In this document: positions 1 to 64,000 of the stretch, one piece after another | How positions within the stretch are numbered: position 1 is the stretch's first letter | How the letters are laid out: each line of letters begins with the position of its first letter | Assembly (NCBI RefSeq): GCF_014137975.1 | Contig: NZ_JACGWZ010000001.1 | Location: forward strand, 744,001 to 808,000 | Reading direction: 5' to 3' | DNA: 64,000 nucleotides | Source: Halosaccharopolyspora lacisalsi | Lineage (GTDB): Bacteria; Actinomycetota; Actinomycetes; Mycobacteriales; Pseudonocardiaceae | Position numbers and translations under genes: made by a program | The notes under the pieces: generated by a model | The model's database searches: none | The model's input: the letters and a program-made list of their open reading frames with translations, nothing else | What the model was told of the DNA's origin: nothing

Positions 1-81
1 CGTTCGCCGGATCCGTACCCCGCCAGGCGGTAGCCTTGCGGTCTCCGGCGCCACCGAGACACCAGTGCCGGAGGAGGAACC

Positions 82-486
82 ATGCCACTCTCCGAGCACG
101 AGCAGCGAATGCTCGACCAGATCGAGCGCGCGCTCTACGCCGAGGATCCGAAGTTCGCCTCCAACGTGCGGGGAGGGCGGTTGAAAAGCCCTTCCCGGCG
201 GCGGCGCCTGCAGGGGGCCGCTCTGTTCGTGTTGGGGCTGATCCTGCTGGTGGTCGGCGTGGTGATACCGGTGACACCAGCCGGTATCCCCGTGGTGAGC
301 GTGGTCGGCTTTCTCGTGATGTTCGGCGGAGCAGTGATCATCCTGTTCGCGATGCGTAGTGGTGGGGACGACTCCGAGTCGCAGCAGGCCGGCGGCGGTT
401 CTTCCGGTGAGAAGCGCAAGAACGCCGATCGCGGGTCTTTCGCACAGCGTATGGAAGAGCGTTTCCGCAAGCGTTTCGATCAGTGA
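82..486 (+). CDS. DUF3040 family membrane protein
   Basis: The 134-residue protein starts MPLSEHEQRMLDQIE, the typical opening of actinobacterial DUF3040 proteins. Two hydrophobic segments follow at about residues 46-66 and 71-92, and the tail is polar and charged (about 95-134). A strong ribosome site (GGAGGAGG) ends a few bases before the ATG. The family is small, membrane-bound and of unknown function, and is often found close to the dcw cluster, as here. A hairpin lies just after the stop codon. Family assignment is confident; function is unknown. Confidence 0.85.
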   Translation: MPLSEHEQRMLDQIERALYAEDPKFASNVRGGRLKSPSRRRRLQGAALFVLGLILLVVGVVIPVTPAGIPVVSVVGFLVMFGGAVIILFAMRSGGDDSESQQAGGGSSGEKRKNADRGSFAQRMEERFRKRFDQ

Positions 487-503
487 TCGACCTGTGGCCA
501 AGG

Positions 504-528
504 TGCCCCCGGAACTCCACCGGGGGCA
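504..528. terminator. bidirectional terminator hairpin
   Basis: A 9-bp perfect stem (TGCCCCCGG / CCGGGGGCA) with a 7-base loop lies between two convergent genes, the DUF3040 gene and the transglutaminase gene. There is no U-tract, which is common for actinobacterial terminators. Confidence 0.6.
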
Positions 529-587
529 TCGTCACGTCGACTTCCGCATTCGACTGACCGCGGTACGGCGTCGCGACCCGCCGGTGC

Positions 588-2795
588 TCACCCTCGGTCG
601 TCGAAGCGCAGCACCGACCGGGGCAGCAACCGGGCACGCCGGCTCAGTGGGGCGCTGCGATGCAGGCCGTCCACCACTTGCCGGAGCAGAGTCTCCAGAT
701 TCGGATCCGTCTCCCGGCCCGCCGGGGCGTACCAGTCCCGCTCGACCGCCGTGACCAGTTCTCGGATCGCCCGAGTGCCGTCGGCGTCCAAGCCGTATCG
801 CTCGGAGAGGTGCGCGGCGGTCTCGCGCACGGTTTCCGTCGCAGCCGGCCGTGTGCCGCGATCCCGGAATTCGTCGAGCACTTCGTCCCAGGCCGCGCTC
901 GCCGCTCCGGCGGCGCTCCCGGTGACCAGGTTTCGGCGGCGTCGCCGCCGCAGCGACCGCACGGACACGGGAGCCATCAGCAGGCCCAGCGCCGCCACGA
1001 GCATCGCCAGCACCGTCCGGATATCTCCGTAGGCGGGCGTGGCGGGGTTTCGAACTGGGGTGATCGGTTCCTGGTCGTGTTCCTCGCCCCGGGGTTCGCT
1101 CGTCTCAGTCGAGGACGGGGTGGGTTCCGAGGTCTCCGCGGACGGATCCGGGAGCTGACTGTTCAGGTAGGACGGCAGCGAGCTCCGGTCGTCGTCGAGC
1201 GGTGTGGGATCGAACCTCGTCCATCCCACGCCGGGGAAGTGGACCTCCACCCAGGCGTGGGCGTCCCTGGTGGTGATGACCCGGTGGTCGCCCTCCTGAC
1301 GCCCGGAGGTGAAGCCGACCGCCACCCGCGAGGGGATCCCCACCGCCCGCAGCATCACCGCCATCGAGGACGCGAACTGCTCGCAGTAACCGCGCTTGCC
1401 GTGGAACAGGAAGTCGACCAGCGCACTGCTCGAGGTGCGAGGTGCGGTACTCAGGTCGTAGGTGAAGCCGTTGGAGGGGTCGGTGAAGAAGCGGTTGAGG
1501 GCCACGGCCCGGTCGAAGTCGGTCCGGGCGCCGGCCGTGACGCGCCGGGCCAGGTCGACGACGCGCGGTGGGACACCGTTGAGCTCCAGGTAGGCCGGCT
1601 CGACTCCGAGCGGTCCCCGCGCCCGGCGCAGCTGTGTCGGACTGGGGTCGGGGAACGCCGCGAGTTCGACGTAGGGCCGGGACGGTTGCTTGGTGCGGGT
1701 GTAGATGATCCCGGCCGCCGGGTCGTAGCGCCAGCTGGGCCCCATTCGACCGTCTCCCGGCCTCGACACGCGCAGCGGCTTCCCGAAAACGGGCAGCCAC
1801 GCGTCCCGATAGCCGACCGGGTCGATCTCGATCCTGGTCGGCGGGCCCTGCGGCGGCGGAGTTCCCGGTGGGCGGGGCAGCGGCTTGCCCGCGCTCGTTC
1901 CCCGGGTGAGCCCGGCGATCTTCCAGCCGCTGTTCGGATCGAACTCGCGCAGCGTCATGGCCCGCAGATAGGCGTCGCGCGGTAACCCCCGCACCCGGAA
2001 CAGCTCGGTGGGAGAGTCCCGGCTGAGCTGGCCGCGCAGCGAGGTGAACGGCCGCAGCCCGATGCCCCCCGTCGCCGAATCCCGGCCGGCCGGGTCCGCA
2101 CCCGGCAACCGCCCCTCGGTACCGACTCCGGTGAAGATCGACCCCACCAGCAGGGCGACCAGGGACGCGGCACCGGCCACCACCAGCGAGTGCCGCCCGA
2201 ACCGGGGAACGGTGATCTGGTTGTGGCCGCCGTCACTCGTCGGTGCCCGTCGTTGCTGCCCCTCGACCACGAGCAGCAGGACGAAACCCGCCGCCCCGGC
2301 CACGAAGGCCCACCACGGCAGTATCGAGTCCGACAACGACGCGGGTACCGCGAACACGCACAGCAGCACCAACCCGGCTACGGCCGGGGCGCGCGCGGCC
2401 ACCGCGATCGCGTCCACCAGCAGCGTGACCAGCCCGATCCCCACGAACACCAGGGACTGCACGGCCGTGTCGGCGGGTACCGGCGGGACGCCGTTGCGGA
2501 CCACGTCCATGGCTCGCGCGAGCAGGTCCAGCAGCTCGGCGAAGGAACCGGCGAACACCAGGACGGACAGCACCAGCGTCACCGCGAGCTGGGCGAGCAT
2601 CACCAGCACCGCCCACCGCACTTCCGACCTCGTGAGCAGCCACCGCCCGAGCAGGCCGGTACCCGCCACCGCACCGGCCACCAGGGCCAGCGGAGGAAAC
2701 CAGCGCGCGTCGGCGAAGACGCCGGTGAACGAGCTCGAGGTGAGCAGGACCGCGAACACCGCGGCGAGCGTGGTCCACCCCGTACGCGTACTCAA
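588..2795 (-). CDS. transglutaminase-like membrane protein (TgpA/DUF3488 family)
   Basis: The 735-residue protein begins with a block of transmembrane helices (about the first 200 residues). A long extracytoplasmic part follows with a transglutaminase-like core: the Cys is in KRGYCEQFASSMAVML, the His in DAHAWVEV and the Asp in RFDPTP. One more membrane helix and a cytoplasmic tail close it. I chose the TTG start at 2795 because it overlaps the stop of the DUF58 gene (TTGA), giving the 4-bp coupling seen across this region. Third gene of a moxR / DUF58 / transglutaminase operon, a widespread trio in which a MoxR ATPase probably works with the other two at the membrane. The substrate is unknown, though a peptidoglycan or surface-protein role is plausible given the neighbouring dcw genes. 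Confidence 0.85.
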   Translation of the reverse strand: MSTRTGWTTLAAVFAVLLTSSSFTGVFADARWFPPLALVAGAVAGTGLLGRWLLTRSEVRWAVLVMLAQLAVTLVLSVLVFAGSFAELLDLLARAMDVVRNGVPPVPADTAVQSLVFVGIGLVTLLVDAIAVAARAPAVAGLVLLCVFAVPASLSDSILPWWAFVAGAAGFVLLLVVEGQQRRAPTSDGGHNQITVPRFGRHSLVVAGAASLVALLVGSIFTGVGTEGRLPGADPAGRDSATGGIGLRPFTSLRGQLSRDSPTELFRVRGLPRDAYLRAMTLREFDPNSGWKIAGLTRGTSAGKPLPRPPGTPPPQGPPTRIEIDPVGYRDAWLPVFGKPLRVSRPGDGRMGPSWRYDPAAGIIYTRTKQPSRPYVELAAFPDPSPTQLRRARGPLGVEPAYLELNGVPPRVVDLARRVTAGARTDFDRAVALNRFFTDPSNGFTYDLSTAPRTSSSALVDFLFHGKRGYCEQFASSMAVMLRAVGIPSRVAVGFTSGRQEGDHRVITTRDAHAWVEVHFPGVGWTRFDPTPLDDDRSSLPSYLNSQLPDPSAETSEPTPSSTETSEPRGEEHDQEPITPVRNPATPAYGDIRTVLAMLVAALGLLMAPVSVRSLRRRRRRNLVTGSAAGAASAAWDEVLDEFRDRGTRPAATETVRETAAHLSERYGLDADGTRAIRELVTAVERDWYAPAGRETDPNLETLLRQVVDGLHRSAPLSRRARLLPRSVLRFDDRG

Positions 2796-4036
2796 TCGAT
2801 CATCACCGCCGAACCGCTCTGCCGGCACAGCCGCTCCCACACCGCTGCGGCCGGGGTGTCGGGACCGTCGACCGTGACCACGGACCACCCGGCCGCGCGC
2901 AACCGGTGAGCGGTCACTTCCGGCCGGAAGCCTCCGTCGGCGGCGTCACCGTTCCACGCGCGCACGTCCAGCAACAGCGCCAGACTGCGTGCTCCGGGCG
3001 GGCGGACCTTCGTCAGCTCCGTGACCCCGGCGGTCGTCGTGGCGCCGAGCACGGCGATCAGTTCCCGTCCCACCCCCGGATCGCTGTCGCAGACCAGTTC
3101 GCGTTGGGGAGAGGGCTGCAGGGCGGCCAGCGCCTCCAGCGTCGTGGAGTCGTCCCCTCGCGTCATGCCGGAATCCCCGCTCAGGCAGTGTCCGACCTGG
3201 GTGACGAGCCGGGCGTGGCGACCGTGGTGGCGCAGGTGCGCGTGGATGCTGGCCGCCGCTGAGATCGCCCACTCGAGGCTCGACCGTGCTCCCGTACCCC
3301 GGTGCGCGGAGCCGCGGTGATCGACCAGCACCGTGACACCACCGTGGTGGGGCTGCTCCTCGTTGCGGACCATCAGCTCGTCCCTGTGGGCGGTGCTCTT
3401 CCAGTGCACGCGTCGCATCTCGTCGCCGTGGCGGTACTGGCGCACCATCGTGTCGTCCTCGCCGTGGCCCGCCTGCAGGTACTGGGTTCCCTCCTCGCCA
3501 CCACCCAGTCCCGAACCGGCGGGCAGCCCCCGCATCGGCACCACCCGTGGTACCGCCACCAGTCGGTCGTGACCGCTCAGCTCCCGCTCGAACTCCGAGA
3601 GCCCGAACGGGTCGCTCACCCGGGTGCGCAGCGGTCCGATGTGGTGGATTCCGCGCAGCGCCGGGTGTATCGGGTACTCCAGGATCGTGCCCCCTCGGGC
3701 GGGCGAGTGGTCGAGCGCGAAACGCGGTCTGGCTCCCAGCGCGTAGGGAACGCCGTCCTCCAGGCGCATCCCGCCGACCGGGAACCGGCCGTCGTGGTGG
3801 ACCAACAGCCGCACCGTGGCCGTCGAGTCCACCGACACCTGATCCGGCAGGAGTTCGCGCTCGGCCCGCAGACCGAACCGGGTTCGTGCCGACAACCACG
3901 ACGCCAGCAGCGGCAGCGTGATCACGAAGACCGCGACCCGCAGCAGATCGCGCTCGTCGAGAACCACGGCGCACACCGCGGCGGCCAGGCCCGCCGCCAA
4001 CAGGCATCGCCCGCGAATGGTGAGGCCGGAGAGCAC
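2792..4036 (-). CDS. DUF58 domain protein
   Basis: The 414-residue protein has two N-terminal hydrophobic segments (about residues 6-45) and then the DUF58 core, recognisable by RRVHWKSTAHRDELMVR at about residues 210-226. DUF58 has a von Willebrand-A-like fold and is typically encoded next to moxR. The GTG start at 4036 lies just after the moxR stop (TAA at 4041-4039), so translation is probably coupled. The 3' end overlaps the transglutaminase start by 4 bp. A partner role for the MoxR ATPase is known only by family context; the biochemical function is unknown. Confidence 0.85.
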   Translation of the reverse strand: MLSGLTIRGRCLLAAGLAAAVCAVVLDERDLLRVAVFVITLPLLASWLSARTRFGLRAERELLPDQVSVDSTATVRLLVHHDGRFPVGGMRLEDGVPYALGARPRFALDHSPARGGTILEYPIHPALRGIHHIGPLRTRVSDPFGLSEFERELSGHDRLVAVPRVVPMRGLPAGSGLGGGEEGTQYLQAGHGEDDTMVRQYRHGDEMRRVHWKSTAHRDELMVRNEEQPHHGGVTVLVDHRGSAHRGTGARSSLEWAISAAASIHAHLRHHGRHARLVTQVGHCLSGDSGMTRGDDSTTLEALAALQPSPQRELVCDSDPGVGRELIAVLGATTTAGVTELTKVRPPGARSLALLLDVRAWNGDAADGGFRPEVTAHRLRAAGWSVVTVDGPDTPAAAVWERLCRQSGSAVMID

Positions 4037-4038
4037 GG

Positions 4039-5070
4039 TTACCGCCGTTCGGTCTGGTCGCCCCGGGGCACCGTCACCTGACGCAACAACCCCTCGACGA
4101 GCTCGGCGGCGGAGTGACGGGTGGCGTGGGCCTCGCCGGTGAGCACGAGCCGGTGAGCCAGGACGGGAACCGCCACGGCCCGTACGTCGTCGGGGACGAC
4201 GAACTCGCGCCCGAAGAGCGCGGCCTGCGCACGAGCGGCGCGTACGAGGTGCAGCGTCGAGCGGGGCGAGGCGCCCAGTCGCAGTTCCTTGAGCTTGCGG
4301 GTGGCCGTGACCAGGTCGATCGCGTAGCGGCGGATGTCCTCGCCCAGGTGTACCGCTCGCACCGTGTGCAGCAGGGACTCCACCTCGGGGCCGTCGGTGA
4401 CCGGGCTCAGCTTGTCCAGCGGGTCGCTGGCGGAGTGCTCGTCGAGCATGGCCAGTTCGGCTTGCCGGTCGGGGTAGCCGATGGACACGCGGGTGGTGAA
4501 GCGGTCGCGCTGGGCCTCCGGCAGGGCGTAGGTGCCCTCCATCTCCGCGGGATTCTGGGTGGCGATCACCATGAAGGGCTGTTCCAGCGGGTAGCTCGCG
4601 CCGTCGACGGTGACCTGGTTCTCCTCCATGCACTCCAGGAGCGCCGACTGGGTCTTGGGGGAGGCGCGGTTGATCTCGTCGCCGACCACGACGTTGGCGA
4701 AGACCGGTCCGCCGCGGAACTCGAAGCTCTCGTGCTGGCGGTTGTAGACCGACACCCCGGTGATGTCGCTGGGCAGCAGGTCCGGGGTGAACTGGATCCG
4801 GCTGGCGGTGCAGTCGATGGAACGGGCCAGCGCCTTGGCCAGCGAAGTCTTGCCCACGCCGGGCACGTCCTCGACCAGCAGGTGGCCTTCGGCCAGCAGG
4901 GTCACCAGCGCGGTGCGCACCACGGAGGTCTTGCCGACCAGGACCTGTTCCATGTTGCCCGCGATGCGCTGAAGCGTCTCGTGCGCGCGCTCGATGCTCA
5001 CCGGTTGTGCAGAGCCGTTGGTGCCGCGCTGGTCCGTGCTCGGGGCGGGTGTGTGCGTTGGTGACGTCAC
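4039..5070 (-). CDS. MoxR family AAA+ ATPase
   Basis: The 343-residue protein has Walker A (EDVPGVGKTSLAKAL), Walker B (VVVGDEINRASPKTQSA) and sensor motifs (MVIATQNPAEMEGTYALPEA), all typical of the MoxR branch of AAA+ ATPases. The GTG start at 5070 is fixed by a GGAGG ribosome site 4 bases upstream; further upstream the same frame has no family similarity. MoxR proteins act as chaperone-like ATPases with von Willebrand-A partners, here the adjacent DUF58 gene. It is the first gene of a three-gene operon transcribed away from mraZ. Confidence 0.92.
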   Translation of the reverse strand: MTSPTHTPAPSTDQRGTNGSAQPVSIERAHETLQRIAGNMEQVLVGKTSVVRTALVTLLAEGHLLVEDVPGVGKTSLAKALARSIDCTASRIQFTPDLLPSDITGVSVYNRQHESFEFRGGPVFANVVVGDEINRASPKTQSALLECMEENQVTVDGASYPLEQPFMVIATQNPAEMEGTYALPEAQRDRFTTRVSIGYPDRQAELAMLDEHSASDPLDKLSPVTDGPEVESLLHTVRAVHLGEDIRRYAIDLVTATRKLKELRLGASPRSTLHLVRAARAQAALFGREFVVPDDVRAVAVPVLAHRLVLTGEAHATRHSAAELVEGLLRQVTVPRGDQTERR

Positions 5071-5460
5071 GCAACCTCCAGGTGCTCTAGCCGGTCTCAC
5101 CGTGGCGGTTGACGGCAATGGTCGGCGCCGAGTTGTTTCACCCGGATATGCCACGCGAGCGACGCGTGCCCAACAGTGTCGCAAACCACCGGCTCCCGCC
5201 TGAGTCGGCCGGGGGCGCGCTGTCGTTTTCCCCACTCCCGACGGTCCAGCTGGGACCACGTTGACCAGCACCGACGAGTCGCTTCGTCCCGCAGGTGGGC
5301 GTTGTTCATGTTGACCGTGGGGCAAAGTGGGGTAATGTGGGGCAAAGTGGAGAGGTGAACCGCTGTTGATGGTGCCATCGGCGGTCTGTCGAGGTTCTGT
5401 CGGCGGTGTTGGTGACGGTCTGTCGAGGACGTTCGTCAGCGGTCGGGGAGGTGGTCGTCG
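5071..5460. promoter_or_regulatory. divergent moxR / mraZ intergenic region
   Basis: This 390-bp gene-free stretch separates the divergent moxR and mraZ operons. It holds the mraZ promoter with its MraZ-type repeats (annotated separately) and two direct copies of CGGTCTGTCGAGG at 5382-5394 and 5416-5428 in the mraZ leader. Nothing else is recognisable. Confidence 0.6.
5311..5352 (+). promoter_or_regulatory. mraZ promoter with MraZ-binding repeats
   Basis: Four direct repeats, GTGGGG at 5317, 5327 and 5337 and GTGGAG at 5347, occur at an exact 10-bp period. This is the known form of the DNA site bound by MraZ. A sigma-70-like promoter, TTGACC (5311-5316) and TAATGT (5333-5338) with 16-bp spacing, overlaps the repeats, so MraZ binding should block RNA polymerase. 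The repeats and boxes are seen directly; autorepression is inferred from the family. Confidence 0.8.
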
Positions 5461-5892
5461 ATGTTTCTCGGTACCCACACCCCCAAGCTCGACGACAAGG
5501 GGAGGCTGGCACTTCCGGCGAAGTTCCGGGACGCCCTGGCAGGGGGACTGATGGTTACCAAGGGTCAGGATCACTGCCTGTACGTCTTCGCGCCCGCCGA
5601 GTTCGAGCAGATGGCACGAAAGGTGGCCGAGGCCTCCTTCACCAACGAGTCGGTCCGTGCCTACCAGCGACACCTGTTCTCGGGTACCGAGGAGCAGGTG
5701 CCGGACGGGCAGGGGCGGATCGCGCTCTCCGCGGAACTGCGCCGGTACGCCGGACTGAGCAAGGAATGCGTGGTCATCGGAGCGCTCAATCGGTTGGAGA
5801 TCTGGGACACCGACCGATGGCGGTCCTACCTCGACGAGCACGAGGAGGACTACGCGAAAACACAGCAGGAGGTACTGCCCGGGGTCTTCTGA
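5461..5892 (+). CDS. mraZ: MraZ transcriptional regulator
   Basis: The 143-residue protein starts [20 protein letters not shown], the conserved opening of MraZ. It has the two AbrB-like swapped-hairpin half-domains (about residues 5-50 and 77-120), the second carrying [13 protein letters not shown]. MraZ is a DNA-binding regulator of the division and cell-wall cluster and of its own gene. It is the first gene of the cluster and lies just downstream of four GTGG repeats that match its expected operator. The ribosome site GGGAGG lies about 10 bases before the ATG. Confidence 0.97.
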
Positions 5893-6088
5893 CCTCCGAA
5901 GCGGTGCCGGCGTCGACGACAGCGTCGACGGGTGTGCGGAAGCGAGTGCCGTAAGGCCTCTGTCCGCTCGGCTCGGCCGGGCTGATGCACCTTCCCCGGT
6001 GTCAGCAAGCCGCGAGCGGGCGGGGACCTGGCGGCACTCGTCGACGACGCGATGACAACAGTGAGGCACGCGGGAGGGAGGGACCGCT

Positions 6089-7090
6089 GTGGCCGACCAG
6101 AACCGGGAACGGGACTCCGACCACGCGTGCGATGAGTCCGCTCGGAACGAACACGTGCCGGTGTCGCTGCGGCGCACGCTGGAGTTGTTGGAGCCGGCGG
6201 TGTCCGAGCGTCCGGCCGTGGTGGTGGACGCGACACTGGGGCTGGGGGGACATGCCGAGGCGCTGCTGAGCGCCCACCCGCGGCTGACTCTCGTGGGGCT
6301 CGATCGGGATCCGCACGCACTGCGACTGGCCGAGCGGCGGCTGGCTCCTTACGCGGACCGCATCCATCTCGTGCGGGCCGTCTACGACGAGCTGCCGGAG
6401 GTGCTGGAACGGCTCGGCCTGTCCGAGGTGCGGGGAGTGCTGTTCGACCTGGGAGTCTCCTCGTTGCAGCTCGACCGTGGCGAGCGCGGTTTCTCCTACT
6501 CCCAGGACGCACCGCTGGACATGCGGATGGACACCGAGGCCGGGCCCACCGCCGCCGACGTGCTCAACACCTACTCGGCCAAGGAGCTGGCCAGGGTGCT
6601 CGGCCGCTACGGCGAGGAGAAGTTCGCCTCCAAGATCGCCAACGCCGTGGTGCGCGAGCGGGAGCGGGACCCCTTCGCCGACAGCGGGCGACTCGTGCAA
6701 CTGCTCTACGACACGGTTCCCGCCGCGAGCAGGCGCACGGGTGGTCATCCGGCCAAACGCACCTTCCAGGCACTGCGCATCGAGGTCAACGGCGAGCTGG
6801 AGGCGCTGAAGCGGGCGCTGCCGGTGGCGCTGGACTCGTTGGCGCGCGGAGGTCGGATCGTGGTCATGTCCTACCACTCGTTGGAGGACCGGATCACCAA
6901 GCGCGCGCTGGCCGAACGAGCCACCTCGAGCACGCCGGTGGACCTGCCCGTTGAACTGCCGGGACACGGACCGCAGCTGCGGTTGCTGACGCGCGGTGCC
7001 GAACTCGCCGGTGAGGAGGAGACGGCGACGAACCCGCGGGCCGCGTCGGTGCGGCTCCGGGCGGCGGAACGGATCAAGGAGGGGGATTGA
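6089..7090 (+). CDS. rsmH: 16S rRNA (cytosine-1402-N4)-methyltransferase RsmH
   Basis: The 333-residue protein has the SAM-binding motif [16 protein letters not shown], then [18 protein letters not shown] and [17 protein letters not shown], all hallmarks of RsmH (MraW). It methylates N4 of C1402 in 16S rRNA. The GTG start at 6089 has a GGGAGGGA ribosome site upstream. It follows mraZ after 196 bp, a gap with short GTCGACG-based inverted repeats, and its stop overlaps the ftsL start. Confidence 0.96.
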
Positions 7091-8064
7091 CGGCGCCAGC
7101 ACGCGGTAACAAGCCCGCGGCACGCAAGACCGGCCGGGGGAAGCCCACCGAGAACACACGCGCTCGCTCACGTGGCCGGACACGCTCTTCGGCGGTCGAG
7201 CGCGCCTATGCCCGCAGGCAGGGGCGCACCGAACGCGCCGGGGACGAACGCCGGGCTCGGCAGCCACAGCGTCCCAACGCTCGCGGCTCCCAATCGCCGC
7301 GGCAGCAGGGATCGAAGAAGGGGACCCCTCCGAAGGGGGCCGCTTCGAAGGGAACGTCCGCGAAGCGGGGGGAGTCCTCGAAGGGAACGTCCGCGAAGCG
7401 GGGGGAGCCCTCGAAGGAGAGTGCTGCGCAGCAGCCCTCGGCGAAGGAGGACTCCGCGCAGCGGCGAAGCTCGGCGATGCACAAGGCGCGCCAGCTTCCG
7501 AAGAAGGTCACGCAGTCGAACGTGCCGTTCGTGGTGACGGTGATGGCGGTGCTCACGATCGGGATCGCCGGAACCCTGTGGCTGTCCAGCGCCGCGGTCA
7601 GCAACACCTACCAGCTACGGCAGGCCCAGACCAGGGTCAACGTGCTCAGTGAGCGCAAGGAGGACCTGCTGCGTCAGGTCAGCGTCATGAACTCGGCCCC
7701 GGCGCTGCGGAAGCGAGCCGAGGAGCTGGGCCTGGTGATGCCGGGGGAGGCCGCACACGTGGTGATGCACCCCGACGGCTCGGTCTCGATGGTCGGCGAT
7801 CCCGAACCCGCGAAGGCACCTCCGGCTCCGCCACCGCAGCGGCCACCGGCTCCCGACGCCGGACCCCCCACTGCTCCGGCGCCGCCACCGCAGCGGCCAC
7901 CGGCTCCCGACGCCGGACCCCCCACTGCTCCGGCGCCGCCACCGCAGCGGCCACCGGCTCCCGACGCCGGACCCCCCACTGCTCCGGCGCCGCCACCGCA
8001 GCGGCCACCGGCTCCCGACGCCGGACCCCCCACCGCTCCGACTCCGCCACCGCAGGAGCGCTGA
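7087..8064 (+). CDS. ftsL: FtsL-like septum protein with repeat tail
   Basis: The 325-residue protein sits in the ftsL position between rsmH and ftsI. It has a very basic cytoplasmic region (about 1-145), one transmembrane helix (about 148-170), a short coiled coil (about 173-215) and a Pro/Ala-rich tail. FtsL links the FtsQ complex to FtsW/FtsI at the septum. The protein is long for the family because of a KGTSAKRGE repeat in the N-terminal region and four 18-residue repeats at the C-terminus. The TTG start overlaps the rsmH stop (TTGA) and has GGAGGGGG upstream. Identity rests on position and topology, since FtsL sequences diverge strongly. Confidence 0.88.
7345..7410 (+). repeat. 33-bp tandem repeat in ftsL N-terminal region
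   Basis: Two head-to-tail 33-bp copies encode [11 protein letters not shown] and [11 protein letters not shown] in the basic cytoplasmic part of FtsL. Confidence 0.85.
7831..8046 (+). repeat. four 54-bp tandem repeats in ftsL tail
   Basis: Four near-identical 54-bp units begin at 7831, 7885, 7939 and 7993, with a partial fifth at 8047. Each encodes an 18-residue unit around [17 protein letters not shown]. The last copy has several silent or near-silent differences. Near identity at the DNA level points to recent expansion. Confidence 0.95.
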
Positions 8065-9956
8065 TGGCAGGCGGCAGGACGAGGCGCTTGGGCAGGGGTA
8101 ACCGGACCGCGCGCACGGACGTCGCCGGTAGTGGGCGTCGGCTGCGGGTGGGGCGGCTGCTGTTGGTGGCCGTCCTGGTCGTCGCCGGTGCGAAGTTGGT
8201 CGTGGTGCAGGGCTTCCAGGCCAGCGCGCTGTCGAAGAAAGCGACGGACCAGCTCGCCACCGAGAAGACCATTCACGCCGAACGGGGTTCCATCACCGAC
8301 CGGAACGGGCGTGTGCTCGCTTTCAGCAGCGAGGCCAGGGAGCTCTACGCCAATCCGCAGTTGCTGGTCAAGCAGCAGCGCGCGGCGCACGCCAAGGATC
8401 CCAGCAAGCCGACCGCCCCCGAGATCAAGCGAAAGATGGCCGCCTACATAGCCCGGGTGACCCACGGCGACATCAGCGAGCAGCAGGCGCGCGAAGCGCT
8501 TTTCTCGGACGAGGAGTTCCTCTACTTCGGGGGGCTGATCGACCCCGGCGCGGCCCGCAAGATCACCAACGAGTTCCCGCGGATCGGTTCGGAGTACCGT
8601 GCCACCAGGCAGTATCCGGCGGGGAACGTGGCCGCGAACGTTCTCGGGGCGGCGAACTGGCGCAAGGACGAGAAGCAGATTCGCGGTCAGCTCGGCCTGG
8701 AGAACGCCCTCGAATCCGTCCTGGCGGGAGAGAACGGCAAGAAGATCTCCGAGACCGCGGCGTCGAGCAGTCTGGTCATCCCGGGCAGCGAACGAACGCT
8801 CAAGCCGGCCCAACCGGGCACGGACGTGCAGCTGACCATCGACTCGGATCTGCAGTCCCGGCTGCAGCGCAAGCTGGCCGACTACGTCTCCAAGACACGG
8901 GCCGAGGGCGGCAGCGCCGTCGTGCTCGACAGCCGGACCGGTGAGATCCGTGCGCTGGCCAACGACAAGACCTTCGACCCGGCCAAGCCGGAGACGTGGA
9001 CCAGCGAGGCCCTCGGCAATCCCGCCGTGACGACCCCCTACGAACCCGGCTCGGTGAACAAGATCATCACGGCTGCCGGGGCCATCGAACACGGGATCGT
9101 CCAGCCCGACACCGTGCTGCAGGTGCCGGGGCAGATCAAGATGGGCGGTATCCGGGTCAAGGACGCCTGGGACCACGGCACGAACCCGCTGACCTTCCGG
9201 GGGGTCCTGGGCAAGTCGTCCAACGTGGGCACTCTCATGACGGCGCGAAAGCTGGGCAAGGACCGCTTCGCCGAGCTGGTGAAGCGATTCGGGCTCGGCA
9301 AGCCCACGGGTATCGCGCTGCCCGGCGAGAGCGCCGGTGTGGTTCCGCCGCGCAACCAGTGGTCCGACACGACCTTCGCCAACCTGCCGATCGGTCAGGG
9401 CATGTCGATGACGGTGCTCCAGATGGCGGGCATGTACCAGGCGATCGCCAACGACGGTGTGCGCGTCCCGCCGCGCGTGATCGAGGCGAAGATCGAACAG
9501 GACGGGACCCGTGTGGCCCAGCCCGCTCCCCCGGGAGTGCGGGTGGTCAGCGCGAAAACCGCCGACACGGTCAAGAACATGCTGCGCGCGGTGGTGCAGG
9601 ACCAACCGGGTGCGCGCCAGGACGGTACCGCGCCGGACGCCGACGTGGTGGGTTACCAGATCGCGGGCAAGACCGGTACGGCTCAGCAGGTCGATCCGAA
9701 GTGCGGCTGCTACAGCAACTCGAAGAACTCGATCACCTTCGCCGGAATGGTGCCGGCCGAGAACCCGCGCTACGTGGTGGGGATCATGCTGGACAACCCG
9801 TCCAGTGACACGCACGAGGCTCATTCGGCGGGGCCGCTGTTCCACGACATCGCCTCGTACCTGACCCAGCGTCACCAGATCCCCCTGTCGGACAACCCCG
9901 AGCCGAAGCTGGCCCTGCGTCCTCCGAAATCCGGAGCACCACCGGCCGGCCCGTGA
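8064..9956 (+). CDS. ftsI: septal peptidoglycan transpeptidase FtsI (PBP3 type)
   Basis: The 630-residue class B penicillin-binding protein has a short cytoplasmic region, one membrane anchor (about residues 29-50) and a pedestal domain. The transpeptidase domain carries SVNK (in EPGSVNKII, the nucleophile Ser), SSN (in KSSNVG) and KTG (in AGKTGTAQQ). It cross-links septal peptidoglycan together with FtsW. The ATG overlaps the ftsL stop (TGATG) with AGGAG upstream. A Cys pair (KCGCYSN) follows the KTG motif closely. Confidence 0.95.
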   Translation: MAGGRTRRLGRGNRTARTDVAGSGRRLRVGRLLLVAVLVVAGAKLVVVQGFQASALSKKATDQLATEKTIHAERGSITDRNGRVLAFSSEARELYANPQLLVKQQRAAHAKDPSKPTAPEIKRKMAAYIARVTHGDISEQQAREALFSDEEFLYFGGLIDPGAARKITNEFPRIGSEYRATRQYPAGNVAANVLGAANWRKDEKQIRGQLGLENALESVLAGENGKKISETAASSSLVIPGSERTLKPAQPGTDVQLTIDSDLQSRLQRKLADYVSKTRAEGGSAVVLDSRTGEIRALANDKTFDPAKPETWTSEALGNPAVTTPYEPGSVNKIITAAGAIEHGIVQPDTVLQVPGQIKMGGIRVKDAWDHGTNPLTFRGVLGKSSNVGTLMTARKLGKDRFAELVKRFGLGKPTGIALPGESAGVVPPRNQWSDTTFANLPIGQGMSMTVLQMAGMYQAIANDGVRVPPRVIEAKIEQDGTRVAQPAPPGVRVVSAKTADTVKNMLRAVVQDQPGARQDGTAPDADVVGYQIAGKTGTAQQVDPKCGCYSNSKNSITFAGMVPAENPRYVVGIMLDNPSSDTHEAHSAGPLFHDIASYLTQRHQIPLSDNPEPKLALRPPKSGAPPAGP

Positions 9957-10108
9957 AGTGTGAGTTCGCGGTCGCCCGCGCGGCTTCAGCAGTCGGTGCT
10001 GTTCGCCGCGCGGCGCCGCACCGCGGAGATCGCCGTATCGCGTGACTCGCGTCGACGAGGCACAGTGGTGAGTGGACAGTACTTTTCGCGGTGACAAGGA
10101 GCTTCGTC

Positions 10109-10540
10109 ATGGCCGACCGCAACGCCACCACCTCCTGGAGCGGCGACCTCGCTTCGGGGACGGGAACGGTGACGCTGGATTCCTCCGACGCGGGCCGGTT
10201 CCCGGTCTCCTTCCCGGCCAGGACGGAGGAGCCCAACGGTCAGACCAGTCCGGAGGAGCTGATCGCGGCGGCGCACTCCTCCTGCTACAGCATGCAGCTG
10301 TCCGGGCTGCTCGGCGAGTCCGGACACACCCCGCAGCGGGTCGACACCAGTGCCGAGGTCACGCTGGGCAAGAGCGGTGACGGGCTCGCGATCACCGGTA
10401 TCGCGCTGACCGTGCGCGCCAGCGTGCCCGGCGCGGACAGCGCCACGTTCCAGGAGGCGGCGCGCAAGGCCAAGGAGATCTGCCCCGTCTCGGCGGCGCT
10501 GACCGGAACGACCATCACCCTGGACGCGGCCCTGGAGTGA
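10109..10540 (+). CDS. OsmC/Ohr family peroxiredoxin
   Basis: The 143-residue protein has the two OsmC-type Cys motifs, AAHSSCYSM and KEICPVSAAL, which form the peroxide-reducing pair in this family. The ATG at 10109 has AAGGAG 8 bases upstream, making it a better start than the GTG at 10091. The gene interrupts the usual ftsI-murE junction, has its own gap upstream (152 bp) and a strong hairpin downstream, so it is probably its own transcription unit. The likely role is detoxifying organic hydroperoxides; the substrate cannot be told from sequence. Confidence 0.9.
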   Translation: MADRNATTSWSGDLASGTGTVTLDSSDAGRFPVSFPARTEEPNGQTSPEELIAAAHSSCYSMQLSGLLGESGHTPQRVDTSAEVTLGKSGDGLAITGIALTVRASVPGADSATFQEAARKAKEICPVSAALTGTTITLDAALE

Positions 10541-10620
10541 ACGCGGTCCTCGGCCGTGGCAGGGGGTTCCGCACGGTTCGTTCTCCGAAGCGGCGTCAGC
10601 CGCTTCGCGCCCGCGCGCTC

Positions 10621-10650
10621 GATCGGCACCGCTCACGAGCGGTGCCGATC
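10621..10650 (+). terminator. terminator hairpin after osmC
   Basis: A perfect 12-bp stem (GATCGGCACCGC / GCGGTGCCGATC) with a TCACGA loop, followed by GCTCGTTCCT. It probably ends the osmC transcript and separates it from murE. Confidence 0.7.
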
Positions 10651-10922
10651 GCTCGTTCCTGCGGGGTGTGGGCGGTTTGGACGAGTCGGGTCCCGTCGCG
10701 GAGGCTGCGGCTGACGAGGGCGCTACGGCCGGGGGTCGGGATTTGACGGTGCCGACGAGTTGACCGTCGTCCTTGTCGGCGCTCATGCGGAGATCGCGGG
10801 TGGAGCCCGGTGGAGGCGTACCTCACAACACCGGCAGTGCTGTTCCGTCGATCATCTCCGATATGCGCACCAAAGTCGGGTAACGTTGTGTCGAAATCCG
10901 TGACGATGCGTGCTCGGGCCGG

Positions 10923-10968
10923 GATGAGTGCCTTCTCGCCGGGAAGATGAGTGCCTTCTCGCCGGGAA
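10923..10968 (+). repeat. perfect 23-bp tandem duplication
   Basis: Two abutting identical copies of a 23-bp unit that begins GATGAGTGCC and ends GCCGGGAA lie 70-115 bp upstream of murE. Confidence 0.95.
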
Positions 10969-11036
10969 ACTGCCCGGCATCCGCACCATCCGACCGTCGG
11001 CAGGAGGCGTAAGGCGGTACCGGTAACCTTCGCATC

Positions 11037-12674
11037 GTGCCTTCTGCGGTCGCGACGGCTCCGCCTCGCCCCTCCCACGTCGAGCCGGTGGACATCGAAT
11101 ACCTCGCCGGGGCCATCGGTGCCACGGTGCTTCGCACCACGGGACGAGACGCCCGGGAGCAACAGCCGGTACACGTGTCCGGGGCCACGCTCCGCGCTCA
11201 ACACGTGCGGGAGGGTGACCTGTTCGCCGCGCTGCCGGGGACCCGGGTGCACGGCGCCGACTTCGCCGCCGAGGCGCTGGACGCGGGCGCCACGGCGGTC
11301 CTGACCGATGCCGCCGGGACCGAGCGTGCCTCGCTGGCGGGACATCCGGCGATCCTCGACGGTTCGGTGCCGATGCTGGTGCACGACGATCCGCGCGGGG
11401 TGCTCGGCGAGGCGTCCTCCCACATCTACGGACACCCCTCGCGGCGGCTGACGATCCTCGGCGTCACCGGGACGTCGGGCAAGACCACCACGACCTACAT
11501 GCTGGACTCGGCGCTGCGGGCGGCCGGTTTCCGCACCGGGCTCGTGGGCACGGTCGAGACGCGCATCGCCGGGCAGCGCCTGGACAGCGCGTTCACCACG
11601 CCGGAGGCGCCGGATCTCCAGGCGCTGTTGGCCGTCATGGTCGAGCACGGTGTCGACCACGTGCCGATGGAGGTGTCCAGTCACGCGCTGGCGCTGGGTC
11701 GGGTCTCGGGCGTCCGCTTCGCGGTGGGGGCCTTCACCAACCTCTCCCAGGATCACCTGGACTTCCACCGCGACTTCGACGACTACTTCGCGGCGAAGGC
11801 GATGCTGTTCGACGGGCGCTCCGAGCGCGAGGTGGTCTGCGTCGACACGTCGTGGGGTGACCGGCTGGTCGGACCCGACACGGTCACCGTGTCCACGGTG
11901 GGCGAAGCGGCGTGGACGGTCTCCGACGTGGTGGCTTACGCCAGCGGCGAGCAGCGGTTCACCGCGGGTGGCCCGGACGGGGTCACCCTGGACATCCGGT
12001 TGCGTCTGCCCGGTCCGTTCAACGTCGCCAACGCGCTGCTGGCCGCCGGTTCCCTGTACGCGGCGGGCGTGGAGCCCGCGGCGATCGAGCGGGGCCTGGC
12101 GGATGTGGACGTTCCGGGGCGGATGGAGCGTGTCGCGCTGGGACAGGACTTCACGGCCGTGGTGGACTACTCGCACAAGCCCGGTGCGGTGGCGGCCGTG
12201 CTCGACGCGGCACGAGCTCAGGTGGCGGGAAGAGTGATCGTGGTCCTCGGTTGTGGAGGCGATCGGGACGTCGCCAAGCGCCCGCTGATGGGCGCCGAGG
12301 CGGCACGGCGCAGCGATCTGCTCGTCGTCACCGACGACAATCCCCGGAGCGAGGAACCGGCCGAGATCCGCGCGACCATGATCTCCGGGGCTCGCGAGGT
12401 GCCCGCCGAGCAACGCGGTGAGGTGATCGAGGTCGGCGACCGGCGGGAGGCCATCGCCGCGGCCGTGGCTCGGGCTCGTGACGGTGACGTGGTCGTCGTG
12501 GCGGGCAAGGGGCACGAGACGGGACAGGAAGTGGCGGGTGTCGTGCATCCCTTCTCGGATCGCGACGAACTCGCCACCGCGTTGCATCGACGACTGGAAG
12601 GTCCGCAGGGGACGGATATCGACCTGGGACGACCCTCGGCGATGGACCGGGGATTCGACGAGGAGGCAAGGTGA
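11037..12674 (+). CDS. murE: UDP-MurNAc-tripeptide synthetase MurE
   Basis: The 545-residue Mur ligase has the P-loop GVTGTSGKTTTTYML, the central-domain SSHALALGRV segment, and DDNPRSEEP near the C-terminus. The DNPR motif marks enzymes that add meso-diaminopimelate, and VVAGKGHETGQ is also present. It acts in the cytoplasm on UDP-MurNAc-L-Ala-D-Glu. The GTG start has no clear ribosome site; TAACCT lies about 10 bases upstream, so a leaderless transcript is possible. The gene starts the second segment of the cluster and overlaps murF by 4 bp. Confidence 0.96.
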   Translation: MPSAVATAPPRPSHVEPVDIEYLAGAIGATVLRTTGRDAREQQPVHVSGATLRAQHVREGDLFAALPGTRVHGADFAAEALDAGATAVLTDAAGTERASLAGHPAILDGSVPMLVHDDPRGVLGEASSHIYGHPSRRLTILGVTGTSGKTTTTYMLDSALRAAGFRTGLVGTVETRIAGQRLDSAFTTPEAPDLQALLAVMVEHGVDHVPMEVSSHALALGRVSGVRFAVGAFTNLSQDHLDFHRDFDDYFAAKAMLFDGRSEREVVCVDTSWGDRLVGPDTVTVSTVGEAAWTVSDVVAYASGEQRFTAGGPDGVTLDIRLRLPGPFNVANALLAAGSLYAAGVEPAAIERGLADVDVPGRMERVALGQDFTAVVDYSHKPGAVAAVLDAARAQVAGRVIVVLGCGGDRDVAKRPLMGAEAARRSDLLVVTDDNPRSEEPAEIRATMISGAREVPAEQRGEVIEVGDRREAIAAAVARARDGDVVVVAGKGHETGQEVAGVVHPFSDRDELATALHRRLEGPQGTDIDLGRPSAMDRGFDEEAR

Positions 12675-14155
12675 TCCGGCTCAGGCTGGACGAGATCGCT
12701 GCCGCTGTGGGCGGCAGACTGCACCGCGCGGACGGTTCCGAGACCGTCACGGCGGGCGTGGAGTTCGATTCCCGCGCGATCGCGCCCGGTGGCCTGTTCG
12801 TGGCCGTACCCGGAGAACGGGTGGACGGGCACGACTTCGCGGCCCGCGCGGTCGCCGACGGTGCCGCGGGGGTGCTGGCAGCGCGAGAGGTCGACGCGCC
12901 CGCGGTGATCGTTCCCCCGGTACCGGAGGAGGACCGCACCAGCGTGATGGCGCTGGCCGGGGACGTCGACGGGTCCGGTGCGGCGGTGCTGGCCGCGCTG
13001 GCGCACCTCGCCCGGCACGTGGTGGACCGCCTGCTGCGGTTGATCGTGGTCGGAGTGACCGGGTCGTCGGGCAAGACCTCCACCAAGGACCTGATCGCCC
13101 AGCTGCTCGAACCGCTGGGGCCGACGGTGGCGCCGCCGGGGTCGTTCAACAACGAGCTCGGCCACCCGTGGACGGTGCTGCGAGCCGACGAGGACACCCG
13201 GCACCTGGTGCTGGAGCTGTCCGCGCGGGGCGTCGGCCACATCGCCGGGCTGTGCGAGGTGGCGCCGCCCCGCATCGGTGCGGTGCTCAACGTCGGCACC
13301 GCCCACCTCGGCGAGTTCGGCTCCCAGAACGCCGTGGCCCGTGCCAAGGGTGAACTGGTCGAGGCGCTGCCCGCCGCTTCCGAGGGCGGAGTCGCCGTGC
13401 TCAACGCCGACGATCCGCTCGTGGCCGCGATGGCGGAGCGCACCGAAGCCCGCGTGGTGCTGGTCGGACAGAGTCCGGCCGCGCACGTGCGCGCCGCGGA
13501 CGTCGAGCTCGACGAGCGGGCACGCCCGAACTTCACCCTGATCACCCCGGAGTCCTCGGTACCGGTGACGCTGCCGCTGCACGGGGAGCACAACGTCGGC
13601 AACGCGCTGATCGCGGCCGCGATCGCTCTCGAGCTCGGCACGCCGACGTCCCGGATCGCCGAGCGGCTCGGCGGCGTGCGGCGCGTCTCCCAGCACCGCA
13701 TGGAGGTTTCCGAGACCGCGGACGGGGTCACCGTCGTCAACGACGCCTACAACGCCAACCCGGAGTCCATGCGGGAGGCGCTGAAGACCCTGGTCTCGAT
13801 GACCAGGGACAGGCCGGGCCGTGCCTGGGCGGTGCTCGGCGTGATGGGTGAGCTCGGCGACACCGGTGAGCAGGCCCACGACGAGATCGGTCGGCTGGCC
13901 GTGCGGCTCAACATCGACCGCCTGGTGGTGGTCGGTGAGCAGGCCCGCCGGATGCACCAGGCCGCCGAGCTGGAGGGTTCCTTCGACGGTGAGTCGGTCC
14001 TGGTCGACGACGCCGAGCAGGCCCTGGCGCTGTTGCGCTCGGAGCTGCGCCCCGGTGACGTGGTGTTGACCAAGGCATCGAACGTGGGGCAGCTGTGGCG
14101 GGTCGCCGAGGGCCTGGTTCCGGCCGATGAGCAGCGGGACGGTGGTACCGAGTGA
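12671..14155 (+). CDS. murF: UDP-MurNAc-pentapeptide synthetase MurF
   Basis: The 494-residue Mur ligase has the P-loop [13 protein letters not shown] and the substrate loop [12 protein letters not shown] typical of MurF, then [15 protein letters not shown] and a C-terminal domain ending after [14 protein letters not shown]. It adds D-Ala-D-Ala to the UDP-MurNAc tripeptide. The GTG start overlaps the murE stop (GTGA) with GAGGAGGCAAG as ribosome site, and the end overlaps mraY in the same way. Confidence 0.96.
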
Positions 14156-15228
14156 AGAGCATCCTCGTGGCCGCCGCGGTCTCGCTGGTGGTCTCCATCC
14201 TGTTCACGCCCTACCTGATCCGGGTCTTCTCCAAGCAGGGCTTCGGCCAGGAGATCCGCGAAGAGGTGCAGAAGTCGCACTCGGCCAAGCGCGGAACGCC
14301 CACGATGGGCGGGATGGCCATTCTCGTGGCCCTGTGGGCCGGATACCTGGTCACGCACCTGACGGTCTCCGAGGGGTGGCCGAGCGTGACCGCCCTGCTC
14401 GTGCTCGGGCTCACCACGGCCCTGGGCATCGTGGGCTTTCTGGACGACTTCATCAAGATTCGCAAGCAGCGCAACCTGGGATTGAACAAGACGGCCAAGC
14501 TGGTCGGGCAGATGGTGGCCTCCGTCCTGTTCGCGATCCTGGCGTTGCATTTCGCCGACCGCAACGGCATCACCCCGGCCTCCGACCACCTGTCGTTCAT
14601 CCGCGACATCACGGTGGTCTCCTTCGGCATCGTCGGCTTCGTGATCTTCGCCTACATCGCCATCAGCGGCTGGTCGAACGCGGTGAACTTCACCGACGGG
14701 ATGGACGGACTGGCCGCGGGCACGGCCGCGATGGTGCTGGCCAGCTACGTGCTGATCTCGTTCTGGCAGTTCCGCTACACCTGCGGAGCGGGGCAGCAGA
14801 TCGGTCCCACCTGCTACCAGGTGCGCGATCCGCTGGACATCGCGGTGGTCGCGGCGGCGGCGATGGCCGGCTGCGTGGGCTTCCTGTGGTGGAACGCCGC
14901 ACCGGCCAAGATCTTCATGGGCGACACCGGGTCGCTGGCGATCGGGGGACTGGTCGCCGGACTGTCCATGACCACCCGCACCGAGCTGCTGATGATCGTC
15001 ATCGGTGGCCTGTTCGTGGTGGAGGCGCTGTCGGTGGTGTTGCAGATCGGGGTGTTCCGCACCTCGCGGCGGCGGTTGTTCCGCATGGCGCCGTTCCATC
15101 ACCACTTCGAGCTGGCCGGATGGGCCGAGACCACGGTGATCATCAGGTTCTGGATCCTGGGCGGGATCAGTTGCCTGTTCGGGATCGGGTTGTTCTACGC
15201 CGACTGGTTGGCCGCGGGTGCTGTCTAG
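14152..15228 (+). CDS. mraY: phospho-MurNAc-pentapeptide translocase MraY
   Basis: The 358-residue polytopic protein has about ten membrane helices and the family motifs [27 protein letters not shown] and the His-rich [13 protein letters not shown]. It transfers phospho-MurNAc-pentapeptide to undecaprenyl phosphate to make lipid I. The GTG start overlaps the murF stop (GTGA). A 46-bp gap follows before the preferred murD start. Confidence 0.97.
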
Positions 15229-15274
15229 CTCCGAAGCGCCGAGCGGGTCGGTGTCCGGCGAAGGGAAGGCGATC

Positions 15275-16666
15275 ATGGGTCGACGGGTGCTGGTGGCCGG
15301 TGCCGGTGTGTCCGGGCGCTCGGCCGCGGAGGCGCTGCTGGCCACCGGCGCGGTGGTGACGGTCACCGACGCCTCCTCCGACCGGCTGGCCGCCCTGGCT
15401 TCCCTGCGCTCGCAGGGTGCCGAACTGGTGGTGGGGTTGACGGAGCCGCCCGTGGGCACCGACCTGGTCGTGACCAGTCCGGGCTGGCGTCCCGACGCCC
15501 CGTTGCTGACGGCGGCGGCGCGGGCGGGCGTCGAGGTGATCGGCGAGATCGAACTGGCCTGGCGGCTGGACCGGCAGCGCTCCGAGCCCGCCACGTGGCT
15601 GGCGGTGACCGGAACCAACGGGAAGACGACCACGGTCGGCATGCTGGAGTCGATGCTGCGCGCGGCCGGGATGGACGCGGTGGCCTGCGGCAATGTCGGC
15701 CTGCCCGCCGTGGACGCGGTCCGTGCCGGTCACCGGGTGCTGGCGGTGGAACTGTCGAGTTTCCAGCTGCACTGGTCCGACCGGCTGGCCCCCCACGCCG
15801 CCGTCGTGCTCAACGTCGCCGAGGACCACCTCGACTGGCACGGTTCACTGACGTCCTACGCCGCGGCCAAGGGCCGGATCTACACCCCGGGGACCGTGGC
15901 GGTGTTCAACGCCGACGACGCGTGGTCGACGCACCTGGCCACCGGCTCGCCCGCCGCTCGCGCGGTCGGTTGTACCGCCGCAGAGCCCGCCTCGGGCCAG
16001 CTCGGCGTCGCCGACGGCGTGCTGCGGGACCGCGCCTTCGACACGGACACCGACCTCGCCCCGGTCGCCGACGTGCACCCACCCGGGCCGCACCACCTCG
16101 CCAACGCGCTCGCCGCCGCCGCCCTCGCGCGCACTCTCGACGTCGAGGTCGAGGCGATAGCCGAGGGGTTGCGCGCCTTCGAACCCGGCTCGCACCGCTC
16201 GGTGCCGGTGGGCGAGATCGCGGGCGTGACCTACGTCGACGACTCGAAGGCGACCAACCCGCACGCCGCCTCGGCCGCACTGGCCGCGCACCCGCGCGTG
16301 GTGTGGATCGCGGGAGGTCTGCTCAAGGGAGCCGAGGTCGACGAGCTGGTGGCCGCTCACGCCGACCGGTTGGCGGCGGTGGTGCTCATCGGCCAGGACC
16401 GGCAGTGCTTCGCGCGCGCGTTGGCCGACCACGTACCCGACGTGCCGGTCGGTGAGATCGACTCGACCGCGGAGGACGCCATGGACGAGGCCGTGCGCCG
16501 GGCCGGCGAGTACGCCGCGGCCGGGTCGACGGTCGTGCTGGCTCCGGCCGCGGCCTCGATGGACATGTTCACCGACTACGCGCACCGGGGCCGGGCCTTC
16601 GCCGACGCGGTACGCGCGGTACTCGCCGAGCAGGGCCCCGGAGTCTCCGGCGAGCGAGGGGGGTGA
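15275..16666 (+). CDS. murD: UDP-MurNAc-L-alanine:D-glutamate ligase MurD
   Basis: The 463-residue Mur ligase has an N-terminal nucleotide-binding fold (VLVAGAGVSGRSAAEAL), the P-loop AVTGTNGKTTTVGML, and DDSKATNPHAASAAL. It adds D-glutamate to UDP-MurNAc-L-Ala. I chose the ATG at 15275 because AAGGGAAGG lies just upstream and family similarity begins there. A GTG at 15218, overlapping mraY, would add 19 residues and cannot be fully excluded. The end overlaps ftsW by 4 bp. Confidence 0.94.
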   Translation: MGRRVLVAGAGVSGRSAAEALLATGAVVTVTDASSDRLAALASLRSQGAELVVGLTEPPVGTDLVVTSPGWRPDAPLLTAAARAGVEVIGEIELAWRLDRQRSEPATWLAVTGTNGKTTTVGMLESMLRAAGMDAVACGNVGLPAVDAVRAGHRVLAVELSSFQLHWSDRLAPHAAVVLNVAEDHLDWHGSLTSYAAAKGRIYTPGTVAVFNADDAWSTHLATGSPAARAVGCTAAEPASGQLGVADGVLRDRAFDTDTDLAPVADVHPPGPHHLANALAAAALARTLDVEVEAIAEGLRAFEPGSHRSVPVGEIAGVTYVDDSKATNPHAASAALAAHPRVVWIAGGLLKGAEVDELVAAHADRLAAVVLIGQDRQCFARALADHVPDVPVGEIDSTAEDAMDEAVRRAGEYAAAGSTVVLAPAAASMDMFTDYAHRGRAFADAVRAVLAEQGPGVSGERGG

Positions 16667-18090
16667 GCGCCGTGGCAGTCGAGACCGGGACACGCACGGG
16701 CAGGGCGGTGCCCAACCTGCGCGGAGTGCGCACGGCACTGACCGCCTGGCTGACCCGGCCGTTGGCCTCGTTCCACCTGCTGCTGGCGGTGTGGGGCCTG
16801 CTGACCGTTTTCGGCCTGGTCATGGTGCTCTCGTCGTCCAGTGTGGACTCCTTCAACGAGGCCGGTTCGTCCTACAGCGTCTTCCTGCACCAACTGCTCT
16901 ACGTCGCGGTCGGGATGGTCTGCTTCTACGGGGCGCTGCGCATGCCGGTGTGGGTGATGCGGCGCTTCAGTCACGTCCTGCTCCTGCTGTGCTTGCTGGC
17001 GCTGGCCCTGGTGCTGACTCCGCTGGGCAGCGAGGCCGGCGGGTCGCAGAGTTGGTTCATGATCGGCGGGGTGTCCATCCAGCCGGTGGAGTTCGCCAAG
17101 ATCGCGTTCGCGCTCTGGGGGGCGCACGTGCTGGTCACCAAGCGGGCGCTGCTGGCGCAGTACCGGCACCTGCTGGTCCCGGTCGTGCCGGCCGCGCTGC
17201 TGATGTTCACGCTCGTGGTCCTGCAACCCGACCTCGGCTCGACCGTCACGCTGTTCATCCTGCTGCTCGCGCTGCTGTGGTTCGCCGGGGCACCGCTGCG
17301 GCTGTTCGGGATGCTCAGCCTCGGCACGATCACCGCCACCCTCGTGCTCACGCTCGTCGCCGGATACCGTTCGGCCCGGCTGACCTCCTTCCTCAACCCG
17401 GAAGCCAACCCGCTGGACCAGGGCTACCACGCCCGTCAGGCGCTGTACGCGCTCGCCGACGGGGGCTTGTTCGGGGAGGGGCTCGGACAGGGCTGGGCGA
17501 AGTGGGAGTACCTGCCCAACGCCCACAACGACTTCATCTTCGCCGTCATCGGCGAGGAGCTGGGTTTTCTCGGCTGCGTGATGGTGCTGGTGCTCTACGG
17601 CACCACGGCCTACGTCGGCATGCGCATCGCCGCGCGCAACACCGACCCGTGGATTCGGCTGGTCTCGGCCACCCTGACCACCTGGCTGGTCTCCCAGGCC
17701 GCGATCAACGTCTGCTACGTGGTCGGCCTGCTGCCGGTGACCGGGTTGCCGCTGCCACTGATCTCCTCGGGGGGCAGTTCGGTGGTCACCGCTATGCTGG
17801 TCTTCGGGTTGCTGGCCAACTGCGCGCGCCACGAACCCGAGGCGATCGCCGCGCTGCGCTCGCTCGGCCCCGGCAGGATCGGCAGACTGCTGCGCCTGCC
17901 CACTCCCGCGCCCTACCGGCCACCGACGACCCGGCGCGGCCCCAAATCCCCGAACCGGCCCGGCACCACGCGAAGCACCGGCCCAGCCGGAAGCGGTTCT
18001 GCACGGACAGCATCACGAAACGATCGCCGCGGCGGTGACGACGCACGCAACCGCCGTGGGCGACCCCGGACACGAGGAGGACACCGTTGA
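16663..18090 (+). CDS. ftsW: septal peptidoglycan polymerase FtsW
   Basis: The 475-residue SEDS-family protein has about ten membrane helices and a long basic C-terminal tail (about residues 400-475). Family motifs include [42 protein letters not shown] and [13 protein letters not shown]. It polymerises lipid II glycan at the septum with FtsI. The GTG start overlaps murD and the 3' end overlaps murG. The tail is rich in Arg, Thr and Pro and probably cytoplasmic. Confidence 0.96.
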
Positions 18091-19256
18091 GCGGGCAGCA
18101 ACCGGCCCAGGGAGACTTCGGTCCCCAGCCCGACCAGACACCCACCAGCCGGATCAGCGGGCCGGTGGCGGGGCGGCCCCCCTCGGTCGTGGTGGCCGGT
18201 GGTGGCACCGCAGGCCACATCGAACCCGCGATGGCCCTGGCCGACGCCGTGCGCAGGATGCGTCCGGACGCCCGGATCCTGGCCCTGGGCACCGAGCGCG
18301 GCCTGGAGAACCGGATCGTGCCCGAGCGCGGGTACCCGCTGGAGATGGTTCCGCCGGTACCGATGCCGCGCAAGGCCAGCACGGAGCTGCTGAAGATGCC
18401 GATGAAGGTGCGCGAGTCGGTCAAGCGCACCCGTGAGGTCCTCGACGCAGCCGAAGCCGACGTGGTCGTCGGGTTCGGCGGCTACGTGTCGCTGTCGGCC
18501 TACCTGGGAGCGCGGGGCCGGGTGCCCATCGTCGTGCACGAGGCCAACGCCAGTGCGGGACTGTCCAACAAGGTCGGGGCGCGTTTCGCCGAAAGAGTGC
18601 TCGCGGCGGTTCCCGACAGCGGACTGCCCGGCGCCCAGACGATCGGCATCCCGCTGCGGGAGACGATCACCTCGCTGGATCGCGCCGCGCTGCGCGCCCA
18701 GGCGCGGGCTTACTTCGGGCTGCACCCGCAGGCTCCCACCATCCTGGTCTTCGGAGGTTCCCAGGGAGCTCAGACGCTGAACACGGCCTTCTCCGGGGCC
18801 GCCGACGCGCTGGGCCGCGCCGGCATCGGGGTGCTGCACGCGCACGGCCCCAAGAACACCCTCGCGTTGCGGGAGGTGCCCGGCGCCCCGCCGTACGTCG
18901 CGGTGCCCTACCTGGATCGGATGGACCTCGCCTACGCCGCCGCCGACCTGGTGGTGTGCCGCTCCGGCGCGATGACCGTGGCCGAGGTCTCGGCCGTGGG
19001 ACTGCCCGGCGTGTTCGTCCCGCTGCCGCACGGCAACGGTGAGCAGGCCCTCAACGCGCAGCCCGTGGTCTCGGCCGGAGGTGCCAGACTGGTACCGGAC
19101 GCGGAACTGACCCCGCAGCGCGTCACCGACGAAGTGCTGCCGCTGGCCGGTGACGCGCATCGGCTCCGGGAGATGAGCCGTGCGACCCTCGGTACCGGGC
19201 ACCGGGAAGCCGACCGCGTCCTGGCGCAGATCACATTGGAGGTGGCCGCGCAGTGA
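18087..19256 (+). CDS. murG: lipid II synthase MurG
   Basis: The 389-residue GT28-family glycosyltransferase has the glycine-rich [17 protein letters not shown], then [17 protein letters not shown] and [12 protein letters not shown]. It adds GlcNAc to lipid I on the inner membrane face. About 30 extra polar residues precede the catalytic fold. The TTG start overlaps the ftsW stop (TTGA) with GAGGAGG upstream. Confidence 0.96.
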
Positions 19257-20731
19257 CAACGGACTCCGCGAGCGAATCCGTCGACCGTGTCCTGGACGGT
19301 TCGCTGCTGTCCCGAATGCACCTGGTGGGCATCGGCGGCGCGGGCATGAGCGGTATCGCGCGGATCTTGCTCGCACGAGGGCACTCGGTCTCGGGATCGG
19401 ACGCGCGGGACTCGCGGACCGTGCTCGCGCTGCGCGCTCAGGGCGCCGAGATCTCGTTGGGCCACGAGGAGAGCAACTTCGACCGGCTCGGCGCCGAACC
19501 CAGTGCGGTCGTGGTCTCCACGGCGATTCGGCAGGACAACCCGGAACTGGTCGTCGCGCAGCGGCGTGGCATCCCGGTCCTGCGCCGGGCCGAGGCGTTG
19601 GCGGCGCTGATGGCCGAGCACCGGGTGGCCTGCGTGGCGGGTACCCACGGCAAGACCTCCACGACCTCGATGCTGACCGTGGCGCTGCAGCACTGCCGCC
19701 TCGACCCGTCGTTCGCCATCGGCGGCGACCTCAACGATTCCGGTGCCAACGCCCACCACGGTGAGGGAGGCGTCTTCGTCGCCGAGGCCGACGAGAGCGA
19801 CGACTCGTTCCAGGTCTTCGCCCCCTCGGTGGCGGTGGTGACCAACGTCGAACCCGACCACCTCGACCACCACGGCACCTCGGCCGCCTACACCGGCGCG
19901 TTCGAGCGGTTCCTGGAACGCGTCGAACCCGACGGGGTGCTCGTCGCCGGGACCGACGATCCCGGCGCGGCCGTGCTCGCCGACCGCGCCGAGGCGGCGG
20001 GCAGGCGGGTGCGTCGTTACGGCGAGCTGGTCGACGGCGTCGGCGACGCCCGTCTCGTCGACTACCGGGCCGAGCACGGAACCGGGGTCGCCACCGTGGA
20101 ACTGATCACCGACAGCGGTACGAAAAGCATCGACGTCGTGGTGTCGGTCCCCGGGCGGCACATGGCCGACAACGCGGTCGCCGCGCTCCTGGCAGGGCTC
20201 GAGCTGGGGGCGCCGCTGAAGGGGTTGCTCGACGGGTTCGCCGCCTTCGGAGGCGTGCGGCGGCGCTTCGAGTTCCGCGGACGCGCCGACGGCGTGCGCG
20301 TCTACGACGATTACGCTCACCACCCCACCGAGGTCGAGGCGCAGTTGCGGGCGGCTCGTCCCGTGGCCGGTGACGGTCGCCTGATCGTGGCGTTCCAGCC
20401 GCACCTGTTCTCCCGCACGGAGACCTTCGCGGGTGAGTTCGCCACCGCGCTAGGACTCGCCGACGAGGTGGTGCTGCTCGACGTCTACGGCGCGCGGGAG
20501 GAACCGCGACCCGGTGTGACCGGTGCGCTGATCGCCGACGCGGTGCCGCTGCCCGCGGAGCGGGTGCACTACGAGCCGTCGATCACCGATGTCGCGCCGA
20601 AGGTGGCGGGGCTGGCGCGTCCCGGTGACCTGGTGCTCACGATGGGGGCGGGAGACGTGACCATGCTCGGTCCGGAGATCCTGACCGAGGTCGACCGGAT
20701 CGCCGGCACGGATTCCGCGGAGCGGGAGTGA
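19253..20731 (+). CDS. murC: UDP-MurNAc:L-alanine ligase MurC
   Basis: The 492-residue Mur ligase has [18 protein letters not shown] near the N-terminus, the P-loop [14 protein letters not shown], and [16 protein letters not shown] in the C-terminal part. It joins L-alanine to UDP-MurNAc. The GTG start overlaps the murG stop and the end overlaps ftsQ (both GTGA). Confidence 0.96.
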
Positions 20732-21483
20732 GCACGTCCTCGGACGCTTCCGAGACGGGTCGGTCCGGTTCGTCCCGGAAGCGTGCTTCGCCGCCGCACG
20801 AGCACGAGCACGAGCCCTTCGGGCGGTCGCCCTCTCGCTCGTTGCGCGTCCTGCTGTTCCTGGGGATGGCCGTGATCACCGTGCTGGTCCTGGTCCTGTA
20901 CTTCACCCCGGCCCTGGGGGTGCGCTCGGTCGAGATCAGCGGCACCACCGAGCGGCAGCGCATCCGCGACGTCGCCGCCATCCGGACGGGTACTCCGATG
21001 CTGCGCGTGGACGAGAGCGCGATCCGCGACCGGCTGCGCGCGTTGCCGTGGGTGGACTCGACGCGCGTCGAGCTGGGGTGGCCCTGGACCGTGCGGCTGC
21101 GGGTCGTGGAGCGTTCCCCCGTGGCCTACACCCGGACCTCGAAGGGGATACGGCTCGTCGACGCGGAAGGCGTGCCGTTCGAGACGGTGCCGGCTCCTCC
21201 GGAACTGCCCGAGCTCCGGGTGCACCGAGCCACCGCCGATGACGGGGCCACCGACGCGGCGCTGACGGTGCTGCGGGCGCTGCCGGATCCGGTGCGCCGC
21301 GAACTCACCACGATCGTCGCCGAGCAGCCCGATCACGTGCGCCTGCTGCTCACCGGCGGCCGCACGGTGCAGTGGGGGAGTACGGCGCGAACGGCCCGCA
21401 AGGCGGCGATCCTGCCCGCGCTGCTGACCCGTCCCGGCAAGGTCTACGACGTCACCACTCCCGCACTGCCCACAGTGTCCTGA
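20728..21483 (+). CDS. ftsQ: cell division protein FtsQ
   Basis: The 251-residue protein has a polar cytoplasmic tail (about 1-35), one membrane helix (about 37-61) and a POTRA domain starting near [15 protein letters not shown], followed by the beta domain with [21 protein letters not shown]. FtsQ is a bitopic divisome protein that recruits FtsL. It is coupled to murC by a 4-bp overlap. A long non-coding stretch follows before ftsZ. Confidence 0.93.
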
Positions 21484-22312
21484 CCGGGCTGATCGGTGCT
21501 CGGCGTGAAGAGCGCCCGCTTCTCCGCGGTCGGCCCGGGGCCGGGGCCCACTCGGGTCAGTGTCGGCATCGCCCGGACAGGCGGTGCCCACTCGGGACGG
21601 TGACCGTCGTCCGCGGCCGAGGTCCAGAGTGGTTCGAACGAGGACCGGTCGACGCGGTACGGTGCAAGTGGTGATCACACTCGGTATGGGCATGGGACGA
21701 GGAGTCCAGTACCGTCCGGGGTTTTGTGTTGAAGCGTGCTGTTTCGTGTCCGTCCATGTGGGTCTGATACTCTTCGGCACGAAGGAACTCGGAAGGTGGC
21801 GAAGACCAGGCCGCCTCGCCGGGGACCTGGTCAAGCCCAGCATCGTGCTGGCGTCCACGGAGAGTTGCGCCGGGACGGAAAACATGCCCGCTGGAAAGCC
21901 ACGTAAGACCAGCCGCGCTGGCACCGGGTATCGCCACGGGAAGACCACACCACCGGTGTGGCCAACGTTGCGTAGCAATACGCAACTCAGGAAGTGCACG
22001 TTTGCGCACTTCCTGAACGGAGAATCCCGGCTCGATGCGTCGCGGCGCCCGGGCGAGCTCCGGACAGCACCACGACGATCGGGTGAACGGCGGGTGTGGC
22101 GGCGAATCGCCGGAAGGACTCTCGGCGTGGCTGCTGGACTCGGGACTACGTGGTTGCCTAACGTTCGCTATCGGGTACGGGGTTGACGGCACCACGACTC
22201 GCGGTCGTGGCGGGTGAGTCCCGGCGCTGCCGAACCGGTGCCTGACGGGGGGCCGCCTGTGGCGGTCCAGCACCAGCGAGCGCTAGAGCCACGATCAGGA
22301 AGGCGGATGACG
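21484..22312. other. 829-bp ftsQ-ftsZ intergenic region
   Basis: The long gap upstream of ftsZ contains no convincing gene: open frames across it show poor codon bias and no recognisable domains. It does hold a run of three adjacent hairpins (21945-22016) and a further 7-bp hairpin (22192-22198 with 22204-22210). In related actinobacteria several ftsZ promoters lie here. I could not pick out a reliable -35/-10 pair. Confidence 0.6.
21945..22016 (+). promoter_or_regulatory. three tandem hairpins in ftsZ leader region
   Basis: Hairpin 1 is CCACACC/GGTGTGG with a 3-base loop (21945-21961). Hairpin 2 is GTTGCGTA/TACGCAAC capped by a GCAA tetraloop (21967-21986). Hairpin 3 is TCAGGAAGTGC/GCACTTCCTGA with an 8-base loop (21987-22016). 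They lie about 300 bp before ftsZ and could end the upstream transcript or form a structured leader. No known riboswitch family is recognised. Confidence 0.5.
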
Positions 22313-23734
22313 ATGACGCCCCCGCACAACTATCTCGCGGTGATCAAGGTCGTCGGCATCGGTGGCGGCGGTGTCAACGCCGTGAATCGCATGATCGAGG
22401 TCGGACTCAAGGGTGTCGAGTTCATCGCGGTGAACACCGACGCACAGGCCCTGCTGATGTCGGACGCCGACGTCAAGCTCGACATCGGACGCGAGTTGAC
22501 CCGAGGACTCGGTGCGGGCGCCGCTCCGGACGTGGGTTACCAGGCCGCCGACGATCACAAGGACGAGATCGAGGAAGTCCTCAAGGGCGCCGACATGGTG
22601 TTCGTCACCGCCGGGGAGGGCGGTGGCACGGGTACCGGGGGTGCCCCGGTGATCGCCTCGGTCGCCCGCAAGCTCGGCGCGCTGACCATCGGTGTGGTCA
22701 CCCGCCCGTTCACCTTCGAGGGCAAGCGGCGGGCCAACCAGGCCGAGCAGGGCATCAAGGAACTGCGTGACGAGTGCGACACGCTCATCGTCATTCCCAA
22801 CGACCGGCTGTTGCAGCTCGGCGACATCGGCGTGAGCCTGATGGACGCCTTCCGCTCCGCCGACGAGGTGCTGCTGTCCGGTGTCCAGGGCATCACGGAC
22901 CTGATCACCACGCCCGGGCTGATCAACCTGGACTTCGCCGACGTCAAGAGCGTCATGTCCGGGGCGGGCAGTGCTCTGATGGGCATCGGCTCGGCCAGAG
23001 GTGAGGGAAGGTCCGTGCAGGCCGCGCAGAAGGCGATCAACTCGCCGTTGCTGGAGGCCTCGATGGAGGGGGCGCACGGCGTGCTGCTGGCCATATCGGG
23101 CGGTTCGGACCTGGGCCTGTTCGAGATCAACGAATCGGCCTCGCTGGTGCAGGAGTCCGCCCACCCCGAGGCCAACATCATCTTCGGTACGGTGATCGAC
23201 GACTCGCTCGGTGACGAGGTTCGGGTGACCGTGATCGCCGCCGGGTTCGACGCCGGAGCTCCCACGCACAAGAAACTGGATCCCAGCACGGTCGGGACGG
23301 GGGAAGGCACCATCGCCGAGGGCGAGGTGCTGGACAGCCGCGAAGAGCCCGCCGAGCCCGCCGAGGCCGGAGGGACCGCCGTGTCCTCCGCGGCGCCCCA
23401 GGCGTCCCTCGGGCAGGAACAGGCCCCGTGGCAGCGTGCCGAGGCGGAGTCGTCCTCGTCGCAGTCCTGGTCTCAGCACGCCGAGCGGGCGACGCCCGAC
23501 CCCGCGCCGTCCGAGCAGGACACGGTCCAGCGCGAGCAGGAGCCGACGCGGCAGCCCGAGTCGGTCGGTGACGACGGTTCCTCGGTGATCAGTGGTCAGC
23601 ATGGCGTCTCCGTGCCCGGCAAGCCGGTGGGCAGCTACTCCTCCTCGACCGGCTTCGGCGGTTCCCTGCCGCACCGTGGTCACGACGACGACAGCGACGA
23701 CGACGTGGACATCCCTCCGTTCATGCGACGCTGA
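22313..23734 (+). CDS. ftsZ: cell division GTPase FtsZ
   Basis: The 473-residue tubulin homologue starts MTPPHNYLAVIKVVGIGGGG, the usual actinobacterial FtsZ opening. It has the GTP-binding signature AGEGGGTGTGGAPV and the T7-loop region NLDFADVKSVMSGAG. The globular core ends near residue 315. A long acidic linker (about 140 residues, Glu/Ser/Gln-rich) leads to the C-terminal peptide DDDVDIPPFMRR, which binds partners such as SepF. An ATG 6 bases upstream (22307) is possible, but the second ATG has better spacing from AGGAAGG. Confidence 0.97.
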   Translation: MTPPHNYLAVIKVVGIGGGGVNAVNRMIEVGLKGVEFIAVNTDAQALLMSDADVKLDIGRELTRGLGAGAAPDVGYQAADDHKDEIEEVLKGADMVFVTAGEGGGTGTGGAPVIASVARKLGALTIGVVTRPFTFEGKRRANQAEQGIKELRDECDTLIVIPNDRLLQLGDIGVSLMDAFRSADEVLLSGVQGITDLITTPGLINLDFADVKSVMSGAGSALMGIGSARGEGRSVQAAQKAINSPLLEASMEGAHGVLLAISGGSDLGLFEINESASLVQESAHPEANIIFGTVIDDSLGDEVRVTVIAAGFDAGAPTHKKLDPSTVGTGEGTIAEGEVLDSREEPAEPAEAGGTAVSSAAPQASLGQEQAPWQRAEAESSSSQSWSQHAERATPDPAPSEQDTVQREQEPTRQPESVGDDGSSVISGQHGVSVPGKPVGSYSSSTGFGGSLPHRGHDDDSDDDVDIPPFMRR

Positions 23735-23863
23735 CGGCGCGAAACCGTTTCGACACGGCTTGGAAGCAAGCGGCTCCGCCGCTTGCCGGAGGCGGTGGTG
23801 CGGGACAATCGCACGGGCACCGCGTCGCGGTGCTCTACCGAGTACTCGCCGGAAGGACCTGTC

Positions 23864-24583
23864 GTGCGGATTCGTCGCGTGATCACCACACGGGAGGGCG
23901 GCCACTCCGAGCGGCCGTTCGACTCGTTCAACCTGGGCGGCAAGGTCGGTGACGATCCCGCCGCGCTGGCCGCGAACCGTCGCAAGTTGGCCGAGGGCGT
24001 CGGTGTGGGGCAGCAGCGCCTGGTCTGGATGGAGCAGATCCACGGCCGCACCGCCACGCTCGTCGAGGGCCCGCGGGAACGGGCCGTGGAGGCCAGTGAC
24101 GCGCTCGTGACGGCGGTTCCCGAGCTGCCGCTGGTGGCGCTGGTCGCCGACTGCGTACCGGTGCTGTTGGGAGATCCCGACAGTGGCGTGGTCGCTGCCG
24201 TCCACGCCGGCCGGCTGGGGGCGCGTGTCGGTGTCGTCGTCTCGGCGCTGAAGACCATGCGCGAGGCCGGTGCCCGCATCGACCGGATCGAGGCGTTGCT
24301 GGGTCCGGCCGCGTGTGGGCAGTGCTACGAGGTGCCCGCCGAGATGCGCGACGACGTGGAGCGCCACCTGCCCGGCAGTGCTTGCAAGACCCGCCGGGGC
24401 ACGGCGGGACTCGACATCCGGGCGGGTCTGTGGGAGCAGTTGGCCGGTGCCGGAGTCGCCGGGATCGGCATCGACCCGCGTTGCACCATGGAGTCCCGTG
24501 AGTTGTTCAGTCACCGGCGGGACGGCCCGCGCACCGGCCGCACCGCCGCTGTGATCTGGGCGGAGCCGGAGGACGAGTCGTGA
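23864..24583 (+). CDS. pgeF: PgeF/YfiH-family peptidoglycan editing factor
   Basis: The 239-residue protein of the copper-oxidoreductase-like (YfiH) family has the metal-site motifs MEQIHGRTA, LVADCVPVLL and AAVHAGRLGAR, and Cys-containing GPAACGQCYEVP. In E. coli the homologue removes wrongly incorporated serine from the peptidoglycan precursor; purine nucleoside activity is also known in the family. I chose the GTG at 23864, preceded by GGAAGGA, since family similarity starts there; the upstream frame is unrelated. It overlaps yggS by 4 bp. Confidence 0.9.
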   Translation: MRIRRVITTREGGHSERPFDSFNLGGKVGDDPAALAANRRKLAEGVGVGQQRLVWMEQIHGRTATLVEGPRERAVEASDALVTAVPELPLVALVADCVPVLLGDPDSGVVAAVHAGRLGARVGVVVSALKTMREAGARIDRIEALLGPAACGQCYEVPAEMRDDVERHLPGSACKTRRGTAGLDIRAGLWEQLAGAGVAGIGIDPRCTMESRELFSHRRDGPRTGRTAAVIWAEPEDES

Positions 24584-25326
24584 GTACCTCGACCGGTGCG
24601 GAGCAGCGGCGCGCCGAGCTGGCCGAGAACCTGAGTCGGGTGCGCGAGCGCGTCGATCGGGCATGTCGAGCCGCGGGCAGGGACCCCGGAGAAGTCGAGT
24701 TGCTGGCCGTGACCAAGACCTTCCCCGCCTCCGACGCGGCCCTGCTGGCCGATCTGGGAGTGACCGGGCTCGCCGAGAACCGCGAGCAGGAGGCGAGTCC
24801 GAAGGTGACCGAACTGACGGCGCTGCGCCCGGCGACCGAAGTGCGCTGGCACATGGTGGGCCAGCTGCAGCGCAACAAGGCACGGTCGGTGGTTCGCTGG
24901 GCCGATGTCGTGGAGTCCGTGGACAGTCCGCGGCTGGCCGAGGCGCTGCGTCGGGCCACGGGCCGGGCGCTCGACGAGGGCGAGCGGCAGCGACCCCTCG
25001 ACGTGCTGATCCAGGTCGGCCTCGACGAGCGGACCGGTCGGGGCGGGTGCCCGCCGGAAGAAGTCGAGGAGCTGGCCGAGTCGATCACAAACATGAATGA
25101 GATACATCTCCGTGGGCTGATGGCCGTCGCCCCGTTGGGTGGAGATTCGGATGTGGCTTTTACCACTCTTTCAGGTATTTTTCGGCGCGTGCGTCGACGC
25201 TTCCCGGGGGCTGATCGGTTGTCCGCGGGCATGAGCGGTGACCTGGAGAGTGCGATAGCGCACGGCTCAACACGAGTGCGTGTCGGAACGGCGTTGCTCG
25301 GGGGCCGCCCGATACCCTCGCCGTAG
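24580..25326 (+). CDS. PLP homeostasis protein (YggS/PLPBP family)
   Basis: The 248-residue alanine-racemase-fold protein has the PLP-binding lysine in ELLAVTKTFPASD and the motifs GENREQE-like (LAENREQEAS) and HMVGQLQRNKARSV, then MSGDLESAIAHGSTRVRVG. It binds pyridoxal phosphate and helps balance vitamin B6 and amino acids. It is translationally coupled to pgeF. A patch from about 25084 to 25190 uses codons rare in this genome (ATA, ACA, TTT, ATT, CTT, TCA), unlike the rest of the gene. Confidence 0.93.
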   Translation: MSTSTGAEQRRAELAENLSRVRERVDRACRAAGRDPGEVELLAVTKTFPASDAALLADLGVTGLAENREQEASPKVTELTALRPATEVRWHMVGQLQRNKARSVVRWADVVESVDSPRLAEALRRATGRALDEGERQRPLDVLIQVGLDERTGRGGCPPEEVEELAESITNMNEIHLRGLMAVAPLGGDSDVAFTTLSGIFRRVRRRFPGADRLSAGMSGDLESAIAHGSTRVRVGTALLGGRPIPSP

Positions 25327-25395
25327 CCGCAGGGGGGTCGAGGTTCGGCGTCTGCGTGGCCGACGCCAAGGGTCGCCGGAGAAAGGGGCTTGCCG

Positions 25396-26013
25396 ATGAC
25401 CGCGCTACACAAGCTGAAGGCCTACTTCGGCATGGTCCCGGCCGAGGAGGTCGACGACTACGAGGTCGACTATGAGGACTACTCCTCGGAGGCCGAGGAC
25501 TACGACGCTCCTGCCGACCGGATCGGCGGCCGACGGCGCCTCTCCGGGGCGCGTGGGGGATACTCGTCCGAGGACGCCGAACAGGAGGACGAGGGCCACG
25601 ATGACCAGTCCGCGTCGCGATCGCGTCGGTCCCGGTCGATGGACTCGCTGGTCAGGGGATCGCTTGCAGTGGAACCGCAACGGGAGCACGTGTCGCGATT
25701 GCGCCCTGTAGCAGACTCGGGGAATCATGACAACCTGAGCAAAATCACGACTCTGCATCCTCGGAGTTACAGTGAAGCCCGCACCGTCGGCGAGCAGTAT
25801 CGTGACGGCACGCCGGTGATCATGAACCTGACCGAGATGGATGAGGCCGATGCCAAGCGTCTGGTGGACTTCGCCGCCGGTCTGGCCTTCGCTATGCGGG
25901 GCTCGATCGAGAAGGTCACCAACCGCGTGTTCTTGCTCTCACCGCCCAACGTCGACGTTGCGGCCGAGGACAAGAGGCGCCTGGCCGAGGGTGCTTTTTT
26001 CAACTATGGGTGA
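25396..26013 (+). CDS. sepF: cell division protein SepF
   Basis: The 205-residue protein begins with the membrane-targeting helix (MTALHKLKAYFGM), followed by a long acidic Asp/Glu/Tyr linker and Ser/Arg patch. The C-terminal SepF fold (about residues 115-200) includes PVIMNLTEMDEADAKRLVDF and RVFLLSPPNV. SepF anchors FtsZ to the membrane in actinobacteria, which lack FtsA. The ATG at 25396 is preferred over a TTG two codons earlier because the helix starts there and spacing to GAAAGGGG is better. Confidence 0.95.
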   Translation: MTALHKLKAYFGMVPAEEVDDYEVDYEDYSSEAEDYDAPADRIGGRRRLSGARGGYSSEDAEQEDEGHDDQSASRSRRSRSMDSLVRGSLAVEPQREHVSRLRPVADSGNHDNLSKITTLHPRSYSEARTVGEQYRDGTPVIMNLTEMDEADAKRLVDFAAGLAFAMRGSIEKVTNRVFLLSPPNVDVAAEDKRRLAEGAFFNYG

Positions 26014-26032
26014 CCAGTGGCAGAGTTGAACC

Positions 26033-26317
26033 GTGGAACCGGCCTTGATTGTCCTGTATTACGTGCTGTTCTTCTTCTGGCTGCTGCTGGTGGCCCGGAT
26101 CGTGGTGGAACTCGTGCGTTCGTTCGCCCGCGACTGGAAGCCCCGAGGCGGGGTTGCGATCGCGTTCGAGACCATCTACACAGTGACCGATCCGCCCGTA
26201 CGCTTGTTGCGGCGGGTGATCCCGACCGTCCGGATCGGCAACGTCGGACTGGACTTATCGATTATGGTGCTGCTGCTGGTTGTGTTGATCCTGATGCAAC
26301 TGGTTCGACCCGGATAG
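26033..26317 (+). CDS. YggT family membrane protein
   Basis: The 94-residue protein has two hydrophobic segments (about residues 4-28 and 70-91) flanking a loop with YTVTDPPVRLLRRVIPTVRIG, the YggT signature. The function is not well established. It always lies between sepF and wag31 in related genomes, suggesting a role in division or polar growth. The GTG start has only a weak ribosome site. Confidence 0.9.
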   Translation: MEPALIVLYYVLFFFWLLLVARIVVELVRSFARDWKPRGGVAIAFETIYTVTDPPVRLLRRVIPTVRIGNVGLDLSIMVLLLVVLILMQLVRPG

Positions 26318-26363
26318 CGGGGAGTCCGGGTAGCCGGCAGCCGAGAGTGCGTGAGGTGATCTT

Positions 26364-27242
26364 GTGGGCTTGACCCCCGCCGACGTTCATAACGTGGCGT
26401 TCAGTAAACCCCCGATAGGCAAACGGGGCTACAACGAGGACGAGGTGGATGCCTTCCTCGACCTCGTCGAGGCCGAACTTGCTCGTCTGGTGGAGGAGAA
26501 CGGCGACCTGAGGAACCAGAAGGAGCAACTCGAATCGCAGTTGCAGTCCGCTCAGGCCGACCTCGACGACGCCCGGAACCAGGCCGCGTCGGCGACCTCG
26601 TCCCCGGCTCCGGCCCCCGCGTCGGAACCGACCGCCAGCGCTCCGGCCGAGGAGCCGCGGCGGCTCGCTCCGGTGCCGCCGCCGAGCGCCGCCGAGCAGA
26701 CCTCGCCCGGCGGGGATCAGCACGTGCAGGCGGCCAAGGTGCTCGGGCTGGCCCAGGAAATGGCCGACCGGCTCACCGGTGAGGCCAAGTCCGAGTCCGA
26801 CGGCATGCTCTCCGAGGCCAGGACCAAGTCCGAGCAGTTGCTCTCGGATGCCAGGACCAAGTCCGACAGCATGGTCAACGAGGCCCGCTCCCGGGCCGAG
26901 ACCATGCTCAACGACGCGCGGACCAGGGCCGAGACCCTGGAGCGGCAGGCCAGGGAGAAGGCCGCGGGGCTGGAGCGCGACGCCCAGCACAAGCACGCCG
27001 AGGTGATGGGCAACATCACCCAGGAGAAGAACGCGCTCGAGAAGAAGATCGAAACGCTGCGCACCTTCGAGCGGGAGTACCGCACGCGGTTGCAGACCTA
27101 CCTGGAGTCGCAACTGCGGGAGCTCCAGGACCGCGGTTCGGCGGCACCGACCGAGAACGGTGGTGGCAACGAGGGTGTCAGCCTTCCCAACGGGCAGCAG
27201 AGCAGCTACAGCTTCGGGGCCAGGGCCGCCGAGGCGGGCTGA
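26364..27242 (+). CDS. wag31: polar growth coiled-coil protein DivIVA/Wag31
   Basis: The 292-residue protein has the conserved N-terminal membrane-binding domain ([31 protein letters not shown]), a first coiled coil, a Pro/Ala/Ser-rich linker (about 75-120) and a long second coiled coil. The latter carries repeated units related to [15 protein letters not shown]. Wag31 scaffolds the cell-wall machinery at the poles in mycelial and rod actinobacteria. The GTG start has AGGTGAT upstream. It is the last gene of the dcw block and a hairpin follows. Confidence 0.95.
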
Positions 27243-27256
27243 CCTCTCCGTGTCGG

Positions 27257-27291
27257 TGCGGGCGGGTGCTCTTCCGGGGCGTCCGCCCGCA
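27257..27291 (+). terminator. terminator hairpin after wag31
   Basis: A 9-bp stem (TGCGGGCGG / CCGCCCGCA) with a 17-base loop starts 15 bp after the wag31 stop. Confidence 0.6.
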
Positions 27292-27318
27292 TCCCGGCGT
27301 CGAAGGGCGTGAACGGTC

Positions 27319-27822
27319 TTGTCCGGCGGCGGTTTGCTGGTGGTGCTGACCCTGATCGTGGCCGCCGGTGGTGTGCTCGGGGCCGCCGTGGTCGCCGGGC
27401 AGCCGCAGTGGGCCTGGGGATCGGTTGTGCTCAGTGTGCTCGCCGGTGTGCTGTTGCTGGCGGGACGCTTTCGGGACCGTGGCGCGCGATCCCGGGGCGG
27501 ACCGCCACCGCATCCCGCTGGTTCGGTGGAACGGGCGGAGCCCGCGGAGGGCGATCCGGACGCCGAACCGGCGGAGGAGGACACCGACGCGATCGATCCG
27601 CCCGCGGTCTCGGACCTGGAAGCCACCGTGGTCGTCATCGACGAGCGTCCGCGGTACCACCTCCAGCGGTGTTCCTGGCTGGGAGAGCGCGAAACCCTCC
27701 CACTGCCCGTGTGGCGGGCCCGCGAGCTCGACTTCACCCCGTGCGCGCGGTGCGCTCCCGACGCCACCCTGCTCGCGGCGGCTCGCGAGCCCTCCGAACC
27801 GTCCTGGCAGCCCGAGAAGTAA
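27319..27822 (+). CDS. small membrane protein with C-terminal Cys motif
   Basis: The 167-residue protein has two hydrophobic segments (about residues 4-27 and 32-48), an acidic disordered region, and a soluble C-terminal part. That part carries [14 protein letters not shown] and CARCAPDA, giving three Cys residues that could bind a metal. The same layout appears in unnamed actinobacterial proteins between wag31 and ileS. The function is unknown. The TTG start is the most upstream plausible one but lacks a strong ribosome site. Confidence 0.65.
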
Positions 27823-28153
27823 CCGTTCACCCGCGTTGGATGGTTTCGGCGGTCGGTGCCGTCGCGCCGGACGCGGACGGTCGCCTCCGGCGCGGTTGTC
27901 GACGTTGGTTATGCTGGAATCAGCAAGGCGTCGATCCGGCCATCACCGGGGAGCCTCCGGAAGAACGGGTGGGTTTCGGCCCACCTCAGTAGAACCGGAC
28001 GGGTCGGCCCGTCACAGCCGTTACGAGTGGTCGTGCGGCTCGGCGCCGCGCGGCAAGCGGGGTGGTACCGCGGCCTTTCGTGTCGTCCCCGCGTGGGCAT
28101 CCGCCGATGCTCGTGCGAGAGACGAACCGACATCCGCGAGGAGCGCAGCCGCG
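27823..28153 (+). other. ileS leader region
   Basis: This 331-bp gap before ileS is accounted for largely by the T-box riboswitch (27917-28153). A TATGCT -10-like box lies at 27910-27915; no good -35 is visible. Open frames running through this region into ileS are not credible coding sequence. Confidence 0.7.
27917..28153 (+). promoter_or_regulatory. T-box riboswitch controlling ileS
   Basis: The hallmark T-box sequence GGTGGTACCGCG lies at 28061-28072, within the AAGCGGGG...CCCCGC antisequestrator helix. Upstream, CCATCACCGGGGAGCC carries an ATC isoleucine specifier at 27942-27944. A hairpin GGTGGG/CCCACC (27968-27985) and AGTAGAACCGGACGGG complete the actinobacterial pattern with a very short stem I. 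Uncharged tRNA-Ile should pair with both sites and free the GAGGAG ribosome site at 28138-28143. Translational rather than transcriptional control is inferred from the family. Confidence 0.92.
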
Positions 28154-31100
28154 ATGGCTTACCCCAAGGTCCCCTTCAGTGGTGCCACCACGAGTGACGA
28201 CTCCGGTGCCGCCGCCGTCGCCTCCCAGCCGTCGTTTCCCCGCTTGGAGCGCGAGGTACTGGACTTCTGGTCGCGGGACGGGACGTTCCGGGCCAGCGTC
28301 GAGGCCAGGGACGCGGGGCCTCACGGCGGCAACGAGTTCGTCTTCTACGACGGCCCGCCGTTCGCCAACGGCCTGCCGCACTACGGACACCTCCTGACCG
28401 GCTACGTCAAGGACGCGGTGCCGCGTTACCAGACCATGCGCGGGCGCAGGGTGGAGCGCCGGTTCGGCTGGGACTGCCACGGTCTGCCCGCCGAGGTCGA
28501 GGCCGAGAAGCAGCTCGGCATCTCGGCGAAGTCGGAGATCGAGTCGATGGGCGTGGCCGAGTTCAACGTGGCCTGCCGCACCTCGGTGCTGCGCTACACC
28601 GACGAGTGGCAGGACTACGTCACGCGTCAGGCGCGCTGGGTCGACTTCGACAACGACTACAAGACGCTCGACCTGGACTACATGGAAAGCGTCATGTGGG
28701 CCTTCAAGACCCTCTGGGACAAGGGGCTGATCTACGAGGGTTTCCGAGTCCTCTGGTACTGCTGGCGCTGCGAGACGCCGCTGTCCAACACCGAGACGCG
28801 CATGGACGACGTCTACCGCCAGCGCCAGGACCCCGCGGTGACCGTGGGTCTGCGGCTGCGGGCGTCGGGACGGGAGTTCGACGGCGCGCTCGCGCTGGTG
28901 TGGACGACGACCCCCTGGACGCTGCCGTCGAACCTGGCGGCGGCCGTGCACCCGGACGTCGACTACGCGCTCGTGGAACCCGAGCACGGCGGTGAACGCT
29001 ACGTGCTGGCCGAGGCCCGGCTGGGCGCCTACTCCCGCGAGCTCGGCGAGGACGCCGCCGAGCGGGTCGTCGCGCGGTTCAAGGGCACCGAGCTGCTCGG
29101 CAGCGGCTACGACCCGCCGTTCGACTTCTTCGTCGGCCGCGACAACGCCCACCAGGTGCTCGAAGCCGACTACGTCACCACCGACGACGGTACGGGGATC
29201 GTGCACATCGCCCCCGCCTTCGGCGAGGACGACAAGGTCGTCACCGACGCCGCGGGTATCGACCCGGTGGTGCCGGTCGACTCCCGCGGCACGTTCACCG
29301 CCGAAGTGGCCCCGTACGAGGGAATGCAGGTCTTCGAGGCCAACAAGCGGATCATCCGCGACCTCAAGGACGCGGACCTGCTGCTGCGCCACGAGACCTA
29401 CGACCACCCGTACCCGCACTGCTGGCGCTGCGACAACGCGCTGATCCAGCGCGCGCTGTCCTCGTGGTTCGTGGCGGTCACCCAGTTCCGGGACCGCATG
29501 GTCCAGCTCAACCAGCGCATCGACTGGGTTCCCGAGCACATCCGCGACGGCCAGTTCGGCAAGTGGCTGGAGAACGCCCGCGACTGGAACATCTCCCGCA
29601 GCCGCTACTGGGGTTCCCCGGTGCCGGTGTGGGTCTCCGACGACCCCGAGCACCCCCGGACGGACGTGTACGGCTCGCTGGACGAGCTCGAGGCCGACTT
29701 CGGCGTGCGCCCCACCGAACTGCACCGCCCGGAGATCGACGAACTCACCCGTCCCAACCCGGACGACCCGACCGGCCGGTCGGTGATGCGCCGCGTTCCC
29801 GACGTGCTGGACTGCTGGTTCGAGTCCGGCTCGATGCCCTTCGCCCAGGTGCACTACCCGTTCGACAACGCCGACTGGTTCGAGCACCACTACCCGGGCG
29901 ACTTCATCGTCGAGTACAACGGTCAGACCCGCGGCTGGTTCTACACGCTGCACGTGCTGGCCACGGCGCTGTTCGACCGGCCGGCGTTCTCCCACGTCGC
30001 CGCGCACGGCATCGTGCTCGGTCACGACGGGTTGAAGATGTCGAAGTCCAAGGGCAACTACCCGGACATCAACGAGGTCTTCGACCGTGACGGTTCGGAC
30101 GCCATGCGCTGGTTCCTGATGTCCAGCCCGATCCTGCGCGGCGGTGATCTCGTGGTCACCGAGAAGGGCATCCGCGACGCCGTGCGCCAGGCGGTGCTGC
30201 CGCTGTGGAACTCGTGGTACTTCCTGGCCCTGTACGCCAACGCCGCCGGTGTCGACGGGAACTCCCGGGTGGACAGTCAGCACGTGCTCGATCGCTACGT
30301 GCTGGCCAAGACCCACGAGATGGCCGCCGACGTGCAGGCCGCGATGGACCGCTTCGACCTCGCGGGCGCGTGCGCGACGGTGCGGGAGTTCCTGGAGGTG
30401 CTGACCAACTGGTACGTGCGCCGCTCCCGCGAGCGGTTCTGGGCCGGTGAGCAGGACGCGATCGACACCCTGCACACCGTGCTGGAGGTGACCAGCCGGG
30501 TCGTGGCCCCGCTGCTGCCGCTGACCGCCGAGGCCGTGTGGCGCGGGCTGACCGGGGGCCGCTCGGTGCACCTGGCGGACTGGCCGCTGGTGGACGAGCT
30601 GTCCGCCGACCCGGCGTTGGTGCACGCGATGGACCAGGTGCGCCAGGTGTGCTCGGCGGCGCTGGCCCTGCGCAAGTCCCACACGCTGCGCGTGCGTCAG
30701 CCGCTTCCGAAGCTGGTGGTGGCCGCTCCGGAAGCCGAGTCGCTGCGTCCCTTCGTCGACCTCCTCCGCGACGAGGTCAACGTCAAGGAGGTCGAGCTGA
30801 CCACCGACGTGGCCGCGCACGGCCACTTCGAGGTCTCGGTCAACGCCCGCGCGGCCGGGCCGCGGCTGGGCGGTGACGTGCAGAAGGTCATCAAGGCCGT
30901 GAAGTCCGGCGAGTGGAGCCGCACCCCCGGTGGCGCCGTGTTCGCCGGTGGGATCGAACTGCGCGAGGGCGAGTTCACCGAGCGACTGGTCTCCACCGCC
31001 ACCGGGGCGGCCTCCGCGTTGCCCGGAGGTGAGGGGCTGGTCGTGCTCGACACCGAGGTGAGCGCCGAGCTGGCCGCCGAGGGCACGGCACGGGACGTGG

Positions 31101-31336
31101 TCCGGGCGGTGCAGCAGGCCCGCCGGGAGGCAGGACTGGAGGTCTCCGACCGGATCACCACCACGCTGTACGCGCCGCGGGAGGTGCTCGACGCGGTCAA
31201 CGCGCACCGCGACTTCCTCGCGGGGGAGACGCTGGCCGACACCGTGGAGCTGTCCGCCGAGCAGCGGCCCGAGTCCGCCTTCGCGGGCAGCGTCGGCGAC
31301 GGCACCGACATCGCGGTCACCGTCACCAGGCTCTGA
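28154..31336 (+). CDS. ileS: isoleucyl-tRNA synthetase
   Basis: The 1060-residue class I synthetase has the HIGH-type motif in [14 protein letters not shown] and KMSKS in [13 protein letters not shown]. An editing domain (about residues 190-390) contains [14 protein letters not shown], and an anticodon-binding domain follows. The length and motifs suit the larger (type II) IleS form common in actinobacteria, which is often less sensitive to mupirocin. It charges tRNA-Ile. The ATG at 28154 is chosen because family similarity ([18 protein letters not shown]) starts soon after and GAGGAG lies upstream under T-box control. Confidence 0.96.
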
Positions 31337-31356
31337 CGGCGAGCGACTTCCCCGGG

Positions 31357-31403
31357 GTGAACGGACCGTTTTGGCGGTGTGAGTGCCCAAACGGTCCGTT
31401 CAC
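31357..31403. repeat. interspersed palindromic repeat, copy 1
   Basis: A 47-bp element with perfect 15-bp arms (GTGAACGGACCGTTT / AAACGGTCCGTTCAC) around a 17-base loop lies 21 bp after the ileS stop. It matches the element at 59176-59222 at 46 of 47 positions. It may also act as a terminator. Confidence 0.85.
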
Positions 31404-31530
31404 CGATCGCACACCGGTGACGGGTCCGGTCGGCGAGCCGGTCTTCTCGCGGTCGTCGTCGCCTTGTGCAGCGACCACTCCAGCGGACCGCGCCCGAGTG
31501 TCCGGTGCCACGCGGTGGTGGCCACCGCCG

Positions 31531-31947
31531 TCACGCGGCGGCGATCCCGGTGTTCTGCGCGGCGCAGACCCACCAGGCGCCGTCCTGCTTCGTCAGAACC
31601 CAGGTGCCGATGTTGGCCCGCTGGTCGTGGGGGGTCTTCACGGGCTGGCGGAGGAAGACCAGGGCGACGGTCGGGGTGGGGAAGGTGATGCGGTCGATCT
31701 CGTACCAGGTGCTGATGTCGTCGGCGTGGTGCGTGAGGCGTTCACGGTGATAGCCGTGGATGTCGTCCCAGCCGTGGAAGCGCCGACCGTTCACGGCCGT
31801 GAACACCACGTCCGAGGTGAACCGGGCGTCGAACTTCGCGGCGTCGTGCTCGGCGAAGGCCGCTTCCAGCTCGGCGAAGATCTCCTCGATCTCACGCACG
31901 TCCCGCTCGTCGCCGGAGGTGTCCTGGGTGACGGGCCGATCGACCAT
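31531..31947 (-). CDS. SnoaL-like / nuclear transport factor 2 fold protein
   Basis: The 138-residue protein starts with a helical region (DVREIEEIFAELEAAFAEHDAAKF) and carries the SnoaL/NTF2 pattern DARFTSDVVFTAVNGRRFHG and WVLTKQDGAWWVCAAQNT. The fold makes small cone-shaped enzymes or binding proteins of many functions, so substrate and reaction cannot be named. The ATG at 31947 has GGGAGG upstream. It is a lone gene between ileS and gnd. Confidence 0.8.
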   Translation of the reverse strand: MVDRPVTQDTSGDERDVREIEEIFAELEAAFAEHDAAKFDARFTSDVVFTAVNGRRFHGWDDIHGYHRERLTHHADDISTWYEIDRITFPTPTVALVFLRQPVKTPHDQRANIGTWVLTKQDGAWWVCAAQNTGIAAA

Positions 31948-32132
31948 GATTGTCGCGCCTCCCGCGTCGGCACCGAACCGGCACCGGAGTCGAGCAGTGA
32001 CGAAAACCGCGGACCACGGTACGCGTGGCTCGGCCGGTCCGGTACCGCACGGCGATCGCGCCCGGAGGGGGCTCCTCGGAGGGGGCGCCGAGTGAGCGTT
32101 TTTCGAGTGTGTGCCGAGCGGGCGGACGGCAC

Positions 32133-32158
32133 GGCCACCCGACGGTCTTCGGGTGGCC
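32133..32158 (-). terminator. terminator hairpin after gnd
   Basis: A 10-bp stem (GGCCACCCGA / TCGGGTGGCC) with a CGGTCT loop lies about 30 bp past the gnd stop in the direction of transcription. Confidence 0.6.
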
Positions 32159-32185
32159 ACGCCGGCCGGTGCCGGCGACACGCCT

Positions 32186-33622
32186 TCAGACCTCGTACTC
32201 GGAGCGGTCGTCGGACCACTCGGTGTGGAAGACGCCGTCGATGTCGGCGCGCCGGTAGGTGTGGGCGCCGAAGTAGTCCCGCTGGGCCTGCACCAGGGCG
32301 GCGGGCAGCCGCTTGGCCCGCAGGGCGTCGTAGTAGGCCAGCGAGGTCGAGAAGCCGGGGACCGGGATGCCCATGCTCGTGGCCCTGGACACCACTCGAC
32401 GCCACGGGTCCTGCGCCTCGTTCAGCGCCCGTTGGAAACTCCGGTCGGTCAACAGCGTCGGCAGTTGCGGGTCGGACTCGTAGGCCGCCCGGATGCGGTC
32501 GAGGAACTTCGCCCGGATGATGCAGCCGCCGCGCCAGATCGTGGCGACCGACCCGAGGTCGACGTTCCAGCCGTACTCGGCACTGCCGGCCTGGATCTGG
32601 TTGAAGCCCTGCGCGTAGGCGACGATCTTCGACGCGTACAGCGCCTGCTCGATGTCGTCGACGAACCCGTCGATATCGGTGGAGGCCAGCCGGGTCCCGG
32701 TCGGTCCGGGGAGTCCTCTGGAGGCCTCGCGCAGGTCGGCGTGGCCGGACAGGGAGCGGGCGAAGACGGCCTCGGCGATCCCGCTGACCGGGCTGCCCAG
32801 CTCCAGGGCGCCCTGCACCGTCCACCGGCCGGTGCCCTTCTGCTCGGCCTGGTCGAGCACGACGTCGACGAACGGCTTGCCGGTGTGGGCGTCGGTGTGG
32901 GCCAGCACCTCGGCGGTGATCTCGATGAGGTAGGAGTCCAGCCTGCCGGTGTTCCACCGCCGGAAGATCTCGGCGATCTCGGCGGGTTCCTTGCCGACCG
33001 CGTGGCGCAGCAGGTCGTAGGCCTCTCCGATCAACTGCATGTCGGAGTACTCGATGCCGTTGTGCACCATCTTGACGAAGTGCCCGGCACCGTCCGGACC
33101 GATGTGGGCGACGCACGGGGTGCCGTCGACGTCGGCGGCGATACCGGACAGGAACGGTTCCAGCTCGCCGTAGGCCTGCTGGGATCCGCCGGGCATGATG
33201 CTGGGGCCCTCCAGCGCCCCCTCCTCGCCACCGGAGACACCGCTGCCGACGAAGTGCAGTCCGCGTTCGGCCAGCGCGGCCTGACGCCGTCGCGTGTCCT
33301 CGAAGTGCGCGTTGCCCGCGTCGACGAGGACGTCACCGGAGTCCAGCAGCGGCGCGAGCTCGTCGACGACCTCGTCGGTGGGCGGCCCCGCCTTGACCAT
33401 GATGACCAGGCGGCGCGGGCGTTCCAGCGCCTGGACGAGCTCGGACAGCGAGTAGGTCGGCACGAAGTCGCCTTCACCGCTGAAGTGCTCGATGAGGTTG
33501 TCGGTGCGTTCGGCGCGTCGGTTGTGCACCGCGACGCGGTGGCCGCGCCGGGCGAAGTTGCGCGCGAGGTTGCGACCCATGGTGGCCAGGCCTGTCACAC
33601 CGATGTGCGCCTTCTCGGTCAT
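32186..33622 (-). CDS. gnd: 6-phosphogluconate dehydrogenase (decarboxylating)
   Basis: The 478-residue protein has the cofactor-binding motif GVTGLATMGRNLARNFARRG with an NRRAERT segment suited to NADP. The active-site segment is HFVKMVHNGIEYSDMQLIGEA, with the catalytic Lys and the Asn, and the C-terminal region contains SAEYGWNVDLG and RGGCIIRAKFLD. It oxidises 6-phosphogluconate to ribulose 5-phosphate and CO2 in the pentose phosphate pathway. The ATG at 33622 has GAGGGAG upstream. Its length is typical of the long form. Confidence 0.96.
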   Translation of the reverse strand: MTEKAHIGVTGLATMGRNLARNFARRGHRVAVHNRRAERTDNLIEHFSGEGDFVPTYSLSELVQALERPRRLVIMVKAGPPTDEVVDELAPLLDSGDVLVDAGNAHFEDTRRRQAALAERGLHFVGSGVSGGEEGALEGPSIMPGGSQQAYGELEPFLSGIAADVDGTPCVAHIGPDGAGHFVKMVHNGIEYSDMQLIGEAYDLLRHAVGKEPAEIAEIFRRWNTGRLDSYLIEITAEVLAHTDAHTGKPFVDVVLDQAEQKGTGRWTVQGALELGSPVSGIAEAVFARSLSGHADLREASRGLPGPTGTRLASTDIDGFVDDIEQALYASKIVAYAQGFNQIQAGSAEYGWNVDLGSVATIWRGGCIIRAKFLDRIRAAYESDPQLPTLLTDRSFQRALNEAQDPWRRVVSRATSMGIPVPGFSTSLAYYDALRAKRLPAALVQAQRDYFGAHTYRRADIDGVFHTEWSDDRSEYEV

Positions 33623-33750
33623 CTTCGACTCCCTCTCGATCGACTGGCTCCCCGCCAGGCTAGCCATTCCCGGCTCACCCCCGCCCGTCGTTCGCCATGA
33701 CCACCCGAACGAGCGTTTCCATCGGTGACCGATGTGCGCACGCTTCGCGT

Positions 33751-34026
33751 GTGGCTACTCCGGTGCGGATCGGGGATGTGCCGGAGGAGGTGCACAAGCC
33801 CTTGAGGACGCGTGCGGTGGAGGGCCGGCCAGTCGTACTCGGAGTTCCTTCGGGAGCTGCTGGAGCAGGCCGCCACGCGGCCCCCACGGCGGAGGTCGTC
33901 GAGCGGCTGGACAAGCGGGGGCGGCTGACTCAGCTGGACAGCACCGCCGAGGACGTTCGCGAATCCTGCGACGAGAAGCTGGCTCGGGGGGTGGAGACCT
34001 CGGGCGTCGATGTGATCGTGCCCTGA
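33751..34026 (+). pseudogene. FitA/VapB-like antitoxin relic with two frameshifts
   Basis: The first segment reads VATPVRIGDVPEEVHKPLRTRAVEG, like the ribbon-helix-helix start of FitA-type antitoxins. The expected continuation (QSYSEFLRELLEQAATRP) is present but one frame over, from about 33830 to 33890. The original frame then resumes with TAEVVERLDKRGRLTQLDSTAEDVRESCDEK. Two compensating indels, the second probably in the CCCCC run near 33884, therefore scramble about 20 residues. No PIN-domain toxin follows. The relic reading is inferred from the pattern of the three frames. Confidence 0.65.
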
Positions 34027-34049
34027 GCCGGAACCCGACGTAGCCGCGT

Positions 34050-34721
34050 ATGGGCGCGCTGGAACGGTTGGGGACAATGGTGGGTGTGAGCCCCGACCAG
34101 TCCGAGCCCGAACACCGCCCTCCCTCCGAGCCCGACTCCGGGGACGCGCCCGAGGAGACCCCTGCGGAGACGTCGCGACCGCGGCGCGGGCGCCTGCTGA
34201 CGCTGCTGTTCGGCGTGTCCGCCGCGCTGCTGGCCCTCGACATCGTGACCAAGACCCTCGCGGTCAACCGGCTGGACGGTGAGTCCCCGGTCAAGCTGTT
34301 CGGCGGCTTCGTCTACCTGGTGCTGTTCCGCAACCCCGGGGCCGCCTTCAGCCTGGCCACCGGCCTGACCTGGCTGCTGTCGCTGCTGGCGCTCGTGGTC
34401 GTGGGCGTGATCACCTGGTTCGCCCCGAAGCTGCGCTCGACCGGTTGGGCCCTCGGACTCGGTCTCGTGCTCGGCGGGGTGGCGGGCAACCTGGTGGACA
34501 GGATCTTCCGCGAGCCCGGACCGCTGCGGGGGCACGTCATCGACTTCCTGTCGGTGCTGGCGCCGGACGGCAGCGTGTGGCCGGTGTTCAACTTCGCCGA
34601 TTCGGGAATCGTGTGCGGCGGCATCCTGATCGTGCTGATGTCGTTGCTGGGCTACGACTACGACGGAACCGTGCACCGACGCCGGAACAAGCGAAACCGA
34701 AGCGACGAGGACGGATCGTGA
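34050..34721 (+). CDS. lspA: lipoprotein signal peptidase LspA
   Basis: The 223-residue protein has an N-terminal polar, acidic tail (about 1-48) and four membrane helices. It carries the two catalytic Asp motifs, [12 protein letters not shown] and [13 protein letters not shown], and FRNPGAAFS in the first periplasmic loop. It cleaves signal peptides of diacylated prolipoproteins. The start is uncertain: an ATG at 34050, an ATG at 34077 or a GTG at 34086 all lack a clear ribosome site, and only the variable tail is affected. It overlaps the rluD start by 4 bp. Confidence 0.93.
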
Positions 34722-35653
34722 ACGAGCTGCGAACGCTGCCGGTGCCCGACGGGCTGGACGGAATGCGGGTGGACGCGGGCCTGGCCAAACTGCTCGGGAT
34801 CTCACGCAGTGCCGTGGCTTCGCTGGCCGAGTCCGGGGACGTGCGCCTGGACGGCGGCCCCACGAGCAAGTCGGACCGGCTGCTGTCCGGGTCCTGGCTG
34901 GAGGTGGAGCTGCCCTCCGCCGAACAGCCGCGGACCGAGGTGTCCGCCGTGCCGGTCGAAGGAATGACGATCGTGCACGAGGACGACGACATCGTCGTGG
35001 TCAACAAGCCCGTCGGCGTGGCCGTGCACCCCAGCCCGGGCTGGGAGGGGCCGACGGTGCTCGGTGGACTGGCCGCTGCCGGAGTGCGCGTGGCCACAGC
35101 TGGTCCCTCCGAACGGCAGGGCGTCGTGCACCGCCTCGACGCGGGGACCACCGGCGTCATGGTCGTGGCCAAGAGCGAGTTCGCCTACTCCGCCCTCAAG
35201 CGCGCCTTCAAGGAGCGCACGGTGGACAAGCACTACCACGCGCTGGTGCAGGGCCATCCCGATCCGAGCAAGGGCACCATCGACGCGCCGATCGACCGTC
35301 ATCCGCGCCACGACTACAAGTTCGCCGTGGTCACCGGTGGCCGGGAGAGCGTCACCCACTACGAGATGGTCGAGGCGTTCCGGGCGGCCTCGCTGGTGGA
35401 CGTGAAACTGGAGACCGGGCGCACCCATCAGATCCGGGTGCACTTCTCGGCGATCAAGCATCCCTGCGTCGGCGACCTCACCTACGGTGCGGACCCGGTG
35501 CTGGCGCGCAGGCTCGGCCTCGCCCGGCAGTGGTTGCACGCTTACTCCCTCGGTTTCGAGCACCCCGCCGACGGGCGTCGCGTCACCTTCGACAGCGACT
35601 ACCCGCCGGACCTCCAGCACGCGGTGGACCTCCTGCGGGAGCAGGACCACTGA
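34718..35653 (+). CDS. RluD-family 23S rRNA pseudouridine synthase
   Basis: The 311-residue protein has an N-terminal S4-like RNA-binding domain ([21 protein letters not shown]) and the pseudouridine synthase core with the catalytic Asp in [17 protein letters not shown]. Conserved [18 protein letters not shown] follows. It converts uridines to pseudouridine in large-subunit rRNA. The GTG start overlaps the lspA stop (GTGA), a common lspA-rluD pairing. A small hairpin (CGCCCG / CGGGCG at 35667-35681) follows. Confidence 0.93.
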
Positions 35654-35752
35654 GGTCGACGATCATCGCCCGCACCGGGCGGGAGGGGATTTGCCGTATT
35701 CTCGGCGCCGAGCGAACGGCGCGGAAACGGCGGACGAAGGCGGGAGTAACCG

Positions 35753-36154
35753 GTGCGTGAATTCGATCAGCGGTCGCGGGACGGCGAGAGCGGTGCGACG
35801 GCGGGCTCGGAGGCGGCCACGCCGCCGTCCGGTGTGCCGTCGCGTGGCGGCACACCGTACTTCGCGGGGGATCTGCAGGATACGTCCGGTGGCGCGGACG
35901 CCCTCGACGACGAGACACCACCGAACGGGATCGCCGGGCTCCCGGTCGGTGCCGTGACCGAGAGCGTGGTCAGCGAGCAGGACTACGGTCGGGCGGCCCC
36001 GACCGTGTTCGGCGGTCCGGAAGCGGTGGATCTCGAGTCCGAGGGCTCGACGGCCCGCGACGACACCGACGAGTGGCCGAAGCTGGAGTACCGCAGCCGC
36101 AACGCCCCCAAGCGTTCCGGCGCACTCGGCTGGATTCGCCGCGACGACCGGTAA
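35753..36154 (+). CDS. acidic, disordered hypothetical protein
   Basis: The 133-residue protein is rich in Gly, Ser, Asp, Glu and Pro with no membrane helix or known domain, ending in a basic stretch (NAPKRSGALGWIRRDDR). The GTG start has GGGAG about 6 bases upstream. Codon use looks real, with strong G/C in third positions. Function unknown. Confidence 0.6.
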   Translation: MREFDQRSRDGESGATAGSEAATPPSGVPSRGGTPYFAGDLQDTSGGADALDDETPPNGIAGLPVGAVTESVVSEQDYGRAAPTVFGGPEAVDLESEGSTARDDTDEWPKLEYRSRNAPKRSGALGWIRRDDR

Positions 36155-36223
36155 ACCCGCGATCGGCGATCCCTGCCTTTCGTCAGTAGTGGCGTCCGCG
36201 CCGGGGACTGTAGCGTCGCCGCG

Positions 36224-37818
36224 ATGACGTCCGTGGCCGGAGCCGTGCGTACGTGGGTCGCCGGGGCCAGGCCCCCGCGGGAGCGTCGCGCACGGCTGCG
36301 CGATGTCCTGCTGTGGGCCGTGCTGGTGACACCGGTGCTCGCCCGGGCGGGCGTGCGCGCGGTCGCGGAAGTGCCCTGGTGGCCGCTGGCCGTCGGGGCC
36401 GCCGTGCTGGCTCTCGCCGTCCGGGGCAGCCGCGCGTCGCCCGTTCTCGCGCTGATCACGAGCGCCGCGCTGGTTCTTCTCGACCCGTCGTTCGTGTGGG
36501 CGCAGCCGGTGATGAGCTACTTCGTCGGCAGGCGGGTCCCGGGATGGCGGATTCCCGCTCTCGGGTTCACCGCGATCCTGGTCGTCGGCTCCGTGTCGGC
36601 TGCGCTGGGCGTCGTCGGCTGGGTCGTCTGGGTCGTCGGTTTCGCGTTCCCGGGGATCATGTCGTGGTTGCTGGGCAGGTACCGGCGCCAGCACGTCGCC
36701 CTGGTCCACGCGGGCTGGGAGCGTGCCGAGCACCTGGAGCGCGAGCAGCGGATCGTTTCCGAGCAGGCACGCCTGCGCGAGCGGGCGCGGATCTCGCAGG
36801 ACATGCACGACTCACTGGGGCACGAGCTGAGTCTGATCGCGTTGCAGGCGGGCGGCTTGGAACTCGCCGGGGGACTCGACGACGAGCAACGCGCGGTGGT
36901 GGGGGAGCTGCGCGAGCGTGCCGGGGCCGCCACCGAGCAGTTGCGCGAGATGATCGGAGTGCTTCGCGAGGAGGCCGGCACCCCGTCCACCGAACCGTGG
37001 TCGCAGAGCATCGACGAGCTCGTGCAGCGGTGCCGCGACGCGGGCATGGTCGTCGCGCTGGACGCGGACGGAGTGGCTGGTGGGACGCCGCCGATGGTCG
37101 ATCGTGCCGTGTTCCGCGTCGTGCAGGAGGCGCTGACCAACGCGGCGAAGCACTCCCCGGGAGCCGCGGTGACGGTGCGCGTGCGCCGCACCGGGGCGGA
37201 AACCGCGGTGTCCGTGATCAACCCCTTGCTCACGACGGTGATGTGCTCGTGGAACCGGCCGGATCCGACCGGGAACGCGGTCGTCAGGGCCTGGTCGGGA
37301 TCCGGGAACGGATACGCCTGCTCGGCGGCACCGTGACCGCTCACTCGCGCGCGGGGTCGTTCGAGGTCGCGGCGCGCCTGCCGCACACCTCCGGGCGGGC
37401 CCCGTCGGCAGAGGGTCCGACCTCCGACGGGACCGAGACGGAGTCGACGCTGCAACGTGCTCACGCCCACCGTGAGCTGCGGCGGAGTCTGACCGTGACC
37501 GTGGCCGGGTCGGCCGTGATGGCCGCCGTGATCCTGACCGTGCAGGTCCTCGTGTGGATTCACAACGCCGAGCGGTCGTACCTGTCGCCGGCGCGGTTCG
37601 GCCGGATCACGATCGGGCAGGAGCGCACGCGGCTGACCGAGCTGCTGCCCTCCGAACAGGTCCCGGCGCTCCCCGAGCGCCCCGAACCACCGGCGCCCTC
37701 TCGGGACGTCTGCGAGTACTACGGCTCGGGGAACAACATCTTCGGAGCGGGCCCGGTGTATCGGCTGTGCTTCGACCGGGGTCGGTTGGTGTCCAAGGAC
37801 GTCCTGAGCGCATTGTGA
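36224..37818 (+). pseudogene. NarL-type sensor histidine kinase, frameshifted
   Basis: The first frame gives several membrane helices (about residues 27-150), then the HisKA_3 dimerisation helix with the phospho-His in ISQDMHDSLGHELSLIAL and the N-box VFRVVQEALTNAAKHSPG. At a CCCC run (37222-37225) the frame is lost. Adding one C would continue as INPLAHDGDVLVEP and then the G-box-like GLVGIRERIRLLGGTV, then another membrane helix (about 37500-37560) and a short extracytoplasmic domain (FGRITIGQERTRL, VCEYYGSGNNIFGAG). The full protein would have 531 residues. As read, translation stops at 37336 after 370 residues and loses the end of the ATPase domain. The response regulator starts 11 bp after the second frame ends. 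Confidence 0.8.
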
Positions 37819-37828
37819 GGAGTGAGGC

Positions 37829-38500
37829 GTGATCCGGGTACTGCTGGCCGACGACGAGCCCCTGATCCGGGCCGGGGTGAACGGCATCCTCGCCGCCGAC
37901 TCCGGGATCGAGGTGGTCGCCGAGGCCGGGGACGGACGCGAGGCCGTCGAGCTGAGCCGCCACCACCGCCCGGACGTGGCGTTGCTGGACATCCGGATGC
38001 CGGTGTTGGACGGGCTCGCCGCGATCCCCGAGATCCGCCACGCCGTCTCCGGCACGGCCGTGGTCATCCTGACCACCTTCGGGGAGGACGAGTACATCGC
38101 GCGGGCGCTCGGGGAGGGAGTCGGGGGTTTCCTGCTCAAGACGGGGGACCCGCGTGAGCTCATCACCGGAGTGCACGCCGTGGCCGAGGGTGCGGCGTTC
38201 CTGTCGCCCCGGGTGGCCCAACGGGTGATCGCCCGGTTCGGCGACGGCCGCGCGTCCCGGAAGGCCGCGGCCGGGGAGCGGGTCACGACCCTGACCGACC
38301 GCGAGCGGGAGGTGCTGACCCTGGTCGGTTCCGGACTGTCCAACGCGGAGATCGCGGCCCGGCTGCACCTCGTCGAGGGCACGGTCAAGGCGTACGTCAG
38401 CACGATCCTCGACCGGCTCGACGCGCGGAACCGAGTGCAGGCCGCGATCACCGCGTACGAGGCGGGGCTTGAGGAACATCCGTGTCGGATCGTGCGCTAA
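37829..38500 (+). CDS. LuxR/NarL-family response regulator, C-terminus altered by transposon
   Basis: The 223-residue protein has a receiver domain (acidic pocket LLADDE, phospho-Asp in DVALLDIRMP, Lys in FLLKTGD) and a C-terminal HTH (LTDREREVLTLVGSGLSNAEIA, GTVKAYVSTIL). The GTG start has GAGGAGTGAGG upstream. A Tn3-family transposon starts inside the gene at 38464. The original end, recoverable beyond the transposon at 50538-50564, would read AYEAGLVGSD. Now it reads AYEAGLEEHPCRIVR, with the last nine residues encoded by the transposon end. The HTH is intact, so it may still work. Confidence 0.93.
   Translation: MIRVLLADDEPLIRAGVNGILAADSGIEVVAEAGDGREAVELSRHHRPDVALLDIRMPVLDGLAAIPEIRHAVSGTAVVILTTFGEDEYIARALGEGVGGFLLKTGDPRELITGVHAVAEGAAFLSPRVAQRVIARFGDGRASRKAAAGERVTTLTDREREVLTLVGSGLSNAEIAARLHLVEGTVKAYVSTILDRLDARNRVQAAITAYEAGLEEHPCRIVR
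38459..38463 (+). repeat. target-site duplication GAGGC, left
   Basis: GAGGC directly precedes the outer transposon and is repeated at 50538-50542. A 5-bp duplication is the Tn3-family hallmark. Confidence 0.95.
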
Positions 38501-38502
38501 GC
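38464..38502 (+). repeat. outer transposon left terminal inverted repeat
   Basis: These 39 bp match the reverse complement of 50499-50537 exactly. They also supply the new 3' end of the response-regulator gene, including its TAA stop. Confidence 0.97.
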
Positions 38503-38591
38503 GTTATCCCAGTTCGTTGCCGCGTTGACCTGCGGCGAAGCGGTACTGGAACCTTCCGAGGTCGTTGTAAACGATCTTTGGAAGGGCAGTT

Positions 38592-39619
38592 GTGGCAGTC
38601 GAGTTTCTGTCGGATGAGCAGGCGGCTGAGTACGGGGCGTTTCCCGCGACGCTGTCTCGGGGCGAGCTGGAGCGGTACTTCTTCCTGGATGACGCGGATC
38701 GGGAGCTGGTGCGGGACAAGCGGCGGCCGCACAACCGGCTTGGGTTCGCGGTCCAGTTGGCCAGCGTTCGCTACCTCGGGCGGTTCATGCCGGATCCGCA
38801 GCAAGTCCCTACGGAGGTGGCCGAGTACCTGGCCGAGCAGTTGGAGATCTTCGACCCGTCGTGCCTGAAGGACTACGGCGAGCGGGACGGCACCGCGCGC
38901 ACCCACGCTGGTGAGATCCAGAAGGCCGAGGGCTGGCGGGACTTTTCCGAGGTCACCAGCGAGCTGAGTGAGTGGCTCGACGCCCGCGCCTGGACCACTG
39001 GCGACGGGCCGAAAGCACTGTTCGACGCCGCGGTGGGCTGGCTGCGCGAGCGAAAGGTGCTGCTGCCCGGGGCGACCAGGCTGGCGCGGCTGGTCGGTTC
39101 GTGCCGGGAAGCGGCGACGCAGCGGTTGTGGGAGACGCTGCACGATCTGCTCGACGATGACCAGCGCGCCGCGCTCGACGGCCTGCTGGAGGTGCCGGAA
39201 GGGCACCGGCATTCCCGGCTGGACCGGATTCGGCGCCCGCCGACGCGGGTGTCGGGCCCGGCGATGGTCGACGCGCTCCAGCGGGCCGCGGAGATCCTGG
39301 GGTTGGGGTTCGCCGAGGTCGACACCGAAGTCGTGCCACCTCGTCGGCTCGCGGAGCTGTCCCGGTACGGGGTGCAGGGCAAGGCCGCCCTGCTGCGCCG
39401 CCACGGCGACTCTCGGCGTGCGGCGACGCTGCTGGCCACGGTGGTCTACCTGCAAACGCGGGCGGTCGACGATGCCCTGGACCTGCTGGATGTGCTGATC
39501 TCGTCCAAGCTGCTGGCCCGGGCGGAGCGGGCGTCGGCTAAGGAGAAGCTGCGCACGCTGCCCCGGCTCGGTAAGGCGTCGGCGAAGCTGGCCGCCGCGT
39601 TCGGCGTGCTGCTGGAGAT
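38592..39619 (+). pseudogene. tnpA: outer transposase TnpA, 5' fragment
   Basis: Residues 1-342 of a Tn3-family transposase: an N-terminal DUF4158-type DNA-binding region (FLSDEQAAEYGAFPATLSRGE, RRPHNRLGFAVQLASVRYLG) and part of the middle region. The GTG start has GGAAGGG upstream. At 39620 the inner transposon interrupts the gene, and the frame runs 15 codons into the inner inverted repeat before a stop at 39665. Joining position 39619 to 44796 restores the frame as VLLEITGTHDDLAS. An imperfect inverted repeat (CCTTCC...GGAAGG, 38552-38585) lies in the leader. Confidence 0.93.
39615..39619 (+). repeat. target-site duplication GAGAT, left
   Basis: GAGAT directly precedes the inner transposon and is repeated at 44791-44795. 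Confidence 0.95.
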
Positions 39620-39661
39620 GGCCCAGTTCTCCCGAAGCTCCCGCGAGCCGCAAAGTAGCGG
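39620..39661 (+). repeat. inner transposon left terminal inverted repeat
   Basis: Exact reverse complement of 44749-44790. Similarity continues for a few bases after a single mismatch at 39662. Confidence 0.97.
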
Positions 39662-39716
39662 GTGATCGGTCGTGATCGCTCGATCGTGTTACTGGTGGTC
39701 GCGTTAGCGTCCGCCC

Positions 39717-42644
39717 ATGCGTCAGAACTGGACATCGGACGAGCTGGTCGATTTATGGACGCTGGTCGGTGAGGACTGGCGGTGGCTGGGAAACAAGACC
39801 GGCGTGACGCGGCTTGGGTTCGCGGTGCTATTGAAGTTCTTCGAGATTGAGGCCCGATTTCCCGCGTATCCGGAGGAAGTGCCGTCGGCAGCGGTGGACT
39901 ATGTGGCCTCGCAGGTGCGGGTGGAGGCCACCGAGTTCGCCAAGTACTCGCTATCGGGGCGCACAGCGGAGTATCACCGCAGCCAGATCCGGGAGGCGAT
40001 GGGCTTCCGCCCGGCGACCGAGGCTGATGAGCAGCGGTGGACCGGCTGGCTGGCCGAGGAGCTGGCTGGGGTGGAGCTGGATCGCCAGCGGCTGGCGGCG
40101 GCGGTGTTGACCCGGTGCCGCCAGGAGAAGGTGGAGCCACCGACGTCGGGCCGGGTGGATCGCGTTGTGGCCAGCGCGCTGCGGCAATTCGAGACCGCGT
40201 TCTGCACGCGGACGGTACAGCGGCTGGGACCTGCCGCTGATCGGCTGGAGGCCCTGGTGGCCGAGGCCGAGGGGCAGCGGGGCGGGCTGTTGGCGGAGTT
40301 GAAGGCCGATCCGGGGCAGGCCAGTCTGGACACGCTGCTGCGGGAGATCGACAAGCTCGCCGCGGTGCGGGCGCTGGGACTTCCCGCAGGATTGTTCGAG
40401 GATGCGTCCGAGAAGCTGGTGGCCGCGTGGCGGGCCAGGGCGGCGCGGTCGTGGCCGTCGGATCTGCGCGCCGCCTCGGGCGAGGTGCGGCTAACGCTGC
40501 TGGCGGCGTTGTGCTGGGTCCGGCAAACCGAGATCACCGACGCGCTGGTGGAACTGCTGATCAGCCTGGTGCACAAGGTTAACGCACGTGCCGAGCGGCG
40601 GGTAGAACGCGAACTGACCGAGGATCTGCGGCGCGTGCGGGGCAAGGAAGGCATTCTGTTCCGGCTGGCCGAGGCCGCCGTGGAGCACCCGGATGAGCTG
40701 GTGCGGTCGGCGGTGTATCCCGTGGTCGGCGAGAAAACGCTGCGGGAGCTGGTCAAAGAAGCCAAAGCCAACGAACGCGCCTTCCAAGCCAGGGTGCGCA
40801 CCGTGCTGCGCAGCTCGTATTCGAACCACTACCGGCGGATGCTGCCGGCACTGCTGGCCGCACTGGAGTTCCGCTGCAACAACACCGCCTACCGGCCGAT
40901 CATGCAGGCCCTGGACCTGCTCGGACGCTACGCCGAGGTCGACGGCAAGACCCGCTTCTACGACGCGGGCGCGACGGTGCCCTTCGACGGGGTGGTGCCG
41001 AAAGCCTGGCGGGAGGCGGTCGTCGACGAGAAGGGCCGCGTCGAGCGCATCCCGTATGAGCTGTGCGTGCTGGTGTCCCTGCGCGATGCGTTGCGCCGCC
41101 GCGAGGTGTATGTGGCCGGGGCCAGCAAGTGGCGCAATCCCGAGGACGACCTGCCCGCGGATTTCGAGTCCAGCCGGGACGTGCACTACGCCGAGCTGTG
41201 CCAGCCGCTGGATCCCAGCGAGTTCATCACGGACCTGCGCAGCCGCATGAGCGCGGCCTTGGAACGGTGCGATGCCGCCCTGGCCGACGGCACCGCGGGC
41301 GGGGTACGGGTCGGCCAGCGCCGGGGCGAGCCGTGGATCACCGTGCCCAAAGCGGATCCGCTGCCCGAATCGCAGGCCCTCGGCGCACTCAAGGACGAGG
41401 TCATCCGCCGCTGGGGCACGCTAGATCTGCTCGACGTGCTCAAGGACGCCGACTTCCTCACCGAGTTCACCGCCGAGTTCTCCTCGGTGGCCTCCCGCGA
41501 GGCGCTGGACCGGCCGACGCTGCGCCGGCGGATGCTGCTGTGCCTGTTCGCGTTGGGCACCAACATCGGGATCCGCCAGCTTGTCGACACCGGCGAGCAC
41601 GGGGAAACCGAGGCCGCGCTACGGCACGTGCGCCGGCACTTCATCACCCGCGACAACCTGCGGGCCGCGATCGGAAAGCTGGCCAACGCGACCTTCGACG
41701 TGCGCGATCCGCAGTGGTGGGGCCAGGGCACGGCGTGCGCGTCGGACTCGAAGAAGTTCGGCTCGTGGGAGTCGAACCTGATGACCGAGTTCCACCAGCG
41801 CTACGGCGGACCCGGTGTGATGATCTACTGGCACGTCGAGCGCAAGAGCACCTGCATCTATTCCCAGCTCAAGTCCTGTTCGTCGTCCGAGGTCGCGGCG
41901 ATGATCGAGGGGCTGCTGCGGCACTGCACCGACGCCGAGATCGAGGCCAACTACGTCGACACGCACGGCGCGAGCGTGGTCGGGTTCGCCTTCACCGAAC
42001 TGCTCGGGTTCCGGCTGCTGCCGAGGTTGAAGAACATCGGCTCGATCCGCCTGTACCGGTCGGACGACGAGGCCGCCTACGCGCATCTCGGACCCGTGTG
42101 CACCCGGCCGATCAAGTGGGATCTCATCGCCCAGCAGTACGACCAAATGGTCAAATACGCCACCGCGCTCCGACTCGGGACGGCCGAGTCGGAGTCGATC
42201 CTGCGCCGGTTCACCCGCGGCGGCCCGAAACACCCCACCTACCAAGCCCTGGAGGAACTCGGCCGGGCGGTGCGCACGATCTTTGCCTGCGACTACCTCG
42301 CCTCCCCCGAGCTGCGCCGCGAGATTCACGGTGGCTTGCAGGTAGTGGAGCAGTGGAACTCCGGCAACACCGTGCTGTTCTACGGCAAAGACGGCGATCT
42401 GACCGGCCCCGACCGCGAGCACAGCGAGGTGTCCATGCTCGCGCTGCACCTGCTTCAGTCGGCGCTGGTGCACGTCAACACCCTGCTGCTGCAGCAGGTC
42501 CTGGACGAACCGGCGTGGGCAGGCACCCTGGGCGATGCCGACCGGCGTGGCCTGACGCCGCTGTTCTGGTCCAACATCAACCCTTACGGGCGCTTCCGCC
42601 TGGACATGAGCAAGCGCCTCGACCTACCGACCCCGTCTCGTTGA
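39717..42644 (+). CDS. tnpA: Tn3-family transposase TnpA (inner element)
   Basis: The 975-residue protein is full length for the family. The RNase-H-like core has the first Asp in [13 protein letters not shown], the second in [14 protein letters not shown] and the Glu in [18 protein letters not shown]; the C-terminus is [16 protein letters not shown]. It cuts and joins the element ends in replicative transposition. The start ATG has no ribosome site but a TTAGCGT box lies 7 bases upstream, so a leaderless transcript is possible. No stop, frameshift or missing motif is visible, so the enzyme looks active. Confidence 0.95.
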
Positions 42645-42651
42645 CGGATCC

Positions 42652-43479
42652 TCATAGGAAGTCGAGGATCTCACTGCGGACGCGTGCTGGTTGGTCTTCC
42701 ATGAGGAAGTGGCCGCCGTTGTCGATCACGGCCAGCTCCGAGCCCGGGATGTCTGCGGCGAGTCGTTTGGCGTAGGTGAGTGGTTGCCAGGCGTCTTGGG
42801 CTCCCCACAGCAGACGCACCGGCATGGTCAATTGCGCCAGCGCGGGCACGACCTGCTGTGTGGGGCTGGAGTCGTATTTCCGGACTTGGTGCTCGAAGAA
42901 CGAGGCCCGGCCCAGAGCGGACCGGTGCGGAGCGAGGTAGGCATCCAGCACCGCGCCACTCATGCGATCCGGGTTCGCCACGGTCATCTGCAGTTGCCTG
43001 GTCAGCATCGCTTCGAAGTCACTCGCCGGCATGGCGGCGTAGTCCTGGAGGTGATCGCGGATGATCGCCTGCCAGGTCTCCGAGGGCCAGGAGTCGTAGC
43101 TGACTGTGTCGATCAGCATCAGCCGGCGCACGCGCCGGGGTTGAGCCGTGGCCAGCAGCTGCGCGATGGCACCGCCGATGTCGTGGGCGACCAGGCAGAA
43201 CTGGTCGATGCCCAGGTGCTGCAGGAGCGCCTGAAGAACTTCGACTTGCCCGCGCACCGAGGTGTCATGGGTCAGTGGCCGTTCCGATCGGCCGTATCCC
43301 AGCAGGTCGAACAGCACGACTCGATAGCCGGCTCGCTCGACCTCGGGAACAACGTCACGCCAGATGAACGAGTGCGACGGGGTGCCGTGCAGGAACACCA
43401 CCGGCTCACCGCTGCCTCGATCGCGGTAGGCCAGACGTACGCCATTGACGATGACCTCACTGTCCAAGAGCTCGGGCAC
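42652..43479 (-). CDS. alpha/beta hydrolase (haloalkane dehalogenase-like)
   Basis: The 275-residue protein has the oxyanion region VVFLHGTPSHSFIWRDV, an Asp nucleophile in LVAHDIGGAIAQ and the catalytic His in DNGGHFLMED. An Asp rather than Ser nucleophile places it near dehalogenases and epoxide hydrolases. The GTG at 43479 is chosen because GAGAGGAG lies 5 bases upstream; a TTG at 43494 would overlap that site. It is divergent from tetR across a shared operator and lies 8 bp from the transposase stop, so it is cargo of the inner transposon. The substrate is unknown. Confidence 0.85.
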   Translation of the reverse strand: MPELLDSEVIVNGVRLAYRDRGSGEPVVFLHGTPSHSFIWRDVVPEVERAGYRVVLFDLLGYGRSERPLTHDTSVRGQVEVLQALLQHLGIDQFCLVAHDIGGAIAQLLATAQPRRVRRLMLIDTVSYDSWPSETWQAIIRDHLQDYAAMPASDFEAMLTRQLQMTVANPDRMSGAVLDAYLAPHRSALGRASFFEHQVRKYDSSPTQQVVPALAQLTMPVRLLWGAQDAWQPLTYAKRLAADIPGSELAVIDNGGHFLMEDQPARVRSEILDFL

Positions 43480-43495
43480 AGCTACTCCTCTCAAA

Positions 43496-43532
43496 GGTAT
43501 AACGGTCGTTCTACTAGAACGGTCGTTATACT
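43496..43532. promoter_or_regulatory. TetR operator and divergent promoters
   Basis: Two copies of the near-palindromic decamer AACGGTCGTT (43501-43510 and 43518-43527), centres 17 bp apart, lie inside a larger imperfect inverted repeat running from 43498 to 43530. A -10 box for tetR (TATACT, 43527-43532) and one for the hydrolase (TATACC on the minus strand, 43501-43496) sit at the two edges. Binding should repress both genes. Confidence 0.8.
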
Positions 43533-43538
43533 ACGGAG

Positions 43539-44123
43539 ATGACGCTCGACCAGCAACCTTTGCCATCGGCCCGTGACCGCCTGCTCACCGCCGCCGGCGA
43601 GCTCTTCTACGTCCGCGGCATCAATGCCACCGGCATCGACGCGGTCGTGGAACGAGCCGGTGTAGCCCTAGCCACGCTCTATAAGCAGTTCGGCGGCAAA
43701 GACCGGCTCGTGGCCGCCTACCTCGAAGAGCGGGACCATCGCTGGCGAGCGGACTGGGAGGCCGCCATCGCCACCACCACCGACCCGCGGCAGCGGGTTG
43801 TGGCGATCTTTGATGCCCTGGAGCGATGGTGGGGCACTGAGGGCTGCTACCGCGGCTGCGCGCAGGTCGACGCTGCTGTCGAGATCACTGACGCCGAACA
43901 CCCCGCGATTGCCGCGATCACCCGACACAAGACACACCTGCGCCAACGCCTGACCGAACTCACCCGCGAGGCCGGCGCAGCCGAGCCCGAACAGACCGCG
44001 GCGGACATCGTGGTGATCTACGAGGGCACGATCACAGCATTGCTGCTCCAGCTCGTGCCCGAGCCCCTGCAGCGAGCACGTCGCCTGACCACCGAACTGC
44101 TCCCGACCGACAACAGAAGATGA
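43539..44123 (+). CDS. TetR family transcriptional regulator
   Basis: The 194-residue protein has a TetR-type N-terminal HTH ([43 protein letters not shown]) and a helical ligand-binding domain containing [14 protein letters not shown]. The ATG lies 7 bases after the TATACT box, so the message is probably leaderless. It faces the hydrolase gene across a typical TetR operator, and is expected to repress both itself and the hydrolase until a ligand binds. The ligand is unknown. Confidence 0.92.
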
Positions 44124-44722
44124 ACCGGCCGTCGATCGGCCGTCTCGTACCTGATGGAAACCTGCAGTACGTACGGAAACGAAGGTTCGCGAGACACCGC
44201 GAACCCGGCAGCGTTTCCGCAGGTCGGCTCTGTCACGCAACCCGTGTCCGCGCCACCGTCACGCTGGCCCGACGGCCCGAGCTGGACAAGGCGCTGCTGG
44301 CAGCCAACCGGGCCGGGGACCAGCTCGTCGTGACCAAGCTCGACCGGCTCGGCCGCTCCTTGGAACACCTCATCGAACTGTCCAAGCAGCTTCAGACCAA
44401 GCAGGTCGACCTCGTGGTGCTGGACCAGGGCATCGACACGTCCACCGCTGTCGGCCGCATGTTCTTCCAAATCATCGGCGCCATCGCCGAGTTCGAACAC
44501 GCCCTGATGTCCGAACGCACCATCGACGGACTCGCAGCCGCACGTGCCCGCGGACGGACCGGAGGGCAGAAACCCAAACTCGGGCCACGCCAAGTGAAAT
44601 TGGCCCGCGAGATGTACGACGAAACCGGTGACGACGGCAAACGCCGCTACACCGTCGCTCAAATCGCCGCCGAGTTCGGCGTCACCCGCCCCACCATCTA
44701 CCGCCACCTCAGCGCTGGCTGA
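44120..44722 (+). pseudogene. tnpR: serine resolvase TnpR lacking catalytic N-terminus
   Basis: From about 44270 the frame matches serine resolvases: [45 protein letters not shown] and a C-terminal HTH ([21 protein letters not shown]). The first 45-50 residues, including the nucleophilic Ser of the YARVS motif, are absent. About 50 unrelated residues join the fragment to the tetR stop. The junction suggests that the hydrolase/tetR cargo arrived by a rearrangement that removed the gene's 5' end. The product cannot be a working resolvase. Confidence 0.85.
44174..44219 (+). terminator. two-part hairpin after tetR
   Basis: An inner perfect stem (GGTTCGCG / CGCGAACC, 44184-44205) is enclosed by CGGAAAC / GTTTCCG (44174-44180 and 44213-44219). 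It probably ends the tetR transcript, and it lies in the non-homologous part of the tnpR relic. Confidence 0.5.
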
Positions 44723-44748
44723 CAGCCCATCAGCACATCAGCGATCAT

Positions 44749-44790
44749 CCGCTACTTTGCGGCTCGCGGGAGCTTCGGGAGAACTGGGCC
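44749..44790 (-). repeat. inner transposon right terminal inverted repeat
   Basis: Exact reverse complement of 39620-39661, followed directly by the GAGAT duplication. Confidence 0.97.
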
Positions 44791-44795
44791 GAGAT
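44791..44795 (+). repeat. target-site duplication GAGAT, right
   Basis: Second copy of the 5-bp duplication made by the inner transposon. Confidence 0.95.
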
Positions 44796-46329
44796 CACCG
44801 GCACCCATGACGACCTCGCCTCCCAGGCCGCCGAGGACGGCGATCGAGTCGAGCCGGTGAGCCTGGGGCAGGTGTGGGCCGAGATCGAGGCCGTGGTGCC
44901 CCGATCGGAGCTGGCCGAGGCGCTGACCGCGGTGGTCGAGCTGGCCGGCCCGCCGGATTCCGACGCTGACGAGGCGTGGCGGGCGGAACTGGTCAAGCGG
45001 TTCGCCACGGTGCGGCCGTTCCTGCCGTTGTTGTGCGAGGTGATCCGCTTCGACGCCGCACCCGACGGGCAGCGGGTGCTGGCTGCGTTGCGGGATCTGC
45101 CGAGGTTGTGGGGCGGCGGCCGCAACAAGGTCGCCCGCTCGGAGATCGACGAGCAGTTGCTCATCGGCTCCTGGCGGCACCTGGTGCTGCACGCCCCGGA
45201 GCTGGAGCCCGGCACAGTGGACTGGCGGGCCTACACCTTCTGCGTGCTGGAGCAGTTCCACCGGTGCCTGCGTCGTCGGGACATCTTCGCGGTCAACTCC
45301 AGCAAGTGGGGTGACCCGCGCGCGAAGCTGCTGGCCGGCAGCGCGTGGATCACGGCCAAGCCGGTGGTGTTGTCCAGCCTCGGCCTGCCACCCGACCCTG
45401 CCCAGCACCTCGATGAGCGCGCCGAGGCGCTGGATGCGACCTTCCGCGAGGTCACTGCCGGGCTGCCGGACAACACGGCGGTCCGCTTCGACGAGCAGGG
45501 GCGCCTGCACCTGGCGGCGCTCCCGGCGGAGGCGGAGCCGCCGAGCCTGGAGAACCTGCGGGTGCTGACCAGCCGGATGCTGCCCCGCGTTGATCTGCCC
45601 GAGGTGCTGCTGGAGGTGTTCTCCTGGACCGGCGCCGCGGAGGCGTTCACCTCGATCACCGGCGGCGAAGCCCGCCTGGCGGACCTGCCGGATCAGAAGC
45701 TTTGGCGCGTCGACACCAAGGCGGACTACGGCCCGTTCAGCACAGCGGCCCGCGGCCGGATTGACCTGGACCGGGTGCGGCGGCACTGGGAGGACATCCT
45801 GCGCGTGGTCGCTTCCATCCACACTGGTGCGGTCCGGGCACACGATGTGATCCGGATGCTTTCCCGCGATGGGCACCCCACCCCGCTCGGCGAGGCCATC
45901 GCGCACTACGGGCGGATCGAGAAGACCCTGCATGTGCAGCGGATGGTCGACGACACCGGCTACCGCCGCGACATCAAGGCCCAGGCCAACCTGCAGGAAG
46001 GCCGCCACGCGCTGGCGCGGCGGATCTTCCACGGCCAGCGCGGCGAACTGCGGCAGCGCTACTACGAAGGCATGGAAGACCAACTCGGCGCCCTGGGCCT
46101 GGTGCTCAACGCGATCGTGCTGTTCAACACCCGCTACCGCGATGCCGCGATCGCCGAACTGCGAGCCGGGGGCTACGAGGTGCGTGACGAAGACGCGGCA
46201 CGGCTCTCGCCCTTCGTGCGCGGCCACATCAACATGCTCGGCCGCTATTCCTTCCTGGCCCCGGACCTGGCCGGCGCGCTGCACCCGCTGCGCGACCCAT
46301 CCGAACCCGACGAGGAAGAGATCAACTGA
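44796..46329 (+). pseudogene. tnpA: outer transposase TnpA, 3' fragment with core deletion
   Basis: This is the rest of the split outer transposase (about 511 residues); an internal ATG at 44857 could start a 490-residue product. It contains the middle domain and the C-terminal part with HTGAVRAHDVIRML, MEDQLGALGLVLNAIVLFNTRY (with the catalytic Glu) and HINMLGRYSF. Near residue 265 of the 490-residue product, FSWTGAAEAFTSI runs straight into LADLPDQKLWRVD. Relatives have about 130 residues between these, including both catalytic Asp motifs. The deletion is in frame, and the rebuilt protein would be 853 residues instead of about 985. Confidence 0.9.
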
Positions 46330-46332
46330 TCA

Positions 46333-46373
46333 CGGGCGGGCGCCCTCGACGATTTCCAGGAGGCGCCCGCCCG
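46333..46373. terminator. bidirectional terminator between tnpA and cargo
   Basis: A perfect 12-bp stem (CGGGCGGGCGCC / GGCGCCCGCCCG) with a 17-base loop lies 4 bp past the tnpA stop. It faces the end of the convergent cargo operon. Confidence 0.7.
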
Positions 46374-46445
46374 GTTGGGCCTTTCGGTCGCTGGTCCTGC
46401 GGGACTGCCGGTGGAAGGTCAATTCCAGCGTCTTCGCGGGGCTGG

Positions 46446-47336
46446 TCAGGAGGCGTTGAGTGCGGGCACGAATTCGGTCTTGATGAATGTCTCCAGCGAT
46501 GTCGGGGTGGTTGTTTCCGGGGTTCGTGGCTGGGCCATGCGCAGGTGACCGGTATTCACGGCGTGCGGGACTTCCGTCATCATCGCGGCGACGTTGTCCG
46601 ACACACCGGCTTCGCGCAGCTGCTCGTGGAAAGCCTCCACGGTGCAGCGTTCGTAGGCCACGGGTGCGTCGATTGCTGTTGCGATCGCCTGTGTGACCTC
46701 GTTCATGGTCACGTCTCTTTCGCCTTGCAGTTCCCGGATTAGTGTCCCGGTCTGCGGCCGTGTCAGTTCCTCGGCCGCGGCGGTGCCGACGTCGGTCGTG
46801 GTGATCAGCGGTAGTGGCACGTCGGGGTCGAACGGCGCGATGATCCGACGGTGGGTGCGCACGGAGTCGAGGTGGTCGAGGAGGTTTTCCATGTAGTAGC
46901 CCGCGCGCAGCCACGTGATGTCCGTTCCGGGAACGGTCGAGAGACGGTTCTCGAAGCGGTGCAGGCCTGCAACGGGGCCGGTACCGCTGGCGTGTTGCGC
47001 TCCCCAGCTGCTCAGCGCTACGACACGGGGCACCCCGGATTGGGTGACAGCGTCGGTGAGCGCGGCTGCCGCCTGGTCTTGGAAGGCGGCGAAGTCGGGG
47101 TGATCGGGGATGTAGTTGGGTTGGATGACCAGGTAGGCGGCATCCGCTCCGCGGAGAGCGGTGGTCATCGTGGTGGGGTCGGATTGGTCGGCCTGATGGA
47201 TCTGGGCTCCGTGGTCGGCGAGGTGCGCGAGGTTGCGCGGGTCGCGGCCGACTGCTCGCACGTGGTGGCCGTGTTCCAGCAGGTGCGATGCCACGGCGCG
47301 GCCGGTGCGGCCGCTGGCTCCGGTGATGACGTACAT
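46446..47336 (-). CDS. NmrA-like NAD(P)-binding protein
   Basis: The 296-residue atypical short-chain dehydrogenase starts MYVITGASGRTGRAVASHLL, the GxxGxxG Rossmann motif. LVIQPNYIPDHPDF and WLRAGYYMENLLDHL follow, typical of NmrA/azoreductase-like proteins that bind NAD(P) and sense redox state or reduce quinones. The catalytic Tyr-Lys pair of classical dehydrogenases is not evident. The ATG has AGGAAGA upstream. Last gene of a three-gene operon with the reductase and the MmyB regulator. Confidence 0.88.
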   Translation of the reverse strand: MYVITGASGRTGRAVASHLLEHGHHVRAVGRDPRNLAHLADHGAQIHQADQSDPTTMTTALRGADAAYLVIQPNYIPDHPDFAAFQDQAAAALTDAVTQSGVPRVVALSSWGAQHASGTGPVAGLHRFENRLSTVPGTDITWLRAGYYMENLLDHLDSVRTHRRIIAPFDPDVPLPLITTTDVGTAAAEELTRPQTGTLIRELQGERDVTMNEVTQAIATAIDAPVAYERCTVEAFHEQLREAGVSDNVAAMMTEVPHAVNTGHLRMAQPRTPETTTPTSLETFIKTEFVPALNAS

Positions 47337-47349
47337 GCTTCTTCCTGTG

Positions 47350-48321
47350 TCAGTAGCGGTTTCCGGCTACGGGTGCGGCGATTGCAGAGATCTCGGCGAG
47401 ATCGTCCGGGGAGAGACTGATTCCGGTGGCTGCGAGGTTGTCTTCCAGGTAGGTACGCCGTTTGGTTCCGGGTAGAGCGACGACGTCATCGCCCTGGTGG
47501 GCAATCCAGGCGAGTGCAAGCTGCGCAGGACTTGCCCCGTGACGTGCGGCAAGCTCGGTGAGTTGCTGCACGATCCGTTGGTTGTGCGCGAAGTTCTGCT
47601 CGGAGAAGCGGGCGAAGCCGCGGCGCAGATCCTGTGGTGGTAACGAGTCCTGCGAGTTGATCGTGCCGGTCAGAAGGCTGCGGCCGAGTGGTGCGTAGGC
47701 GACGACGCCGATGCCGAGTCGGCGGCACGTCGGCACGACCTCGTCCTCGATGTCCCGAGACCACAGCGACCATTCGGTCTGCACCGCCGCGATGGGGTGT
47801 ACTCGGTAGGCTCGCGTGATTTCCTCGGCGCTGGCTTCCGACAGTCCGAGGTGACGGACCTTTCCCGCCGCCACGAGCTCGGCCATCGCACCGACGGTCT
47901 CCTCGATCGGCACGTGCGGGTCCACGCGGTGCAGGTAGTACAGGTCCACATACTCGACGTTGAGTCGTTGCAGCGAGCGGTCGATGGCCTGGTGCACGTA
48001 GGCCGGATCGGCTCGGACGGTGGCGTCGGTGTAGTCGGCGTCGCGCACGATGCCGAACTTGGTGGCCAGAACCGCTCGGTCCCGGCGATCGGCAAGTGCT
48101 CGCCCGACCAGGCCTTCGTTGGCCCCGCCGCGCCCGTACATGTCCGAGGTGTCGAAGAGCGTCACGCCCTCATCCAGAGCGCGGTGGATCGTCGCGATCG
48201 ACTCCACCTCGTTGTCGGCCGTGCCGTAGAAATCGCTCATCCCCATACAGCCCAGGCCCTGTTCCGATACCTCCAGCGACCCCAGGTGCCGTGTTCCCAG
48301 GGCGGTTCGGGGAGGCGTCAT
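47350..48321 (-). CDS. aldo-keto reductase
   Basis: The 323-residue protein has the aldo-keto reductase tetrad: Asp and Tyr in LFDTSDMYGRGG, Lys in AVLATKFGIV and His in LYYLHRVDPH. The C-terminal cofactor segment is VALPGTKRRTYLEDNLAA. It is an NADPH-dependent reductase of carbonyl compounds; the substrate is unknown. The ATG overlaps the stop of the MmyB-type gene, and the NmrA gene starts 13 bp after its end. Confidence 0.92.
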   Translation of the reverse strand: MTPPRTALGTRHLGSLEVSEQGLGCMGMSDFYGTADNEVESIATIHRALDEGVTLFDTSDMYGRGGANEGLVGRALADRRDRAVLATKFGIVRDADYTDATVRADPAYVHQAIDRSLQRLNVEYVDLYYLHRVDPHVPIEETVGAMAELVAAGKVRHLGLSEASAEEITRAYRVHPIAAVQTEWSLWSRDIEDEVVPTCRRLGIGVVAYAPLGRSLLTGTINSQDSLPPQDLRRGFARFSEQNFAHNQRIVQQLTELAARHGASPAQLALAWIAHQGDDVVALPGTKRRTYLEDNLAATGISLSPDDLAEISAIAAPVAGNRY

Positions 48322-49190
48322 GATGTGCTCTCCTCTCGGGTGGTGAACGTGGAAGCCGACAACGTGGCAAGCGACCTGAGACGCACCAGCGCTTCTTCGG
48401 TGGCGTCGTCGGTGGGGTGGTAGGCCCAGACCTGGTGACCGTCGGTGTCGGGGAGTTCCAGCACGTGCTGGTTGAACACCAGCGCGCCAACCAGCGGGTG
48501 CTGGAACCGCTTGCGGTCGACGGCTTTCTCGTACACCTCGTGCTGCGCCCAGGCGGTGCTGAACACTTCGCTGGCCACGGCGAGCTCACCCACCAGCCGC
48601 TCCAACCGGCCCGAACCCGCCTCGGAACCGGCGCTGGCACGCAACGCCGCCACCATGCAGTGGGCCAGCTCGGACCAATCGACGAAGAACTCCTGCGCCC
48701 CCGGCGACAGAAACACCATCCGGGCGTAGTTCTCCCGATGCTCCAACCCCTCGTGAAGCATCTCGCCCAACGCATTGGCGGCCACGATGTTGAGCCAGCG
48801 GTCCACCAGGATCGCGGGGACGGTCAACGAGCCAAGCAACGGCCGGACCGCATCCAGCCGCCCGAGCGCGAGGACGCCGCCTACCTCGGCGTCGTCGTCG
48901 GCCGTGGCGAGCTCACGCAGATACCGCAACGAGGCACGGTCCAGCAGCAAAGCCGCCGACAGCCCGTCGGTCACCATGCGTGAAGGATGCCGCTCCCGGC
49001 CCTGCTCCAGCCGCACGTAGTAGTCCGTGCTGATCCCCGCCAGCATCGCGACCTCATCGCGCCGCAGCCCCGCCACCTGCCGAGACCCGCCCGGCACGAG
49101 GCCCTGCTGCTCCGGGCGCACCTGCTGACGCCGCGCCCGCAGAAACGCGCCCAGCGGGCTGTCCAGCGCCTTCGCCTCCCATGAGTCCAT
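48318..49190 (-). CDS. MmyB-type XRE transcriptional regulator
   Basis: The 290-residue protein has an N-terminal HTH (LRRDEVAMLAGISTDYYVRLEQGRE) and a C-terminal ligand-binding domain of the MmyB type with PAILVDRWLNIVAANALGEML. Such regulators usually control an adjacent oxidoreductase and bind a fatty-acid-like or other hydrophobic ligand. It is the first gene of the operon with the reductase and NmrA genes, overlapping the former by 4 bp. The likely promoter lies in 49191-49354. Confidence 0.92.
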   Translation of the reverse strand: MDSWEAKALDSPLGAFLRARRQQVRPEQQGLVPGGSRQVAGLRRDEVAMLAGISTDYYVRLEQGRERHPSRMVTDGLSAALLLDRASLRYLRELATADDDAEVGGVLALGRLDAVRPLLGSLTVPAILVDRWLNIVAANALGEMLHEGLEHRENYARMVFLSPGAQEFFVDWSELAHCMVAALRASAGSEAGSGRLERLVGELAVASEVFSTAWAQHEVYEKAVDRKRFQHPLVGALVFNQHVLELPDTDGHQVWAYHPTDDATEEALVRLRSLATLSASTFTTREESTS

Positions 49191-49354
49191 AAACCCACCG
49201 TAGAGAGCTCACCCGGATCCCGGGGTAGGAGCACAACACCCACCCCATCAACCCCGACAACCAGACAGATCGTCCACTCGGCCAGGTCCGGAGCGAATAC
49301 TCGGGGTGAAGAACAGGTGGGCCGAAGTGAACGCCACTGCAGCTCATCGATGCG

Positions 49355-50329
49355 TCAACGGCGGCTGTCGCCCGGGGCCAGCAGGCTGGTGACCTCCGCC
49401 AGGGCCTGGTCGGAGGGTTTGAAGTAGCGGCGGACGTTCTCCGGCTTCTTGTGCCGGGACTTCGCCATCAACAGCAGCAAGGACGCGCCAGCCTCGCCGA
49501 GGTGGGTCAGCGCTGAGTGGCGGAACTCGTGTGGATCCCACCCGGTGCCCGAGCCTCGGAGCGCGGTATGGGCGTCGAGCAGGCCACGAGCTTGGCCGTA
49601 GGACAACCGGGCCAGCCCGGTGTCCGGGCACACGTCACGGGCCCCGAGAACCTTGCCGGGACCGGCGCGGCGGTGGGTGAGGAACACCGGGCCGCGGGTG
49701 CGGCCCTTGAGCAGCCGGGGCAGCAGGCGGGCGGTGCCGGCGTCCCAGTAGACGGTCTCCAGCACGACGTCCTCGCGCGTCTGGCCGCGGCGGCGGATCT
49801 TCGCCCGCGCTCCCTTGGCCTTCACCGGGGCGCGGCGCCCGGCGAGGTCCAGGTCCTCGATGTTGAGGCCGAGGACCTCGTCGGCGCGGGCGGCGGTTTC
49901 GTAGAGCATCCGGTAAAGCGTCTTCTCCCGGATCGCGACCTCGCGGCGCGCCACCAGTCGGTCGATCGCCAGCCGGGAGCGCACCCGGGTCTCCGAGTCC
50001 GGGGTCGCCAGGCGCTTGGCCCACCCCGGCACTGCCGGGGCCTGGCCGCGTTCCCGGCACCACGACAGCCACGACCCCACGGCGGCCCGGCGGGCGTTCC
50101 AGGTGCCCACCGCCGCCCGGCCCCACAGCGCCTCCAGGGTCTCGCCGACCTCGTCGTCGGCCACGGACGCCAGCGGCCGCCGATCGCCGAGCTGGTCGGC
50201 GGTCTTGCCCACCGCGGTGCTGTAGCCGCGGATCGTGTTCGGGTTGCCCAGCGAGTCGAGGAACAGCTCGGCCGACCGGCCGACGGTCAGCGTCGTGGTG
50301 TCGGTCGGCAGCGCGACGACGGTGGGCAC
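49355..50329 (-). CDS. tyrosine recombinase (TnpI-like)
   Basis: The protein has an N-terminal SAM-like domain and a catalytic domain with Arg in [13 protein letters not shown], the HxxR box in [13 protein letters not shown], His in [12 protein letters not shown] and the nucleophile Tyr in RRYFKPS. I chose the GTG at 50329 (324 residues), which has AGGGAGA 6 bases upstream; a GTG at 50368 would run over a repeat of the candidate recombination site. It lies just inside the right end of the outer transposon, where TnpI-type recombinases that resolve cointegrates are often found. Confidence 0.88.
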
Positions 50330-50345
50330 CCGCGTTCTCCCTTGC

Positions 50346-50437
50346 CGCAGATAACAGGGCCGCTTCACGCGCCGCCGCGGGGACGTTCCCGCAGGACGTG
50401 ATCAGCGATGGCACGGATAATAGAGCGTTATCTGTGG
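50346..50437. promoter_or_regulatory. candidate recombination (resolution) site of outer transposon
   Basis: An inverted repeat CACGGATAA (50412-50420) / TTATCTGTG (50428-50436) around a 7-bp spacer TAGAGCG resembles a tyrosine-recombinase core site. A third similar arm, CGCAGATAA, lies at 50346-50354. The site lies between the recombinase gene and the right inverted repeat. The repeats are seen; the role is inferred. Confidence 0.55.
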
Positions 50438-50498
50438 CAAGACTTCAGACGCCACCGCGGCCTGAAGCCCCGTCAGCCGCCTACCAGGACCGACGAGG

Positions 50499-50537
50499 GC
50501 TTAGCGCACGATCCGACACGGATGTTCCTCAAGCCCC
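50499..50537 (-). repeat. outer transposon right terminal inverted repeat
   Basis: Exact 39-bp inverted copy of 38464-38502. Confidence 0.97.
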
Positions 50538-50564
50538 GAGGCGGGCCTGGTGGGTTCCGACTAG
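50538..50564 (+). pseudogene. displaced 3' end of response-regulator gene
   Basis: The GAGGC duplication at 50538-50542 and the next 22 bases encode EAGLVGSD and a TAG stop. This is the original last part of the response regulator now ending at 38500. Rejoined, the gene would encode 218 residues. Confidence 0.9.
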
Positions 50565-50628
50565 GGTTTCGCCGGTTTCGCGCGAAACCGGATAACTACC
50601 GCAATAGGCACGAGGGTTACCTTCCGGT

Positions 50629-50667
50629 GCTCCGGGAGGACCGCCGTGTCTTCGGTCCTCCCGGAGC
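50629..50667. terminator. bidirectional terminator between response regulator and uppP
   Basis: A perfect 14-bp stem (GCTCCGGGAGGACC / GGTCCTCCCGGAGC) with an 11-base loop. It lies 7 bp beyond the uppP stop and would originally have served both the response-regulator and uppP transcripts. Confidence 0.8.
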
Positions 50668-50673
50668 GCTCGG

Positions 50674-51495
50674 TCAGCTCGGGGCGATCACCCCGAGGCC
50701 GACCAGGGCGAGCACGAAGAGCCCCAGCACGATCCGGTAGATCACGAACGCCAGGTAGCTGTGGGTGGTGATGAACCGCATCAGCCAGGCGATCACGCTG
50801 TAGCCGATGGCGAAGGCCACGATCGTGGCGAAGACGGTGGCTCCCCAGGACGGAGCCGGACCGCTACCGATGTCGGTGAGCTGGTAGACACCCGATCCGA
50901 ACACGGCGGGCACCGCCAGCAGGAACGCGTACTCGGTGGCGTCCTCGCGCTTGTAGCCGAGCAACCGACCGGCCGTGATGGTGCCGCCGGAACGGGAGAC
51001 GCCGGGAACCAGCGCGAACGCCTGGGCGACTCCGTAGGTGATGCCGTGCCCCACGGTGAGTTGGTCCAGGTCCAGTCGCTTGCGGCCGATGTGGTCGGCC
51101 ACGCCCAGGATCACGCCGAACACGATCAGGCTCAGCGAGATCAGCCGCAGGTCGCGGAAGACGTGCTCGATCTGCTCCTCGAACAGCAGGCCCAGCACCA
51201 CGATCGGCAGCGATCCCACGATGACCAACCAGCCCAGTCGCGCGTCCGCGTCGCGCCGCCACTCCGCCGAGACCAGCGACCGAAACCACGCGGCCAGCAC
51301 GCTGCCGATTTTCTTGCGGAAGTACAGCACGACGGCGGTCTCGGTGCCCAGCTGCGTCACGGCCGTGAAAGCCGCGCCGGGATCGCCCCAGCCGGCCAGG
51401 GAACCGACGATCCGGAGGTGGGCGCTGGAGGAGATCGGGAGAAACTCGGTCAGTCCTTGCACGATGCCGAGGACGAGGGCTTCGAACCAGTTCAC
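50674..51495 (-). CDS. uppP: undecaprenyl-diphosphatase UppP (BacA)
   Basis: The 273-residue polytopic protein has the UppP motifs LGIVQGLTEFLPISSSAHL and PGVSRSGGTITAGRLLG. It dephosphorylates undecaprenyl diphosphate to recycle the lipid carrier for peptidoglycan synthesis and can raise bacitracin resistance. The GTG start at 51495 overlaps the stop of the upstream DedA gene (GTGA). Confidence 0.95.
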   Translation of the reverse strand: MNWFEALVLGIVQGLTEFLPISSSAHLRIVGSLAGWGDPGAAFTAVTQLGTETAVVLYFRKKIGSVLAAWFRSLVSAEWRRDADARLGWLVIVGSLPIVVLGLLFEEQIEHVFRDLRLISLSLIVFGVILGVADHIGRKRLDLDQLTVGHGITYGVAQAFALVPGVSRSGGTITAGRLLGYKREDATEYAFLLAVPAVFGSGVYQLTDIGSGPAPSWGATVFATIVAFAIGYSVIAWLMRFITTHSYLAFVIYRIVLGLFVLALVGLGVIAPS

Positions 51496-52124
51496 GCGGT
51501 GGATTCCAATGATGAATCGGGGTCGGGGCGGCGCCGGCGGCGGTACCACCGGGTCGCCTCGACGAGAACGGTAATGGTCAGTGCGATGCCGAGGCCCAGC
51601 AGGAGGCCCTTGATCGGGTCCTGTTCGAACACACGGCCGCCGAGGTATCCGACCAGACTCGAGTACAGCGCCCACGAGCAGGTCCCCACGGCGTCGAAGA
51701 GGCTGAACCGGCGCAGCGGATAGCGCACCGCGCCGACGGTGACGGTCGTGGCCGTGCGGAACCCGGGAACGTAGCGGCAGACCACGAGCACGAGTCCGCC
51801 GCGCTCGTGCAGCGATGTCGTCGCCCAGTCGAAGGACCGCCGTTTTCGGGAGCCGGGGGGAATCCGCTCGATCAGCGGCGTACCGGCCTTCCTCCCGAGC
51901 AGGTACGACACGTGATCTCCGGCGAAGGCCCCCGCCGCGGCGACCACGATGACCGCGCCGAGCTCCGGCCGGCCGCTCACGGCGAAGACCCCGGCCGTGA
52001 TGACCAGGGTCTCGCTCGGGACCACGGGGAAGAACCCGTCGATCGCCGAGACCGCGAACAGCACCAGGTACACCCACGGTGAGGCGACCGTCGCGTGCAG
52101 GAGGTCGGCGAGAAGATCGAGCAT
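51492..52124 (-). CDS. DedA family membrane protein
   Basis: The 210-residue protein has the family pattern DGFFPVVPSETLVITAG and GDHVSYLLGRKAG, then RYVPGFRT, with about five membrane segments. DedA proteins include undecaprenyl-phosphate flippases, a role that fits coupling to uppP by a 4-bp overlap. The ATG has GGAG a few bases upstream. Its closest visible relative is the next DedA gene, 52251-52916. Confidence 0.9.
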   Translation of the reverse strand: MLDLLADLLHATVASPWVYLVLFAVSAIDGFFPVVPSETLVITAGVFAVSGRPELGAVIVVAAAGAFAGDHVSYLLGRKAGTPLIERIPPGSRKRRSFDWATTSLHERGGLVLVVCRYVPGFRTATTVTVGAVRYPLRRFSLFDAVGTCSWALYSSLVGYLGGRVFEQDPIKGLLLGLGIALTITVLVEATRWYRRRRRPDPDSSLESTA

Positions 52125-52250
52125 GGTGGTCTCCGCGGGGTCGCGAGTGGTTTCCCCGGAAGTTGGTCACTCGACGGGGTGACCCGCATCGGACCGACGT
52201 CATCACCCGGCCCCGACGAAAGTGAGGGTTTCGCGAGCGACGTCGGAAGG

Positions 52251-52916
52251 TCAGTCCCGGGCGGACGTGGCGGACTCGGAGGCGGGTTCGGAAGTGGCCT
52301 CGGAGGCCTGTGCCCGGCGGTCACGCGACCGCAGGTGCCGGATCCCCTCGATGGCCCCGGAGACCAGCACGGCCAGGCCGATACCGAGCAGGACCCCCAG
52401 CACCGGCTGACGCTGGAAGGTGATCCCGCCGACGTAGCCGACCAGCGTGAAGTAGGTGGCCCAGCACGTGACGCCGATGCTGGTGAACAGGGCGAACGAG
52501 GCGCGCGGGAAGCGAACCGAGCCCGTCGTCAGGGTGGCGGCCGTCCGGCAGCCGGGCACGAACCGGCAGATGATCAGTACCCCGCCGCCGCGTTCGTGCA
52601 GTGCCCTGCTCGCCCAGTCGAACGGCTTGCGCTTGCGCGATCCCGGCCGCATCCGGTTGATCAACCTGCCACCGGCGGTGTAGCCGATCGCGTACGAGAC
52701 GTGGTCCCCGGCGAATCCTCCCAGGGCCCCCACCGCGACGACCACCAGCAGGTTCGGGTCGCCGGACGCGGCGAACACCCCGGCGGTCACCACCAGCGTC
52801 TCCCCGGGAATGGTGGGGAAGAACCCGTCGATGGCCACGAACGCGAAGACCGCCAGGTACAACCACGGCGAGCCCATGACGTCGTGGAGCAGGCCGACGA
52901 CATCGATCTTGATCAC
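52251..52916 (-). CDS. DedA family membrane protein (paralogue)
   Basis: The 221-residue protein shares the DedA motifs with its downstream neighbour: DGFFPTIPGETLVVTAG, GDHVSYAIGYTAG, SRKRKPFDWASRALHERGGG and RFVPGCRT. The similarity over the whole length points to a tandem duplication. The C-terminal tail is Ala/Ser/Glu-rich. The GTG start is preceded only by GGGA. It probably heads the DedA-DedA-uppP operon. Confidence 0.9.
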   Translation of the reverse strand: MIKIDVVGLLHDVMGSPWLYLAVFAFVAIDGFFPTIPGETLVVTAGVFAASGDPNLLVVVAVGALGGFAGDHVSYAIGYTAGGRLINRMRPGSRKRKPFDWASRALHERGGGVLIICRFVPGCRTAATLTTGSVRFPRASFALFTSIGVTCWATYFTLVGYVGGITFQRQPVLGVLLGIGLAVLVSGAIEGIRHLRSRDRRAQASEATSEPASESATSARD

Positions 52917-53024
52917 ATCCCGGGAGTCGGTGTTCGAAGTACTTCGGGCACTCCGCCCCCGACACTAGGTGACGTGCGGCGCCCGGCTTCGGTGAGCATC
53001 CCCACCCGCTCCCGGAGCGGACCC

Positions 53025-53990
53025 TTACAGGTCCGTGATGTCCCAGGTCAGGGTCCGCTGCTCGTCGTCGGGGCGCGGTGCCCACCGCACGGCCGACAGC
53101 TCGACGCCGTCCGGGAGCACGTAGACGGTGTGGCCACCCGCCGTCTCGCCCGGCGCAACCCCGGTGCGGTGCGGCGGTCGGGAGGACAGTGACACCGACG
53201 ACTTGGACACCACCGAACCGTCGGTGGCCACCAGGTTCAGGTGGAGGTCCGGGAGCGAGGTGAACGGCGTCGAGCCCCGGTTGGTCAGCTCGGTGTGCAC
53301 GATCACGGCTCGTTCCCCGTCGCGCAGGGTGTACCCGGCGGCGGTGAACAGGAAGTCGGCCGGATCGACGACCTCCACCAGCAGGATGGTGAGCCGTTCG
53401 CCGTCCAACCCGTCGACGTCGAGCTTGCTGCCGATCTTGCCGGTGCGGGCCTCGGGAGGTCGCTGGTCACCCCGCGCCCACGATGCCGACCCGGGCGGTC
53501 CCCAGGTGTTGCCCTGCGGAGGCGGCGCGGCTCCCTGCGGCGGTGGGACCGGGCCGCCCGCCGGTGGCTGGGCGGGAGGAGGTTGCGGGGTGAAACCCTG
53601 TGGCCCGCTCGGGCCGTGCTGGGCCGGATACGGGGCGCTCGCACCTCCGTGGACCTGGTGACCACCGGTCGGGTTCGGTATCGGCCCCGATGCGGAGTAC
53701 GGGCCGCTGGGCGGTACCGGGTAACCCCCGCTGGGCGGATTCTGAACCGGATGCGACCCGCTGTGCTGCTGGCTCCACGCAGCGGCGGCGGCCAGCGCGT
53801 TGCGGATGCCGTTGGGGTCGCACTCGACGCCCACCACCAGCGGCAGCCCGGTGGTGGACAACGCGGCGAGCCGCGCGGCGACGTCCCGGACGTCCATGCC
53901 CAGCCGCTGCGCGATCTCGGGCACCGCAGCACGGCCCGTTTCGGCGATGAAGGTCAGCAGACGTACATCCACGGGGTCAGGTCCAGCCAC
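53025..53990 (-). CDS. AsnC-like HTH protein with Pro/Gly-rich linker
   Basis: The 321-residue protein begins with a winged-HTH-like segment (DVRLLTFIAETGRAAVPEIAQRLGMDVRDVAARL) as in AsnC/Lrp proteins. It has a long Pro/Gly/Gln linker (about residues 80-185) and a C-terminal beta-rich domain ending RTLTWDITDL. The middle and C-terminal parts do not match Lrp, so regulation by amino acids should not be assumed. The GTG at 53990 is chosen because the HTH starts directly after it. It is divergent from dnaE1. Confidence 0.75.
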   Translation of the reverse strand: MAGPDPVDVRLLTFIAETGRAAVPEIAQRLGMDVRDVAARLAALSTTGLPLVVGVECDPNGIRNALAAAAAWSQQHSGSHPVQNPPSGGYPVPPSGPYSASGPIPNPTGGHQVHGGASAPYPAQHGPSGPQGFTPQPPPAQPPAGGPVPPPQGAAPPPQGNTWGPPGSASWARGDQRPPEARTGKIGSKLDVDGLDGERLTILLVEVVDPADFLFTAAGYTLRDGERAVIVHTELTNRGSTPFTSLPDLHLNLVATDGSVVSKSSVSLSSRPPHRTGVAPGETAGGHTVYVLPDGVELSAVRWAPRPDDEQRTLTWDITDL

Positions 53991-54228
53991 GTCCGGCCAC
54001 GCTACCCGCTCGCGCCTTCGCCGTGTTCCGGCCGGGTTCGATGGGGCGAGACCGCCAACCCCGCCTTTCGCGAGAGGTACGGGCACGGCGAGCCGGGCGA
54101 CGTCCCGCGAGTTAGGCTGGCTGCCACCGGCGCTCCGCGTCCACCCCGGCCCATGTGGCTCCCGTGTTGACCAGCGCCTGTGCACCAGCCGTCGCAGCGA
54201 GGGGTGAGCACCCTCGAAAGGAGGCACC

Positions 54229-57200
54229 GTGGCCGTCGATCCCTTCGTCCACCTGCACGTACACACCGAGTACTCGATGCTGGACGGTGCGGCGAAGGTG
54301 GGTGCGCTGTTCACCGAGGCGAAACGGTTGGAGATGCCCGCGGTGGGCATGACCGACCACGGCAACATGTACGGCGCGGACGAGTTCTACCAGCAGGCCA
54401 AGAAGGCCGGCATCAAGCCGATCATCGGTATCGAGGCCTACGTGGCCCCGTACAGCAGGTACCACAAGAAGCCGGTGTTCTGGGGTGAGTCCAAGCAGCG
54501 CTCCACCGACGAGTCCGGTGAGGGCGGTGACGTCTCCGGCGCGGGTGCGTACACGCACATGACCATGCTCGCCCGCAACAGCACCGGCCTGCGCAACCTG
54601 TTCACCCTCTCCAGCAGGGCCAGCTTCGAGGGCACCTACAGGAAACCGAGGATGGACCGCGAGCTGATCTCGGAGTACGCCGAGGGGATCATCGCCACCA
54701 CCGGCTGCCCCTCCGGCGAGGTGCAGACGCGGTTGCGGCTGGGGCAGTACCGGGAGGCGTTGCAGGCCGCGTCGGACTTCCGCGACATCTTCGGGGCCGA
54801 GAACTTCTTCCTCGAACTGATGGACCACGGCCTCAAGATCGAGCAGTTCGTCCGCGAGGACCTGCTCAAGATCGGCCGCGAGCTCGGGCTCAAGCCGCTG
54901 GCCACCAACGACAGCCACTACGTCACCGCCGACCAGGCCGAGTCGCACGACGCCCTGCTGTGCGTGCAGTCCGGCAAGACGATGCACGACGAGAACCGGT
55001 TCCAGCTCAACGGAAACGGCTACTACCTCAAGTCCGCCGCGGAGATGCGCGAGTACTGGGACGGCGAGGTGGACGGTGCGGCGGACAACACGCTGCTGGT
55101 GGCCGACATGATCGAGTCCTACGAGGACGTGTGGTCGTTCCAGGACCGGATGCCGCGCGTGACGGTCGAGGAGGGCAAGACCGAGCGCGACGCCCTGGAG
55201 GAGGAGGTCGAGCACTACCTGGAGAGCCGGTTCCCGGACGGCGTCGCCGCCGAGTACCGCGAGCGCATCGCGCTGGAAATCGACGTGCTGGACACCAAGG
55301 GCTACTGCGCGTACTTCCTCGTGGTCGGTGACGTGACGCGCTGGGCGAAGTCGCAGGGGATCCACGTCGGTCCGGGACGCGGGTCGGCCGCGGGCTCGCT
55401 GCTGGCCTACATCCTCTACATCACCAACCTCGACCCGCTGGCTCACGGGCTGATCTTCGAGCGGTTCCTCAACCCGGAGCGCGACTCGCCGCCGGACATC
55501 GACCTCGACTTCGACGACCGGCGCCGCGACGAGGTGTTGCAGTACGCCGTCGACAAGTACGGCGACGACAAGGTCGCCCAGGTCATCACCTTCGGCAAGA
55601 TCAAGACCAAGGCGGCGCTCAAGGACGCCGCGCGGGTGCACCACGGCCAGCCCGGCTTCGCCATCGCCGACAAGATCTCCAAGGCGCTGCCCGCGCCCGT
55701 GGCGGCCAAGGACATCCCGCTGTCGGGGATCACCGACACCCAGCACGAGCGCTACGCCGAGGCAGCCGAGGTCCGCAGCCTCATCGAGACGGACCAGTCC
55801 GTCTCGCAGATCTTCAGCACCGCGCGCGGGTTGGAGGGTCTGATCCGCAACGCGGGTGTGCACGCGTGCGCGGTGATCCTGTCCTCGCAGCCGCTGATGG
55901 GCACGGTGCCGCTGTGGAAGCGCGATGACGGTTCGGTCATCACCGGCTGGGACTATCCCAGCTGCGAGGCGATCGGCCTGCTCAAGATGGACTTCCTGGG
56001 ACTGTCGAACCTGACGATCCTCGGTGACGCCCTGCAGTCGGTGCGTCAGAACTACGAGATCGAGATCGACCTGTCCACGCTGGCCCTCGACGACGCCAAC
56101 ACCTACGAGTTGCTGGCCCGCGGCGAGAGCCTGGGCGTGTTCCAGCTCGAGGGTGGTGGCATGCGGGAGCTGCTCAAGCGGCTGCGCCCCACCGAGTTCA
56201 CCGACATCGTGGCCGCCAACGCCCTGTACCGCCCGGGTCCGATGGAGGTCAACGCACACCTCGACTACGCCGACCGCAAGAACGGCCGCAAACCCGTCGA
56301 GCCGATCCACAAGGAGCTGGAGGAGCCGCTCCGCGACATCCTGGCCGAGACCTACGGTCTGATCGTCTACCAGGAGCAGATCATGGCCATCGCGCAGAAG
56401 GTGGCCAACTACAGCCTCGGGCAAGCCGACATGCTGCGCCGCGCGATGGGCAAGAAGAAGAAGGAGGTGCTCGACGAGGAGTACGAGCGCTTCCACGCGG
56501 GGATGCTGACCAACGGCTACACCGAGGAGGCCATCGACGCGCTGTGGACGACGGTGCTGCCCTTCGCCGGGTACGCGTTCAACAAGTCCCACGCCGCCGG
56601 TTACGCGCTGGTCGCCTACTGGACGGCCTACCTCAAGGCGAACTACCCGGCCGAGTACATGGCCGCGCTGCTGACCTCCAACGGCGACAACAAGGACAAG
56701 ATGGCGGTCTACCTCAGCGAGTGCCGCCGCATGGGCGTTCGGGTGCTCTCGCCGGACGTCAACGACTCGCGGGACACCTTCACCCCCGTGGGTTCGGACG
56801 TGCGCTTCGGGATGACGGCCGTGCGCAACGTCGGTTCGAACGTGGTCTCCTCGGTCTGCCGGGTGCGGGAGGAGAAGGGGCGCTACCAGTCCTTCACCGA
56901 CTTCCTGGACAAGTCCGAGACGATCGCCTGCAACAAGCGGGTCGTCGAGTCCCTGATCAAGGCCGGTGCCTTCGACTCGCTGGGCCAGACCCGGATGGCG
57001 CTGACCCAGCACCACGAGTCGGCGGTGGACGCGGTGATCGGGATCAAGCGTCAGGAGGCCCTCGGCCAGTTCGACCTGTTCGGCGGCGGTTCCTCCGAGG
57101 ACGCGGAGTCGCAGGCGTCGCCGTTGTCGCACCTGACGTTCACCTCCGAGGAGTGGCCGCGCAAGCAGCTGCTGTCCTACGAGCGGGAGATGCTGGGGTT

Positions 57201-57828
57201 GTACGTCTCGGCGCACCCGTTGGACGGGGCCGAGCGGCTGCTGGCTCCCTACCAGGACACCGGCATCGCCGAGCTGGTCGGCGGGGAGCGTCCCGAGGGC
57301 GGCGGCAAGGAGGGCAAGGACCCGCAGGTCAAGATCGCGGGGATGATCTCGGGGATTCAGCGGCGGATCAACAAGAACGGTCACCCGTGGGCGATCGCCA
57401 CGCTGGAGGACCTGGACGCCAGCGTCGAGGTGCTGTTCTTCCCGAAGGCCTACGAGCTGTTCGCCGACTGCCTGGTCGAGGACACCGCGATCGCGGTCAA
57501 GGGCCGGATCAACGAGCGCGAGGGCACGGTCAGCGTGTTCGCCTCGGACGCGGTTCCGGTGGACATCTCGGCGGCCGAGACCGACCCGGGCACGAGTCCG
57601 GCGTTCGTCATCCGGATGCCGGCCAACAAGGTGGACCGGACGTTGGTCAGCGAGCTCAAGCGCACGCTGCGGGCACACTCCGGCACCGTTCCCGTGCACG
57701 TGAAGTTGCAGGGACCGCGGGGGATCACCCGGTTGGCGCTGTCGAGCGACTACTTCGTGTCCACCGGAAACGGTTTGCAGGGTGAGCTCAAGGGACTGCT
57801 CGGGGCGGGCTGCTTCGACACCGAGTGA
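54229..57828 (+). CDS. dnaE: DNA polymerase III alpha subunit DnaE1
   Basis: The 1199-residue C-family polymerase has an N-terminal PHP domain ([31 protein letters not shown]), the palm Asp motif [17 protein letters not shown], and [17 protein letters not shown]. Fingers residues follow in [14 protein letters not shown], then an OB fold ([17 protein letters not shown]) and the C-terminal domain. It is the replicative polymerase and, in actinobacteria, also a proofreader through its PHP domain. The GTG start has AAAGGAGG upstream. Confidence 0.97.
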
Positions 57829-57890
57829 CAGGCGCTCTTAAACGGTGTTCACTGGTGGGGTCGCGTCCCGATCGATTCCGAGAGGCTGCC

Positions 57891-59126
57891 ATGTCCACCA
57901 TCGAGCACACCACGCCCGCCGGACTTCCCGTCCTCGACGACGAGTTCGTGCAGGACCCGCACGTGCGCAACGCGCAGTTGCGCGCCGAGGCCCCCGCGAG
58001 AAAGGTGGTCACCGTCACCGGGATGCCGGTGTGGGTGATCACCCGTTACGCGGAGGCCAGAGCGGTGCTGGCCGACGCTCGTTTCAGCAAGGACTACCGG
58101 GGAATGCGCGCGGCCATGGAGGCGAGCATGAGCTCGGACTCCCCGCGTCCGGGCTTCGACGACGCCGTGCAGGCGCACATGCTCAACATGGACCCGCCGG
58201 ACCACACCCGGTTGCGCAAGTTGGTGGTCAAGGCGTTCACCGCGCGCCGGGTGGAGGCACTGCGCCCGCGGATCGAGGAGATCACCACCGAGCTGCTGGA
58301 GTCGATGGCGGCGAGGGCCGGGGAGGGCGAGGTGGATCTGCTGGACGAATTCGCCTTTCCGCTACCGATCCGGGTGATCTGCGAACTGCTGGGCATTCCC
58401 GAGGATCGCCGCGACGACTTCCGGGAGTGGTCCAACGCGGCGGTGGCGGGACGCGACCCGGAGGCCGCCAGGGTGGCGAGCGAGCAGATGGCGGCCTACC
58501 TCGTCGAACTGGTCGAGCGCAAGCGCCGGGAACCGGCTGACGACCTGCTCACGGGGCTGATCGAGGCCGGCGAGGACACCGACCGGCTCGGCGAGAACGA
58601 GTTGGTCGCGATGGTGTTCCTGCTGCTGATCGCCGGGCACGAGACGACGGTCAACCTCATCGGCAACGGTGTGCTGGCGCTGTTGCGCAACCCCGAGCAG
58701 TTCGCGGCGGTGCGAGCCGACCACGAACGGGTTCCCGGGCTGGTCGAGGAGACCCTGCGCTACGAGGGGCCGGTGAACCTGGCGACGCTGCGCTTCACCT
58801 CCGAGACGGTGGCGGTGGGGGAGGTCGAGATCCCCGAGGGCGAGCTGGTGCTGGTGTCGCTGAGCTCGGCCAACCGCGACGAGGACAAGTACGCCGACGC
58901 CCAGGAGTTCGACGTCGACCGCTCCACGGCCGGGCACCTGGCCTTCGGCCACGGTATCCACTTCTGCGTGGGGGCTCCGCTGGCCCGGCTGGAGGCCCAG
59001 ATCGCGCTGCGCCGGCTGATCGAGCGGTTCCCGGACCTGTCGTTGGCGGTGGGCGACGACGACGTGCGCTGGCGGTTCAGCACCCTGATGCGCGGCCTGG
59101 AGACCCTGCCCGTGCGCCCGGGCTGA
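57891..59126 (+). CDS. cytochrome P450
   Basis: The 411-residue bacterial P450 has the I-helix oxygen motif LLIAGHETTVN, the ExxR pair in EETLRYEGP and the heme-Cys loop AFGHGIHFCVGAPLARLEA. It resembles CYP105/107-type enzymes of actinobacteria, but the substrate cannot be told. The ATG at 57891 has GAGAGG upstream and begins the usual MSTIEHTTPAGLPVLDD region. It follows dnaE by 62 bp and probably has its own promoter. No ferredoxin gene is adjacent. Confidence 0.95.
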   Translation: MSTIEHTTPAGLPVLDDEFVQDPHVRNAQLRAEAPARKVVTVTGMPVWVITRYAEARAVLADARFSKDYRGMRAAMEASMSSDSPRPGFDDAVQAHMLNMDPPDHTRLRKLVVKAFTARRVEALRPRIEEITTELLESMAARAGEGEVDLLDEFAFPLPIRVICELLGIPEDRRDDFREWSNAAVAGRDPEAARVASEQMAAYLVELVERKRREPADDLLTGLIEAGEDTDRLGENELVAMVFLLLIAGHETTVNLIGNGVLALLRNPEQFAAVRADHERVPGLVEETLRYEGPVNLATLRFTSETVAVGEVEIPEGELVLVSLSSANRDEDKYADAQEFDVDRSTAGHLAFGHGIHFCVGAPLARLEAQIALRRLIERFPDLSLAVGDDDVRWRFSTLMRGLETLPVRPG

Positions 59127-59175
59127 TGATGTCTTCTTCTCGGGTCGTCCGGCTCGGATGAGCCTCCGCGTCGTG

Positions 59176-59222
59176 GTGAACGGACCGTTGTGGCGGTGTG
59201 AGTGCCCAAACGGTCCGTTCAC
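59176..59222. repeat. interspersed palindromic repeat, copy 2
   Basis: A 47-bp element differing from 31357-31403 at one base (G instead of T at the end of the left arm). It lies 49 bp after the P450 stop. Its arms pair over 14 bp and could form a terminator. Confidence 0.85.
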
Positions 59223-59341
59223 CCTTTGAGACGGCGGTCCGGGCCCTGACGACGACCCGGCCGGAAACCTCGATGAGAGGCTCGGCCGAGCGTCGGTGTA
59301 CCACACCTGTGGGCTGATCGTCACGGGTAGGGTCACCGGTT

Positions 59342-60121
59342 GTGCGTCACAGTCAGGAGTTCTCCCGCAGATCCGCCCGCGCGATCCCCCTGCTCGCTCT
59401 GGTCTTCGGGGTGCTGCCCCTGGTGACGGTGGTGTCCGTGGGGTGGCAGCAGGTGTCGTGGTCCGTTGGTCCGGGCTACGAGGTCCTCCTCGATCCGGGG
59501 ATGATCGTCCCGCCCCTGACGGTCCTCGCCGTCGTGGGATACGCGTGGGCGCAGCGTCACCGTCCGGGCCGCTGGGCCGGCCCCTCGGTGTTCGTCGGTC
59601 TGTTCGCCGGGGGAATGTGGGGGCCGCACGTCGACGTCCTCCCGCTGGAGTACGCCACGTACCAGACACCGATCGCCGTGGTCGGCGGCGCGATCATCGC
59701 GAACCGCCTCGCGGCCTGGGCGCGCCGGATCCTGGTGAAACCGCTGACCCCGGAGTTGGCCGACAGTCCGCTGGAGCTGCCCGTGGTGGCACGTGGCTGC
59801 GAGCGTGCCACGTTCTACCTCGGCACCGAGGTGCTGTCGGTGCGGGTACTGCGGGTGCGGAGCGACGGCCAGCGCCATCACGACGACCGGATTCCCCTCG
59901 CGGAGATCACTTCGGCGCGACGCGTCGATCTCCTGGGTGGAGAACCCCTGGTCGCGCCCCGCCCGGAGAACGCGCTGATCCCGGCGGCGACGGCAGGTCC
60001 CGCCGTGACGGTGACGGCGGGCTCGCGCGAGTGGATCATTCCCCTCGACGGCGGTGACGTCGACGCCGCGGTCGCGATTCTGCGACGCCGCGTCACCAGG
60101 GAAACGACGACCGTGCGGTGA
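59342..60121 (+). CDS. hypothetical membrane protein
   Basis: The 259-residue protein has about four hydrophobic segments in the first 125 residues and a soluble C-terminal half with DRIPLAEITSARRVDLLGG and SREWIIPLDGGDVDAAVAIL. The latter layout resembles PH-like or other small beta domains, but no family is recognised. The GTG start lacks a strong ribosome site. Convergent with aftA. Confidence 0.65.
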   Translation: MRHSQEFSRRSARAIPLLALVFGVLPLVTVVSVGWQQVSWSVGPGYEVLLDPGMIVPPLTVLAVVGYAWAQRHRPGRWAGPSVFVGLFAGGMWGPHVDVLPLEYATYQTPIAVVGGAIIANRLAAWARRILVKPLTPELADSPLELPVVARGCERATFYLGTEVLSVRVLRVRSDGQRHHDDRIPLAEITSARRVDLLGGEPLVAPRPENALIPAATAGPAVTVTAGSREWIIPLDGGDVDAAVAILRRRVTRETTTVR

Positions 60122-60146
60122 CGGCGTGGCCCCGCACCGTCACCGC
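60115..60146. terminator. bidirectional terminator before aftA end
   Basis: A 10-bp stem (GCGGTGACGG / CCGTCACCGC) with a 12-base loop spans the 18-bp gap between two convergent genes. Confidence 0.6.
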
Positions 60147-62134
60147 CGGGCGATGACGGTGTAGGGACCGACCTCGCGTTGGACGAAGGCGGGGGAGTCG
60201 AAGACCTTCGGAGCGAAGGAGACCGTGTAGTCGCGGACGTTGGGCTGCTGCGGGAAGGCGTCGGCCTTGAGGTTCAGCGTCAGCTCGTCGGAGTTCCGCG
60301 CGGGTCGGTTGGTCCCCTCCGAGTCCTCGGTGGACTTCGGCGTGTTGCGCAGCACGAACACGTTCGGTGGGGGGAACTCGCCGTGCTCCAGCATCCGCAG
60401 CAGTTCCCGGCTGTCGTCGGCGTCGGCCCACCGGTGGATGGCGGCCGCACGCTGCTCGTAGTCGGCCAGCGGATTGGCGTAGTGCGGTGTCTCCTGCTGG
60501 AAACCCAGGTACGGGTGGAACGACATGAGCGTGTAGTTGGTGCTCAGCACGATGTCGTCGCTGGGTTCGCCGCCGGTCAGCGTCGAGATGGTGCCGGTCA
60601 GCTCGTCCAGCCACGCACCCGGCTGCTCCGGATCCCGTTGGCCCTTGGCGTTGGCACCGGTGGGGTAGTAGTCGGTGTAGGCCTTCTTGGCGGCCGAGGC
60701 CATCGTGTCGCCGATGGTCATCTGGGTCAGGCTGACCGCCCCGATCAACCCCAGCGCGCAGGCCACCACGGTGGTCCGCGCGGCGTGGTGCGCGGTGAGC
60801 CGCTGCCGCAGGTGGGCGATCAGCTCCAGCAGTCCGAGCACTCCGGCCACGGCCAGCACCGCGCCGAGGATCACCTCGAGCCGGAACGCCAGCAACGTCG
60901 TCTCGGCCATCAGCGCCAGCGTGGACAGGCCGAACCAGCAGTAGATCCCGGCCACGACCGTGAGCATCGCGGTGGCGATCCGGTCGCCGCGGCAGCGCAG
61001 CAGCAGCCAGATCAGCCCCGCCAGGCACAGCGCCCCGAAGGCGTTGGCCTCGGTCATCGGCAACGGCAGCAGGGCGCTGGACTCGGGGAGGTAGTGCTGG
61101 GCGGCACTCCTGTGCAGGAAGCCACCCGCGAGCAGGAACGGTGTCCACACCAGGAGCGCGATCAGTCCGCTGACCACGCCGATCGGCAACAACCGCAGGA
61201 ACAGTCGCCTGGCCGTCGCCCCGGCCCGGTGCCCCTCGCGGACCCGCAGGACGCCGATGACCACCGCCATCGTCACGGTCAGCAGCACGGCGAATCCGAA
61301 GTGCAGGGTGTAGGTGACGGCGGCGAACCCGACGAAGCAGCCGATCCCGATCAGCGCCCCGCGCGGAGCCGGGGCCTCGCGGCGCAGCGTGTACCACGTC
61401 AGCACGGCGACCGGAGGCAGCCAGGCCGCCGAGGGCCACGCGTAGGGCTCCATGATGCCGTGCAGCATCATGCCCCCGGACAGCGTCGTGACCAGCGCGG
61501 CGAGCAACGCCGTCCGCCGCCGCAGCAGGATGCTCCACAGGGTGAAGGCGACCACGGCGGTCACCGCGATCCAGGTCAGCGCGTAAGGCTTGTAGGCGGC
61601 CCAACCCTGCCAGCCGATGAGGTTGGCGAAACGTCCACCGAGCCAGAACCAGCCGGCCGGGTAGTACGGCGCGGTGTCGGGGTAGTTCATGTCGGCCAGC
61701 CCCAGCGTGGAGGCCATCCGGGTCATGTACTGCATCCGGAACCCGTTGTCGACCGACGATCCGCCGTAGTAGAAGCGGCTGCCCTGCAGCGGAACGGCCA
61801 GGGCGAGCGTGGTGAACGCCGTCAGGGACACCCACGCGCTCACGACGCGCCAGGACCTGCGCCAGTACCGGCGGCCGAAGGCCAGCACTGCGAACACGGC
61901 CACCAGCACCGCGGTGCTGCCGAGCACGGCCAGTGCTTCGGGAGCGAAGCTGGGCTCGCTGATGCCCAGGTGCACGACGAGGAACTGCAGCACGAGGCTG
62001 AGCACGGCGGCGACGGCGGAGCCGAGCAGCAACTCGGCGACGAGGCTGCGCGGTCTCAGCCGGATGGTCGGTTCCTGACGAGGTTCGTCGGCCGGTTGGC
62101 CGGTCGGCGTCGGGCGCGGCAAGATTCCCACCAC
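60140..62134 (-). CDS. aftA: galactan 5-O-arabinofuranosyltransferase AftA
   Basis: The 664-residue GT-C-type membrane protein has about 11-13 membrane helices. The first extracytoplasmic loop carries SVDNGFRMQYMTRMAS and APYYPAGWFWLGGR, the AftA pattern. The C-terminal part is a soluble extracytoplasmic domain. AftA primes the galactan with the first arabinofuranose residues of arabinogalactan, using decaprenyl-phospho-arabinose. The start is one of two adjacent GTG codons (62134 or 62131); upstream sequence in this frame is not credible. It is divergent from the DUF2567 gene. Confidence 0.85.
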   Translation of the reverse strand: MVGILPRPTPTGQPADEPRQEPTIRLRPRSLVAELLLGSAVAAVLSLVLQFLVVHLGISEPSFAPEALAVLGSTAVLVAVFAVLAFGRRYWRRSWRVVSAWVSLTAFTTLALAVPLQGSRFYYGGSSVDNGFRMQYMTRMASTLGLADMNYPDTAPYYPAGWFWLGGRFANLIGWQGWAAYKPYALTWIAVTAVVAFTLWSILLRRRTALLAALVTTLSGGMMLHGIMEPYAWPSAAWLPPVAVLTWYTLRREAPAPRGALIGIGCFVGFAAVTYTLHFGFAVLLTVTMAVVIGVLRVREGHRAGATARRLFLRLLPIGVVSGLIALLVWTPFLLAGGFLHRSAAQHYLPESSALLPLPMTEANAFGALCLAGLIWLLLRCRGDRIATAMLTVVAGIYCWFGLSTLALMAETTLLAFRLEVILGAVLAVAGVLGLLELIAHLRQRLTAHHAARTTVVACALGLIGAVSLTQMTIGDTMASAAKKAYTDYYPTGANAKGQRDPEQPGAWLDELTGTISTLTGGEPSDDIVLSTNYTLMSFHPYLGFQQETPHYANPLADYEQRAAAIHRWADADDSRELLRMLEHGEFPPPNVFVLRNTPKSTEDSEGTNRPARNSDELTLNLKADAFPQQPNVRDYTVSFAPKVFDSPAFVQREVGPYTVIARR

Positions 62135-62333
62135 TTCGCTTGTCCTTCGGCGGTGGATGACAACGGGCGAACGCAGAATAGTTGATGTGTCCCGAGCCAC
62201 CGGATACCGAGGTCGCGATGGGCGTTGCGCTGCGGTTCCCGGTGAGATCGTGCTGGCGCGGAAACTTCGCCCCCGCGTGGAACTGTAGGCTACGGGCGAC
62301 AGGCGTCGTCGTTCGCAGCGCGGGAGGTCACGG

Positions 62334-62945
62334 GTGCCGGAGGGACCGGTCGAGGCGCACGAGGGCCGCGACACCCCGCCGCAGGTGGCCGGTTCGGGGG
62401 ACGGTACCGCTGCGCCCGCGTTCTGGTCCAGGCAGACTCCTCGCGTGGTGGTCAAGGCGGATCTGTTGCCTGCGCTGATCGCGCTGGTGTCGGTGTCACT
62501 GCTCGGAGTGCCGCTCGGGTGGCTGTGGTCGCGGCTGGCGCCGGCGCACGCCAGCGTGCTGACCAGTGGCGGCGAGCTGTCGATGATGCCGGTGGAGAGC
62601 TATCACCGGTTCGACGCGCTGGCGGTGTTCCTGCTGATCACCGCCTCGGCCGGGGTGCTGCTCGGGGCGTTGCTGTGGCTGGTGCGCTCCCGGCGCGGGC
62701 CGGTGGTGCTGGTGGCGGGCGTGCTCGGTTCCCTGGCGTGCGCGTGGCTGGCGAGCAAGCTGGGGACGATGTTCGCCGGCGGTCTCCATCCGATGCCGGC
62801 AGAGCCGCAGGTGGGCGAGCTCATCACGATGCCGCCGGAGATCGACACTCCGTCCGCGGTCCTGCTCCAGCCCTTCGCCCTGGCGCTGGTCTACGGTCTC
62901 GCGACGTCGTGGAACGCCCTCGACGACCTCGGCCGCCGCGAGTGA
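62334..62945 (+). CDS. DUF2567-like membrane protein
   Basis: The 203-residue protein has four hydrophobic segments (about residues 44-67, 94-116, 122-142 and 176-193) with an extracytoplasmic loop after the first (ASVLTSGGELSMMPVESYHRFDALAVF). The layout matches actinobacterial DUF2567 proteins of unknown function. The GTG start has GGGAGG 6 bases upstream. A hairpin at its stop codon separates it from the convergent 72-residue gene. Confidence 0.75.
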   Translation: MPEGPVEAHEGRDTPPQVAGSGDGTAAPAFWSRQTPRVVVKADLLPALIALVSVSLLGVPLGWLWSRLAPAHASVLTSGGELSMMPVESYHRFDALAVFLLITASAGVLLGALLWLVRSRRGPVVLVAGVLGSLACAWLASKLGTMFAGGLHPMPAEPQVGELITMPPEIDTPSAVLLQPFALALVYGLATSWNALDDLGRRE

Positions 62946-62974
62946 GCGGCCCGCCCCGCTCGGGGCAGGCCGCT
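62945..62974. terminator. bidirectional terminator hairpin
   Basis: AGCGGCC / GGCCGCT arms (62945-62951 and 62968-62974), continued by GCCCCG / CGGGGC inside, lie between two convergent stop codons. Confidence 0.65.
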
Positions 62975-62984
62975 CGATGAGACG

Positions 62985-63203
62985 TCACTCCGGTACGAGT
63001 TCCTCCCGCCTACGCCGGGCGCGGAGTTCGCCCAGGGCTTCGGTGCACCGATCGGCCAGCACCGTCAGGCCCCGTTCGGTGGCCAGTATCTCGAAGCCGG
63101 AACCGCGCCCGCCCAGGTCGAGCTCCACCTCGTCCCTGAGCACCGTGTACTCGACGGGTTCGTCGTCGAGGCCGACCCAGGTCCCCATCTCGAGCTTGCT
63201 CAT
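62985..63203 (-). CDS. small hypothetical protein
   Basis: The 72-residue soluble protein starts MSKLEMGTWVGLDDEPVEYT and has a short Arg-rich C-terminus (RARRRREE). A strong ribosome site (GGAAGGGGAAG) fixes the ATG at 63203. It is divergent from an XRE/DUF5753 regulator, a setting in which actinobacteria often encode a small partner protein. No DUF397 match is evident. Function unknown. Confidence 0.7.
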   Translation of the reverse strand: MSKLEMGTWVGLDDEPVEYTVLRDEVELDLGGRGSGFEILATERGLTVLADRCTEALGELRARRRREELVPE

Positions 63204-63289
63204 GGTCTTCCCCTTCCTGCGAGACCGCCTGATCAGCGCCCTGCCGATGACGGTACGCTCTGTGTGATCGACAACACCAAGCGTAAGTT

Positions 63290-63308
63290 TGTACAAGTCG
63301 GGTGTACA
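63290..63308. promoter_or_regulatory. TGTACA repeats between divergent genes
   Basis: TGTACA occurs at 63290-63295 and 63303-63308, 13 bp apart, in the 144-bp divergent promoter region; the first copy lies in a TTGTACAA palindrome. It may be an operator for the adjacent XRE regulator. Confidence 0.45.
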
Positions 63309-63347
63309 GAACACGTTCGGGTGAGCGCGTCCGAGGTGGAGGATTCG

Positions 63348-64000
63348 GTGTCCCAGCAGTTACCAGCACCAGTGACGAAGATCGTGCTCGGTCACGAGCT
63401 GAAGCGGCAGCGGTGCGATGCCGGACTGACTCAGCAGGATGCTTCCGAAATCTTGGGCTGCACGCAGCAGAAGATCGATTACTTGGAAAGCGGCGGCGGA
63501 GTAAAGCCGCTTGAGCTCAATGCGCTTCTCGAGCGCTACGGCGCGAGTGAGACCGAGCGTTCCTACGCACTTGACCTGCATTCGGAGAGTAACAAGCGCT
63601 CCAGGCGCGGTGCCTTCCGCTTGAGGTTCCAACGACACATGCGGTTGCTCGTGGACATGGAACCGACGTGCCAGCGCTATCGTTGCTATAGGACCATGGT
63701 CGTGCCGGGGATCTTGCAGACCGAGGACTACATGCGCACGCTCTTCCGCGCGTGGCGTCCTTCGCCAGCGCAGGAGCAGATCGACCGGGACACCGGCGAT
63801 CGACTTGCTCGCCAGAGCGTGCTGGACAACGAGGATCAGCAGTTCTGGTTCATCCTCGACGAAGCGGCGTTGCGCAGGGTAGCGGGCAACTCGGCGGTTG
63901 CGGAGGCGCAGATCGCCAAGCTCATCGAGGTACTGGACCGTCCGAACGTCGAGCTCCAGGTCGTGCCGTTCAGCACCGGGTACTACATGGGGCAGTCGCA
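63348..64000 (+). CDS. XRE family regulator with DUF5753 domain (cut by window end)
   Basis: At least 217 residues are visible: an N-terminal HTH (LGHELKRQRCDAGLTQQDAS, CTQQKIDYLESG) and then a DUF5753-type domain with VVPGILQTEDYMRTLF, FILDEAALRR and VELQVVPFSTGYY. The reading frame is open to the last base, so the gene is partial. The GTG at 63348 has GGAGG 5 bases upstream; a GTG at 63321 in the same frame is an alternative. Such regulators are abundant in Streptomyces and relatives and often pair with a small adjacent gene. Confidence 0.9.
   Translation, partial: MSQQLPAPVTKIVLGHELKRQRCDAGLTQQDASEILGCTQQKIDYLESGGGVKPLELNALLERYGASETERSYALDLHSESNKRSRRGAFRLRFQRHMRLLVDMEPTCQRYRCYRTMVVPGILQTEDYMRTLFRAWRPSPAQEQIDRDTGDRLARQSVLDNEDQQFWFILDEAALRRVAGNSAVAEAQIAKLIEVLDRPNVELQVVPFSTGYYMGQS

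Follow-up and report, generated by a model that had tools for sequence, protein, structure and literature searches.

Two nested Tn3-family transposons with apparent decay in both elements in the chromosome of Halosaccharopolyspora lacisalsi

Background

In the chromosome of the actinobacterium Halosaccharopolyspora lacisalsi one Tn3-family transposon disrupts the transposase gene tnpA of another. This nested pair raises the question in which order the two elements arrived, whether they are of the same kind, and which of their functions have survived. We analyzed a stretch of 64,000 nucleotides (the window), to which coordinates refer unless another locus is named. A preliminary description of the sequence had reported a second Tn3-family element inside the transposase of the first, and its coordinates, the repeats, the GAGAT duplication, and the split of tnpA were all confirmed.

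Results

The inner element comprises 5171 bp (39620-44790). End comparison placed its left inverted repeat at 39620-39661 on the plus strand and its right inverted repeat at 44749-44790 on the minus strand. As described before, these repeats are perfect over 42 bp (42/42 bases identical), and 48 of 49 bases agree when they are extended to 49 bp (on the left to 39668, with one mismatch). The target duplication GAGAT is present at both flanks (39615-39619 and 44791-44795). This agrees with the terminal inverted repeats of about 38 bp and the 5-bp duplication expected of a Tn3-family element. The inner tnpA gene (39717-42644, plus strand) is of full length as judged from Pfam and from alignment to the TnpA of Tn4430, and encodes 975 amino acids. 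Its product covers PF01526 completely (positions 1-389 of 389), scores 815 bits with NF033527 (cut-off 500), and carries all three DDE residues in the alignment to Tn4430 TnpA, as expected of a large full-length transposase with a DDE_Tnp_Tn3 domain. Profile matches identified as cargo a haloalkane-dehalogenase-like alpha/beta hydrolase scoring below the family cut-offs (42652-43494, minus strand) and a TetR-family regulator encoded divergently to it (43539-44123, plus strand). Between these two genes (43494-43539) ACGGTCGTT words are repeated, a likely operator for the TetR regulator.

The outer element extends from 38464 to 50537, one base inward of the repeat as it first appeared. Its left inverted repeat begins GGGGCTTGAGGAACATCC (38464-38502, plus strand) and recurs at the right end (50499-50537, minus strand) with 38 of 38 bp identical. 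Flank comparison revealed the duplication GAGGC (38459-38463 and 50538-50542), which the preliminary description had not given. The insertion hit the final codons of a response-regulator gene (37829-38463, plus strand; 3' remainder 50543-50564), and joining the flanks recovers the C-terminus AYEAGLVGSD followed by the stop codon. According to profile matches the cargo, encoded on the minus strand, consists of an NmrA-like NAD(P)-binding protein (46446-47336), an aldo/keto reductase (47350-48321), and a helix-turn-helix regulator with an MmyB-like ligand domain (48318-49190).

At the right end of the outer element a tyrosine recombinase (PF00589) is encoded on the strand opposite to tnpA (49355-50368, minus strand). 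Its R, H-x-x-R, H, and Y motifs are present and it would be expected to act as the cointegrate resolvase. A 31-bp palindrome (50409-50439), a candidate resolution site, ends 98 bp from the right end; its core is conserved in all six aligned relatives. This arrangement corresponds to that in the revised description of Tn4556, and we classify the outer element as Tn4556-like, a membership assigned by layout. That the recombinase is a chance neighbor was ruled out, as it lies inside the repeats while the cargo differs among relatives. Nine outer-type copies with variable cargo were found within exact 5-bp duplications, namely the copy in the window, four in genomes of the same family, and four on Streptomyces plasmids. 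A relative of the recombinase is present in 167 plasmid records.

Excision of the inner element together with one GAGAT joins the two tnpA pieces in frame, as had been claimed, and restores an open reading frame of 853 residues spanning VLLEITGTHDD. The insertion point follows residue 343, approximately, of the outer TnpA. A failure of the alignment at this junction had been named as the observation that would speak against the rejoining. Instead, the outer-type TnpA proteins of seven genomes, found in a search of 249 genomes of the same family, are continuous through the insertion point, where the multiple alignment is free of gaps; they are 83-91% identical, and residues 1-640 of the query aligned as a single piece. 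By the matches of TnpA to PF01526, NF033527, and Tn4430 TnpA both elements are Tn3-family transposons. Since the inner element lies within the outer tnpA and uninterrupted relatives exist, the outer element arrived first and the inner one second. This order, also proposed in the preliminary description, is secure. Inheritance of the inner element as cargo of the outer one might be considered in view of at least one outer-type element (L062) that has an inner-type element inside. Here, however, tnpA is split by an element with its own GAGAT, and the seven close relatives are empty at that point; this reading was ruled out and retains next to no probability. A hotspot for the inner type in outer-type tnpA genes was also rejected: just one of the 35 duplication-flanked inner-type insertions, namely this copy, interrupts such a gene.

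Between the inner TnpA and an outer-type TnpA that is intact, identity amounts to 23% over their length. The ends match at 10 of 40 positions, which is the level of chance and bears out the earlier statement that they are unrelated. Judged by these sequences, the two are different kinds of Tn3-family element. Target immunity depends on a transposase acting with its own ends. The nesting of unlike elements is consistent with such immunity, and a single pair of this kind is expected anyway without cross-immunity.

The 853-residue protein is continuous at the junction, as had been assumed, but it does not represent a whole transposase. The 5' piece of the outer tnpA (38592-39619, plus strand) encodes the DUF4158 end-binding region and now reads open to 39665, with its stop within the inner repeat. 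From the 3' piece (44796-46329, plus strand; both pieces were assigned by profile match and relatives) 174 residues (522 bp) that are present in every close relative are missing at one place. In the relatives the 522 bp are bordered by copies of CTGGC(C/G)GACCTGC, and the window retains a single copy of this 13-bp direct repeat, CTGGCGGACCTGC (45676-45688, plus strand), as the scar of an in-frame deletion. The outer pieces lack PF01526 positions 1-196, the region of D679 and D751, which are named as catalytic residues of the Tn4430 TnpA (PMC9579193); of the catalytic residues only the third, aligned to E881, is retained. An intact relative has the complete DDE domain (865 bits). As two DDE aspartates are missing, the rejoined TnpA would be inactive even without the inner insertion. 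Hence, the outer element is a decayed copy of a Tn3-family member, presumably dead twice over by the split and the deletion of its tnpA. The deletion had escaped the first reading of the sequence.

Among the single-base changes inferred for this branch of the outer tnpA silent ones prevail: 59 are silent and 17 are not, compared with 50 and 8, respectively, for the nearest relative. The gene was therefore constrained during most of the time since its split from that relative, a scale on which both breaks look recent. The branch changes in the outer tnpA gave no dating of deletions against insertion. A different view of the double break would be domestication rather than decay, in which the left remnant, an open frame of 357 amino acids and mainly DUF4158, continues to be produced and to bind outer-type ends, and acts as a repressor of, or confers immunity to, related Tn4556-like elements; we give this idea a very slim chance.

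The inner element has suffered a comparable loss. Its serine resolvase gene is a remnant (44120-44722, plus strand; Pfam and relatives) whose catalytic domain matches Pfam only from position 47 onward, so that PF00239 positions 1-46 including the catalytic serine are deleted. Intact resolvase relatives in other genomes have 144 additional bp, in which the gene starts and the YGRVST motif is encoded. At the deletion junction the 7-bp sequence CACGCTG is found (44260-44266, plus strand), and a relic of this gene at another place in the genome has it on both sides. This suggests that the 144 bp were lost between 7-bp repeats. Because a serine recombinase was matched in 30 of the other 34 inner-type elements flanked by duplications, the inner element was filed as a decayed member of its group. 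It has an intact transposase and no usable resolvase of its own. This deletion was likewise absent from the preliminary description.

Both deletions fall between short direct repeats, which could point to artefacts of assembly or sequencing in elements that are intact but for their nesting. The repeats of just 13 and 7 bp are, however, far below read length or usual assembly overlaps. In the assembly sequence both junctions are clean and in frame, the reading frames are open, and the window contains no N. We therefore consider an artefact quite improbable.

The inner-type group is common in Nocardia, Pseudonocardia, Streptomyces, and relatives. Its members have tnpA at one end together with exchangeable cargo and exchangeable resolvases; the ends mostly start with GGCCC in actinobacterial relatives and with GGGG in two from Firmicutes. 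Including the present one, 35 duplication-flanked copies were counted. The closest relative is located in the metagenome-assembled genome Pseudonocardiaceae Dino_bin31 (WHTH01000041.1, L023), with matching ends and 91% DNA identity in the left repeat and tnpA. It differs in its cargo and in having another, full-length resolvase. Comparison of the flanks of this relative revealed no matching 5-bp duplication.

Among the 35 insertions the duplication ATCTG occurs at three unrelated sites (L028, L062, and L134), which possibly reflects a target preference of the inner type. At two loci the distance between the end of an inner-type element and that of an outer-type element is only 84 and 281 bp (L028 15258-15342 and L038 13530-13811, respectively). 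In Streptomyces sp. OfavH-34-F (L062 309-18300) an inner-type element with an ATCTG duplication (7873-15128) lies within outer-type ends and represents an independent case. There the outer-type tnpA is also broken, and the outer ends are without a matching duplication.

The genome of H. lacisalsi contains further Tn3 remains. A second inner-type element (L139 10899-16673, corresponding to C2:524899-530673) lies in a palindrome and is flanked by TAGCA. The match of its tnpA is spread over two frames near residues 331-333, so that a frameshift is probable. A cluster of remains at C1:1243000-1302000 (L140, L142, and L151) comprises several outer-type ends, an outer-related TnpA with an open frame of 1030 amino acids, and fragments of resolvases and recombinases.

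Discussion

Two successive replicative insertions of the Tn3 type, together with decay, very probably account for the locus. A Tn4556-like element would have inserted into the last codons of the response-regulator gene, duplicating GAGGC, and a GGCCC-ended actinobacterial Tn3-family element would then have entered its tnpA, duplicating GAGAT. Deletions between short direct repeats would have removed 522 bp from the outer tnpA and 144 bp from the gene of the inner resolvase. These two insertions and two deletions can be read in the sequence itself; as to the activity of the proteins, we infer that the outer element can no longer move by itself and that the inner one can still be mobilized by the TnpA it encodes. 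To resolve cointegrates of the inner element, either the RecA of the host or a resolvase supplied in trans would be required.

The nest might also have formed elsewhere, for instance on a plasmid, and have been brought to this site in one piece through an outer-type transposase acting in trans. The perfect, GAGGC-flanked outer ends would allow this, the two types occur together in genomes and at times, as in L062, within a single element, and the genome encodes another outer-related TnpA in an open frame (48% identical). Such a move, however, demands mobilization in trans once the outer tnpA was already split, and no second composite copy was found in this genome. We regard it as unlikely and favor two successive insertions at the present site.

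Comparison with known systems

Nested Tn3 elements are already known, and the present pair is a well-resolved new example with added decay. It shows cleanly how Tn3 elements build up and become defunct in actinobacteria, with insertions signed by duplications and losses by short-repeat deletions. In TnARS1 within TnMARS1 of Bacillus sp. MB24 one class II (Tn3-type) element is likewise nested in another and brings repeats and a 5-bp duplication of its own (PMC6920998); in contrast to that pair, the inner element here splits tnpA. In one plasmid collection multiple Tn3-like copies per replicon were different members, with one exception (PMC5142620).

Through the outer element the locus is tied to a Tn4556-like group of actinobacteria whose tyrosine recombinase is encoded far from tnpA, at the other end. 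This layout has already been published for Tn4556 itself. Tn4556 of Streptomyces fradiae and the outer element share tnpA at the left end followed by cargo, a PF00589 recombinase on the opposite strand at the right end (324 and 337 amino acids, respectively), 38-bp repeats with 5-bp duplications, and a palindrome of 31 bp that stops 98 bp short of the right end (PMC6403206). They differ in cargo, which in Tn4556 comprises a methyltransferase and an isoprenyl transferase (PMC6403206) instead of the NmrA-like protein, reductase, and regulator, and the outer tnpA is split and deleted, unlike that of Tn4556. A survey of 190 Tn3-family members listed just three with TnpI (PMC7157771), compared with the nine duplication-flanked copies of this group and the 167 plasmid records with a recombinase relative reported here. 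The TnpA of Tn4430, for which structures are available (7qd4-7qd8), is homologous over nearly the full length to the inner TnpA and to the intact outer relative. Tn4430 and the outer element both pair tnpA with a tyrosine recombinase. In Tn4430, however, tnpI and tnpA are colinear, whereas in the outer element the recombinase and tnpA lie at opposite ends and point toward each other.

Follow-up and report, generated by a model that had tools for sequence, protein, structure and literature searches.

A Tn4430-like transposon of Halosaccharopolyspora lacisalsi whose transposase has lost two catalytic aspartates through an in-frame, probably repeat-mediated deletion

The window analyzed here, a 64,000-nucleotide stretch of Halosaccharopolyspora lacisalsi DNA, comes from a 5.37-Mb genome that is 97% complete in 16 contigs. 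As can be seen in Table 1, one transposon lies inside another. The outer element (38464-50537; 12,074 bp) is a Tn3-family, Tn4430-like transposon, in which tnpA, cargo genes, and a tyrosine recombinase follow one another between the ends. Transposons of the Tn3 family have long terminal inverted repeats of ~38-40 bp, starting GGGG, and a 5-bp target-site duplication is typical of them. In the outer element, the two 39-bp ends are mutually identical, and the same 5 bp flank it on both sides. Its insertion site lies close to the 3' end of a gene for a response regulator; when the element and one GAGGC are removed in silico, the C terminus AYEAGLVGSD is restored, which resembles the AYEAGLV or AHEAGLV of homologues (frame recovered at three of five loci). 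The recombinase is a TnpI-type protein of 337 aa with a Phage_integrase domain, which is 80% identical to its counterpart in intact Thermocrispum elements and matches XerD weakly, with the Arg and His-x-x-Arg residues aligned.

Table 1. Coordinates of features at the locus, in window positions
Feature	Position	Strand
Left target-site duplication of outer element (GAGGC, 5 bp)	38459-38463	
Left 39-bp terminal inverted repeat of outer element	38464-38502	+
Outer tnpA, 5' part (reference residues ~1-342; includes left duplication of nested element)	38592-39619	+
Left target-site duplication of nested element (GAGAT)	39615-39619	
Nested Tn3-family element	39620-44790	+
Nested tnpA, full DDE domain match (Pfam)	39717-42644	
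Nested alpha/beta hydrolase	42652-43494	-
Nested TetR	43539-44123	
Nested resolvase, 5'-truncated	44120-44722	
Right target-site duplication of nested element (GAGAT)	44791-44795	
Outer tnpA, 3' part (contains deletion junction)	44791-46329	+
Deletion junction, one remaining copy of 13-bp repeat CTGGC(C/G)GACCTGC	45676-45688	+
Outer cargo, overall	46446-49190	-
NmrA-like oxidoreductase, outer cargo	46446-47336	-
Aldo/keto reductase, outer cargo	47350-48321	-
XRE/MLTR-type regulator, outer cargo	48318-49190	-
Tyrosine recombinase (TnpI-like) of outer element, full length	49355-50368	-
Right 39-bp terminal inverted repeat of outer element	50499-50537	-
Right target-site duplication of outer element (GAGGC, 5 bp)	50538-50542	

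The nested element, also of the Tn3 family, has inverted repeats of 49 nt (98%) and splits the outer tnpA in two. In its resolvase, the Pfam domain is matched only over positions 47-144 of 145, so that ~46 residues are missing from the start, where the catalytic serine lies; no YxRVS-like motif was found in the three frames checked just upstream. It may be that the nested element cannot resolve cointegrates on its own.

Once its two parts are rejoined, the outer tnpA has 851 codons and no internal stop, and its product is homologous to the ~1000-residue Tn4430-type transposases, minus 174 residues. The segments EVFSWTGAAEAFTSITGGEA and RLADLPDQKLWRVD are joined directly in a single open frame (45613-45714), whereas 522 extra bp separate them in Saccharopolyspora sp. 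HNM0983, Thermocrispum agreste, and T. municipale, the three best relatives, whose identities over the left part are 92%, 91%, and 91%. Matches to these relatives fall into two pieces that part at query residues 273-277, and the pieces lie 522 bp further apart in the relatives. Moreover, DNA alignments break at the junction in eight loci (L014, L015, L078, L079, L080, L081, L084, and L085), the left piece ending at 45688 and the right piece starting at 45671, 45676, or 45677.

Numbered on the intact copy in genome G330, which served as reference, the missing segment corresponds to residues ~640-813, that is, 174 codons. In this reference, the motif SVDG starts at residue 712, TDTASYSD at 786, and QEGRHALAR at 916, and the lost segment holds the first two, with Asp714 and Asp787. 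These residues align to Asp679 and Asp751 of Tn4430 TnpA, which PMC9579193 names, with Glu881, as the catalytic triad. The outer TnpA has therefore lost both catalytic aspartates and kept only the glutamate of the triad, in QEGRHALAR; consistently, the Pfam DDE_Tnp_Tn3 match in the right half of the gene covers only profile positions 197-389 of 389. Because both aspartates are gone, the outer element is a defective derivative and not an autonomous member of its family. The earlier note had described a direct joining of the two segments that removes both aspartates in frame, separately from the nested insertion, and had suggested an alignment to Tn4430 TnpA; its description agrees with what we see. 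Its estimate of about 130 missing residues was too low, although it correctly placed the VDG-type and TDTASYSD-type motifs within the loss.

How the segment was lost is suggested by the relatives. In the window, the junction consists of a single copy of CTGGCGGACCTGC, whereas the G330 gene has CTGGCCGACCTGC and CTGGCGGACCTGC spaced 522 bp apart, encoding LADL at both positions of the normal protein. A pair of 13-bp repeats at this spacing, matching at 12 or 13 positions, was found in four of the five intact genes checked: the two copies are identical in G142 and G084, they match at 12 of 13 positions in L014, and the pair in L085 falls below the 12/13 threshold. We then compared all 13-mers lying 100-1500 bp apart in each of the five genes and found that pairs matching at 12 or more positions make up only ~1e-5 of all position pairs, yet the deletion falls exactly on such a pair in four genes, which led us to reject a chance placement of the junction. 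Since the relatives carry this rare pair 522 bp apart, deletion between short direct repeats offers the best account of the mechanism, the repeat being reconstructed from the relatives and not from the ancestor of the window copy. Direct repeats are also where mis-joins can occur, and the junction could in principle be an assembly or sequencing artefact. We consider this highly improbable, since usual reads are much longer than a 13-bp repeat and the contig around the site measures 1.6 Mb, in a genome as complete as this one.

The short form is common to none of the relatives examined, in a comparison set with one genome of the window's own genus. While 36 of the 390 genomes of the family match the outer tnpA at E 1e-40, only the window's own match runs in one row from residue 2 to 490; a few others cross the junction point, such as 252-488 in G158, and these have a separate row for the left part and the longer spacing. 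Searched as a degenerate pattern with one mismatch allowed, the junction peptide occurs in the window's own genome and in no other of the 397 genomes of the order; among 98 loci it is found only in L001 and L098, both again the window's own. An exact search of viral contigs returned no junction peptide, and phage records gave no match. Plasmid records among the matches listed (25 of 75) carry the long form, all aligning in two pieces that span 740-765 bp for 225 query bases. A short form conserved among the relatives was therefore rejected. According to the earlier note, its reading would have been refuted by close relatives that share the short form and still transpose.

Among the 12 distinct full-length copies that remain when the window's is set aside (at least 1000 reference residues and at least 68% identity, rows below 68% being dropped), the first aspartate is present in all, the second in 11 (Asp787 is aligned to Glu in L095), and the glutamate in 11 (Glu917 is aligned to Thr in L049, a frame-broken copy). 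The first aspartate has also gone in three further relatives, through other, independent deletions: ~79 codons in L083 (genome G358), residues 302-763 in L023 (G339), where the repeat is imperfect, and ~347-802 in L036 (Saccharopolyspora soli), with little or no repeat. Decaying copies thus lose this region repeatedly, and not always via repeats. The loss seen in the window is real, recurrent in kind, and unique in detail. The left breakpoints of the L083 deletion (7286-7327) and that of the window fall at nearly the same codon (RLADLH/RLADPH), hinting at a weak hot spot; no terminal repeats were found near this copy with up to 11 mismatches.

As for the age of the deletion, the retained parts of the outer tnpA show dN/dS values of 0.09-0.18 against L078 and L079, close to the 0.10-0.15 measured between these two intact copies (L084, L094, and L048, from which no CDS was recovered, stand outside the comparison). 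We infer from this proximity that constraint on the gene lasted until recently and that the deletion is itself recent. The low dN/dS and the open frame could also be read as signs that the short protein has a function and was kept for it, for example, as a binding-only regulator or an inhibitor of transposition; its N-terminal part corresponds to the TnpA DNA-binding region (domain names from PMC9579193). However, no examined relative has the short protein, low dN/dS is what the period preceding the deletion would leave, and the nested element also cuts the gene, so that no complete short protein is made; a kept function is therefore very unlikely. The N-terminal DNA-binding part of TnpA varies with the end type. 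Against L078, whose ends differ from those of the window at 0-1 of 39 positions, dN is 0.054 over residues 3-340 and 0.048 over residues 345-634; against L080, whose ends differ at 9-10 of 39, the corresponding values are 0.158 and 0.048. Since N-terminal divergence tracks the end type in these two copies, the comparison suggests that the N-terminal DNA-binding module of TnpA is exchanged together with the element ends.

The intact sisters with the same ends that the earlier note had proposed to look for do exist. In G330, which belongs to another genus of the same family, an element (L078 2026-13699) shares the layout of tnpA, cargo, and tnpI with the outer element, its ends being identical to those of the window at 38/39 and 39/39 positions and its tnpA reaching ~91% identity over the 5' part and 92% over the middle. 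It is flanked by a 5-bp duplication of its own (GGATG). It differs in that its tnpA is intact and in its cargo, which consists of a copper-type heavy-metal ATPase, a CueR-like regulator, and the mercury resistance proteins MerA and MerB (L078 5327-11613). The 1046-aa TnpA of this sister aligns almost end to end with that of Tn4430 (structures 7qd4 and 7qd8), over residues 28-1015 (E 5e-108) and with the same DDE triad, of which the window copy lacks the segment bearing Asp679 and Asp751. Tn4430 encodes TnpI. Like Tn4430, the outer element has a tyrosine recombinase; unlike it, it carries cargo between tnpA and the recombinase gene and resides in an actinobacterial host. A literature search combining Tn3, tnpI, actinobacteria, and tnpA returned nothing.

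Because a sister with near-identical ends exists in another genus, rescue in trans would be possible in principle, and trans mobilization of Tn3-family ends is documented in PMC13367494 and PMC4133298. A search of the window's genome for a close intact transposase found none: the best candidate shows 44-57% identity and has ends identical at 27/39 positions. It was rejected as a rescuer, as was the transposase of the nested element, the ends of which match at 9/39. The earlier description of the outer element as dead unless a related transposase acts on its ends is therefore fair. Elsewhere, L089, L090, L091, and L092 contain single ends with 2-3 mismatches from the 39-bp end; no partner was found for them within 18-19 kb with up to 11 mismatches, and they are probably remnants.

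It can be asked whether the deletion arose elsewhere, the already defective element being brought to this site in trans by a related transposase, which would make it a mobile non-autonomous derivative and not a fossil. The perfect 39-bp ends and 5-bp duplication would fit such an arrival, as would the existence of the intact sister and the mobilization documented for other Tn3-family ends. However, the junction has turned up at a single site, the genome contains only one pair of these 39-bp ends, and its nearest transposase is as distant as described, so that we regard this origin as unlikely. Less likely still is that the element, its own transposase no longer able to cut, travels as a non-autonomous derivative whose perfect ends let incoming sister transposases move the oxidoreductase cargo, with a surviving N-terminal fragment that may bind the ends and damp transposition. 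The outer element also resembles TIMEs and MITE-like Tn3 derivatives, in that the ends are kept, an active transposase is absent, and movement could occur only in trans. It is nonetheless no TIME, that is, a short element without tnpA, since it spans 12 kb and keeps most of tnpA, the cargo, and the recombinase gene.

We conclude that the outer element is very probably a once-functional Tn4430-type transposon that suffered a repeat-mediated loss of 522 bp in tnpA and is now a non-autonomous passenger. It would have started as a functional Tn3-family transposon with 39-bp ends and variable cargo between tnpA and tnpI. Recombination or replication slippage between the two 13-bp direct repeats would then have taken out, in frame, the stretch of the RNase H-like domain bearing the first two catalytic aspartates, so that no active site would be expected to form. 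The same tnpA was also hit by a second Tn3-family element. Since perfect ends, duplications, and the recombinase remain, the product of these events would be a passenger, which could move only if the transposase of a close relative acted on the outer ends.

The outer element thus represents ordinary decay: it is a defective member of a transposon family already known and leaves general knowledge of transposons unchanged. This decay is unusually clear, since there is an intact sister elsewhere whose ends match. The case illustrates cleanly how an element of the Tn3 family loses autonomy via a single, probably repeat-mediated, in-frame deletion, which removed two of three catalytic residues while ends, duplications, and recombinase remain perfect. 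Together with its intact sister, whose ends nearly match, it forms a natural pair for testing trans mobilization.
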